From a virus: a stretch of DNA of 31,556 bases. The position numbers were made by a program, and so were the translations under genes. Location: positions 1 through 31,556 of IMG/VR virus record IMGVR_UViG_3300032893_000217; one strand, written 5' to 3'. Positions 1 through 31,556 of this stretch are shown here, in pieces. Numbering within the stretch: position 1 is the first letter of the stretch; each line of letters begins with the position of its first letter. The notes under the pieces are model-generated. The model saw only the letters and a program-made list of their open reading frames with translations. It was not told where the DNA came from and did no database searches.

Positions 1-1118
1 CGACTATCAGCCTGCATGCGGCCTCCATGTCCTTGACGGCGCCGCGCGGGAAGTTGTGTGGCTGGACGCCCTTGCCGGCCCACCGGCCAGTGCCCGCGCC
101 GTGGTACATCATGAGGTCGCGCAGCCTGCCGTCCGCCGGGTCGGCCCGCTCCAGCATGGCGTCGTACTTGGCCGTGGACGTCCGGTTGACCTCGCGCAGT
201 ATGGACAGGGCCGCCGCGACGTCCGGCCGCATGCCGCCGCGCGCCGCGAACTTGTCCAGGGTGAGCGCCTGCGTGTCGGGCAGCTCGACGCCCTGCTCGC
301 ATATCCACGAGCGCACCGCCTCGCGCCTGGTGGCGGAGAACTCCCCGCGCTCCTCCTCGGGGAGGCCCATTATGTCGGCCAGCTCGGCGTTCATGGCGCG
401 GACCTCGCGGTCGCGCATGCGCATGGCGGACCGGACCATGCCAAGGTCGCAGCGCATACCGCGCTCGTTCATGTCCTGGTCCATCTGCCAGATGCGCAGC
501 TCGGACTCCGGCAGGTCGGGCAGGGACTCGCTGAAGCAGTGCTCAGCGTCCACGTCGGTCCGGCAGTAGTCCCACAGGCGCTCGAGCAGGGCCGGGCTCT
601 CGTGCCACAGCAGCCGGTCCCCCTCGCCGGAGGCGAGCATCTTCGCCCGCTCCTCCTTGGTCGGCTTGCGGGGCTTGCTCATGCGCTTCATGAGGCGGTT
701 GCCCTCCATGTCCTTCTCTATGGGAAGGCCGAGGGCCCTGACCGCCCCGTCTAGTGACCGGGGCAGGCCATAGTAGGCGGCCTTGGCCGCGGAGCACCGC
801 CACTGCCCGTGCCCCACGGCCGGCCAGCTGTAGCGCGGCCCCATGATGAACCGCCAGATGCAGTACTCGAAGAACCGGTTGTGGGCCTCGACGAGGAGGC
901 CGTCGGCGATGGCGCCGAGCAGGTCTGCCGGGGCCGGGTCGCCAACGATGCCGAGGTGCGGGAAGGCAGGCCTCCACAGGCCCCGTGTCCCGTCGGGCAG
1001 CCGGTATGCCAGGCACAGCACCTCGGTTGTGGGGTGCTGCGCGTACAGCCAGGCACCCACGTCTATCGACTGGGCGGACCGCGTCTCGAAGTCTATGGTT
1101 ATGCGTGGAGCGTTCATC
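1..1118 (-). CDS. Family-A DNA polymerase with 3'-5' exonuclease domain (N-terminal 372 residues, truncated by window edge)
   Basis: This is the replicative polymerase of the phage, read from the ATG at 1118 down to and beyond base 1. The translation begins with the exonuclease motif I (IDFET, D9 and E11), followed by an Exo II-like AHNRFFE at 78-84 and Exo III YCRTD at 184-188, so the proofreading site looks intact. Residues 339-358 (HGAGTGRW then QPHNFPRG) match the first polymerase motif of bacteriophage-type PolI enzymes; the palm and fingers lie outside the window. It is the last visible gene of the minus-strand operon that begins near 3895, 69 bases after the small membrane gene. No strong Shine-Dalgarno is seen before this ATG. 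The family call is firm; whether the catalytic palm residues are intact cannot be seen. Confidence 0.95.
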
Positions 1119-1187
1119 GGCACCGATGGTAGCCCGGGGCCGTCCGAGGGGCGACCATCAAAGCTCTCTCTCTAGGGCACTCCGGTC

Positions 1188-1316
1188 CTAGTAGCCGAGG
1201 TATGCCGTGATTAGGTATGGGACCCCGTAGTAGCCGAGGTATGCCGTGATTAGGTATGGGACCCCGAAGCCGATGGCTATCCCTATTAGCGCGGCTATGA
1301 CGTGGTCACGGCTCAT
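1188..1316 (-). CDS. 42-aa hydrophobic membrane peptide with exact 13-residue tandem duplication
   Basis: A short reading frame starts at the ATG at 1316, 11 bases after the stop of the wHTH gene. The peptide starts MSRDHVIAALIGIAIGFG and then carries the block GVPYLITAYLGYY twice (the final Y is replaced by the stop in the second copy). It is almost entirely hydrophobic and would span the membrane once or twice. The duplication is an exact 39-bp tandem repeat, a whole number of codons, so the frame is kept and the second copy adds a further hydrophobic segment. I do not recognise the family. Its position inside a tightly spaced operon and the frame-preserving duplication support translation, but it is very short. 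Confidence 0.6.
   Translation of the reverse strand: MSRDHVIAALIGIAIGFGVPYLITAYLGYYGVPYLITAYLGY
1189..1266. repeat. Two perfect 39-bp tandem direct repeats
   Basis: Bases 1189-1227 and 1228-1266 are identical. The unit begins TAGTAGCCGAGG and ends GGGACCCCG. It lies inside the small membrane-peptide gene and encodes 13 residues per copy. Perfect identity suggests a recent duplication. Confidence 0.97.
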
Positions 1317-1327
1317 GCCTCTGTCAT

Positions 1328-1582
1328 CTACAGCAACCCGTCCAGGCTCAGCTCGCCTGCCGCCGTCAGGCTGTACACATACTCAGGCCTGCCGGGAGAG
1401 TCACACTCGTCCTGGCGCCGCCGCAACAGCAGCCCCTCGGCGGCCAGCTCGGCCAGCAGCGTGGAGGTCCTGGGCAGCGGCCGCCCGATCCTGCGCGCGC
1501 AGGTGCGCGACCGGCGCACGCCCATCTTCACCAGTGACAGCAGCTCCCTGCGCAGCCTGTCGTCGCGCGGCCGGCCGGTCAT
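1328..1582 (-). CDS. Small winged-helix DNA-binding protein (84 aa)
   Basis: The protein begins MTGRPRDDRLRRELLSLVK and reads as a single winged helix-turn-helix: a first helix (LRRELLSLVKMG, 10-21), a basic recognition region (RRSRTCARRIGRPLPRTSTLLAELAAEG, 23-50), then a wing with basic and aromatic residues (LLLRRRQ to EYVYSLTAAGEL, 51-78). That pattern is typical of MarR/PadR/TrmB-like regulators. It starts 13 bases after the stop of the secreted 130-aa protein. A phage transcription regulator is the likeliest role, possibly of this operon; no ligand domain is present. The fold call comes from sequence pattern only. Confidence 0.7.
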   Translation of the reverse strand: MTGRPRDDRLRRELLSLVKMGVRRSRTCARRIGRPLPRTSTLLAELAAEGLLLRRRQDECDSPGRPEYVYSLTAAGELSLDGLL

Positions 1583-1595
1583 CGCATGATCCCCA

Positions 1596-1988
1596 TCAGG
1601 TTTCCTTGCCCTCGTGCGTCACGGCGCCGGAGCCGATGTCGTAGAGCATGTCGACGAGCTTCTTCGGGGCCCCCATCGGATAGCACATCTGGTCGCCGTC
1701 GACGAACATGACCCTCGAGGCGTCCGGCTCGCCGTCGGCCTCGAGCAGCACGGCCCTGTCGCCTGGTGGCAGGCCGGGCGGCGTCGTCGGGTTCATGGCG
1801 TAGATGCCGCGCAGGAACTCCCACTGGTCGTGGGTGAGCTCGATCATGTGCCTGGAGCCGTTCGACTCCTTCACCTGCTTCTCCATGTCCGACAGGCTGA
1901 TGCAGGGGGAAGGCCCCTCACCGGCGTGCGCGATGGCGCCGCACAGGGCCAGTGCCAACGCCGTGCTGTGGGCGAACCTGACGCGCAT
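1596..1988 (-). CDS. Secreted 130-aa conserved phage protein
   Basis: The chosen start (ATG at 1988) is preceded by AGAGGAG at good spacing; the open frame runs 15 codons further upstream but without a comparable ribosome site. The N-terminus MRVRFAHSTALALALCGAIAHAGEG is a typical Sec signal peptide with an AHA-type cleavage site near residue 21. The mature part contains HDQWEFLRGIYAMNP and TPPGLPPGDRAVLLEAD, then VMFVDGDQMCYPMGAPKKLVDML. I recall similar short exported proteins in phages of alphaproteobacteria, but no function is known to me. Its gene lies between the two-TM protein and the wHTH regulator. It should act in the periplasm or at the cell surface. Confidence 0.8.
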   Translation of the reverse strand: MRVRFAHSTALALALCGAIAHAGEGPSPCISLSDMEKQVKESNGSRHMIELTHDQWEFLRGIYAMNPTTPPGLPPGDRAVLLEADGEPDASRVMFVDGDQMCYPMGAPKKLVDMLYDIGSGAVTHEGKET

Positions 1989-2001
1989 GCTCTTTGCTCC
2001 T

Positions 2002-2508
2002 CTACTTCGGCGGCAGTGCCGGCCGCACGGCATCGTCCAGGACCACCGACGAGGTCTCCTCGGTGAGGTACTTCCAGAACAGCCCGCTGTGGATGACGGT
2101 CACGTCCCTCCTGGCGACCCGCGTTGGCCTGCCCATGGACGCGTTCAGCTGGGCCTGCCTGAGCATCTCCCGGGTCGGCCTGTCGGCGCGCACCTCGTAG
2201 GAGCGCGGCGGGGCACCGTCCGCGGACAGCCACAGGTCGACCAGTCCGTTGTCGGCGTCGTCGAGCGGGAAGAACGCCACGAGCTCGGCGCGCTCCGGCA
2301 GGTCCGACAGCCGCACGGCTGCCGGGTAGCCCATGAGGTGCCACAGCGTCATCGGCACGGCGCAGGCGCAGGCGGCGAGCTGCAGGGGCAGGGCCATCCT
2401 GACCCAGGTGGGCGCGGCCGAGCGGCGGAACGTCAGGCCTGCCATAGTGGCTCCGGCGCCGAGGAAGCCACCTAGGGCCATGGTCAGGGCGGATGCGTGG
2501 GTCATCAT
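2002..2508 (-). CDS. Membrane-anchored protein with two N-terminal helices and a soluble domain (168 aa)
   Basis: The start overlaps the stop of the preceding gene (ATGATGA; either of two adjacent ATGs could serve). Residues 7-25 and 36-58 are hydrophobic and can form two membrane helices; the remaining 110 residues are soluble and charged, with LVAFFPLDDADNGLVDLWLS followed by PRSYEVRADRPTREMLRQAQ. The topology resembles an inner-membrane anchor carrying a cytoplasmic or periplasmic domain. It directly follows the candidate ExbB/ExbD-like pair and is translationally coupled to it, so it may be a third subunit or accessory of that complex. I do not recognise the soluble domain. Confidence 0.75.
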   Translation of the reverse strand: MMTHASALTMALGGFLGAGATMAGLTFRRSAAPTWVRMALPLQLAACACAVPMTLWHLMGYPAAVRLSDLPERAELVAFFPLDDADNGLVDLWLSADGAPPRSYEVRADRPTREMLRQAQLNASMGRPTRVARRDVTVIHSGLFWKYLTEETSSVVLDDAVRPALPPK

Positions 2509-3137
2509 GGCCGGTGCGCCCTCAGCGAGCCGTTGGAGAGGTAGTCGTCGGTGACGGGCCGCAGCGGCGGGTCGACCAGGCGCAGGGAGCCGTCCGGCGC
2601 GAGGTCGAAGCTCACGACGTTCACTGTGTCCCCGACGTGGTCGAGCACGACCCTATGCTGGTAGACCGTGTGCACGCTGGGATTGACCCCGATGACCTCG
2701 ACCTCCACCGGCAGGCTCAGCCCGTGCTTGCCCTCGGCGGACTGGCCGTCCGTGCGGTAGGCATACAGGTTTACCGCCAGGTCGTACCTGCCCGGCTCTA
2801 TGCAGCGCAGGCTCACGGTCTCCTTGTTGGTAAGGACCTTCACCGTGGAGCCGTCGGCCAGGTGGATGATGGAGTCCATGAAGCCCCGGGTGTCGGAGTC
2901 CAGCTTGGCGCAACCCCCGTCCCGGGACGCGAACATGACGGGCTTCTTGGACGGCGGCACGAGCCAGACGTCCACGTCCGCGTCGACGTCGACGGACCAG
3001 TCGCTCGTCAGCAGGTACTCCGCCTTCTGCGGCACGGCATCGGACCGGGCGTGTGGGTTGACCGCCACTATGACGACCGAGACGACGCAGAGCAGTAGGT
3101 CGGCTAGGCCGATCCAGATGGGCGAGCGGTCGGTCAC
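2505..3137 (-). CDS. Single-pass membrane protein, candidate ExbD/MotB-like partner of the ExbB-like channel (210 aa)
   Basis: One N-terminal membrane helix (residues 7-27, PIWIGLADLLLCVVSVVIVAV) contains an aspartate, D13, near its start. A long extracytoplasmic domain rich in beta-type sequence follows, with CAKLDSDT, TVKVLTNKETVSLRC and YDLAVNLYAYRTDGQ segments. This is the layout of ExbD, TolR and MotB: a single helix with one proton-accepting Asp and a periplasmic domain. The gene begins inside the stop of the ExbB/TolQ/MotA-like gene (4-base overlap), as those pairs usually do. No OmpA-like peptidoglycan-binding motif is visible, so the periplasmic target would be different. The pairing is inferred from topology and gene order; sequence similarity to ExbD is weak by eye. 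Confidence 0.6.
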   Translation of the reverse strand: MTDRSPIWIGLADLLLCVVSVVIVAVNPHARSDAVPQKAEYLLTSDWSVDVDADVDVWLVPPSKKPVMFASRDGGCAKLDSDTRGFMDSIIHLADGSTVKVLTNKETVSLRCIEPGRYDLAVNLYAYRTDGQSAEGKHGLSLPVEVEVIGVNPSVHTVYQHRVVLDHVGDTVNVVSFDLAPDGSLRLVDPPLRPVTDDYLSNGSLRAHRP

Positions 3138-3580
3138 CGCGAGGGCCTCCGCATGCCGGCCTCAGCGTTGTAGGTCATGACCGCGATCAGGGCCGCGGCG
3201 ACGCCGCCCGTGGCGGTCGTGAAGAGCGAGGTGGACAGGGCGACGAAGCTCGTGGAGCCTGCGGCGAGTGCCTTGGCCTGCATGGACAGGCCGACGGCCG
3301 TGCCGATGAAGCCTGCCATCACGCAGAGCCGCTCGAGCAGGTGGCCGACGGAGGCGTCGGCGCGGCAGAGGCTGTGGAGGTCGGGGGTGTCGGCGTGCCA
3401 TGCCACGGCGCCGAGCCTGACCATGGCGAACAGCAGCAGCAGGGCGATGAGGCTGGTGCACATGGACTGGTCCTCGAGCCACACCCTCTGCGGGACGCCG
3501 AGGACGGTCAGCAGGAAGGCGGCGACGCCGACCCCGACGCACATCATGAAGTGGGATAGGAACGTGAGCCGCCTGACCAT
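3134..3580 (-). CDS. ExbB/TolQ/MotA-family proton-channel-like membrane protein (148 aa)
   Basis: Four hydrophobic segments are visible at about 8-28, 41-61, 85-101 and 116-136. The last two carry the family signature: GFIGTAVGLSMQ (90-101) corresponds to the conserved G-x-x-GT-x-x-GL of TM3, and STSLFTTATGGVAAALIAVMTYN (116-138) to the A-L-x-TT-x-x-G-x-x-x-A-I-P-x-x-x-x-Y-N motif of TM4. In ExbB, TolQ and MotA these helices line the proton path. The protein is shorter than typical ExbB (about 220-240 aa), with a reduced cytoplasmic part. It starts after a strong GGAGGT site that abuts the stop of the lipoprotein gene. In cells such channels energise TonB, Tol-Pal, flagella or Zorya defence; here a phage-borne version of unknown purpose is inferred. 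Confidence 0.72.
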   Translation of the reverse strand: MVRRLTFLSHFMMCVGVGVAAFLLTVLGVPQRVWLEDQSMCTSLIALLLLFAMVRLGAVAWHADTPDLHSLCRADASVGHLLERLCVMAGFIGTAVGLSMQAKALAAGSTSFVALSTSLFTTATGGVAAALIAVMTYNAEAGMRRPSR

Positions 3581-3590
3581 GCGGACCTCC

Positions 3591-3689
3591 CTAGTTGAAG
3601 CAGATCGTCATGCCTGCGCAGAGCGACGAGGGGGCCGGTGCGCACCCGGCGAGCGCCAGGAGCAGAAGCAGCAGCGCCAGGGCCCTCAC
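3591..3689 (-). CDS. 32-aa predicted lipoprotein, GTG start
   Basis: The GTG at 3689 overlaps the TGA of the upstream gene (GTGA). The peptide is a hydrophobic leader (RALALLLLLLALAGC) ending in a canonical lipobox, L-A-G-C, with a mature part of only 17 residues from the cysteine, ending in GMTICFN. It would be lipidated and held in the inner or outer membrane. Length and lipobox recall Rz1-type outer-membrane spanins, but the mature part is very short and contains no proline-rich stretch, so that role is only a possibility. The stop merges with the strong ribosome site of the ExbB-like gene, so translation of the two is probably coupled. Confidence 0.65.
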   Translation of the reverse strand: MRALALLLLLLALAGCAPAPSSLCAGMTICFN

Positions 3690-3895
3690 TGCGGCATGAC
3701 CTGGTGCAGGAGGGACAGCAGCCAGGCGCCGACGGCGAGGCTGGTGGCGCCTAGGACTATGCCGGTGATGAGGCAGGCTCGGAGGGCTCCGACGACCCGG
3801 CCCATGGCGTCGGCGAGGTCGGTCTCTGGTATCTCGGCGGCGGCCCACTGCAGCATGCCGACGGCCCTGTGCAGTGACATCGGGGGGCGTTTCAT
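3686..3895 (-). CDS. 69-aa protein with one C-terminal membrane helix
   Basis: The ATG at 3895 (MKRPPMSLHRAVGML) has a GGAG eight bases upstream and is preferred over a TTG at 3922 in the same frame. The N-terminal 35 residues are amphipathic (LQWAAAEIPETDLADAMGRVV); the C-terminal half (ALRACLITGIVLGATSLAVGAW) is a clear membrane helix. It is the first gene of the operon and is coupled to the lipoprotein gene by overlap. A holin-like or spanin-like role is conceivable given the neighbouring lipoprotein, but nothing diagnostic is visible. Function unknown. Confidence 0.65.
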   Translation of the reverse strand: MKRPPMSLHRAVGMLQWAAAEIPETDLADAMGRVVGALRACLITGIVLGATSLAVGAWLLSLLHQVMPQ

Positions 3896-4086
3896 CTCGG
3901 GGTCTCCAGGGTTACGCTCCAACTATGCGATGCTTGGACTACGCCGAGCGCCATCAAAAGAGGAGCAGCCGACCACGGCGCACGTGCTCTGTGCAACACC
4001 CCGGCTTGCGCCAAAGTGGCGGGCCACTACCCCCGCGTCACCGCCGTCGGCCTGTCCTCCGCCGTGTCATGACCCCGGCGGAGTGT
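3896..4086. other. 191-bp intergenic region with no convincing gene
   Basis: No open frame with a ribosome site is seen on either strand. A modest inverted repeat (CCGCCG and CGGCGG around 4049-4082) lies just after the stop of the truncated frame described next. The region should hold the promoter of the minus-strand operon that starts at 3895, but I cannot pick a convincing -35/-10 pair. Confidence 0.5.
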
Positions 4087-4239
4087 TCAGTGGACCGGGT
4101 CGTCCGAGTGTGCGTAGCCGTGCACCTTCAGCGCCCTGTCGTAGTCGGCCCTGCTTCCTAGCGAGTGACAGGCACACCCGAATAGGACCAGCGCCCTCAG
4201 CTCAGCGGTCAGACCATGGCCATCCTTTTCGTGCGCGGC
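4087..4239 (-). pseudogene. 5'-truncated gene remnant at the edge of the low-GC block
   Basis: A minus-strand frame ending with TGA at 4087 reads like real coding sequence in its last 42 residues (GLTAELRALVLFGCACHS, then GSRADYDRALKVHGYAHS, ending DDPVH). It has no ATG, GTG or TTG start downstream of the end of the 4253-4639 gene, and its frame simply runs back into that gene. Codon choice (AGG, GCG, CTG) matches the GC-rich genome rather than the low-GC block. The simplest reading is that a gene lost its 5' part when the adjacent block was inserted or exchanged. A rare CTG start at 4212 would instead give a 41-aa protein. Confidence 0.4.
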
Positions 4240-4252
4240 GCGCGGCCCAGGA

Positions 4253-4639
4253 TCACGGCCGGACGAGGCCTGCGTCGCGCGCCATCTTCTGGAGCGCTTC
4301 CATGCTGATTTGCATCTCCTTGATCCTAGCCGCCTCCTCGGGCATGAGCGCGCTAATCTTGACGCCAGAGAGCATGGGTTGGATCAGGGCCGCAGCCGAG
4401 AGGATCGCGACCGTGTCGGCCTGGGCGGTCAAGGACGTCCCGTCTTGCGTCGCCTTGCAAGCGGCGAGCGCCGCGTTCAAGGTCGCCTGCTGGTTGGTGT
4501 TGAGCTTGATCGAAGGCGTGACGGCGGCCGCCTCAACGACCGTGCACGCCGTCTGAACGGCGACTGCTTCATTGCAGCTAGACGTCTGACCGCATAGTGC
4601 GAGCGACAGCCCGGCCCCGCAAATGTAGGCGAATCTCAT
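4253..4639 (-). CDS. Secreted or lipid-anchored 128-aa protein
   Basis: The ATG at 4639 follows GAGGAG at nine bases. The N-terminus (MRFAYICGAGLSLALCGQTSSCNEA) is a signal peptide; cysteines at 16 and 22 leave open lipoprotein processing, though no perfect lipobox is seen. The mature part is helical and alanine-rich: VQTACTVVEAAAVTPSI, LNAALAACKATQD, TVAILSAAALIQPML, and ends in a likely coiled-coil (EEAARIKEMQISMEALQKMA). It lies downstream of the holin-like gene. Cysteine placement (C32, C61) could allow a disulphide. Function unknown; an accessory of lysis or surface exclusion is a guess from context only. Confidence 0.75.
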   Translation of the reverse strand: MRFAYICGAGLSLALCGQTSSCNEAVAVQTACTVVEAAAVTPSIKLNTNQQATLNAALAACKATQDGTSLTAQADTVAILSAAALIQPMLSGVKISALMPEEAARIKEMQISMEALQKMARDAGLVRP

Positions 4640-4738
4640 GGTTGGTTTCTCCTCGATTTGGGCCGGCGGTTTGGTCCGCGTGATGATCGCGCCCGCGCCG
4701 GCTGGTGGGCCGCAATTGCGCTTCTTTTTGCCTTGGCC

Positions 4739-5236
4739 TTATGAGGCCTTGTTGGGAGCCGCCGTGGGCGCCGAGGCCGTGGGCGCCGAGGCTGCAGGCA
4801 CCGAGACCGTGGGCGCCGAGGCTGCAGGCACCGAGGCCGTGGGCGCCGGTGCAGTCCTTGTCATGGCCGCCTGAGCGGCGCCTAGGGCCCCATGCACCAT
4901 GTCTTCGACCCGGGCTGGCGTGACCCCAGCGGCTTCAAGAACCTTCGGGAGGCGATTTATGATGTTGTCGGCCGCGTCCTTGACGAGCGGCGAGCTGATG
5001 GTAATCTTCGCGGTCGCGAGATTGTCCTCGGCCTCGGCGATCGCCTTGTGGGCCATCGTCTGCGCTTCAGTCCTCACTTCATCGAGCGCCGCCTGCTGGA
5101 TTTGCACGCCAGTCCATCGCTTGACCGCCAGCGCGGCGAGAGAGACGCACCCGCTGACCGTCGCCATAACGGCGGCCTCAATTAGTGGTGACAGGCTTTG
5201 GACAACAGGCGCTAGCGCGATCGAGCCTACAGACAT
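4739..5236 (-). CDS. Holin-like membrane protein with Ala/Pro/Ser-rich tail (165 aa)
   Basis: One hydrophobic segment at about 14-38 (SLSPLIEAAVMATVSGCVSL) is followed by a helical region (GVQIQQAALDEVRTEAQTMA, KAIAEAEDNLATAKI), then a DAADNIINRLPKVLEAAGVTPARVEDMV segment. This order, membrane helix, helix with paired acidic and basic residues, then a 'NxxxxxLPxxLxxxGVTPxxVxxMV' end, resembles the LLH-type phage holins and related proteins in alphaproteobacterial phages. The last 40 residues are low complexity (TAPAPTASVPAASAPT) and come from a 30-bp DNA repeat. A holin or lysis-associated role is inferred; no endolysin gene is found nearby. Confidence 0.6.
   Translation of the reverse strand: MSVGSIALAPVVQSLSPLIEAAVMATVSGCVSLAALAVKRWTGVQIQQAALDEVRTEAQTMAHKAIAEAEDNLATAKITISSPLVKDAADNIINRLPKVLEAAGVTPARVEDMVHGALGAAQAAMTRTAPAPTASVPAASAPTVSVPAASAPTASAPTAAPNKAS
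4762..4849. repeat. 30-bp tandem repeat encoding the Ala/Pro tail
   Basis: Units at 4777-4806 and 4807-4836 (beginning CCGTGGGCGCCGAG) differ by one base and are flanked by half units at 4762-4776 and 4837-4849. They encode the PTVSVPAASA-type repeats at the end of the holin-like protein. The length is a multiple of three, so copy changes keep the frame. Confidence 0.85.
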
Positions 5237-5254
5237 ATTCCCATTCCTCGATTA

Positions 5255-5304
5255 TTAAAATCGCCCGCCCACGAACGGATCGAGGGGCCACGCGAGGGCG
5301 GGCG
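5255..5304 (-). terminator. Possible intrinsic terminator after the 69-aa gene
   Basis: CGCCCGCCC (5262-5270) and GGGCGGGCG (5296-5304) form a 9-bp GC stem with a 25-base loop. On the minus strand the stem is followed by ATTTTAAT. It lies between the stop at 5330 and the holin-like gene start at 5236. The loop is long, so efficiency is doubtful. Confidence 0.4.
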
Positions 5305-5329
5305 TCGCCGCGCGGCAATTTCTTGGCCG

Positions 5330-5539
5330 TCAGCAGCTCGATCCACTGGGCGGAAGCATCTTATTGGACACCTGAGGCCCCTCCGCGCGGCGCACAAGTT
5401 CGGTTTCGATTGCGCAGATCACCCAATCCCAGACCGAACGCCGTCCCCGCGCCTTTAGTCCCCACAAGAGTTGCGTGACATCCTCATAGCTCAGCGACCG
5501 CAGGTAGTTATCCATCATCGCTTCCTTCTTCTGGCTCAT
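5330..5539 (-). CDS. Small 69-aa protein coupled to the fibre gene
   Basis: The ATG at 5539 overlaps the TGA of the large fibre gene (ATGA), which decides the start; an in-frame GTG at 5569 lies inside the fibre gene. The protein reads MSQKKEAMMDNYLRSLSYED, VTQLLWGLKARGRRSVWDWV, ICAIETELVRRAEG, and is mostly helical and amphipathic, with no signal peptide. It could be a chaperone or assembly factor for the fibre, since phage fibre genes are often followed by a small coupled chaperone gene, but this is inferred from position only. I do not recognise the family. Confidence 0.65.
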   Translation of the reverse strand: MSQKKEAMMDNYLRSLSYEDVTQLLWGLKARGRRSVWDWVICAIETELVRRAEGPQVSNKMLPPSGSSC

Positions 5540-8500
5540 AAGCAGCCCGTTCCGATGTTCGTTGACCACGTATTCGACAGCGGGTCTTGAGACGCGCCGG
5601 CGGGCGTCAGGGGACCGGGATTGGCCCCGGCGGAATAGGTCATGCTGGCGTTGCCGCTGAACACAGCCGACGATGATCCCCCGAGATTATTGACGCAGAC
5701 CGCCCCCGCCGAAGACCAAACTTGGTTTGCCGCAACCCCCGTTTGATCGTACCAATTACCCATGTTGTAGATCGGACGATAGAAATTTGCGTTCCATTCG
5801 GCAACCATATTGCCGTTAAGATTGCCATCCGTAGAAACGAATCCGGCCGTTGGATTGCTCATGTAAGGTGAATCGGTCGAGTTGTAACGACCGACGCCCT
5901 CGTTGTAGAAGCCTGCGACATTGACAGCAAGTGGAGCCATCTGCATTTGCTGGCCTCCGACGTCGATGCTCATGGCTCCCGCGGATGCTGCCACGACATA
6001 GCCCGTTGCAAGGCCTGCTATGTTGCCGCCATGCGAGGATGATCCTGAGGCAGACGCAAAGTGGAGCGCCGACCCTGCCGTCTGCGCCGAGTCTCCGGAA
6101 TAACATTCCGTCCCTGTAAGCGTCCCTGTCCCAGCAGCAACGGCATAACCTTGCGTATCAGCCTGGAAACCATAATCCCATGCAGTCGAGCTACCCGACG
6201 CCGTCGTAAAGTGGATCGTAGTGTATCCGGTCCCGTCCAATTCTACCGAAGAATTGGAAGTGATAGGATTTGTTCCACTCACCGCCGCGCCATCGAAAGC
6301 GTAGTAGATAGTTTGAGACCCTGTGTTCCAGAATGTATGCTTATGGAATCCGTTCTTGTCCTGATTTGCGAGTGTAATCGAGGAGTCGCCAGTTGTCACG
6401 CTAACGCTTGCAAATTCAGTTGATGCTGCCGGATAATAATGGCCTGCAACTGTGGTTGTATTTCGCAAGCAAATGTCACCATCGTTGTTTATGAGGCTCA
6501 CGCGCTCGCTTGTTGTATTTCCAGAAGGCCAAGAAGCCGTGTTATATGTGTTGCTGTTCCAGTTAATGGCATTCCCCGTATCATAGCGCCAAGTCGATCC
6601 GACGCCCGCTCCTGAAACAAGCTTCCACAAACTGCTGCCAGTGTTGTTTAGGCTGATTCCTGGCCCGATTAAATTCGCTCCGTATCCTGGCATTGTATTG
6701 TTGGCGATCGAGTTGATTGTCAGGAGGCCGCCGCTGCCGACCGTTACGCCTATCGATTCCGAAACCGTAGAATCTGTAAACGTGCCGCCGCCGCCGATGC
6801 GGTTGGTTATCAGAACGTTTCCGATATTGGTGATCGGCCCGACAGCCACGCCTGGATTAAAGTGATAGATAGCCTGCAGCGTGCTGGCCTGCGTCGCCTC
6901 GGCGTATTCGATGTTGTATAGGCGATGCGAGGACGCCGCGGGAGAACTTGAATCCTCGCCGTGACCGTTCGGCGAGCGATAATGCATTCCCTTGACGAAG
7001 TTGGCCGCGAAAGTGGTGGTCGTCCAATGCTCGACGAGCAGCGTCGTCGTGTTGCCTGTGTCCGCGATAGCCGAGATGGACGAGGCGCCCCCCGATCCGA
7101 CTTGCACCGTCTGGCCGGGTGTAACAGTATTGACTCCGACAGTGGCCGTCCCTGTCAACGAGTAATAGAGATTGTTAGCGCCCGTGTTAGTAATCGCAAC
7201 GAGCGGGCCTCCGGAATCGGTCGTAGTTGAAGATCCAGGGAAGCCGGTTAGAGTCGTTGACGCAGCAGTCGCCGTAACAGATGCCTTAACATAGTTATAT
7301 GAGCCAGGAGAATTGCCGTAGACGTGCGCCTGATTATTCAGGAGCGCATTGTGATCGATCAATATGCCGGGATCATCAGCCGCGTCAGAAAATCCAGAGG
7401 CGAGCGATACGGGAGATATGTTGGCTGCTGCCTGCTGAGTTGTTACTGTGTCGCCCTGATTGCCGGCGCCAGCCGAATTGCAGCACGGATCTGTCGCCTT
7501 AAGATCAACTGTGTTCCACTCAAACATTTCGCGCCCCGCTGGAAGGGACGACCCCCCAGCCGAGAAATTAAATGGAGAGCCCCCCGCCGCATTGATGCTA
7601 GCTTGCGTCGCATAGTTTGAGTTCTCGGCGTCCATAACAAAGTGATTGTCGTGGACTTTATATGACGCGACTGAGCCCGTGTTGACGTAGCCGAAGACCT
7701 GCGTCGCAGCATGGCCGCCCGTAGCCGCAAGCTCTAGATTGGAAATATCAACCGTTTCTGCGGCTGGGTCATAGCAGAGAATAATCGGGGAAGCCGTGCC
7801 GCTTGCTCCTCCGTAGCCGCTACCATCATTGTACCCAAGCCCATTGTTAAGGCCACCAAAATGCGGCCCAACGGCTGTGCTGGGATAAAATGCTCCGACA
7901 TTCTGGAAATAGTATTTAGGGACGCCGTATCCCTGCGTTTGCGCGGCGTCCGCATTCGACTTCGGATCGAAATAAACGCATGCCTGATATCCGGCATAAG
8001 TTCCTGATGAAATGCAGAACTGGCTGCCGATCGTGCAAGGCTGGGCCCGGCAATCGGAACCGCCAGTAGCCCATTCCGTGTCTAGATTGGCGAGACAGGC
8101 CGAAGATGGTTTAAGATTGGTGATCGTGGCGGGGTCGACCAGCGTGACATTGCTGCGGACGCCACACTTGTAATCTACGCCGCAATAGCTGTTGTTTGGC
8201 CTGGCAACAAGCCACATTGTCTCGTGCGGCGTGGTAAATGTGGTCTGCGACAACTGCCAGTGCTGGCATGTTGTTGACGGCGTCCCGTCCAAACAACTGG
8301 ATAGATAAACCCCGCCCGGAATGTGGGTAAAATCATCCTCGATCGTAAGCCCTACAGCAGCTCCCAGTCCCAGACTGCCAGAATCCAGCGTCAATTCGCC
8401 GCCAGCCGTGATTTGGGCCGAAACCGACGCCACGACATAGGTCTGCCCAGACTGCGCAGCATCGCCCGCCGTACCGCCAGAATTGGCGAAAAATGTCACA

Positions 8501-11500
8501 TCCTGGAATGTTCCATATGGCCCGCTGCCGGGGCATTGATCTCCCGATGCTCCATAGATGCAGCCATTAGGCAAGGAGGCCATGTTGGCGATTGTCGCGC
8601 ACTCAGCAATTCCCGCGCACCCCGTTCCGTCCCCCGCGCGCGGGCGGGCGTAGAGGTCACCAGGAAAGGCTGCCATATTGGCGGGCGTTCGATTGGCAAA
8701 GCCCGTAACGGTAGTGTGATAAAACCCAACAAGGCCCGTTCCATCGCCGCCGCCTACGGATGTTCCGGCAATATCATTAACGTTCGACGTGTTGTCGTCA
8801 AAAACATCGACGTTGCCTAGCCCGCTTGTAGCCTCTGCCCAATATCCCCAATTCTGAGATCCAAGCGTGAATGGCGTGCCCGCCCGGCCGATATATTCGC
8901 CCATCCATGACATGGGAGCGGGGTACGGATTTTGGCTGGTGCAGCTCCCGCAAGTGGTCGTCTGGCCGATTGATCCGACGCCGAAAACCGGCTGCCATGC
9001 GCCCGTCCGCGATCCGTGGCCAAGCAGCACTCCGGTATAGGTAAACGTCGGCGTGCACCCGGCGTCGCCCCCAATCGCGCCAGTCGAGATCGAGGAGGTC
9101 GAGTAGCCGATCCCGTTCGGCTGTGCGACGCCGTCGACAGTGTACGTAGTGAGGGAGAGCGTATAAGATCCGCCACTGAAATGCAGCGTGCCGGTCTGAG
9201 TAACGCCGGTCTTCGTTGCTGGCGGATTGCCAGTCGGAGTCTGAAAGCTGATGAGCGTCCCGTCGAGCGTTCCCGCGCATCCCGTGTTTCCGGTTACGGT
9301 TGGTGTGGGATTGCCTTGCAGGCCATATTCAGTAGTCCCATCCCCGCCGGAATAAGTGTCAATCTTATGGCCGATAAAGGCATCTACCGTATAGATCTTG
9401 AACAGCGTCGCCTCATCGACAATTGATCCGACTTCCTGGTAGTCTGTAATCGATCGATTCCCCCAAACCATTGAGTTGACAATCAGTCCATTATGGATAG
9501 GGCTTATATTGTTCTCTGCGTACACATTAAACGCAGCCGCGCCGGTAGTCGGCCCGTAATCCTCGACGATCGACTGAATAACAGCCCAGTCCATCATGGC
9601 CGTGATCGGGAGCGCAGTCGGGCCTGGACCTGTATTGACATAAAAGCCATTCGGGGTTGCGCAGCAGCTTTTTGTTACCTTATCAAACGCGATAAACACT
9701 CCATGATCGACTGAGGCGTGTGGAGTTGTACCCTGCGCGTTAAGCTGCATCCCAAGCCCATAATAAAAATCGCCTATAGACGAGTGTAGCTCAACTTTAC
9801 CTCCCGGTTTACCATAAATCGTGCTTTCGTATTGCTCAAACGATTGCGTGTAAGATGTGTTTGGAGTTGCTGTAATTCCTCCAGTGCACGCCCTGCCATC
9901 GTACATTACCCCCTCGAACCTAGCGAGAGCCGTTTCATAAATCATATACGGGCAAGTACCGTTGATTTGCAAAGTATCATAACGGTAAATGTGGAGCGAC
10001 TTCATCTCGGGAGGCCCGGCGGGCGCAGTGGTGCCCGAGCTGGTCGTATTATCGCTCTCCACATCAACGGAATATCCAGACCCAGACGAAACGACCAAGT
10101 CAGTTATTGCGGTGTTATAGCCCCATGAATTATTTGTGGCAGTGGCATTTGCGGTAATCGTTACCGGAGTTCCGATTGTCCCTCCGCTGGCCCCCCGAAT
10201 GGTTAGGGGGACGAAACACGAAGACGGGCGGGGAACATCGCCACCCGAGCCCATGCCAGACTCGGAACCACGAGTAATGCTCGAAACAACATAGATTGTT
10301 GCCCCGCAGGCATCGTTGTGCGTCGGGGTGGAGTTAGAATTGTTGTACGTCTTGAGTGCGTCTGCGGCCGCCTTGATGCTCGCATAGGCGATCGACGAGC
10401 CCGGATAGGTGGAGCAGTTCGATCCCTGCTGCACGGTAGGCGTTCCGGCCCCCGAGCCGTCAACCCAGGCACAAACCGCCCCGTTAGTATAGGTTCCATT
10501 TACGTCGTTGTAGGCCTGCAAATTACGAAGGTTGGCCGTTACGGAGCTCGCCGCGGTCCCAATTGCAACCGTGACTATCGAGCCATCCGAGACGGACCAT
10601 TGAGAGCCAGCGTTGATGTCGAGCGCCAAGCAAGGGGTATGTCCGCTGGGGCAATTGCTGGTTACGTTTGGGTCGGTCGGCTCATAGTAGACATAGGCGT
10701 CGCCGTTCGGCCGGCTGTCTACGGGATCAGTCGATCCGAAACCAGTCACATTGACGTGCTGGCCGAAATGGAACCCGGCAACAGATCCGCAATCGGTTAA
10801 AAGCCATTGCGTGACGGATGTGTGGACTTTGCATGTCGTCGAGACTGGGCCGCCGAAAGCATTCTGCGTGTCGAGAGTCGCTGTGCCATAGTTGGGATAG
10901 ACAATCGCCTCAACCGCGATTGGCCCTTGATTCAGCGAGGCCTGGTCGGACGAGGAAAAGGTGGCCTCGTAATCATAAACCGGCTGCCCGGCATAGACCG
11001 AAACGCTATCCGAAGCTCCTGCGACGTCCGTATAAGACTGCGAGGTCTCATTTGCCGTGGCGTTGGCGGATATCGTATAAATGCCCGTCGTGGCGCATGA
11101 CCCGGCTGAGTGCGTGCATGCTCCGGATGGAAACGCCGTGATCTGCACGCCGCCGGAGGGAAGGCCCGGCCCGTTGATCCATTCCCCGAGCCAGACGCCA
11201 GCTTGAATAGGCAGGCCGGTGGTCGCGTCGGTAGCCGAAAAGGCGCTGATATTGAGCGTGGCCGCGCCAGAACTTAGGCTTGCGGTAAACTGGCTCTGTC
11301 CGACCGTCATCGAATTTGATGTGTCAGAAATTAAAATAGGGCTGGCGTTTAGCTCAATCAGCACCGAGTTCAGGGAATTGTTGGGGACGACCGTCAGCCG
11401 ATCGCCGGCGAAGAAATGCGCCGTGCTGTCGCATGAGGTGAGGACATTCGACCCCTGCGTCGCCGAGCAATGGGCGACGAGTTGGCCCGTCCATATCCCC

Positions 11501-12447
11501 TGCGATGTAGCAGTGTGAGAAACCGAGTGCCCTGCCGTATCCTTCGCGACGAATTGAACCGCCTTGACGGTAGCGCCGTTCAGCGGGAATCGATGCGCGG
11601 CGACAAATGCAGTCGTGAAAGAACCTCCCGACGCCCATCGCTGGCCCGGCTCCGTCAGCCATCGCCCTACGGGGTACGTTTCGCCTGCACCATTGTAAGT
11701 GTTCGCGAAGTACCCCCCGCCAGAGAGGTTAGTAACGGGGAAGCCCGTAACGGCCAGATTTGAGACCGCAGAACTGTCTGTGTAAAATGCCGGTAGTGCG
11801 TCCATCGTAACGACGTCGCCCGGCTCAATATAGTCAGAAAGCGCAATAACAAGATTGGCGGACGACCCCGCGGCCCACTGCTGCCAGGCCACGGTCCCGC
11901 CCGTGCCTCCATATGAGGCCGGAAATGGGTATCTTACAGGAACCGTCCCATAGACCTTTTTGGAGCAATTCGTGACGGAAAGGCTCGAATTGTAGCATGG
12001 CCTTGTCACGTTAAATGTGACCATGGGCGTTGTAGTATCGGCGCTTAGTCCGCCGTTCGAGAAGTATCCCTGATAGACTCCGTTAAACGTTCCGCCTGTG
12101 GCCATCTGGGCAAGCGTGATTGTCGCGGTCCATCCGTCTAGATATGACGTAGACAGGCTATTGCCTGTAATCGGGCCATTTATCTCGACAGACGTTACTT
12201 GGCCGGGAATAGTCGCGACGCCCATCGAGCCGAGCGATAGCTGGGCATAATCATACGCATGGGCGGACTGGATGCCGAGGAAAAGCGCGAGCGCGCCGAT
12301 CAGCCTCATGGGCCAAACTCCGTAATCTCGAGGAAGCCGCCGCCACGACGGCGTGGGCGAGACGACACCGGCACGAACGGCCTGTGCCGCAGCTAGGCTC
12401 GGAACGCCCGCGATCATGACTATGAGAGCTAGCATGTGCGAGATCAT
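5536..12447 (-). CDS. Giant secreted beta-helix/tail-fibre-like adhesin (up to 2303 aa)
   Basis: The longest gene in the window. The protein is rich in Gly, Ser, Thr and Asn and built of beta structure. A pectin-lyase-like segment begins near residue 686 (AYASIKAAADALKTYNNS, then CGATIYVVSSI). Further parallel beta-helix-like stretches occur near 965 (FNVYAENNISPIHNGLIVNS) and 1600 (YKVHDNHFVMDAEN, later ILIDHNALLNNQAHVYGN). Two related domains with NTGANNLYYSL and NTGSQTIYYAF lie further on. Such proteins bind or degrade surface polysaccharides; no catalytic residues could be identified. The ATG at 12447 overlaps the previous stop and begins one signal peptide; a second ATG at 12309 (residue 47) has a good GGAG site and begins another (MRLIGALALFLGIQSAHA). 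Signal peptides are odd for a virion fibre. GC content and codon use differ sharply from the rest of the phage. Confidence 0.85.
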   Translation of the reverse strand: MISHMLALIVMIAGVPSLAAAQAVRAGVVSPTPSWRRLPRDYGVWPMRLIGALALFLGIQSAHAYDYAQLSLGSMGVATIPGQVTSVEINGPITGNSLSTSYLDGWTATITLAQMATGGTFNGVYQGYFSNGGLSADTTTPMVTFNVTRPCYNSSLSVTNCSKKVYGTVPVRYPFPASYGGTGGTVAWQQWAAGSSANLVIALSDYIEPGDVVTMDALPAFYTDSSAVSNLAVTGFPVTNLSGGGYFANTYNGAGETYPVGRWLTEPGQRWASGGSFTTAFVAAHRFPLNGATVKAVQFVAKDTAGHSVSHTATSQGIWTGQLVAHCSATQGSNVLTSCDSTAHFFAGDRLTVVPNNSLNSVLIELNASPILISDTSNSMTVGQSQFTASLSSGAATLNISAFSATDATTGLPIQAGVWLGEWINGPGLPSGGVQITAFPSGACTHSAGSCATTGIYTISANATANETSQSYTDVAGASDSVSVYAGQPVYDYEATFSSSDQASLNQGPIAVEAIVYPNYGTATLDTQNAFGGPVSTTCKVHTSVTQWLLTDCGSVAGFHFGQHVNVTGFGSTDPVDSRPNGDAYVYYEPTDPNVTSNCPSGHTPCLALDINAGSQWSVSDGSIVTVAIGTAASSVTANLRNLQAYNDVNGTYTNGAVCAWVDGSGAGTPTVQQGSNCSTYPGSSIAYASIKAAADALKTYNNSNSTPTHNDACGATIYVVSSITRGSESGMGSGGDVPRPSSCFVPLTIRGASGGTIGTPVTITANATATNNSWGYNTAITDLVVSSGSGYSVDVESDNTTSSGTTAPAGPPEMKSLHIYRYDTLQINGTCPYMIYETALARFEGVMYDGRACTGGITATPNTSYTQSFEQYESTIYGKPGGKVELHSSIGDFYYGLGMQLNAQGTTPHASVDHGVFIAFDKVTKSCCATPNGFYVNTGPGPTALPITAMMDWAVIQSIVEDYGPTTGAAAFNVYAENNISPIHNGLIVNSMVWGNRSITDYQEVGSIVDEATLFKIYTVDAFIGHKIDTYSGGDGTTEYGLQGNPTPTVTGNTGCAGTLDGTLISFQTPTGNPPATKTGVTQTGTLHFSGGSYTLSLTTYTVDGVAQPNGIGYSTSSISTGAIGGDAGCTPTFTYTGVLLGHGSRTGAWQPVFGVGSIGQTTTCGSCTSQNPYPAPMSWMGEYIGRAGTPFTLGSQNWGYWAEATSGLGNVDVFDDNTSNVNDIAGTSVGGGDGTGLVGFYHTTVTGFANRTPANMAAFPGDLYARPRAGDGTGCAGIAECATIANMASLPNGCIYGASGDQCPGSGPYGTFQDVTFFANSGGTAGDAAQSGQTYVVASVSAQITAGGELTLDSGSLGLGAAVGLTIEDDFTHIPGGVYLSSCLDGTPSTTCQHWQLSQTTFTTPHETMWLVARPNNSYCGVDYKCGVRSNVTLVDPATITNLKPSSACLANLDTEWATGGSDCRAQPCTIGSQFCISSGTYAGYQACVYFDPKSNADAAQTQGYGVPKYYFQNVGAFYPSTAVGPHFGGLNNGLGYNDGSGYGGASGTASPIILCYDPAAETVDISNLELAATGGHAATQVFGYVNTGSVASYKVHDNHFVMDAENSNYATQASINAAGGSPFNFSAGGSSLPAGREMFEWNTVDLKATDPCCNSAGAGNQGDTVTTQQAAANISPVSLASGFSDAADDPGILIDHNALLNNQAHVYGNSPGSYNYVKASVTATAASTTLTGFPGSSTTTDSGGPLVAITNTGANNLYYSLTGTATVGVNTVTPGQTVQVGSGGASSISAIADTGNTTTLLVEHWTTTTFAANFVKGMHYRSPNGHGEDSSSPAASSHRLYNIEYAEATQASTLQAIYHFNPGVAVGPITNIGNVLITNRIGGGGTFTDSTVSESIGVTVGSGGLLTINSIANNTMPGYGANLIGPGISLNNTGSSLWKLVSGAGVGSTWRYDTGNAINWNSNTYNTASWPSGNTTSERVSLINNDGDICLRNTTTVAGHYYPAASTEFASVSVTTGDSSITLANQDKNGFHKHTFWNTGSQTIYYAFDGAAVSGTNPITSNSSVELDGTGYTTIHFTTASGSSTAWDYGFQADTQGYAVAAGTGTLTGTECYSGDSAQTAGSALHFASASGSSSHGGNIAGLATGYVVAASAGAMSIDVGGQQMQMAPLAVNVAGFYNEGVGRYNSTDSPYMSNPTAGFVSTDGNLNGNMVAEWNANFYRPIYNMGNWYDQTGVAANQVWSSAGAVCVNNLGGSSSAVFSGNASMTYSAGANPGPLTPAGASQDPLSNTWSTNIGTGCL
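12307..12321 (-). promoter_or_regulatory. Internal ribosome site and alternative start of the giant fibre gene
   Basis: GGAG at 12321-12318 lies eight bases before the ATG at 12309. That start yields a protein beginning with its own signal peptide, 46 residues shorter than the one from 12447. The upstream start has no visible Shine-Dalgarno and would rely on coupling to the stop at 12444. Confidence 0.6.
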
Positions 12448-14279
12448 GGGACGCTCGAAACTTTGAAGGTGAATGCAGCGACCTTAGACGAGTTCTCGTC
12501 CGTAAACGTCGTCCCCGTGGAGAAGGTCGGCCACGTTCCCGTAGTGACGCTCGCGTAGTAGAGGCCAACAAACAAACTACCTGCAAGTAGAGCGTAAGAG
12601 GCAGTACTAGCGCCCATTATCGCCGATGCTTGAGGAACACTCAAATTTGGGCCATAGAACTTAACGCTGCTGTCACCGCTGTTGGTACAGAAAAAGTAAA
12701 CTCCGGGCGGTAGGGCGATCGCCGTGAAGGTGTATGAAAGGACGCCGGTGCTCGTGTTCGCGAGCGCGCCGCTGGAGGCGAGCGGAGCCCCCTCGGGCTG
12801 CCATATGCCGGTTGTGGCGTCGGGAGCCGTCCCTGCGCTATAAATCGCCATTGCGGAGTTTGTCGTTCCGACGGTGCTGATGTAAGTATCTATCTCGCTG
12901 ATGTGGATCGCCTGCGTGAGGCGAAATGGGGCGCACTCCATGCGGGAGGCAGTGGCCAATGCCGTGGCGGCAATGGTCGCATAAGGGAAAGAGGGATAGT
13001 ACCGTCCGGCCACGTAAGCTGCCCAATATGGCGTCGTGCATGCTCCCGCGTCCACGACGTTCCCATTGGCGTCGAACTTCGCGCAGTCGCCGGACGTCAG
13101 CGTGCCGCTCGCGGTCGCAACCGTGGTCCCGTTGCCGCTCGTCGGATAGCCGCCGAACGATCCGGCGTTGTTGAACTGGATCTGGCCGCTCGAGCCGCCC
13201 GGCGAGCCGGTTCCGCCGCAGCCCGCGCCGGAGTCGACGAGGTTCCCACTGGCGTCGATCTTCACGCAGTCGCCGGTCGTCAGCGAGCCCGTGGTCGAGG
13301 CGATCGTCGTCCCGGTGCCCGACCTGTTGTAGCCGCCGAAGCTGCCCGAGTTGTTGTACTGCAACTGGCCGCTGGAGCCGCCGGGCGTGCCCCCGCAACC
13401 CGCGCCGCTGTCGACGAGGTTTCCGTTGGCGTCGATCTTGACGCAATCGTTCGAGGCCAGCGAGCCTGTGGTTGTCGCAAGGGTTGTGCCGCTTGAGTTG
13501 GAAAGCGCCGTAGCTTTGACAACTGAGGTTCCGGTTCCCACGGTCGCAACACCGCCCAACACGCCAGCGTTGTTGTACTGGATTTGTCCGTTTGTACCGC
13601 CGGGAGGCGAGGAAACGCCCGTCTGAGCGAAATAGTTAGTCCCGTCCGAAACAATGCCTGCGCTCTGCCCCGCCAGAAGAACGAGGGTGGCCGCCTTGTT
13701 GATCTGTGACGTTGTCGGCGTGATTGTCGCCGTTCCTGCGCCTAGATTTTGGATCGACGCGACGAAAAAGCCCGAACCGAATCCGGTCGTCCCTGCTTGC
13801 GGAAGCGTGACAGCGATCGAGCTCGCGTTTGAAAGAGTGATGAGCTTGCCGCAATCGCTCGCCGAGATCGTGTATGTCGTGCCCGTCTGCGCGTTAGGGG
13901 TTATTGCGGTCGAAACCGTGACAGCGCCCGTCAGGGGACCGCCCGCGGGGCATGTCGTCGTGATCGAGCTCACCCCTCCGGAGCAGGCCCCGCCGGAGTC
14001 GACAAGGTTGCCGCTTGCGTCGATGGATACGCAATGGCCGGTCGTCAGCGAGCCCGCGGTGGTGCCGATGGTCGTGCCGGGGCCGGACCTGCTTAGGCCG
14101 CCGAACGACCCGGCGTTGTTGTACTGGACCTGCCCGTTGGAGCCGCCCGGGGTCCCTCCTCCGCCGCCGTGCCCCGGAGGGGGCCCGATCTGCGACCACG
14201 AGGGGTCGACGACCGATAGCGCGGCCAGCAGGGCCACGCCGCGCAGGAGCGCCGCTCGCGGCCTGATGATCGGACGCAT
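12444..14279 (-). CDS. Secreted tail-fibre-like protein with four GSNGQ repeat modules (611 aa)
   Basis: The ATG at 14279 overlaps the stop of the preceding gene, which fixes the start; the frame extends 30 codons upstream inside that gene. The protein begins with a signal-peptide-like segment (RGVALLAALSVVDPSWSQ), then a glycine linker (GPPPGHGGGGGTPGG). Four modules follow, each with a G-x-x-GQ-(V/I/L)-Q-(Y/F)-NN-(A/S)-G-x-(F/L)-GG motif and a D-C-V-K-I-D-A-(S/N)-GNLVDSG motif. Between modules one and two sits a domain widespread in phage tail fibres (TYTISASDCGKLITLSNAS, VTLPQAGTTGFGSGFF, TATITPTTSQI). The C-terminal 200 residues, from YWAAYVAGRYYPSFPY to FKVSSVP, are probably the receptor-binding tip. 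The fibre call is firm; the export signal is unusual for a virion protein. Confidence 0.85.
   Translation of the reverse strand: MRPIIRPRAALLRGVALLAALSVVDPSWSQIGPPPGHGGGGGTPGGSNGQVQYNNAGSFGGLSRSGPGTTIGTTAGSLTTGHCVSIDASGNLVDSGGACSGGVSSITTTCPAGGPLTGAVTVSTAITPNAQTGTTYTISASDCGKLITLSNASSIAVTLPQAGTTGFGSGFFVASIQNLGAGTATITPTTSQINKAATLVLLAGQSAGIVSDGTNYFAQTGVSSPPGGTNGQIQYNNAGVLGGVATVGTGTSVVKATALSNSSGTTLATTTGSLASNDCVKIDANGNLVDSGAGCGGTPGGSSGQLQYNNSGSFGGYNRSGTGTTIASTTGSLTTGDCVKIDASGNLVDSGAGCGGTGSPGGSSGQIQFNNAGSFGGYPTSGNGTTVATASGTLTSGDCAKFDANGNVVDAGACTTPYWAAYVAGRYYPSFPYATIAATALATASRMECAPFRLTQAIHISEIDTYISTVGTTNSAMAIYSAGTAPDATTGIWQPEGAPLASSGALANTSTGVLSYTFTAIALPPGVYFFCTNSGDSSVKFYGPNLSVPQASAIMGASTASYALLAGSLFVGLYYASVTTGTWPTFSTGTTFTDENSSKVAAFTFKVSSVP
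13020..14150. repeat. Four degenerate in-gene modules of the tail-fibre protein
   Basis: Related DNA segments centred near 13130-13195, 13310-13380, 13545-13600 and 14095-14145 encode the repeated GQxQYNNAGxFGG motif, each paired with a segment encoding DASGNLVDSG. The first, second and fourth in coordinate order are GC-rich and close; the third is more diverged. Such modules allow fibre-domain exchange by recombination. Confidence 0.75.
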
Positions 14280-14635
14280 CAGTTGAACTCCACATACATC
14301 TGGGTGTTGGCGCCGGAGGCGATGCAGTTGAGGTCGGCGTGGGGGACGCCGCGGGTGGCGGGCCCCCACAGCGCTGACTGGCTCGCAGCCATCTGGATGG
14401 ACAGCCCGTCATTCAGGACCGGCGTCGAGCCCCAGGAGCAGGCGATCGAGTTCGAGGAGTCGACGTCCTGCACCTGGACGTGCTGGTAGGAGCCTGCACG
14501 CAGGCATCTCGTCGACGACGTGCCGACGATGCACTTCGTGAAGGTAAAATTCTGGTCGTCGGCCTCGGAGGCCGACGGCAGGGCCAGGGCCGCTGCGGTC
14601 AAGGCGACCGCCATGGCCAGGTTCAGCTTGCTCAT
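14279..14635 (-). CDS. Secreted 118-aa protein
   Basis: The ATG at 14635 (MSKLNLAMAVALTAAALALP) begins a clear signal peptide with cleavage near SEA-DDQ; GGAGAGGG lies about twelve bases upstream. The frame is open further up but without a start signal. The mature protein is about 95 residues, with four cysteines (in TKCIVG, RCLRAG, IACSWGS and LNCIAS) that could form two disulphides, consistent with export. It contains GLSIQMAASQSALWGP and ends QMYVEFN. Its stop overlaps the start of the fibre gene, so the two exported proteins are co-translated. I do not recognise the family. Confidence 0.8.
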   Translation of the reverse strand: MSKLNLAMAVALTAAALALPSASEADDQNFTFTKCIVGTSSTRCLRAGSYQHVQVQDVDSSNSIACSWGSTPVLNDGLSIQMAASQSALWGPATRGVPHADLNCIASGANTQMYVEFN

Positions 14636-14708
14636 GTTGTGGTGACCCTCTCCGGGAGGCCTCGCGCGTACGGGAAGCATGCCCAGAGGGGGACCCTCGT
14701 CGATGCCG

Positions 14709-15395
14709 TCAAAGTCCGTTATGGAACCGTCGCCCGCCCAGGCCCACGCGCAGGCGGATGTTGTTGCCCCCTCGGCGCCCGTCCCAGCTCAGCGGCTTCA
14801 CGGCGATGCGGGCCACCACGGCGAGGTCGTCCTCGCCCTCCTTGGGCCACTCGTTGGCCAGCGCGGCGGCGTGTTCGGCCTGGATGTAGCCCACGTGCAC
14901 CCAGGCCCCGCTCTGGCCGAGGCAGGCCGCCCTCCAGGCGTACGCCATGACGGCGTTGCCGTCGAACGTGTTGCCCGGCTCGCGCACCAGCAGGACGATG
15001 GTGTCGACGCCCTTGTGATCCAGCAGCTGCTTGGCCTCGGGCGGACGGTGGTGGGTGCCAACCAGTGCCAGCTCCTCCGCCGATAGCTCCTTGCTGAAGC
15101 GCACGGGGACGTATTCGAACGCGCTGTTGAGGGCCCTGGCGGTCTTCTCGCTGTCACGCGGCTGTTTGGGGCGCGCCTGCCTCACCCGCTTACCGAACTC
15201 TGCCAGTACCTGCTCGATGGCGCAGGGCGGCACCAGGCCCTCGACGCGGACGTGCTTCTCGCGCTCGATCGTGAGCCTCGCGCCGAACGGCCTAACGGCC
15301 TCGCGCAGCTCCTCCAGCGCGTCGCCGATGGTCGGGCGGACCTCCCACTCCACCATGATCCCCTCTATCTCGCGGCTCTCGTACCTCTTGCCCAT
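14709..15395 (-). CDS. HIRAN-domain protein (228 aa)
   Basis: The ATG at 15395 (MGKRYESREIEGIMVEWEV) is preceded by GAGGAGAGAGG and chosen over an upstream in-frame codon at 15548 that would run through the structured intergenic region. Residues about 130-215 match the HIRAN domain: VLLVREPGNTFDGNAVMAYA (R-E-P-x-N-x-x-D-x-N-A-V), then WVHVGYIQAEHAAALANEW, the G-Y-(I/L)-x-x-x-x-A-x-x-L-A motif. HIRAN domains in HLTF/Rad5 bind the 3' end of DNA at stalled forks. The N-terminal 100 residues are basic, without helicase or nuclease motifs. Placement next to the SSB-like and nuclease genes fits a role in recombination or fork repair of phage DNA. Domain call good; function inferred. Confidence 0.8.
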   Translation of the reverse strand: MGKRYESREIEGIMVEWEVRPTIGDALEELREAVRPFGARLTIEREKHVRVEGLVPPCAIEQVLAEFGKRVRQARPKQPRDSEKTARALNSAFEYVPVRFSKELSAEELALVGTHHRPPEAKQLLDHKGVDTIVLLVREPGNTFDGNAVMAYAWRAACLGQSGAWVHVGYIQAEHAAALANEWPKEGEDDLAVVARIAVKPLSWDGRRGGNNIRLRVGLGGRRFHNGL

Positions 15396-15444
15396 GATGG
15401 CCTCTCTCCTCGGCTGTCCCCTCTCTAGGGTGCCTAGAATGGAA

Positions 15445-15473
15445 GATGCCCCGACGCGGAGCGCCGAGGCACC
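15445..15473 (-). other. Strong hairpin in the leader of the HIRAN gene
   Basis: On the minus strand GCCTCGGCG and CGTCGGGGC pair over nine positions (two G-U) around a CTCCG loop, with three further outer pairs. There is no U-tract. It lies between the candidate structured RNA and the ribosome site of the HIRAN gene, and may act as an insulator or part of the same RNA. Confidence 0.5.
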
Positions 15474-15490
15474 AATGCTTGGGGTAGATG

Positions 15491-15621
15491 CTTCCTGCTG
15501 GAGCGTGCAACGGGATCGAACCGGCACACCCGTAGCTGTTGCTGTCACAATCCTACCCGGCCTTGGCGGGTCGCAGGATGGTCCGGCTTCACGGACCTGG
15601 GCTAGTGGCCCCAGCAGGAAA
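15491..15621 (-). ncRNA. Candidate structured RNA with five helices and a T-loop-like hairpin
   Basis: Between the SSB-like and HIRAN genes the minus-strand transcript can fold as a closed multi-branched RNA. P1 is an 11-bp closing stem (TTTCCTGCTGG at 15621-15611 with CCAGCAGGAAG at 15501-15491). Inside are P2 (GGGC/GCCC at 15611-15599, weak and sharing a base with P1), P3 (GGTCCG/CGGACC, 15597-15580), P4 (ATCCT..ACCCG with CGGGT..AGGAT, 15579-15550) and P5 (GTGTGC/GCACGC plus CGG/CCG, 15529-15503), whose seven-base loop TTCGATC equals a tRNA T-loop. It does not fold as a tRNA. It could be a free RNA or a leader element of the HIRAN gene. Based on manual pairing only. Confidence 0.45.
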
Positions 15622-15637
15622 CCCTTTTCGCGGCCGG

Positions 15638-16204
15638 TCAGGCCAGCGGGTCGTCGAGCCAGGCGGAGTCGACCTCGGCCTCGCCGAAGTCCTCCTCGGG
15701 GTCGGTCTTGGAGTCGAGACGCTCGCCGTCCCTGATCTTCTGCAGGTTGTTGAGGCCGAACGCGTAGCCCTTGCCCACGTTATCATACGCGTAGCACGTG
15801 ATCGTAGCCCGCGCATAGCAGCCGGGGTAGAACTCGTCGGGGTCCGTGATCGGCGCCCTGTCGAGGCCGATGACGCCCGGGCGCATCTTGCTGGACAGCG
15901 CCGCGAAGACCTTGCCGGGGCCGTAGCCCGTGAGGTCGGCCTTCTCCTCACCGTCGCGGAAGCCGCGCTTGAAGTTCGCCGGGAGCGAGCCCGCCTTCTT
16001 CTTGAATTTGGCCATGCAGACCTCGTCCGCGAGGTCGTACATTGCCTTCCAGAGGACCTTCTCCTTGTCCGTGAACCGCGCAGGCTCCCAGACGGCGCTC
16101 ACGCTGAACTTGGGCACGCCGCCCTCATAGCTGGACGCCTCGAACACCGAGGGGAACGACACCCGGAACACGGGCGTGAGCAGCTTCTTCATATCCTTGG
16201 CCAT
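15638..16204 (-). CDS. DUF2815-type phage ssDNA-binding protein (188 aa)
   Basis: The ATG at 16204 follows AGAGGAG at nine bases. The sequence (KKLLTPVFRVSFPSVFEAS, then VPKFSVSAVWEP, FTDKEKVLWKAMYDLADE) is typical of the DUF2815 family of OB-fold proteins that work as phage single-stranded DNA-binding proteins. In the middle, RPGVIGLDRAPITDPDEFYPGCYARATITCYAYDN is the family's most conserved region, with the aromatic residues thought to contact DNA. The acidic C-terminus (DPEEDFGEAEVDSAWLDDPLA) resembles the protein-interaction tails of SSBs and T7 gp2.5. It follows the DUF2800-type nuclease gene, the usual order for this pair. Well supported. Confidence 0.88.
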   Translation of the reverse strand: MAKDMKKLLTPVFRVSFPSVFEASSYEGGVPKFSVSAVWEPARFTDKEKVLWKAMYDLADEVCMAKFKKKAGSLPANFKRGFRDGEEKADLTGYGPGKVFAALSSKMRPGVIGLDRAPITDPDEFYPGCYARATITCYAYDNVGKGYAFGLNNLQKIRDGERLDSKTDPEEDFGEAEVDSAWLDDPLA

Positions 16205-16313
16205 GGCAGCAATCTCCTCTGTCTGCCGGTTGGTAGTGCGGCCGCCCGGCAAGCATCCGCCGCGCGGTCCTCCCACGGTGCCCCCTCGGGGCGCCGCGTG
16301 GAGCCGTCGTGTC

Positions 16314-17666
16314 CTAGTCCTCGTCGCCCTCGTCGCCGTCGTCGAAGTCCGCGGCTGGGTCGACCGTCGCCTCGTCGCGCGGGTCGTCCCTCGGGGCGAG
16401 TGTCAGCCCGCCAGGCGGCTTGTGGGCCAGGGGCTCCACCTGCCAGGTCCCGTCGGCGGTCAGCCTGTGGCCGTTGACCAGCTTGCGCGCGTCCTTGCCG
16501 AGCTTCTCCACCTTCGCGGGCGACAGCAGCTTCGGCGGAGCCATGAACTGGCCGTCGGTCAGCCCGACGGCCCGGAGCCGCGCCGCCACGACCTCGGGGG
16601 AGGCCTCCCAGCGGCGCACGCTGCGCTTGCGGACCAGCTTGAAGCCGTCCAGCCTGACGCCCTGCATGGCGAGGCGGAGGGCCATGGCCTCTATCGCTCG
16701 GTTGCGGGCGTCGAGCACCGGCACCCACCTGAGCGACCTCGCCAGGTCAGCCACGTGGCGGTCTGTCAGCAGTCGCCCGGGAGGCTCGTCATCGAAGTCC
16801 GCCCCGGCAGCCTCCTGCGCGAGGTCCCTCAGTGAGGGGCACACGGCCACGGCGTCGCAGAACGACGACGCGCAGTGGTCGCCGGCGCTGAGCCACCGCG
16901 CCGACCACTCCGGGGTGGCCTCGCCCGGGAACTCGCCGTCGGCCTCGAGCACGCGGTCGACCGCCTCGGCCAGATGGTCCCTGAACTCGAGCAACTCGGC
17001 CATGGTGCACATGTAGACGCGGACCGAGCCGTCCTCGTGGGGCGCGTTCGGCTGCACGAGGATCAGCTTCACGCGCTCGTGGGTGAAGTCATAGAGGGCG
17101 GCAACGCCCAGCGCGTAGTACAGCAGCTGTGGGTTGCCGTGGAGGACGCCGTCGGGGCCTGGCTCGGCCACCTCGACTACCACGCCCCCGCCATTCTTGT
17201 AGTCGATGACGACCAGCTCCTCGAGAAACAGGCTCCAGACGATGTCGCCCGTGCCGAACATGTTCGGGCGCAGCCACGACAGATCGAACTTGCACTCGCT
17301 GCGCAGCTCCGCGGCCGCGCCGAGCCTGCGGCCCTCGGCCCACACGACGTCGAGCATGACGTCGACGCCCGCCATCATGGCGTCGTCGACCTCGAAGCCC
17401 TGCTCAGGGTCGGCGGGCTTGCGCAGTATGCGGCCGTCGAGCGTGATGTAGGCGCCGCGGAAGGACCGGGAGTCCGCCAGGCGCAGCCTGACGCACTCCT
17501 CGATCAGCACGTGGGCAGCGGTGCCCAGGTTGGCGGCACGGGAGCTCCCACGCCTCAGGACCGCCGGCAGCGACTCCACGAGGCGCGGCGAGCCGGGGCA
17601 CCTGATCCAGCGCTTCGACCCGGACGCCGACAGCCTCGCGTGCGCCCGCTCACCGTGGTCGGACAC
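16314..17666 (-). CDS. DUF2800-type Cas4/RecB-like PD-(D/E)XK nuclease (450 aa)
   Basis: Starts at a GTG (17666) overlapping the previous TAG by one base. The N-terminus RLSASGSKRWIRCPGS with C23, and the later cluster C265, C270 and C276 (HCASSFCDAVAVCP), fit the four cysteines of an iron-sulphur cluster as in Cas4 and AddB. The nuclease core has H52 (GTAAHVLIEE), D141 (FGTGDIVW), and D155/K157 (VVIDYKNGGG), followed by QLLYYALGVAAL, the QxxxY motif of RecB-family nucleases. All expected catalytic residues are present. It should process DNA ends during phage recombination or replication together with the SSB-like protein. The C-terminus is acidic (DFDDGDEGDED). Confidence 0.88.
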   Translation of the reverse strand: MSDHGERAHARLSASGSKRWIRCPGSPRLVESLPAVLRRGSSRAANLGTAAHVLIEECVRLRLADSRSFRGAYITLDGRILRKPADPEQGFEVDDAMMAGVDVMLDVVWAEGRRLGAAAELRSECKFDLSWLRPNMFGTGDIVWSLFLEELVVIDYKNGGGVVVEVAEPGPDGVLHGNPQLLYYALGVAALYDFTHERVKLILVQPNAPHEDGSVRVYMCTMAELLEFRDHLAEAVDRVLEADGEFPGEATPEWSARWLSAGDHCASSFCDAVAVCPSLRDLAQEAAGADFDDEPPGRLLTDRHVADLARSLRWVPVLDARNRAIEAMALRLAMQGVRLDGFKLVRKRSVRRWEASPEVVAARLRAVGLTDGQFMAPPKLLSPAKVEKLGKDARKLVNGHRLTADGTWQVEPLAHKPPGGLTLAPRDDPRDEATVDPAADFDDGDEGDED

Positions 17667-18091
17667 TACTGGACCGCCTTGAGGACCGAGGCGTAGCTCT
17701 CGATGGGCAGCTCGTTGATGTTGGACGCCCCGTGCCTCTTGAGGACGTCGAGCATGGCGGGGGTCCCCTCGATCTCGCGGAAGGACTGGAGCGCCTTGCG
17801 CAGCTCGTCCTTCGTGATGTGCGGGCCCTCGGCCTGCTTGGGCTTCTCGGGCTCGGCCTGCTTGGGCTTCTCGGGCTCGGCCTGCTTGGGCTTATCGGCC
17901 TTCGGCTGCTCGGGCTTCTCGGCCTTGGGCGGCTCCGGCCTTGTCGTCGTGACCGGCAGCAGCTCCTCCTGCGGGGCGGACGCCGGCTGGACGGCGGCGA
18001 CGGCGGGCGCGAGGTACGCGGTCTTGGCGAACATAGACAGCGCCTCGAGGGCGTCGGCGATCCGCTCCAAGTTCTTCTCGATCGTGGGCAA
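17666..18091 (-). CDS. Low-complexity linker protein with conserved C-terminal domain (141 aa), TTG start
   Basis: The start is a TTG at 18091 behind AGGAGGGG; it gives PTIEKNLERIADALEALSMF, a short helix. Residues 50-90 are a Pro/Lys/Glu-rich linker in which an eight-residue unit PEKPKQAE is repeated. The last 50 residues (HITKDELRKALQSFREIEG, MLDVLKRHGASNINELP, SYASVLKAV) form a small helical domain that I recall at the C-terminus of phage proteins near SSB-like genes. The layout suggests a tethering protein that joins two partners of the replication machinery. It is the first gene of the minus operon that includes the nuclease and SSB-like protein. Confidence 0.75.
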   Translation of the reverse strand: MPTIEKNLERIADALEALSMFAKTAYLAPAVAAVQPASAPQEELLPVTTTRPEPPKAEKPEQPKADKPKQAEPEKPKQAEPEKPKQAEGPHITKDELRKALQSFREIEGTPAMLDVLKRHGASNINELPIESYASVLKAVQ

Positions 18092-18254
18092 CTACCCCTC
18101 CTGGTCTTGCTGAGGCCCCATAGATGACGCGCCGGATGGGACCCATGGACCAGCGCTTCCAAAAAGCTGGCGCATTGCGCATTGCGCATCGCGTAGTCTA
18201 GGGGAGCGCACGCCGGCTGCTGCACGCGGCCGGGCCGCGCTATAGGAGTCGACC
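18092..18254. promoter_or_regulatory. Divergent control region with three tandem GCGCATT repeats
   Basis: This 163-bp gap separates the minus-strand nuclease/SSB operon from the plus-strand primase operon and must contain promoters for both. Three 7-bp units (GCGCATT at 18170-18176 and 18177-18183, GCGCATC at 18184-18190) lie in its middle. Each contains or borders the palindrome TGCGCA. Short tandem repeats of this kind are typical operators for ribbon-helix-helix proteins, and the adjacent gene at 18255 encodes a candidate one. I could not identify clear -35/-10 boxes. Confidence 0.55.
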
Positions 18255-18605
18255 GTGGAGCGAAGGGGGCGCAGGCTTGACAACTCAGGGCTATACCAGC
18301 GCGGCGTCGTCCGCCCCCCGAAGGAGCGCAGGCAGATCACGTGCCGGCTCCCGCCGGACCTCATAGAGTACGCGGAGCACGAGGCCTACCTGCGCACCGC
18401 CCGTCCGCCCTACGCCACGGTCACGCTGTCCGACGTCATACGGATCGCCCTGGCGCACCTGAGGGCCACGGCCAGGACGCAGGTCGACCTGGCGCCCAGG
18501 CGGCAGGAGTGCGTCGTGGTGGTGTCCGGCGACTCGAGCTTCTGCTCCACGTGCGGGCTGAGGTGGGACACCAACGACTACGACCCACCGGCCTGCCCTA
18601 ACTGA
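18255..18605 (+). CDS. Small DNA-binding protein: RHH-like domain plus zinc-ribbon tail (116 aa), GTG start
   Basis: The GTG at 18255 follows AGGAG at six bases. Residues 25-36 (RRQITCRLPPDL) form a beta strand and turn like the DNA-contacting strand of ribbon-helix-helix proteins, followed by a helix (LIEYAEHEAYLRTA) and a second helix (SDVIRIALAHLRATA). The C-terminal 20 residues have CSTCGLRW and a later CPN, so C97, C100 and C114 plus a fourth ligand could bind zinc. It is the first gene of the plus-strand replication operon and 19 bases before the primase gene. Autoregulation through the GCGCATT repeats just upstream is a natural hypothesis. Confidence 0.65.
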   Translation: MERRGRRLDNSGLYQRGVVRPPKERRQITCRLPPDLIEYAEHEAYLRTARPPYATVTLSDVIRIALAHLRATARTQVDLAPRRQECVVVVSGDSSFCSTCGLRWDTNDYDPPACPN

Positions 18606-18624
18606 AACAGCGGGGACGACCTCA

Positions 18625-21087
18625 ATGCCGGCTAAGCGCTGGGACTTCAGGCCCGACGAGCTCGAGGCCTACGGCGGCATGGAGCTCATACCCCTGCACC
18701 GCCCGGACGACGTCGACGCCAAGGGGCGCCGGGTCGGCAAGGCGCCCCTGTCCTCCGGCTGGCGCCGCTCGCCGGCCCTGTCCGCGGCCGAGGCCAGGCA
18801 GCTCATGTCCGAGGAGGGGCACAACGTCGGCGTGCGCCTGCGCGACGTGGACCTCGTCATCGACGTCGACCTGCGCAACTTCGCCGAGGGCGACGACCCC
18901 CTCAGGCGCCTGCAGGCGGACCTGTCCCTCGACCTCAGCGCGGCGCCGCGGGTCGAGACGGGCTCCGGCGGCCAGCACATCTACATGCGCAAGCCGCCCG
19001 ACGTTGCGCTCCGCGACAGCCTCGAGGCCTACCAGGGCGTGGAGTTCAAGAGCCTAGGCCGCCAGGTGGTGGCCGCCGGCTCGGTGCACCCCGACACGGG
19101 GCGGCCCTACCTGCTCGACCCGCTGGGCGAGCCGCTGTCCGCCGCCCCCCTGGCGCCGCACGCGCTCATAGAGGTGGCCAAGCGGCCGGGCCGCATGGCC
19201 GGCGCGTCCGCCGGGAAGCTGCGCGACCGGCCAGAGGCCCTCGAGGAGGCGCTGTCCTTCCTGGACGCCGAGCAGTTTGGCAAGGGGCGCCACGAGAGCT
19301 GGCTCCAGCTGATGATGGCCTGCCACCACGCGACCGCCGGCGAGGGCCGCGCGGAGTTCCTGGCGTGGTGCGCCACGGACCCCGAGTACGCCGGCCAGAC
19401 GGGGATCGTCGGGCGGCGCTGGGACAGCCTCCACTCGGACGGCACCCGCAACATCACATGGCGCCACCTGTTCAAGCTGGTCGCCGCCACCGGGGACGTG
19501 GGCCGCGCCTGGGTGCGCGAGGTCGACCGCGTGCCCCCGGAGGCCGACTTCCCGGACTACGAGGAGCCCTCGGGCTCGGACGACCTGGAGGAGCTGCTGC
19601 GCAGCATCCCCGAGGGCAACTCCTCGGTCAGCGAGGCGCTCGAGTGGTTCAACCGCCAGGGCTTCTGCGCGGTCATGGACGACGGGTCCTTCAGGGTCAT
19701 GCGCCAGGTCGAGGACACGGTCTGGACCATCCCGGGCGCCGACGGCAAGCCGCGCATGCGGTGGGAGAGCTACCGCCGCAGGGACTTCCTCGACTACTAC
19801 GAGACGAAGAAGTGCGAGAGTGGCGACGAGGGGAAGCGGAAGACAGAGCAGGTCGCCGCCAGGTGGCTCGGGTGGGGCAACCGCCAGTCCTACGAGGGCG
19901 TGGTGTTCGACCCCGCCGGCCGCTTCAGGAACAAGCGCCTGCTGAACCTCTGGACGGACTGGGCCGTGCAGCCGAAGAAGGGGGACTGGTCGCTGCTGCG
20001 CCGCCTCCTCCACGAGGGGCTGTGCGCAGGCCGGGACGACTGCTTCGAGTACTGCCTCAAGTGGGCGGCGAACATGGTCCAGGTCCCCGACAGGCCCGCC
20101 GAGGTGGCCGTCGTGTTCCGCGGCGGCAAGGGCACGGGCAAGGGCACGTGGGGCCGCGCGCTGGCGCGCCTGTGCGGCAAGCACGGGATGCAGATAAGCA
20201 ACCAGCACCACTTCACGAACCACTTCAACGCCCACCTGCGCGACTGCATCTTCCTGTTCGCGGACGAGGCGATGTGGGCCGGGGACAAGAGGGCCGAGGG
20301 CGAGCTCAAGCGCCTGGTGACCGAGGAGACCCTGGCCATCGAGGCCAAGGGGCGCGACGTCGTGAACGTGCGGAACATGCTCCACGTCATGATGGCCTCG
20401 AACGAGGCCTGGGTGGTCCCGGCGTCCCTCGACGACGAGAGGCGCTTCGCTGTGTTCGAGGTGGACCCGAGGTTCCAGGGTAACCACAGGTTCTTCAGGG
20501 AGCTCAACGACCAGCTGGAGGACGGCGGCCTGCAGGCCCTGCTGTGGGACCTCAAGACGATGGACCTCGAGGGCTTCAGCCCCCGGTCCGCCGTGCCGAG
20601 GACCATGGCCCTGGCCAAGCAGAAGGTCGCTAGCATGGACTTCCTTGACCAGTGGTGGTACCACTGCCTGGTCATGGGGTCGATCGGGGACGGGATGCCT
20701 GCGGCCGCCGGGTCGTGGCGCACCGGGCCCGCGCGCTTCATGTCGCACGACCTGCACCAGTCGCTCACCGACTACCTGCATGCGGCCGGCGACCGCCGGG
20801 CGACCAAGCGGTCGGTCATGACGTCGCTCGGCGAGAGGATAAGGCGGAGGGTCCCGACGGCGCGGCACGTCAGGTTCAGGGCCCCCAAGGACAGGGCCGC
20901 AGACCTGGGGCAGTGGCTGGGGGAGGACGGCCGCGTGTACGGCTACGACCTGCCCTCCGTGGCCGACTGCAGGCGCATCCTGGAGGAGCAGGTGGGCGGC
21001 GCGCTGGAGTGGGGAGAGGAGGGGGCGACCGACGTGGACGACTCCGACCCTGCCGCGGTCGCAGACGAGTTCGACCCGCTGGCCTGA
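18625..21087 (+). CDS. Primase-polymerase/SF3-type helicase (820 aa)
   Basis: This protein primes and unwinds DNA at the phage fork. The N-terminal part is an archaeo-eukaryotic primase-polymerase: GHNVGVRLRDVDLVIDVDLRN places the metal-binding D80/D82, and ETGSGGQHIYMRKP (111-124) is the SGG-x-H motif. A linker follows (MACHHATAGEGRAEFLAWCA, then RRWDSLHSDGTRNITWRHL). The C-terminal half is a DUF5906/D5-like ATPase with Walker A GGKGTGKGT (near 499-507) and Walker B-type CIFLFADEAMW (near 541-551), plus HVMMASNEAWVVPASLDDERRF, which holds the sensor asparagine and an arginine-finger candidate. All expected catalytic residues are present. It pairs naturally with the polymerase and SSB-like protein. 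Confidence 0.92.
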   Translation: MPAKRWDFRPDELEAYGGMELIPLHRPDDVDAKGRRVGKAPLSSGWRRSPALSAAEARQLMSEEGHNVGVRLRDVDLVIDVDLRNFAEGDDPLRRLQADLSLDLSAAPRVETGSGGQHIYMRKPPDVALRDSLEAYQGVEFKSLGRQVVAAGSVHPDTGRPYLLDPLGEPLSAAPLAPHALIEVAKRPGRMAGASAGKLRDRPEALEEALSFLDAEQFGKGRHESWLQLMMACHHATAGEGRAEFLAWCATDPEYAGQTGIVGRRWDSLHSDGTRNITWRHLFKLVAATGDVGRAWVREVDRVPPEADFPDYEEPSGSDDLEELLRSIPEGNSSVSEALEWFNRQGFCAVMDDGSFRVMRQVEDTVWTIPGADGKPRMRWESYRRRDFLDYYETKKCESGDEGKRKTEQVAARWLGWGNRQSYEGVVFDPAGRFRNKRLLNLWTDWAVQPKKGDWSLLRRLLHEGLCAGRDDCFEYCLKWAANMVQVPDRPAEVAVVFRGGKGTGKGTWGRALARLCGKHGMQISNQHHFTNHFNAHLRDCIFLFADEAMWAGDKRAEGELKRLVTEETLAIEAKGRDVVNVRNMLHVMMASNEAWVVPASLDDERRFAVFEVDPRFQGNHRFFRELNDQLEDGGLQALLWDLKTMDLEGFSPRSAVPRTMALAKQKVASMDFLDQWWYHCLVMGSIGDGMPAAAGSWRTGPARFMSHDLHQSLTDYLHAAGDRRATKRSVMTSLGERIRRRVPTARHVRFRAPKDRAADLGQWLGEDGRVYGYDLPSVADCRRILEEQVGGALEWGEEGATDVDDSDPAAVADEFDPLA

Positions 21088-21108
21088 GGGGCCAACGGGT
21101 CTGGGGCA

Positions 21109-21136
21109 GCGGCGCCCGGGGGTGCGGAGGCGCCGC
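21109..21136. terminator. GC hairpin between convergent operons
   Basis: GCGGCGCC (21109-21116) and GGCGCCGC (21129-21136) form a perfect 8-bp stem with a 12-base loop, midway between the primase stop (21087) and the opposing stop at 21154. It could terminate in both directions, but neither side has a U-tract, so it may only protect 3' ends. Confidence 0.45.
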
Positions 21137-21153
21137 AGGTCTCTCCTATGCGG

Positions 21154-21420
21154 TCAGCGCTCTGTGGCGGACGGTTCGCCGACTGCTTTCAAGAGATGGT
21201 CGCACAGACGATCATTGAAGCAATCAAGCAAGGCCGCGCGCAGCGTCGCGCCGTTGGCAATTTGATCCAACGCCTCGTCGATTCGTACGAGGTATTGTGC
21301 CAGCGCATAGGGATTGTAATGGCCGCGCTTGGAACGTTTGGAGCGTTCCTCGTTTGCGCGGTCAAAGCTGGCTGCGGCGTGAACGAGAGTGCGCCGCAGG
21401 GCTTCTAGATTGTCGGCCAT
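21154..21420 (-). CDS. 88-aa basic helical protein
   Basis: The ATG at 21420 overlaps the previous stop by one base (TGATG) behind GGGAGGAG. The sequence MADNLEALRRTLVHAAASFD, RANEERSKRSKRGHYNPYAL, AQYLVRIDEALDQIANGA, TLRAALLDCFNDRLCDHLL is helical with a basic patch in the middle, and lacks membrane segments. It resembles small helical phage proteins of unknown function. It is the last gene of the minus operon from 24326, convergent with the primase. The DNA here is less GC-rich than its neighbours. A nucleic-acid-binding role is possible from the basic patch, no more. Confidence 0.75.
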   Translation of the reverse strand: MADNLEALRRTLVHAAASFDRANEERSKRSKRGHYNPYALAQYLVRIDEALDQIANGATLRAALLDCFNDRLCDHLLKAVGEPSATER

Positions 21421-21842
21421 CACTTTGGCTCCTCCCAGCGACCGCCGCCGCGCAGGCCGTATGCCGTGCGCACAATCGGGGCCGTGACCGCGGCATAGCG
21501 CGGGCACTCCGTCTCGACCGAGGGCCTGTGGCCCTCTGGGAAGGATACGGGGCACCCGCAGTTGGGGTACGTGCACCGTTCGACCGGGACCAGGAAGCCG
21601 TACCGGTCGCGGCGCATCAGGACGTCGCACGGCAGGTCCGCCGGCGAGCTGCCGTGCGGCGCGATGAGCGCCTGCGCCGTGCAGTAGGCCCCGTCCGGGA
21701 CCAGGCGGAGGCGCCTGGCGTGCTCCACGCACCCCTGCCTGCTGCAGCCCTCCACCATCACCGAGTACGTGTCGCCGACCCCGTCCTGAAACGCCAGGAA
21801 GTAGTGCGTCGGCCTGCCAAATGCCATGTCCCCCTCCATCAC
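21420..21842 (-). CDS. Cysteine-rich 140-aa protein, possibly zinc-binding
   Basis: Begins at the ATG at 21842 overlapping the upstream stop (ATGA); a second ATG five codons on has GGAGGGG only three bases before it. Two cysteine groups are visible: GCSRQGC at 32-37 and CTYPNCGCPVSFPEGHRP, followed by ETECPRY. The C-P-N-C-G-C-x(n)-C spacing fits a metal site. The N-terminal half (PTHYFLAFQDGVGDTYSVMV) reads as beta structure. No known family recognised. It belongs to the chain of overlapping accessory genes downstream of the AAA+ ATPase. Confidence 0.7.
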   Translation of the reverse strand: MMEGDMAFGRPTHYFLAFQDGVGDTYSVMVEGCSRQGCVEHARRLRLVPDGAYCTAQALIAPHGSSPADLPCDVLMRRDRYGFLVPVERCTYPNCGCPVSFPEGHRPSVETECPRYAAVTAPIVRTAYGLRGGGRWEEPK

Positions 21843-22060
21843 TCCACGCTAACCCAGCGCATGCAGGTCCGCAGCAGCGCGTCGTAGTCGCCGGCCGTCG
21901 CCTCGTCGTAGAACCGCCGGACCTCGTCCGGCGGTACCCTGGCGGCCCTCAGGGCCCGGGCCACCGTGCCCATGATCGAGAACGCATTGCCGTCCGTGTT
22001 GGACAGTCTGACTGTAATGTGCGGGTACTTCGGGCCCGCCTCCGTCTCTGCCTCACCCAT
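21839..22060 (-). CDS. Conserved small phage protein (73 aa)
   Basis: The ATG at 22060 follows AGGAGG at eight bases. The core PHITVRLSNTDGNAFSIMG, TVARALRAARVPPDEVRRFY, DEATAGDYDALLRTCMRWV is a pattern I know from many tailed phages: P-x-(I/V)-x-V-x-L-x-x-x-D-GNAF-x-I-x-G, then E-A-x-x-G-D-Y-D-x-L-L-x-T-C-x-R-W. The function is not known to me. It is a compact alpha/beta protein without membrane segments. Good marker that this operon is phage accessory DNA. Confidence 0.85.
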   Translation of the reverse strand: MGEAETEAGPKYPHITVRLSNTDGNAFSIMGTVARALRAARVPPDEVRRFYDEATAGDYDALLRTCMRWVSVE

Positions 22061-22080
22061 GTCCAGTCCTCCTCTCTAGC

Positions 22081-22326
22081 TCAGTCCTGTAGCGCTGTGC
22101 CTGCCGCACGCCGCGCCGTGGTGGTCGAGCCGTGGTGGTCGAGCCGTGGTGGTCGAGCCGTGGTGGTCGAGCCGTGGTGGTCGAGCCGGTCCCTCAGGTA
22201 TCCGGCCAGTCGCTCCTCGTCTCCCCGCCCGGGGCGCAGGCCGAACAGGCCCAACAGCTCGCGCGCGCCATCCTCGGGCTCCATCGCCCCAGAGGCCACA
22301 CGGGCCTCCACATCCCGGCGGTCCAT
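22081..22326 (-). CDS. 81-aa protein whose C-terminus is encoded by a frame-shifting tandem repeat
   Basis: The ATG at 22326 has AGGAG eight bases upstream; an ATG at 22332 lies too close to the site. Residues 1-45 (MDRRDVEARVASGAMEPEDG, ARELLGLFGLRPGRGDEERL) are a small helical domain ending at LAGYLRDR. The rest, LDHHGSTTTARPPR repeated, is produced by five copies of a 14-bp DNA unit read in all three frames in turn. Its tail is therefore likely dispensable or variable. No family recognised. Confidence 0.65.
   Translation of the reverse strand: MDRRDVEARVASGAMEPEDGARELLGLFGLRPGRGDEERLAGYLRDRLDHHGSTTTARPPRLDHHGSTTTARRAAGTALQD
22117..22186. repeat. Five perfect 14-bp tandem repeats
   Basis: The unit CGTGGTGGTCGAGC occurs five times without change, at 22117, 22131, 22145, 22159 and 22173. 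Fourteen is not a multiple of three, so gain or loss of one unit changes the reading frame and the end of the 22081-22326 protein. Confidence 0.97.
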
Positions 22327-22358
22327 CGCCATCACTCCTCTCCAATGTTCCATAGCCC

Positions 22359-22386
22359 TGGTATCATGGCCATGGTATCACGGCCA
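22359..22386. repeat. Two 14-bp tandem repeats before the 81-aa gene
   Basis: TGGTATCATGGCCA (22359-22372) is followed by TGGTATCACGGCCA (22373-22386), one base different, then another TGGCCA. Both units contain a GGCCATGG-type palindrome. The gap 22327-22405 is the only sizeable one in this part of the operon and may hold an operator or RNA element; no promoter boxes are evident. Confidence 0.75.
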
Positions 22387-22405
22387 TGGCCAAACGTAAG
22401 CGGCC

Positions 22406-22681
22406 CTAACGTCTGCGGCGCGCGGATAGTCCGCCATCCGAGGGGGACCGGTCCTCGGGCCCCTCTAAGTGGAACGGCACATGGTCGAGCAGCTCCGAGA
22501 CGTCGTCGCCGTCCTCCACGGTCAACCTGATGTGGCCGTCGTCCAGCTCCTCGAACCTGGCCACGTTACCGTGCCCGTCCTCTATGAGGTCCAGGTCCTC
22601 GCCCTCCTCCCAGCCGGAGTCGTCTAGCAGCTCCCGCAGGGTGAGCGCCAACGCGCTCACATAGGTCAGGGGCGCACTCAC
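22406..22681 (-). CDS. Acidic 91-aa protein, GTG start
   Basis: The GTG at 22681 overlaps the preceding stop (GTGA). After a short helix (APLTYVSALALTLRELLDDS) the chain becomes very acidic (GWEEGEDLDLIEDGHGNVAR, FEELDDGHIRLTVEDGDDV) and ends in a basic tail (LSARRRR). Such acidic small proteins in phages sometimes mimic DNA or inhibit host nucleases, but there is no specific evidence here. No family recognised. Confidence 0.65.
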   Translation of the reverse strand: MSAPLTYVSALALTLRELLDDSGWEEGEDLDLIEDGHGNVARFEELDDGHIRLTVEDGDDVSELLDHVPFHLEGPEDRSPSDGGLSARRRR

Positions 22682-22788
22682 CGGAGCACCAGCCCGAAGG
22701 CCCAGGCGGCGAGCGCCAGTGGCGGCCCGAGCAGCGGCCGCAGGGCCGCGTACCAGTACAGGGCGCCGAAGGCGTACGCCAGCAGCAG
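22678..22788 (-). CDS. Probable 36-aa membrane peptide, start uncertain
   Basis: The frame ending at 22678 encodes LLAYAFGALYWYAALRPLLG and PPLALAAWAFGLVLR, two short hydrophobic helices. Its stop overlaps the GTG of the next gene, and it fills the gap after the stop at 22799, so the operon logic supports it. No ATG, GTG or TTG exists in frame after 22799; a CTG at 22788 is the only near-cognate candidate and is a guess. Confidence 0.4.
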   Translation of the reverse strand: MLLAYAFGALYWYAALRPLLGPPLALAAWAFGLVLR

Positions 22789-22798
22789 GGTGAGCGAC

Positions 22799-23017
22799 TC
22801 ACCCCATGACCTGGTCGAGGCCGAGAACCTCGGCAGCAGGCTCCGCAGCCGGGGCCGAGGCGACCGCCTCGACGTCCCACAGTGCCCAGCCGAGGCCCTC
22901 AGGCCAGCCCACACAAGCAACACGAGCGCCGACCGGCTCGAGCCCCGCATCCCAACTCCTGACGACATCGCAAGGGTCCTCCCCAACAGTGCACTCCAGG
23001 CGGACGGCGTACCTCAC
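22799..23017 (-). CDS. 72-aa protein, GTG start coupled to upstream stop
   Basis: The GTG at 23017 overlaps TGA of the 76-aa gene (GTGA). The sequence RYAVRLECTVGEDPCDVVRS, WDAGLEPVGARVACVGWPEG, LGWALWDVEAVASAPAAEPA begins with a beta strand and looks like a small alpha/beta fold. A longer open frame extends upstream to 23128 but overlaps the 76-aa gene and has arginine-rich shadow composition. No family recognised. Confidence 0.6.
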   Translation of the reverse strand: MRYAVRLECTVGEDPCDVVRSWDAGLEPVGARVACVGWPEGLGWALWDVEAVASAPAAEPAAEVLGLDQVMG

Positions 23018-23244
23018 GCCGTCAGCCTCCCGACGGCGGCGAGCCACCCCGCCACGTCGTCCAGCCTCCGCCTCACGGCCAGGCGACGAGGGCACGCGAG
23101 AGGGGCGTCGCGCTCGACGGCCGTCCACATGCTAGTGCCTGGGTCGCGCGTGATCCTGAAGACCGCGCCGTCGTCCCCGGCCCACCCGATGTACTCCCCC
23201 GGCCTGAAGGCCGAGGGCTCGATGTTCGCGAGGATCCTCCTCAT
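23014..23244 (-). CDS. 76-aa protein coupled to the AAA+ ATPase gene
   Basis: The ATG at 23244 overlaps the stop of the ATPase gene (ATGA). The protein reads MRRILANIEPSAFRPGEYIG, WAGDDGAVFRITRDPGTSMW, TAVERDAPLACPRRLAVRRR, then a helix LDDVAGWLAAVGRLTA. The middle looks like a short beta-sheet with a W at each turn (Y-I-G-W-A..., M-W-T-A). No family recognised; coupling suggests it may serve the ATPase. Confidence 0.7.
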   Translation of the reverse strand: MRRILANIEPSAFRPGEYIGWAGDDGAVFRITRDPGTSMWTAVERDAPLACPRRLAVRRRLDDVAGWLAAVGRLTA

Positions 23245-24326
23245 GACAGGGTCCTCATCTTAGCCGCCTCGATGTCCTTGCGCCAGCTGTCCGGGTCGGC
23301 CTTATAGGCGAGCGCCGCCTGGCCGACCAGGCGCAGGCTCAGGTTGTAGAAGCGGGTCTGGTTGTCCGCCACGAAGGACAGCACCTCCTCGGCCTCCTCG
23401 GGCGAGCACCCGAACTGGGCGGCGAGCATGCCCTCGGGGCCCTCGGACACCTGCCGGATGCGTATCATGAAGTCACGCCGGGTCCTGAGCGTAAGGCACA
23501 GGTACATCGAGCGGTCGACCAGGGCCTTGAGGTGCTCCGAGTCGCGCTTGCCCGACCGGATGGCCACCTCGAAGTCCAGGTTGGTCAGGAAGACCACGTG
23601 CCCGCGGAACTCGAAGCGGTCCGGGATGCCCAGCTCCTCGAGCCAGCGGGCCTCCTTGCGCCAGCTTATCGAGCGCACGGGCCCCGAGTCCAGCGCGCCC
23701 TTGAGCAGGTTCAGCGCCACCTCGTCCCTGAACACCTCGTCCAGGTCGTCCAGCATCAGGACGCCGCCGTTGCGGGTGCGCCACAGCGCCTGGTACAGGC
23801 CGACCGCCGACACGCTCCCGCTGATGACGTCGTAGTGCAGCGAGGGGTTGCCCTCGTCGTCGAACGACTCGGGCCCCTCGGGCCAGCGCTCGGCGAGCGC
23901 CCGCCGCACCGTGTAGGACTTGCCCAGGCCCGGCGGGCCCGAGACTATCAGGCTCGGCATGCTGCCCTGCACCAGGCGCCTCGCCATGCGCTCCATCGCG
24001 TCGTAGCGGATGTTGATCCGCTCCATCGCCTGCTCGAGCGTCTCATCGGGGTCGAACTCGGGCAGGGCGTCCACGCCGTAGCGCTGCCCTCCGAGGAAGG
24101 AGGCCAGCGGGGATGGGGACGGGGACCCGTCCACCGACCCACCATACCGGGCGCGGGGCAGCTCGTGCCCCTCGCGCCTCAGGTGCGACTTGACCGACGA
24201 CACGCTCGCGCCCGTGGTCTGGGCGCCGGGGACCGTCGCCCTCACGTGGGCGGCGACCTCCTCGTTGTCCGCATCGGGCCTCACCGCCAGGTAGTCCACT
24301 ATCGCGTCCTTGACCGCACTGCTCAT
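23241..24326 (-). CDS. AAA+ ATPase with N-terminal HTH-like domain (361 aa)
   Basis: The ATG at 24326 lies behind a G-rich site; an in-frame GTG two codons earlier is an alternative. Residues 1-60 form a small helical domain (VKDAIVDYLAVRPDADNEEV, GAQTTGASVSSVKSHLRREG, HELPRAR) also present in the proteins at 26711-27457 and 29380-29676. The ATPase core has Walker A GPPGLGKS (130-137), Walker B GGVLMLDDLDEVF (187-199), and sensor-1 VVFLTNLD (244-251), with R272 or R281 as possible arginine fingers. Phage AAA+ proteins of this type are loaders or remodelers with unknown targets. The N-terminal domain could bring it to DNA. It heads the accessory operon that runs to 21154. Confidence 0.85.
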   Translation of the reverse strand: MSSAVKDAIVDYLAVRPDADNEEVAAHVRATVPGAQTTGASVSSVKSHLRREGHELPRARYGGSVDGSPSPSPLASFLGGQRYGVDALPEFDPDETLEQAMERINIRYDAMERMARRLVQGSMPSLIVSGPPGLGKSYTVRRALAERWPEGPESFDDEGNPSLHYDVISGSVSAVGLYQALWRTRNGGVLMLDDLDEVFRDEVALNLLKGALDSGPVRSISWRKEARWLEELGIPDRFEFRGHVVFLTNLDFEVAIRSGKRDSEHLKALVDRSMYLCLTLRTRRDFMIRIRQVSEGPEGMLAAQFGCSPEEAEEVLSFVADNQTRFYNLSLRLVGQAALAYKADPDSWRKDIEAAKMRTLS

Positions 24327-24386
24327 CTGCACACCCCCACCGTTGTCGCGGGCCCCTCAGGGTCCGTCCAGAAGGCTCGGTCCAGC

Positions 24387-24761
24387 CTACATTCCAAGCA
24401 TACGCCGCCGAGCCGTCGGCGCACACCGCAAAAATCCTATGCGGGCATCAGGCGGCGACCGTGCCGTCGCGGGCCTCAGCCTCCCGCGGGAGACGACGTA
24501 CCGCCGCCCGCCGAAGTTGGCCCACAGGAGTCCGTCCAGCGGGAAGCAGCGGAAGCCCCGCGCCGCCACGTCGTAGACGGGCACCAGCCCGCGCGCCCAC
24601 GGGTCGTAGGCCATGCCCTTCCCCGTGGCGCCGGCAGTCACGCCCCGCCGGCACACCATCCTCCTCACCGCGCCGTCGGCCCGCCTGATGAAGCCAACGG
24701 CGAACAGCCTGCCGTCCGCGGTCGCGCGGACGAAGTCGGCCAGCGATAGGGACCGGGCCAC
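24387..24761 (-). CDS. Conserved small phage protein, SH3-like pattern (124 aa), GTG start
   Basis: The GTG at 24761 follows the previous stop by ten bases. The core is VGFIRRADGAVRRMVCRRGV, GATGKGMAYDPWARGLVPVYD, GFRCFPLDGLLWANFGGRRY. The pattern F-I-(K/R)-R-x-(D/T)-G-x-x-R-x-M-x-C-R-x-G-V and Y-D-P-x-x-x-x-L-x-x-V-x-D is one I know from small proteins in very many phages; it looks like a five-strand barrel, and its function is unknown. The last 30 residues are basic (RGRLRPATARSPPDARIG) and may be disordered. Confidence 0.75.
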   Translation of the reverse strand: MARSLSLADFVRATADGRLFAVGFIRRADGAVRRMVCRRGVTAGATGKGMAYDPWARGLVPVYDVAARGFRCFPLDGLLWANFGGRRYVVSRGRLRPATARSPPDARIGFLRCAPTARRRMLGM

Positions 24762-24771
24762 GGGCCGCCCC

Positions 24772-25032
24772 TCAGTGGAGCCTGCGGCCGGACGGGGCCG
24801 GCCTCGCGCCCGGCGAGGGCCAGCCCTGCCGCGCAGCGTACCAGTCCGCGTAGGCCGCGATCGCCGCGGCATAGCGGACCACGCCGACCGCCAGCAGCGC
24901 GTCCATGTCCCTGTCGTACTCCTCCCGCCAGGCCGGCGGGAGGGGCGGGTCGTACTCGCACGCCCGCGTGTCGGGGTGGAAGCCGTGCCCTATGCGGGCG
25001 ACCCACCTGTCGCATATGTCCCTCGCGTTCAT
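24772..25032 (-). CDS. 86-aa hypothetical phage protein
   Basis: The ATG at 25032 follows AGGAGG at seven to eight bases, in a leader very like that of the 22060 gene (GAGGAGGACTGGA). The protein reads MNARDICDRWVARIGHGFHP, DTRACEYDPPLPPAWREEYD, RDMDALLAVGVVRYAAAIAA, then ends basic. The start 'D-x-W-x-x-x-I-G-x-G-F-H-P-D-T' recurs in small phage proteins I have seen, followed by a Y-D-x-D-(M/L) helix. Function unknown. Its start overlaps the stop of a 19-codon leader frame. Confidence 0.75.
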   Translation of the reverse strand: MNARDICDRWVARIGHGFHPDTRACEYDPPLPPAWREEYDRDMDALLAVGVVRYAAAIAAYADWYAARQGWPSPGARPAPSGRRLH

Positions 25033-25088
25033 CTCCAGTCCTCCTCTCGGTAGGCCGTCAGCCTCTTGCTCATAGAACCACCACGCAT
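25029..25088 (-). CDS. 19-aa leader peptide
   Basis: An ATG at 25088 behind AGGAGGAGG opens a 19-codon frame (MRGGSMSKRLTAYREEDWR) whose TGA overlaps the ATG of the 86-aa gene. Within this peptide the codons E-E-D-W are themselves the ribosome site of the next gene, so its translation should affect access to that site. It is the first frame downstream of the repeat array. Too short for family assignment. Confidence 0.5.
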   Translation of the reverse strand: MRGGSMSKRLTAYREEDWR

Positions 25089-25408
25089 GACCAGTCCTCC
25101 TCCTCTCGGCCTGGGGACCATCCCCGGGCGTCCATCCTGGCCCAAATTCTGGGCCAGACTGCGGCGCCGTCCGACCTGTCCGGCCTACGTCCGACCTGTC
25201 CGACCTAGAGTCGCTCAGATTGCGGCGGAGTTCACCTGCCGTCTGACCTGTCCGACCTAGAGTGCGCCGAATTGCGGCGGAGTTCGCTTGCCGTCTGACC
25301 TGTCCGACCTAGAGTTGCTCAGATTGCGGCGATGACTGCCGCAATTCGGCGCACTCTAGGTCGGACAGGTCGGACCCAGAGTTCTCCGGGTCACTCTGGG
25401 TCCGACCT

Positions 25409-25445
25409 CGTCTGACCTTGTAAAAGTAGGTCAGACGACCTTTTT
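25409..25445 (+). terminator. Iteron hairpin followed by T5 on the plus strand
   Basis: CGTCTGACCT (25409-25418) and AGGTCAGACG (25428-25437) pair perfectly over ten bases around a nine-base loop; three bases later comes TTTTT (25441-25445). No plus-strand gene precedes it, so it may be an incidental consequence of the iteron geometry. Confidence 0.35.
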
Positions 25446-25499
25446 GCCTTATATTTCATATACTTACACCACTGGGTCCGACCGTCTGACCTCCGGACG

Positions 25500-25551
25500 A
25501 TACACATGTGTGCGTGTGTGTGTGTGTGCGTGCGTGCACGTACGCGCACAT
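25500..25551. repeat. 52-bp perfect purine/pyrimidine alternation, GT-rich
   Basis: Every base from 25500 to 25551 alternates purine and pyrimidine, mostly as GT/GC/CA steps, with a (GT)n core. Such tracts can adopt left-handed Z-DNA under negative supercoiling. It sits inside the 77-base loop of the long inverted repeat of the iteron array. Confidence 0.95.
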
Positions 25552-25618
25552 TACCGACTTAGTGCTTTAAGGTCAGACAGGTCGGACCCAGTGGTCTAAG
25601 TATATGATATTACTACAT

Positions 25619-25655
25619 AAAATCTGTCCGACCTAGGGCTTTTAAGGTCAGACAG
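25619..25655 (-). terminator. Likely intrinsic terminator of the 28795-25840 operon
   Basis: On the minus strand CTGTCTGACCT (25655-25645) pairs with AGGTCGGACAG (25634-25624) over eleven positions (one G-U) around a ten-base loop, then ATTTTATG. It lies about 185 bases after the stop at 25840 and is made of two iterons. Confidence 0.5.
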
Positions 25656-25839
25656 AGGTCAGACAGGTCGGACCCAGAGTGCCCCGGGGGCGGCCATTGG
25701 TCGTCTCTGGGTCCGACGTGTCCGACCTCCGGAGCGCCCAATTGCGGCGCGATGCGCCGCCAGCCGGTCAGCCAGAGGGGGACTGCGTCCCAGAGTGGAC
25801 CACCCGCAGCGGGCCTTCTCGCCGGCGCGCGATGGGCGG

Positions 25840-26205
25840 TCAGCCCGCCTGCTCCGCCTCCTGCCAGCGGGCCAGGAATGCCTGCAGCCACTCGGCCTGC
25901 GCGAGCATCTGCGGCGCCGCCGCGCCCAGGAGCGCGTCCTGCGCCAGCGACGCGAGCATCTCGCCCGCGCCGCCGCCGGCGGCCCGCAGCCCCTCGTTCC
26001 CCGGCAGGGCGAGCCAGTCCTCCAGCTCGTCCAGCTCGTCCACGAGCCGGACGAGCGGGTCGTCCGGCCACACCCTCCAGCGCAGCGAGGGGTGCTTCGC
26101 GCGCATCCTGCGGGCCTCCTCCCTCGCGGCCGCCCGGTCCGCCCCGTGGTCGGACAGGGCCAGCCAGCGGCCAGACTCCGTGTTGAACTGCACCTCGACG
26201 CCCAT
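25840..26205 (-). CDS. 121-aa helical protein
   Basis: The ATG at 26205 follows GAGGAGGG at nine bases. The first half has MGVEVQFNTESGRWLALSDH, GADRAAAREEARRMRAKHPS, LRWRVWPDDPL, a strand-helix-strand unit; the second is helical and acidic (VRLVDELDELEDWLALPGNE, EMLASLAQDALLGAAAPQML, AEWLQAFLARWQEAEQ). No membrane segment or signal. I do not recognise the family. It is the last gene before the iteron array, and the frame upstream of its start is a shadow of the neighbouring gap and gene. Confidence 0.75.
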   Translation of the reverse strand: MGVEVQFNTESGRWLALSDHGADRAAAREEARRMRAKHPSLRWRVWPDDPLVRLVDELDELEDWLALPGNEGLRAAGGGAGEMLASLAQDALLGAAAPQMLAQAEWLQAFLARWQEAEQAG

Positions 26206-26220
26206 CTCAGCGCCCTCCTC

Positions 26221-26276
26221 GATGCCCGCGCCCCATGCGCGGGCATCGGTCAGGGCGCGGGGGGACCGGCCCCCCG
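26221..26276. repeat. Double hairpin between the 113-aa and 121-aa genes
   Basis: GATGCCCGCGC (26221-26231) and GCGCGGGCATC (26237-26247) form an 11-bp stem with a five-base loop directly before the ribosome site of the 26205 gene. A second stem, CGCGGGGGG with CCCCCCGCG, lies at about 26256-26278. The two are joined by GGTCAGGGCG, exactly as in the gap at 26641-26700. Confidence 0.85.
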
Positions 26277-26285
26277 CGGCGCGCC

Positions 26286-26627
26286 TCACGCGCCACCCAG
26301 ATGGGCCACGGCCAGCCTCTCGGCCAGCGCGTCCAGCTCCGGCCTGAACGGGTCGCCGTACACCAGCAATGCAGCCAGCACGGGTATCCGCTCGTCCACC
26401 CCGGCGCGAACGCGGGCCATGCGCCACACGTAGTAGGCCCTATCGTCCCTCGGCCTGGTCGACCGCAGCCGGCCGCCGCGCCCGCGGCACGCCTCCTCCA
26501 GCCCCGCCTCGTCCGGCGCCGGGCGCCGCCCGGAGCCACCGCATGCCCTGCACACGTGCGTCTCCCCCAGGATCGTCCTGACCCCGGTGCCGTTGCACAG
26601 CTTGCAGTCTCTGTCCTCAATCGTCAT
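26286..26627 (-). CDS. Small protein with DnaJ-type zinc finger (113 aa)
   Basis: The ATG at 26627 follows GAGGAGG at nine bases. Residues 8-33 contain two C-x-x-C-x-G-x-G motifs (CKLCNGTG with C8/C11 and CRACGGSG with C26/C29), the pattern of one zinc site of the DnaJ cysteine-rich domain. The rest is helical (GLEEACRGRGGRLRSTRPRD, RAYYVWRMARVRAGVDERIP, LDALAERLAVAHLGGA). There is no J-domain, so it is not a co-chaperone by itself. Similar small one-finger proteins are common in phages and may bind host factors or nucleic acid. Confidence 0.78.
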   Translation of the reverse strand: MTIEDRDCKLCNGTGVRTILGETHVCRACGGSGRRPAPDEAGLEEACRGRGGRLRSTRPRDDRAYYVWRMARVRAGVDERIPVLAALLVYGDPFRPELDALAERLAVAHLGGA

Positions 26628-26640
26628 GGCTCGCGCCCTC

Positions 26641-26700
26641 CTCGAAGCCCGCGCACCATGCGCGGGCTTCGGTCAGGGCGCGGGGGCGTCGCCGCCCCCG
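26641..26700. repeat. Double hairpin between the 248-aa and 113-aa genes, homologous to the 26.2 kb gap
   Basis: CGAAGCCCGCGC and GCGCGGGCTTCG form a 12-bp stem (26643-26671 region) with loop ACCAT, and GCGGGGGCG with CGCCCCCGC a 9-bp stem at about 26680-26701. Compared with the 26.2 kb copy, a T-A pair has become A-T in the first stem, keeping the pairing. Confidence 0.85.
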
Positions 26701-26710
26701 CCGTCCGGCC

Positions 26711-27457
26711 TCACACCGCGGGGAACAGGTCCCGCAGCGTGGCGCCCTCGACCGTCACCCTGCACACCCCGTCGCCCGCGATCGCGTAGGTCTGCCCGAG
26801 CTCGGGCGTCTCGCCCACGCGCTCGTGGGCGAACGTCCGCGCCCGCTTGAGCGTCCGGAAGGTCCGATGCCCGTGGGCGCCGTCGACGGCCGACCACGAG
26901 ACGACGATCTCCGAGGGGCTTGCCTGCGGCCTGCGGCCGGGCACGGCCACCCCGGCCTTCCGCATGTCCAGCGCCACGCTCGCGAGCGAGCGCGCCGTGG
27001 TGCGGGCAGCAGGGTACCGCCCCCTCACGCAGGCGACGATGTCCGCGTAGGACATGTCCGTCTCGAGCAGCTCCATGCAGAGCCGCCCGATAGCGCCCCG
27101 CTCGGGCTTCTCGGCCGGCGCCTCGGGCTCCTCGGCCTGCGCCTCGGGCTCCTCGGCCTGCGCCTCGGGCTCCTCGGCCTGCGCCTCGGGCTCCTCGGCC
27201 GGCGCCTCGGGCTCCTCGGCCGGCGCCTCGGGCTCCTCGGCCGGCGCCTCGGGCTCCTCGGCCGGCGCCTCGGGCTCCTCGGCCTGCGCCTCGGGCTCCT
27301 CGGCCTGCGCCTCGGGCTCCTCGGCCTGCGCGCCCGCGAGGGCCGCGATCGAGGCCTCCAGCTTCTCCCGCGAGGACTTCCACGAGGCCAACTCGGGCAT
27401 CCCCGCCTTGGCGCGCAGGGCGTTGAGCTCCGCGAGCCGTTCCTTGGTCGTCGACAT
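26711..27457 (-). CDS. 248-aa protein: eleven 7-residue acidic repeats, then HTH-like and C-terminal domains
   Basis: The ATG at 27457 (MSTTKERLAELNALRAKAGM) has AAGGAGAG at eight bases and is chosen over an upstream in-frame codon at 27589 that runs through a palindrome. Residues 43-119 are eleven tandem copies of A-(Q/P)-A-E-(E/K)-P-E, a rigid acidic linker. Residues about 123-175 hold the HTH-like domain shared with the AAA+ and 98-aa proteins (MSYADIVACVRGRYPAARTT, ARSLASVALDMRKAGVAVPG, RR). The last 60 residues (VVSWSAVDGAHGHRTFRTLK, RARTFAHERVGETPELGQTY, AIAGDGVCRVTVEGATL) look like a separate beta-rich domain. It may bind DNA with one end and a partner with the other. Function unknown. 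Confidence 0.75.
   Translation of the reverse strand: MSTTKERLAELNALRAKAGMPELASWKSSREKLEASIAALAGAQAEEPEAQAEEPEAQAEEPEAPAEEPEAPAEEPEAPAEEPEAPAEEPEAQAEEPEAQAEEPEAQAEEPEAPAEKPERGAIGRLCMELLETDMSYADIVACVRGRYPAARTTARSLASVALDMRKAGVAVPGRRPQASPSEIVVSWSAVDGAHGHRTFRTLKRARTFAHERVGETPELGQTYAIAGDGVCRVTVEGATLRDLFPAV
27101..27331. repeat. Eleven 21-bp in-frame repeats with two alternating variants
   Basis: The minus-strand unit encodes AQAEEPE or APAEEPE. In gene order the variants run Q-Q-Q-P-P-P-P-Q-Q-Q-P, the last unit having K for E. The block structure suggests duplication of multi-unit segments. Confidence 0.95.
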
Positions 27458-27540
27458 GTTCCGCACTCTCCTTCTCCGGGCGGACCGCTCCGCCTCACCA
27501 CCCCACAGTAGCCCGTTTCTCGGGCTCCGCGAACTGCATA

Positions 27541-27612
27541 ATGGGCATGGGCCCATGCCCATGTCCCCGGGGCCCGGCTCCCCGCACATGCCCGTCCCGC
27601 AGGGCGGGCATG
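27541..27612. repeat. 22-bp perfect palindrome and adjacent hairpin
   Basis: ATGGGCATGGG and CCCATGCCCAT are directly joined (27541-27562), giving a loopless palindrome. CATGCCCG (27587-27594) and CGGGCATG (27605-27612), with an inner CCC/GGG, form a second stem sharing the same CATGCCC core. A small AGCCCG/CGGGCT stem lies at 27510-27525. All are in the gap between the 124-aa and 248-aa genes. Confidence 0.85.
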
Positions 27613-27617
27613 GTCAG

Positions 27618-27992
27618 TCAGCCGGCCAGCCGCACCTCGCACCACGTGCCGTGCGTCGGGTCCTCCCCCAACCACCGGCCCTCGTCCATCAGGCGGCGCT
27701 CCATCTCCCCGCGCTGCTCCGCGTCCAGCTGCGCCGCGAAGTCGCCCACCGTCTCCTCGTCGGGCCCGCCGTCGGACGACTCCACGACCACCGGCGTCGA
27801 GTCCGTCACCACGAACCACGAGTCCACGGCCTCGACGTCCGTGGTCTCCATGGAGCCGAGGCCGCGCAGCGCCGCGTCGCAGGCGGCCCCCCGGACGCGC
27901 TCGCTCCAGCGGTCCTCGCCCTCCTCCGCCTGCACATCCACCTGGTGGGCCACGTGCCGCAGCACCTCCACCCTCACCGTCCTCTTGCCCAT
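27618..27992 (-). CDS. 124-aa hypothetical protein
   Basis: The ATG at 27992 follows AAGGAG at nine bases. The frame is open to 28073 but the upstream part lies in a long inverted repeat. The protein reads MGKRTVRVEVLRHVAHQVDV, QAEEGEDRWSERVRGAACDA, ALRGLGSMETTDVEAVDSWF, VVTDSTPVVVESSDGG and ends DEGRWLGEDPTHGTWCEVRL. It looks like a small beta-alpha fold of the ferredoxin-like sort (strand, helix, strand). No family recognised. Confidence 0.7.
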   Translation of the reverse strand: MGKRTVRVEVLRHVAHQVDVQAEEGEDRWSERVRGAACDAALRGLGSMETTDVEAVDSWFVVTDSTPVVVESSDGGPDEETVGDFAAQLDAEQRGEMERRLMDEGRWLGEDPTHGTWCEVRLAG

Positions 27993-28019
27993 GTTCCTAC
28001 ACTCCTTCTTGCTCGGGCA

Positions 28020-28084
28020 CGTCCGCCCGGATGGCGCGCGCCTCGCACAGGTTCCGGACCCTGCGCGCGCCATCCGGGCGGACG
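28020..28084. repeat. 22-bp perfect inverted repeat with 21-base loop
   Basis: The left arm (28020-28041, CGTCCGCCCGGATGGCGCGC plus GC) is fully complementary to the right arm (28063-28084). It is followed by a smaller CCGGCC/GGCCGG stem at about 28086-28102. It lies between the 72-aa and 124-aa genes, immediately before the ribosome site of the latter. Confidence 0.95.
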
Positions 28085-28116
28085 TCCGGCCCTCCGGCCG
28101 GGCGTCCGCCCCGCCC

Positions 28117-28335
28117 CTACATCAGCCTGTCGACCCACCTCGTCGGGGCGCCGACCCTGCGGACCGACACGTCCACCACGTACGTGGCGCCGTCGAGCTC
28201 CACCTCGAGCCGCGGGTCGTCTCCGCCCACGGCGCTGCACCTCGGCTCGACGGCGGCGAGCCTCGGGTTGGTGTCCAGCAGCGCCTCGATCGTCTCGAGC
28301 GCCAGCTCGCGCAGCAGCATCTCGTCCTTGCCCAT
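28117..28335 (-). CDS. 72-aa hypothetical protein
   Basis: The ATG at 28335 has GGAGG eight bases upstream; a GTG at 28344 overlaps that site and is rejected. The sequence MGKDEMLLRELALETIEALL, DTNPRLAAVEPRCSAVGGDD, PRLEVELDGATYVVDVSVRR, VGAPTRWVDRLM gives a helix followed by two or three strands. Like its neighbour at 27992 it begins MGK and then a helix or strand, but the two are not otherwise alike. No family recognised. Confidence 0.7.
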   Translation of the reverse strand: MGKDEMLLRELALETIEALLDTNPRLAAVEPRCSAVGGDDPRLEVELDGATYVVDVSVRRVGAPTRWVDRLM

Positions 28336-28392
28336 TCTCACCACCTCCTACGGCGCCCGGCGCGCCTGCCCTCGGGGCACGGCCCCTCGACG

Positions 28393-28416
28393 GTGCCGGC
28401 CCCTCTGGGCCGGCAC
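28393..28416. repeat. 10-bp perfect hairpin between the 110-aa and 72-aa genes
   Basis: GTGCCGGCCC (28393-28402) and GGGCCGGCAC (28407-28416) pair around a four-base loop. Another GC-rich stem lies closer to the ribosome site. Nothing else is seen in the 127-bp gap. Confidence 0.9.
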
Positions 28417-28462
28417 GGTGGATCGGCCGTCCGTCTGGTCCCTTACGGCCCCGCGCGTCTCC

Positions 28463-28795
28463 TCACGCGGGGTTGTGCCTGTGGAACTCGTCCCACTCCT
28501 TCTTGACCTTCGACATCTCGTCGACGAGCATCCTGGCGTGCGCGCCGTCTATCCTGACGTACCAGTACTGCATGGACTCCCTGCCACGCCTCATCTCTAT
28601 CTCGCACTGGCACTTCTCGCACGTGTCGTCGCCGTACCTCTTCTCCAGGTACTCGAGCATGCGCACCTTCCGCACGTTCTCGACGTACTTCTGCACGTAG
28701 TGCCGCTGCCTCTCCTCCTCGTCGTCGAACCTCTTGATCCTGACGGTCGACCTGTCTCTCCAGTTGGGGTAGACCTTCTCCTGCACATATCGCAT
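28463..28795 (-). CDS. 110-aa highly charged protein with Cys motif
   Basis: First gene of the minus operon. The ATG at 28795 follows a modest AAAGG/GAGG leader. The sequence is rich in Arg, Lys, Glu and Tyr: MRYVQEKVYPNWRDRSTVRI, KRFDDEEERQRHYVQKYVEN, VRKVRMLEYLEKRYGDDTCE, then KCQCEIEMRRGRES and a helical end (ARMLVDEMSKVKKEWDEFHR). C-E-K-C-Q-C could bind metal with one more ligand. Composition differs from the alanine/glycine-rich neighbours. No family recognised; a nucleic-acid-binding role is possible. Confidence 0.7.
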   Translation of the reverse strand: MRYVQEKVYPNWRDRSTVRIKRFDDEEERQRHYVQKYVENVRKVRMLEYLEKRYGDDTCEKCQCEIEMRRGRESMQYWYVRIDGAHARMLVDEMSKVKKEWDEFHRHNPA

Positions 28796-28829
28796 GACCT
28801 CACACCTTTCTCTAGCGTGGTTTTAGGCA

Positions 28830-28980
28830 CACTTTCTATTTCACTTTTAGTTTTTGTTTTTGTTTTTGTTTTTGTTTTTTGTTTTTGTTTTTTTATTTTT
28901 CATTTTTTTAATATAGTACTTTTTTTTTAAAAGTAAAATCACAAAATATTACAACATTGTAGTAATGTGTTATTATAAAA
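28830..28980. other. Extremely AT-rich segment with GTTTTT hexamer tract
   Basis: In a genome otherwise very GC-rich, this 150-bp segment is nearly all A and T. GTTTTT occurs seven times from 28850 to 28892 (one unit has an extra T), followed by runs of T up to nine and A/T-mixed DNA. ACATTGTAGTAATGT (28954-28968) is an inverted repeat with five-base arms. It lies in the divergent gap 28796-29379 and is a candidate unwinding element or promoter region. Confidence 0.8.
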
Positions 28981-29029
28981 ACCCACTTCCAAAACGTGGT
29001 ACGCCCCCCTGCCTGGGCTCAGCCCACCC

Positions 29030-29249
29030 GCCGTAGGTCCCCCGGAGCCGTATTTTCCAAAAAGCCGATTTCCGAAAAAATAAAAAAGTCGCCAGGCCCC
29101 ACGTTTCTCCAGAGTGCCGTAGGCCCCCCGGAGCCGTATTTTCCAAAAAGCTGATTTCCGAAAAAATAAAAAAGTCGCCGGGCCCCACGTGCCGACCCGC
29201 CGTAGGCCCCCCGGAGCCGTATTTTCCAAAAAGCCGCCGGGTCCCACGT
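29030..29249. repeat. Three direct repeats of a 75-bp unit with A-tracts
   Basis: Copies lie at 29030-29104, 29116-29190 and 29199-29249. Each starts GCCGTAGG, has CCGGAGCCGTATTTTCC then A5, and in the two full copies GATTTCCGAAAAAATAAA, and ends CCCACGT. The third copy lacks 24 internal bases, consistent with slippage between two GCC copies. They lie between the T-rich tract and the plus-strand operon starting at 29380. Open frames across them are composition artefacts. Confidence 0.92.
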
Positions 29250-29379
29250 GCCCACCCACCATATGGGCGCCGCGGATGGAAATTTGTGGGGTTTGCACCG
29301 TCAGGGGGGCTACCCCGGGCTCCAGAGTGTGCCATAGTAGGGTCCTAGGGGGGCCGCACGGTGTGAAGGAGTGAGGTCC

Positions 29380-29676
29380 ATGGGTCAGGCAGACAGGACA
29401 GCGAAGGCCAGGGAGGCCAAGGCCGCAAAGGCTAGGGCGGCCAGGGCCGCGGAGGAGGCGGTCGGGCGCGGCCAGACCGCCGGGATGATAGCTGGGCTGC
29501 TCTCGCACAGGGAGCTGTCCTACGACGAGATAGCCTCAAGAGTGAGGCAGGAGCTGGCCGGGGCCAGGACGACCGCCAGGAGCGTCGCGTCCGTGGCCAG
29601 CCGGCTGAGGAGGGGCGGCATGGCCGTCCCAGACAGGCGCTTCGGGACGCCGCCTACGCCTCCGAAGGCGGCGTAG
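29380..29676 (+). CDS. 98-aa HTH-like DNA-binding candidate
   Basis: The ATG at 29380 has AGGAG eight bases upstream; the in-frame GTG at 29371 overlaps that site. The first 35 residues are a basic, alanine-rich helix (AKAREAKAAKARAARAAEEA). Residues about 37-88 contain the domain shared with two other proteins here: MIAGLLSHRELSYDEIASRV, RQELAGARTTARSVASVASR, LRRGGMAVPDRR. It is the first gene of the operon that leads into the terminase genes, next to the divergent repeat region, so it could regulate that region. Basic N-terminus plus HTH-like core favour DNA binding. Confidence 0.7.
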   Translation: MGQADRTAKAREAKAAKARAARAAEEAVGRGQTAGMIAGLLSHRELSYDEIASRVRQELAGARTTARSVASVASRLRRGGMAVPDRRFGTPPTPPKAA

Positions 29677-29702
29677 GGCCCCAGCCCCAGGCCCGTCCGA
29701 AG

Positions 29703-29739
29703 GCCCCGCCGGGAGAGTCCCCCACCCACCCGGCGGGGC
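29703..29739 (+). terminator. GC hairpin between the 98-aa gene and small terminase
   Basis: GCCCCGCCGGG (29703-29713) and CCCGGCGGGGC (29729-29739) pair over 11 bp with a 15-base loop. No U-tract follows, so full termination is doubtful; partial attenuation or RNA protection is possible. A GGCGCC pair (29765-29770, 29782-29787) sits directly before the terminase start. Confidence 0.4.
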
Positions 29740-29787
29740 GCACACGCTGGCCCACGGTGCCCCCGGCGCCACGGCATCCTCGGCGCC

Positions 29788-30459
29788 ATGCCGAGCCGCA
29801 ACTCCATGTACGAGCACGAGGTCGACGAGGCCGACATCGAGGCGATCGGCGACGAGGCGCTGCGCATGGAGGGCGAGGACCCGCCGGCGCCGGCCGTCCG
29901 GCGCAGGGCCATGTCCGTCGGCGCTAGGCTGACCGCCCGGCAGGTGGTCGGCGACAGGCGCAGGGCGGTGTTCATCCAGAACCTGGCGCAGCACGGCGTC
30001 GTCGGCAGGGCCGCGGCGGCCGCGGGCTGGCCGTCGTCGACGGCGTACGCCCTGAGGAAGTCTGACCCAGAGTTTGCGAGGCTGTGGGAGGAGGCGGTGG
30101 AGTTCGCCGCCGACGCCCTCGAGGCCGCGGCCAGGGAGCGCGCCGTGGACGGCGTGCTCAGGCCCGTGTACCAGCAGGGCGCGCTGGTCGGGCACGTCAG
30201 AGAGTACTCGGACCGGCTGCTCGAGCTGATGCTCAGGGCGAAGCGCCCGGAGTATAGGGAGCGGCGCGACGTCGACGTAGGGTTCAAGGGCGGTGTGCTG
30301 GTCGTCCCTGGGCAGTCGCCAGAGTCGGACTGGGAGGCGGCCGCGGCCGCGCAGCAGGCGCCCGGCAGGGCGAACCGCGGCGAGCTCGTGGGCCCGGGGA
30401 TCATAGAGGGCGAGGCCATCGACGTGACGCCCGCTCGCACGCAGGAGGCGACTGGATGA
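29788..30459 (+). CDS. Terminase small subunit (223 aa)
   Basis: The small terminase recognises phage DNA for packaging. Residues 55-105 hold the DNA-binding helix-turn-helix (GDRRRAVFIQNLAQHGVVGR, AAAAAGWPSSTAYALRKSDP, EFARLWEEAVE), the standard 'first helix, turn, A-x-x-A-G-x-S-x-x-T-x-Y-x-x-R' pattern. Next comes a helical region (LEAAARERAVDGVLRPVYQQ, GALVGHVREYSDRLLELML, AKRPEYRERRDVDV), typical of TerS proteins of this type, where the last helix links to the oligomer. An acidic, disordered tail follows. It lies two genes before the large terminase. No clear ribosome site; an ATG at 29806 is an alternative. Confidence 0.85.
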   Translation: MPSRNSMYEHEVDEADIEAIGDEALRMEGEDPPAPAVRRRAMSVGARLTARQVVGDRRRAVFIQNLAQHGVVGRAAAAAGWPSSTAYALRKSDPEFARLWEEAVEFAADALEAAARERAVDGVLRPVYQQGALVGHVREYSDRLLELMLRAKRPEYRERRDVDVGFKGGVLVVPGQSPESDWEAAAAAQQAPGRANRGELVGPGIIEGEAIDVTPARTQEATG

Positions 30460-30908
30460 GGGTATCTGCTAGGAAGGGCGACCCGGGCTTCAGGCACTGG
30501 ATGGACCCACGCCGGGTCACAGTCGAGCTGGACGGGGTCCGGCTGGCGGACGCGGCCACGGCCGACGAGGAGCGCGGCGAAGTCATGCTCCGCGACGGGA
30601 CGGTCCGTAGGGGCCGGGTGCGCGTCGACGTTGCCCCGACGGATGGCGTCGGGTCGCGGAGGGACGCCAGGGTGGAGGTGTCGGTCACAGGCGGCGAGCT
30701 GTCCGTCATGGTGCACTCGCGCACGAGGCCGGGGATGATAAGGCGCGTCAGGGGCCCGATCCCCGACGCGCCCCGGCTCGCCGGCGCCGCCGGCATGATG
30801 GCTGGCGCCGCGGCCGAGCACCTCTGCAAGCATCACGGCGACGTCTTCGACCCGTCGGAGGTGGCGGCGGTGGCGGAGTGTGAGCTGCGCCGCGCCCTGG
30901 GACGCTGA
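30456..30908 (+). CDS. Conserved small phage protein between the terminase genes (150 aa)
   Basis: Starts in the stop of the small terminase gene (ATGA). The N-terminal 60 residues (GFRHWMDPRRVTVELDGVRL, ADAATADEERGEVMLRDG) match a small beta-hairpin domain I know from phage proteins in which V-x-L-D-G-x-x-(V/L)-x-x-(A/V)-x-x-A-D-E-x-x-G is typical. The middle is beta-rich (ARVEVSVTGGELSVMVHSRT), and the end is helical with a cysteine and histidines (AAEHLCKHHGDVFDPSEVAA). It ends by overlapping the large terminase start. Function unknown. Confidence 0.75.
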   Translation: MRVSARKGDPGFRHWMDPRRVTVELDGVRLADAATADEERGEVMLRDGTVRRGRVRVDVAPTDGVGSRRDARVEVSVTGGELSVMVHSRTRPGMIRRVRGPIPDAPRLAGAAGMMAGAAAEHLCKHHGDVFDPSEVAAVAECELRRALGR

Positions 30909-31556
30909 TGGGCGGCGTCGAGCTACCAGAGGGCGCGCGGGTCATCTGGACCCCGCAGCCAGGGTCGCAGAGGCTCTTCCTGTCATGCCCGGTGTTCGAG
31001 TGCTTGTACGAGGGCACGCGCGGCCCGGGCAAGACGGACGCGCTCCTCATGGACTTCCTGCAGCACGTCGGCGTCGGGCTCGGGCCCGACTGGCGCGGCG
31101 TCCTGTTCCGGCGGTCCCACCCCGAGCTGTCCGACGTCATCGCCAAGAGCCAGAAGTGGTTCCGGCAGATCGCGCACGGCGCGGAGTACAACAAGGTCGA
31201 GAAGACCTGGACCTTCCCCGACGGGGAGCAGCTCCTCCTGCGGCACATCAGGACAGTGGACGACTACTGGTCCTTCCACGGTCACGCGTACCCATGGATC
31301 GGCTGGGAGGAGCTGACCAACTGGCCAGATGACGCCGCCTACAGGAAGATGATGAGCTGCTGCCGGTCGTCCAACCCGACCGTGCCGCGCAAATACAGGG
31401 CCACGTGCAACCCCTATGGGGTCGGCCACAACTGGGTCAAGCGCCGGTGGAGGCTCCCCGGGCACCGCGGCGTGGTCATCCGGGACGGCGTCGACTCCGA
31501 GGGCTCCGCCGAGCCGGCCAGGGTGGCCATCCACGGCTCCATCCACGAGAACCGAG
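30908..31556 (+). CDS. Terminase large subunit (N-terminal 216 residues, truncated by window edge)
   Basis: The ATG at 30908 overlaps the previous stop (TGATG). The ATPase motor of DNA packaging is recognisable: Walker A EGTRGPGKT (35-43), the LFRRSHPELSDVI segment (66-78) after it, a Walker B-like region AYPWIGWEEL (127-136) ending in two glutamates of which one is catalytic, and the coupling motif ATCNP (165-169), followed by GVGHNWVKRRW. These match the Terminase_6/GpA-like large subunits. The C-terminal nuclease lies beyond the window. The polymerase and terminase at opposite edges show that a large part of the genome (portal, capsid, tail) is missing here. Confidence 0.95.
   Translation, partial: MGGVELPEGARVIWTPQPGSQRLFLSCPVFECLYEGTRGPGKTDALLMDFLQHVGVGLGPDWRGVLFRRSHPELSDVIAKSQKWFRQIAHGAEYNKVEKTWTFPDGEQLLLRHIRTVDDYWSFHGHAYPWIGWEELTNWPDDAAYRKMMSCCRSSNPTVPRKYRATCNPYGVGHNWVKRRWRLPGHRGVVIRDGVDSEGSAEPARVAIHGSIHENR

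Follow-up and report, generated by a model that had tools for sequence, protein, structure and literature searches.

Gene organization of the locus

The stretch of DNA analysed here (the window) is a 31,556-base IMG/VR virus record. It was originally predicted, from the bare sequence, to encode three coupled membrane proteins, and the open reading frames are confirmed: A, B and C overlap on the minus strand, each neighbouring pair sharing 4 bases. Together with a fourth gene, D, they sit on the minus strand between a 2303-aa open reading frame (12447-5536) and a DNA polymerase gene.

3586-3592, minus strand: Shine-Dalgarno sequence of gene A, AGGGAGG, strong, identified from the sequence
3134-3580, minus strand: gene A, 148 aa, predicted MotA/TolQ/ExbB-family channel subunit with PF01618 and PDB profile matches
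3302-3304, minus strand: Gly93 codon of A, in the GTAVGL motif, invariant in 43 of 43 sequences (alignment A7)
3215-3217, minus strand: Thr122 codon of A, aligned with the Thr of TT-x-x-G in MotA (HMM alignment, 8gqy); Thr in 41 of the 43 sequences, Ser in the other two
2505-3137, minus strand: gene B, 210 aa, GTG start, single helix and predicted periplasmic beta-sandwich, candidate axle subunit
3099-3101, minus strand: Asp13 codon of B, the one invariant charge within the transmembrane helix (45 of 45 sequences)
2568-3029, minus strand: putative periplasmic part of B (residues 37-190), similar to DUF2135 and, in the fold of the model, to TerD
2002-2508, minus strand: gene C, 168 aa, two helices, then a small domain that is soluble and probably periplasmic; overlaps B, and its homologues follow B
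1596-1988, minus strand: gene D, 130 aa, secreted accessory protein with a signal-like N-terminus; homologue in contig L001

The replication genes of the window resemble those of Rhodobacter phage RcRudolph. In the stretch of that phage examined (20,000-64,892) there is no homologue of A, B or C.

2-1123, minus strand: DNA polymerase, 65% identity to that of RcRudolph
16314-17666, minus strand: Cas4-type exonuclease, RcRudolph-like
18625-21087, plus strand: primase, RcRudolph-like

Gene A, a predicted channel subunit

Compared alone with the Pfam family MotA_ExbB (PF01618), A of the window gives only a weak match (E 0.0066, 16.6 bits), below the curated cut-off of 22.9 bits. Its assignment rests on relatives. 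The homologue in Rhizobium phage Y68 reaches 4.1e-4, and all 11 members of the alignment of phage A sequences match PF01618 (up to 4.6e-6), with no other family recurring; four bacterial orthologues score 30.1 to 46.0 bits, above the curated cut-off. Searched against the PDB, the 11-sequence phage profile finds 23 sequences (E up to 10, best 3e-5), every one of which is MotA, PomA, TolQ, ExbB, ZorA or a protein named after the domain. With a 43-sequence profile the best match is MotA (8gqy, 1.7e-8), with the TT-x-x-G motif aligned, and all 17 matches below 0.01 are members of the MotA/TolQ/ExbB/ZorA family; among the weaker matches, five of 11 are unrelated (four rhodopsins and one designed protein). 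The original prediction would have been refuted had no profile matched the 148-aa protein; since the family profiles match MotA, TolQ, ExbB and ZorA almost exclusively, it survives this comparison. That A is a channel protein of the MotA/TolQ/ExbB family is thus a well supported prediction from sequence.

The signatures of channel helices that had been claimed for A are present as GTAVGL at residues 93-98 and TTATGG...AVMTYN starting at residue 121. Across the 43 sequences G90, G93, G97 and G125 are invariant, residue 122 is Thr in 41 and Ser in two, and residue 94 is Thr in 34, and the pore helices show the conserved Gly/Thr pattern of the PF01618 family. A has four helices, only two of which are strongly hydrophobic on the Kyte-Doolittle scale. 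The other two, which correspond to TM3 and TM4 of the MotA_ExbB domain, are rich in Gly, Ala and Thr and are recognised by the profile, not by hydropathy.

Gene B, a candidate axle subunit

The product of B was described in the original prediction as a single helix containing an Asp, followed by a large domain, and the structural model has this layout: one N-terminal hydrophobic helix (residues 6-26) and a large C-terminal beta-sandwich (mean pLDDT 85.9, pTM 0.74). Asp13 is invariant in all 45 sequences. No other conserved charge occurs in residues 14-27, where the whole alignment has a charge in one cell only. Neither B nor its profile matches the ExbD/TolR or MotB families in Pfam, NCBIfam or the PDB. 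Position, layout and the invariant Asp thus favour the proposed ExbD/MotB-like partner, while the profiles do not, and B remains a candidate partner of A whose homology to ExbD or MotB is undemonstrated.

A peptidoglycan-binding domain is not recognised in the part of B assigned to the periplasm, which is DUF2135-like. The B profile matches a domain in bacterial proteins of 325 to 1110 aa (1e-9 to 3e-11). Two of these proteins have VIT domains and a match to DUF2135 (PF09906) inside the B-like region, one over the curated cut-off (66.5 bits) and the other just under it; direct Pfam matches to DUF2135 on B itself are weak (E 0.15 for one bacterial B). Judged by these profile matches, the domain appears to belong to the neighbourhood of DUF2135, and its placement in the periplasm is inferred.

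The B model superimposes on TerD 3ibz with a Z-score of 11.2 over 146 residues at 4.1 Å (VIA-align). Other TerD entries give Z 9.0-9.3, and from rank 6 the score drops to 5.5; Foldseek alone finds no significant match for the model. Even though the fold score is high, hhalign against 46 extracted TerD-type reading frames returns nothing, so that homology to TerD is rejected and a resemblance of fold is all that remains. Asp54, Asp56, Asp82 and Glu106 of B are invariant, which may suggest metal binding, by inference only.

Genes C and D

The third gene had been expected to encode a protein anchored by two helices, and the model of C agrees (mean pLDDT 75.9): N-terminal helices at residues 4-27 and 34-58 precede a small domain. 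Lys/Arg predominate in the loop between the helices, with a mean of 1.77 positive against 0.09 negative residues and a net positive charge in 30 of 43 rows of the alignment. Since this loop is mostly positive, the positive-inside rule would put the domain outside; it probably faces the periplasm, with both ends of the protein probably there too, a placement that is inferred. The resemblance of the soluble domain to an OB fold (Z 4-6) is too weak to name a fold, and the only PDB sequence match of C (E 0.0012), a de novo designed homodimer, is disregarded.

D is secreted and carries a PTTPPGLPPGD motif, with no family match. It has a homologue in the related IMG/VR contig L001 (7753-8211, E 6.6e-19) and none besides among the loci examined. 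In PHROGs, none of A, B, C and D finds anything beyond chance scores.

Distribution and linkage of the trio

The nearest relatives of the locus are two IMG/VR contigs, L013 and L001. L013 has A, B and C intact, with A 49% and B 56% identical to those of the window. In L001 A is 56% identical and A and C are intact, while B is split across frames. The split B (6560-7050 of L001) beside an intact A and C is either a sequencing error or a real defect.

A tblastn search for B-type sequences matches 27 records in a set of 50,697 from phages, with a GenBank and a RefSeq copy counted separately; every match is in a Rhizobium or Sinorhizobium phage. The B-bearing phages are Pootjesviridae, whose replication genes are of T4 type, phages of 68 kb and temperate phages like 16-3. 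Carriers of the trio include both lytic and temperate phages of these hosts, as well as uncultivated viruses; the trio genes in these phage records are annotated as hypothetical or by number only. Of 33 phage or prophage loci, 29 contain A, B and C together; some of the loci belong to one phage entered in two databases.

Outside phages the trio is also found on chromosomes, where it forms an operon of its own, in Alphaproteobacteria, Thiobacillus and other groups. When bacterial and archaeal genomes were scanned, 94 candidate loci came up and 80 were kept, mostly from Alphaproteobacteria, with others from Thiobacillus, Gammaproteobacteria and Nitrospira. Of the 80 loci, 78 include A and 72 include C, several of the gaps lying at contig ends, and homologues of C come after B in phages and bacteria alike. 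No neighbour beyond A, B and C is conserved at the bacterial loci, where the largest clusters are antisense shadows of the three genes themselves. Because A, B and C are kept together without any other conserved bacterial neighbour, the trio is taken to be a working unit. In the order of Azospirillum 34 of 82 genomes have B-like matches, and in the phylum 24 of 398 have them, domain-only matches being included in both counts; the trio thereby points to an uncharacterised bacterial system.

In the concatenated A and B tree the phage copies stand largely apart from the chromosomal ones, and the AU test does not reject a single phage clade (p 0.668). Recent capture of a host gene as a simple origin is set aside, as the two groups separate deeply; the direction of transfer is undetermined.

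The absence of an ExbD or MotB profile match for B, together with the lack of a structure of the complex, leaves room for a reading without a motor: A would merely let ions leak passively or serve as a scaffold, and B and C would be neighbours that have nothing to do with it. This reading is very hard to sustain when the trio is kept together across phages and bacteria, the Asp of B is invariant and the channel Thr of A is conserved. The linkage of A, B and C is, on these comparisons, more than chance: the homologues co-occur in divergent phages and in bacteria, and G90, G93, G97 and G125 of A and D13 of B do not vary.

Genomic context

The neighbours of the trio vary between phage clades, so that its function need not be the same in each. 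In some Rhizobium phages it adjoins genes for gyrase, a late sigma factor and SbcCD; in other Rhizobium phages it adjoins exonuclease and recombination endonuclease (endonuclease VII) genes or tRNA genes, or lies upstream of an exonuclease and nucleotide hydrolases or phosphatases. In the window it is near the DNA polymerase gene. Since the neighbours in relatives are of replication type, a place in the replication region is favoured over one in a lysis cassette, a conclusion to which the context points without any expression data.

Holins respond to the proton-motive force (PMF), and a channel that leaks or senses this force could time holin triggering or disrupt the envelope late in infection. 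Control of lysis along these lines, one of the guesses of the original prediction, draws on this general behaviour of holins and on the window, where the trio is downstream of a giant late-type open reading frame and near small membrane and lipoprotein-like ones. Since the trio follows this Gly/Ser/Thr-rich frame, late expression is not excluded. However, other phages place the trio among replication and nucleotide-metabolism genes and not by an endolysin or holin, the lysozyme gene of TM3_3_14B forms a separate group more than 3 kb from it, and the same trio is kept in bacterial chromosomes outside phages. The lysis guess is weakened by these positions and is now improbable.

In the 16-3-like clade a gene for a Trypsin_2 protease lies directly upstream, within about 210 bases of A, at all 16 loci (one genome being counted twice).

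L005 7241-8140 and equivalents: trypsin-like protease gene upstream of A, at all 16-3-like temperate loci examined

Eight of the trypsin-like proteases were inspected; their N-termini are hydrophobic, and motifs that could supply the catalytic His and Ser are present. A second, distant pair of loci (L025 and L026) has a trypsin-like gene 7 bases upstream of A, and in the window's own clade the protease is absent beside A. The association of a putative ion-driven envelope complex with a periplasmic protease suggests an activity directed at the periplasm or the outer membrane.

Comparison with known ion-driven motors

Reviews and surveys list MotAB, PomAB, ExbBD, TolQR, GldLM, AglRQS, ZorAB and SiiAB as 5:2 motors (PMC9389320, PMC12905483, PMC12505986, PMC12204202). 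The trio has features of several of these and coincides with none. As in MotA-MotB and PomA-PomB, the A profile aligns with TM3-TM4 of MotA and B has one N-terminal helix with an invariant Asp; unlike them, the trio has no flagellar genes seen beside it, the 148-aa A is too short to hold the torque-generating cytoplasmic domain, and B has no MotB/OmpA-like match. ExbB-ExbD and TolQ-TolR share with the trio the Pfam family of A, an adjoining single-helix Asp protein and a third membrane protein in the operon, comparable to TonB or TolA. However, B is missed by ExbD profiles and its periplasmic domain is DUF2135-like, and C has two helices and no TonB or TolA match.

The likeness to ZorA-ZorB bears on function, since a Zorya-style anti-phage defence or exclusion device could be carried by a phage against competitors. 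Orthologues of A do match ZorA profiles weakly (PADLOC 2.4e-6, NCBIfam 2.8e-5), carriers include temperate phages, and one clade has a secreted protease partner. Even so, these scores do not come near the ZorA cut-offs, the long cytoplasmic tail of ZorA is missing from A, no effector genes (ZorC/D or ZorE partners) are recognised with the trio, and PADLOC has no match for A, B, C or D of the window. The trio also occurs in lytic phages and as a stand-alone chromosomal operon. Such a device is conceivable but unlikely.

The closest published idea is the TPH-vWA class, in which a non-ExbD protein supplies the transpore helix (PMC12204202, Mol Biol Evol 2025). It resembles the trio in pairing a TolQ-like gene with a non-ExbD protein that has an Asp in the transpore helix and an unusual periplasmic domain; the difference is that this domain is vWA there and DUF2135-like in B. 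The text of that paper mentions phage for ZorAB only, and its section on the new class presents no such beta-sandwich partner. In the literature searched, which left out most subscription journals, preprints and supplements, neither a phage-encoded member of the 5:2 motors nor an axle with a DUF2135-like domain was found, and the A-B-C trio is not described there, in PHROGs or in PADLOC.

Proposed mechanism and function

In bacteria, ion-driven 5:2 motors serve motility, import, the stability of the envelope and defence against phages. A, B and C probably make up an ion-driven membrane complex of the MotA/ExbB superfamily whose action is directed at the envelope. Its stoichiometry, probably 5:2, is inferred, no complex having been modelled. 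In the mechanism proposed, A would form a pentameric channel wheel and two B helices with Asp13 would form the axle, with the B domains projecting into the periplasm. C would be a third stator or transmission part, both of whose ends are probably in the periplasm. The flow of protons (or sodium) past Asp13 and the ring of Thr122 would drive the B domain against a periplasmic or outer-membrane target. Ion flow and rotation, like the function, are inferences, with no expression, ion-flow or phenotype data behind them.

Since the trio is encoded among replication-region genes in phages, it would probably act during infection or lysogeny, and probably not as part of any lysis cassette. The function favoured is a PMF-powered alteration or guarding of the envelope, in which the co-encoded periplasmic trypsin-like protease might perhaps help in one phage clade. 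Superinfection exclusion is the leading candidate, tentatively held and by inference only.

Rhizobium hosts possess their own Tol and Ton systems, which tells against a trio that would instead maintain the envelope of the infected cell or carry out uptake for it, providing a service like that of Tol-Pal or TonB which is missing from the host or becomes lost. The functions of the superfamily and the chromosomal version in free-living Alphaproteobacteria are in keeping with such a service, but the trio has no conserved receptor or lipoprotein partner next to it, and this role is doubtful, if possible. The further guess that a phage copy might interfere with host motors fares badly in Rhizobium as far as a chromosomal copy of the same system is concerned. 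In the genus of Rhizobium esperanzae B occurs in only three of 148 genomes, and at least one copy, that of R. esperanzae, groups with phage sequences, so that interference with a chromosomal copy is unlikely there.

That the trio recurs in other phages and on many bacterial chromosomes suggests an envelope machine of a kind not yet described. A more far-reaching reading, slightly more likely than not, is that alphaproteobacterial phages carry an ion-driven 5:2 rotary motor of their own. It would be of an A-B-C type so far undescribed, in which the axle domain is DUF2135-like and the third subunit has two helices, and through it the PMF would work on the host envelope in infection; the same type would constitute an unstudied bacterial system. 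With a channel of only 148 aa and a partner of 210 aa, the minimal pair lends itself to structural work, and the presence of the trio in the classic temperate phage 16-3, as p038, p040 and p042, makes its function testable in a laboratory host.

Other features of the window

The giant 2303-aa open reading frame is preceded by one of 641 aa (together 5536-14369, minus strand). Both are rich in Gly, Ser and Thr, have signal-like N-termini and find no informative PHROG; large open reading frames precede the trio in L001 and L013 too. An RNA-like element at 15490-15622 on the minus strand folds strongly (z -4.06); it has a closing stem and a T-arm-like GGTTCGATCCC and is recognised by neither ARAGORN nor Rfam. 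Over 76 bp of it (15535-15610) Xanthomonas phage DoCa5 has a stretch of 90.8% identity, which carries no annotation there. At 1190-1265 a tandem duplication of about 37 bp in a small minus-strand open reading frame (1188-1316) gives rise to a repeated GVPYLITAYLGY peptide.

Follow-up and report, generated by a model that had tools for sequence, protein, structure and literature searches.

A mirror-symmetric iteron array in a tailed-phage contig is a probable replication origin of the P4-alpha/SaPI-PICI Rep type

Introduction

P4/D5-type SF3 helicases drive replication in many phages, satellites and large DNA viruses. Iteron plasmid origins (RepE/RepA/TrfA type) are built differently, with tandem direct repeats bound by non-helicase initiators. 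Phage P4 (NC_001609) encodes alpha, a primase-SF3 helicase with a DUF5906 domain and a Toprim-type N-terminus. Its origin, ori1, holds six type 1 repeats of a short iteron, GGTGAACAG, found in both orientations, with the spacing 10-11-21-44-10, one inverted site and a 36-bp spacer of 81% AT in the 44-bp gap. The second repeat cluster of P4, crr, consists of pairs with 44-bp gaps and lies directly 3' of alpha, while the origin is on the other side of that gene.

PICI origins are located immediately 3' of rep, function there as origins and have two iteron sets flanking an AT-rich region (PMC6092414). SaPI Rep, which has been reported to bind as two hexamers, and SCCmec Cch2 both bind iterons downstream of their own genes through their C-terminal domain (PMC7581432). 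A 2025 survey of the Mesyanzhinovviridae, a family that includes phages with related primase-helicases, mentions in its text neither a replication origin nor iterons (PMC11946847).

Here we describe an iteron array in an IMG/VR viral contig, a linear fragment from a tailed phage; the whole stretch analysed, 31,556 nucleotides, is referred to as the window. An earlier note, made from the sequence alone, had proposed the array as a candidate phage origin or a new kind of control centre.

Results

Iteron array of the window

The 9-mer GTCYGACCT, also written AGGTCGGAC, is present in 20 exact copies in the window, all within positions 25169-25728, against a mean of 0.70 and a maximum of 3 per record in 100 dinucleotide shuffles. 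Allowing up to one mismatch, 23 sites are found inside the array and 19 are scattered across the other 31 kb. These counts bear out the earlier note, which had described about twenty copies in both orientations, and the exact motif is enriched only in the array, with no copy elsewhere in the record and 0.7 expected. The note had called the region gene-free, and no gene with a family match was found from the start of a small minus-strand ORF (25032) to the stop, at 25840, of another ORF on that strand. The adjacent pairs (copies spaced 9 bp), the 52-bp direct repeat (three units, 25188-25343, identity 79-83%) and the perfect 16-bp inverted repeat (25367-25382 / 25393-25408) were all found again. 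The two longer inverted repeats were recovered in altered form: the '34 bp perfect' arms are contained in a 47-nt pair of 89% identity (25241-25287 / 25329-25375), and the '36/37' repeat came out as 31 nt with 94% identity (25453-25483 / 25580-25610). The AT-rich islands inside the array are also present (25431-25468 and 25585-25636) and are the sole 38-bp islands with AT of at least 0.68 before 28.8 kb. The proposal that the 9-mers build the terminator of the upstream operon did not hold, as the only terminator-like site (25428-25441) is on the plus strand, opposite to the minus-strand flanking genes, and such sites are no commoner than chance predicts (1 found, 0.5 expected). The suggested GC-skew check was uninformative on the origin: the cumulative minimum, at about 29 kb, falls where the genes change strand, and since the skew follows gene strand it is no test of origin position.

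The elements of the array are as follows.

25169..25728, no strand: whole iteron array, 23 sites 5'-GTCYGACCT-3' (at most one mismatch), both orientations, intergenic
25169-25186: further iteron pair of the accessory part
25188..25343, plus strand: accessory part, three 52-bp direct repeats, each an adjacent iteron pair plus a ATTGCGGCG motif
25358..25375, minus strand: inverted iteron pair closing the accessory part, in the long inverted repeat with 25241-25287
25400..25673, no strand: candidate core origin, mirror-symmetric array, from site positions, spacings and self-complementarity
25400, 25410, 25428 (inverted), 25476, 25484: sites of the left half of the core
25431..25468, no strand: AT-rich spacer of the left arm, from inverted single iteron to inner pair, candidate DNA unwinding element
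25500..25551, no strand: alternating purine-pyrimidine (GT/GC) tract, 52 bp, at the dyad centre, potentially Z-DNA forming
25570, 25579, 25626 (inverted), 25645, 25656, 25665: sites of the right half of the core
25585..25636, no strand: AT-rich spacer of the right arm, candidate DNA unwinding element
25711..25728, plus strand: outer iteron pair right of the core, from site positions

From left to right, the core reads pair, inverted single, pair, centre, pair, inverted single, triple. Its dyad centre is at about 25531, and among all trial centres on the array stretch self-complementarity was highest at 25531.5. Apart from the tract at this centre, no alternating purine-pyrimidine tract of the record reaches 18 nt. 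The centre is GT/GC-rich (AT 0.45), and the AT-rich DNA sits in the arms, where both islands fall in the two 47-48 bp spacers of the core. The accessory part (25169-25375) is composed of iteron pairs, mostly in 52-bp steps, with the inverted pair at its end. A second motif, ATTGCGGC(G), occurs among the accessory iterons (window positions 25219, 25271, 25323, 25338 on the minus strand, and 25741), and GCCGCAAT repeats near the end of the record of Rhodobacter phage RcRudolph (L075 13281-13423) are related to it.

Candidate initiator and gene context

The window carries genes for a DNA polymerase, a Cas4-like exonuclease (DUF2800), an Enc34-type single-strand binding protein, a Prim-Pol/helicase, an AAA ATPase and the small and large terminase subunits. 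Its own DNA polymerase, exonuclease and terminase genes, together with its likeness to phages of 63-65 kb, set it apart from satellites. The earlier note had seen no initiator gene adjacent to the array; a P4-type primase-helicase gene does exist and had been missed because it ends 4.1 kb from the array.

18625..21087, plus strand: candidate initiator, with Prim-Pol (17-175), PriCT-2 (207-284) and SF3 helicase DUF5906 (498-607)
Residues about 655-800 of this protein: helicase C-terminal domain, predicted winged helix
23241..24332, minus strand: AAA ATPase, phrog_1250, adjoining the array syntenically in Rhodobacter phages

A confident model (pLDDT 88) was obtained for the last 166 residues of the helicase, folded together with 69 relatives. 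Its best structural neighbours were mostly winged helices, all with Z values below 8; the top one was RFX5 (Z 6.0), and Orc1/Cdc6 and Cdt1 (Z 4.4-4.9) were tied with other winged helices. Foldseek returned no significant match with this model, and neither the structural matches nor the compared chains included the solved P4 origin-binding domain, an absence that does not exclude likeness. The helicase of one relative (L274) matched Pfam RFX_DNA_binding at 1.6e-4, under the curated cut-off of the family. P4 alpha matches DUF5906 and the Pox_D5 C-terminal domain, and it aligns weakly with profiles of the window helicase family. Plasmid-type initiator families (RepE/RepA/TrfA) had no match in the window. 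In phages RDJL Phi 1, RDJL Phi 2 and RDJL6, relatives of the window Prim-Pol/helicase are annotated as integrase, a kind of misannotation already pointed out for related phages (PMC11946847).

Other features of the contig include two ORFs inside the replication module, 5536-12447 and 12444-14369 (minus strand), of 2303 and 641 aa, neither with a Pfam or PHROGs match, the longer one having a GC content of 53-60% vs about 69%. A 279-aa ORF (14709-15548, minus strand) has a borderline HIRAN domain match, and eleven 21-bp repeats (27101-27331) within a 292-aa minus-strand ORF (26711-27589) likely encode a repetitive protein segment. An AT-rich stretch with T-rich tracts, 28817-29273, contains three 75-nt repeats (29030-29273) and is located at the gene strand switch and GC-skew minimum, upstream of the terminase small subunit gene (29788); it is a possible packaging site or second replication element.

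Conservation of the array in close relatives

Among named phages, RcRudolph and RcSimone-Hastad of Rhodobacter are nearest to the window, with identities of 70-71% in the Prim-Pol/helicase and 66% in the AAA ATPase, and gene order around the helicase and AAA genes is the same as in the window. Both keep an array of the same iteron in the same place, upstream of the AAA gene (L075, RcRudolph, 11322-11884; L076, RcSimone-Hastad, 11751-12270), which is unannotated in their records. In these arrays the two orientations are largely separated, one to the left side and the other to the right, and most of the exact genome-wide copies (14 in RcRudolph and 16 in RcSimone-Hastad) are in or just beside the array. 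The sole distant copy conserved in both phages is a perfect palindrome of the 9-mer, CCGTCCGACCTAAGGTCGGACGG, just upstream of the primase operon (L075 2124-2142, L076 2329-2347). This palindrome is likely an autoregulatory operator of the iteron binder, which would therefore probably also regulate transcription there.

A further contig, L196, encodes a helicase 65% identical to that of the window and has no array of the window iteron. It carries instead a GTGTGGGCACGTGTGTGCGTATGCG tract surrounded by AGGTGCGTCGGT copies of either orientation at about 26.8-27.3 kb of the contig, on the same side of the AAA gene (22.0-23.2 kb) as in the window. Place and style of the array have thus been kept while its sequence has changed.

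Arrays beside helicase genes in distant phages

When 2.9 million viral contigs were scanned for GTCYGACCTGTCYGACC, further dense arrays of the window iteron came up in four unrelated phages. In L030, L045 and L048 the array directly adjoins a DUF5906 helicase gene, and in L022 it adjoins the gene of a VapE-like Prim-Pol helicase. As each of these arrays is beside a P4-type helicase gene, the helicase is pointed to as the binder. The C-terminus of the L022 helicase had no significant match to the family profile, so the same iteron adjoins helicases without demonstrable C-terminal homology; convergence, a domain swap or a shared host factor are candidate causes. The window iteron is found beside VapE-like helicases in L022 and L054, and L020 has a looser cluster of related motifs. 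Motif matches in plasmids and in phage ParMal1 were set aside, as no SF3 helicase adjoined them where the records are annotated (that of Ensifer is not).

Relatives were fetched with a helicase alignment query, which yielded 80 loci (single-protein scans gave almost none), and arrays were sought 3' of the helicase genes with no motif assumed. Of 69 non-redundant DUF5906 helicase genes, 15 were followed within 400 bp on the 3' side by four or more copies of an 8-mer, with both orientations represented. Elsewhere in these loci the same held for 19 of 3866 stretches of 400 bp (odds ratio 56, p about 1e-18). This p value is nominal, the loci not being fully independent and the 69 including the L030 and L045 arrays that prompted the test. 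Some of the background matches are themselves displaced arrays, such as that of L238, with 12 sites 2.4 kb away. Most of the 69 helicases had no detectable array within these 400 bp, and in several distant relatives (PaMx74-type phages) none was found in the stretch searched, where a mismatch-tolerant search gave background-like matches only.

The iterons 3' of these helicases differ: CTAGGACA in L245 and L247, AGGTTGGAC in L254, GCTTGGACC in L270, CCTGGACC in L269, GCATGGACC in L264, CATGGGACA in L271, CTAGGACT in L274, and others. L197 resembles the window in that its AGGTTGGAC array lies 4.1 kb away on the 3' side of the helicase gene. One mirror-symmetric plan, 2-1-3/3-1-2, is common to nine arrays whose iterons are of several kinds. 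The left side has one or two sites, then, at a spacing of about 16-28 bp, an inverted single site and, at 34-39 bp, three adjacent sites; the centre measures about 60-115 bp; and on the right are three sites, 34-38 bp, an inverted single site, 20-30 bp and one or two sites. The right inverted single site is missing from L030, and L238 has the same 12-site order with looser spacing. An alternating CG/GT tract occupies the centre of most GC-rich arrays. The window core, 25400-25673, is a version of this layout, which is common but not universal, many relatives having no detectable array. Across 22 arrays, iteron similarity weakly tracked similarity of the helicase C-terminal domain (Mantel rho 0.44, p 0.0016). 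Recognition of the iteron by this domain would produce such a correlation, although shared descent alone could contribute.

Two other repeat types came up in these searches. A AAGCCGGTTGA repeat array is located just upstream of a related helicase gene (L073 2643-2707), the same contig (L199) having CTTAAGGAC sites 2.6 kb 3' of the helicase gene. Many contigs of Lentisphaerae, Verrucomicrobia and Bacteroidota (L077-L190) contain tandem 9-bp repeats with GTCTGACC or GTCCGACC, which are apparently unrelated to origins. A pattern scan of genome contigs gave no usable prophage among the matches listed, which were dominated by 9-bp tandem repeats.

Comparison with P4, SaPI/PICI and plasmid origins

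As in P4, a DUF5906 primase-SF3 helicase goes together with short iterons in both orientations, with Prim-Pol at the N-terminus of the window helicase in place of the Toprim-type domain, and with a different iteron (AGGTCGGAC vs GGTGAACAG). The right half of the core, spaced 9-47-19-11-9, corresponds to the P4 ori1 spacing read in the opposite direction, with a single inverted site in both, the direction relative to the centre not being equatable as the strand correspondence of the two iterons is undecidable. The AT-rich spacer is at the same place (AT 0.71 in the window), and the accessory 52-bp repeats form a second repeat cluster, as crr does in P4. Unlike P4, with one six-site group at ori1 and crr at least 4.5 kb away, the window has two facing groups that flank the alternating tract, with the accessory repeats alongside.

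A self-loading primase-helicase and the presence of two iteron sets recall SaPI/PICI, where the sets flank an AT-rich, putative melting region (PMC6092414, PMC7581432). The SaPI/PICI position immediately 3' of the helicase gene is seen for the arrays of 15 of the 69 relatives, but not for that of the window. The window differs in being from a full-size tailed phage and not a satellite island, in the displacement of the array by 4.1 kb, in its iteron, and in having an alternating GT/GC centre with the AT-rich parts in the arms. SCCmec Cch2 is likewise a D5/SF3-type helicase whose C-terminal domain binds direct repeats downstream of its gene, as predicted for the window, but it has only three 5-nt iterons, no reported mirror layout and a separate polymerase/primase (PMC7581432). 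Likeness to iteron plasmid origins extends to the combination of iterons with AT-rich DNA and, in the Rhodobacter phages, to an operator copy upstream of the initiator gene.

Discussion

We consider it highly probable that the array is a phage replication origin of the P4-alpha/SaPI-PICI Rep type, bound by the phage's own Prim-Pol/SF3 helicase (18625-21087). What the analysis shows is the array itself, its conserved place, its linkage to the helicase family, its shared layout and a weak tracking between iteron and C-terminal-domain similarity; binding, the formation of two rings, melting and firing are inferred. The predicted C-terminal winged-helix domain would bind the 9-bp iterons, and the two site groups facing each other across the 25500-25551 tract would assemble two helicase rings head to head. 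The AT-rich arm spacers would then melt, the rings would load on single strands, and the Prim-Pol domain would prime both forks, with the 52-bp repeats left of the core acting as an accessory binding cluster comparable to P4 crr. A hexameric helicase ring has six subunits, and the match of this number with six sites per half is, by analogy, suggestive.

Of the two proposals in the earlier note, the candidate origin was strengthened by the conserved position, the linkage to a P4-type helicase and the half-site spacing of P4 ori1, while the new control centre was not retained, since the organisation is the known P4/SaPI-PICI rep-ori type. Its distance from the gene and its presence in a full-size phage separate the array from a standard PICI origin, but most probably it works like P4 and PICI origins. 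In open-licence papers we found no description of the surveyed layout, the displaced array or the accessory 52-bp repeats; the layout may have been described elsewhere before.

An alternative that we regard as unlikely is that the array is a crr-like or copy-number/handcuffing element, to which the helicase binds while replication begins at another place, such as the AT-rich repeat region at 28817-29273, upstream of the terminase genes. In P4 it is crr that lies directly 3' of alpha, with the origin on the other side, and the window does have a second AT-rich region with three 75-nt repeats at the strand switch and GC-skew minimum. However, those repeats lie ahead of the small terminase gene, where a packaging site is just as conceivable, the mirror layout with AT-rich arms and a special centre is itself origin-like, and PICI origins directly 3' of rep function as origins (PMC6092414).

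We give far less weight to the array being an operator cluster, through which a repressor, or the helicase as autoregulator only, would control the flanking minus-strand operons. The palindrome CCGTCCGACCTAAGGTCGGACGG at the primase operon of both Rhodobacter phages agrees with such a role, but it is absent from the primase operon of the window, about 20 sites in a fixed mirror layout exceed what an operator needs, the layout is found 3' of helicase genes in other phages and not at promoters, and a scan limited to sigma-70-type promoters found no promoter-like site around the array. A partition site (centromere) bound by a ParB-like protein is the least credible reading: ParB-like genes occur near the L030 array, but the SF3 helicase gene, not ParB, is common to the dense arrays, and no ParA/ParB family match was present among the proteins searched in the window, whose record is a fragment.

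Returning to the origin, we tentatively suggest, at rather less than even chances, that the mirror 2-1-3/3-1-2 layout may be a general, undescribed loading platform for two head-to-head P4-type rings, with one iteron per subunit and a Z-DNA-prone centre. Selection would then act on geometry above iteron sequence, which would change with the helicase C-terminal domain.

Little is known about how P4/D5-type SF3 helicases come to sit on duplex DNA as a pair of opposed rings. Natural origins that keep one geometry but vary in recognition sequence, each alongside its own helicase, make experiments on site number, spacing and swaps possible. The array layout is also a simple predictor of replication origins in phages whose genome papers report none (e.g. 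PMC11946847).
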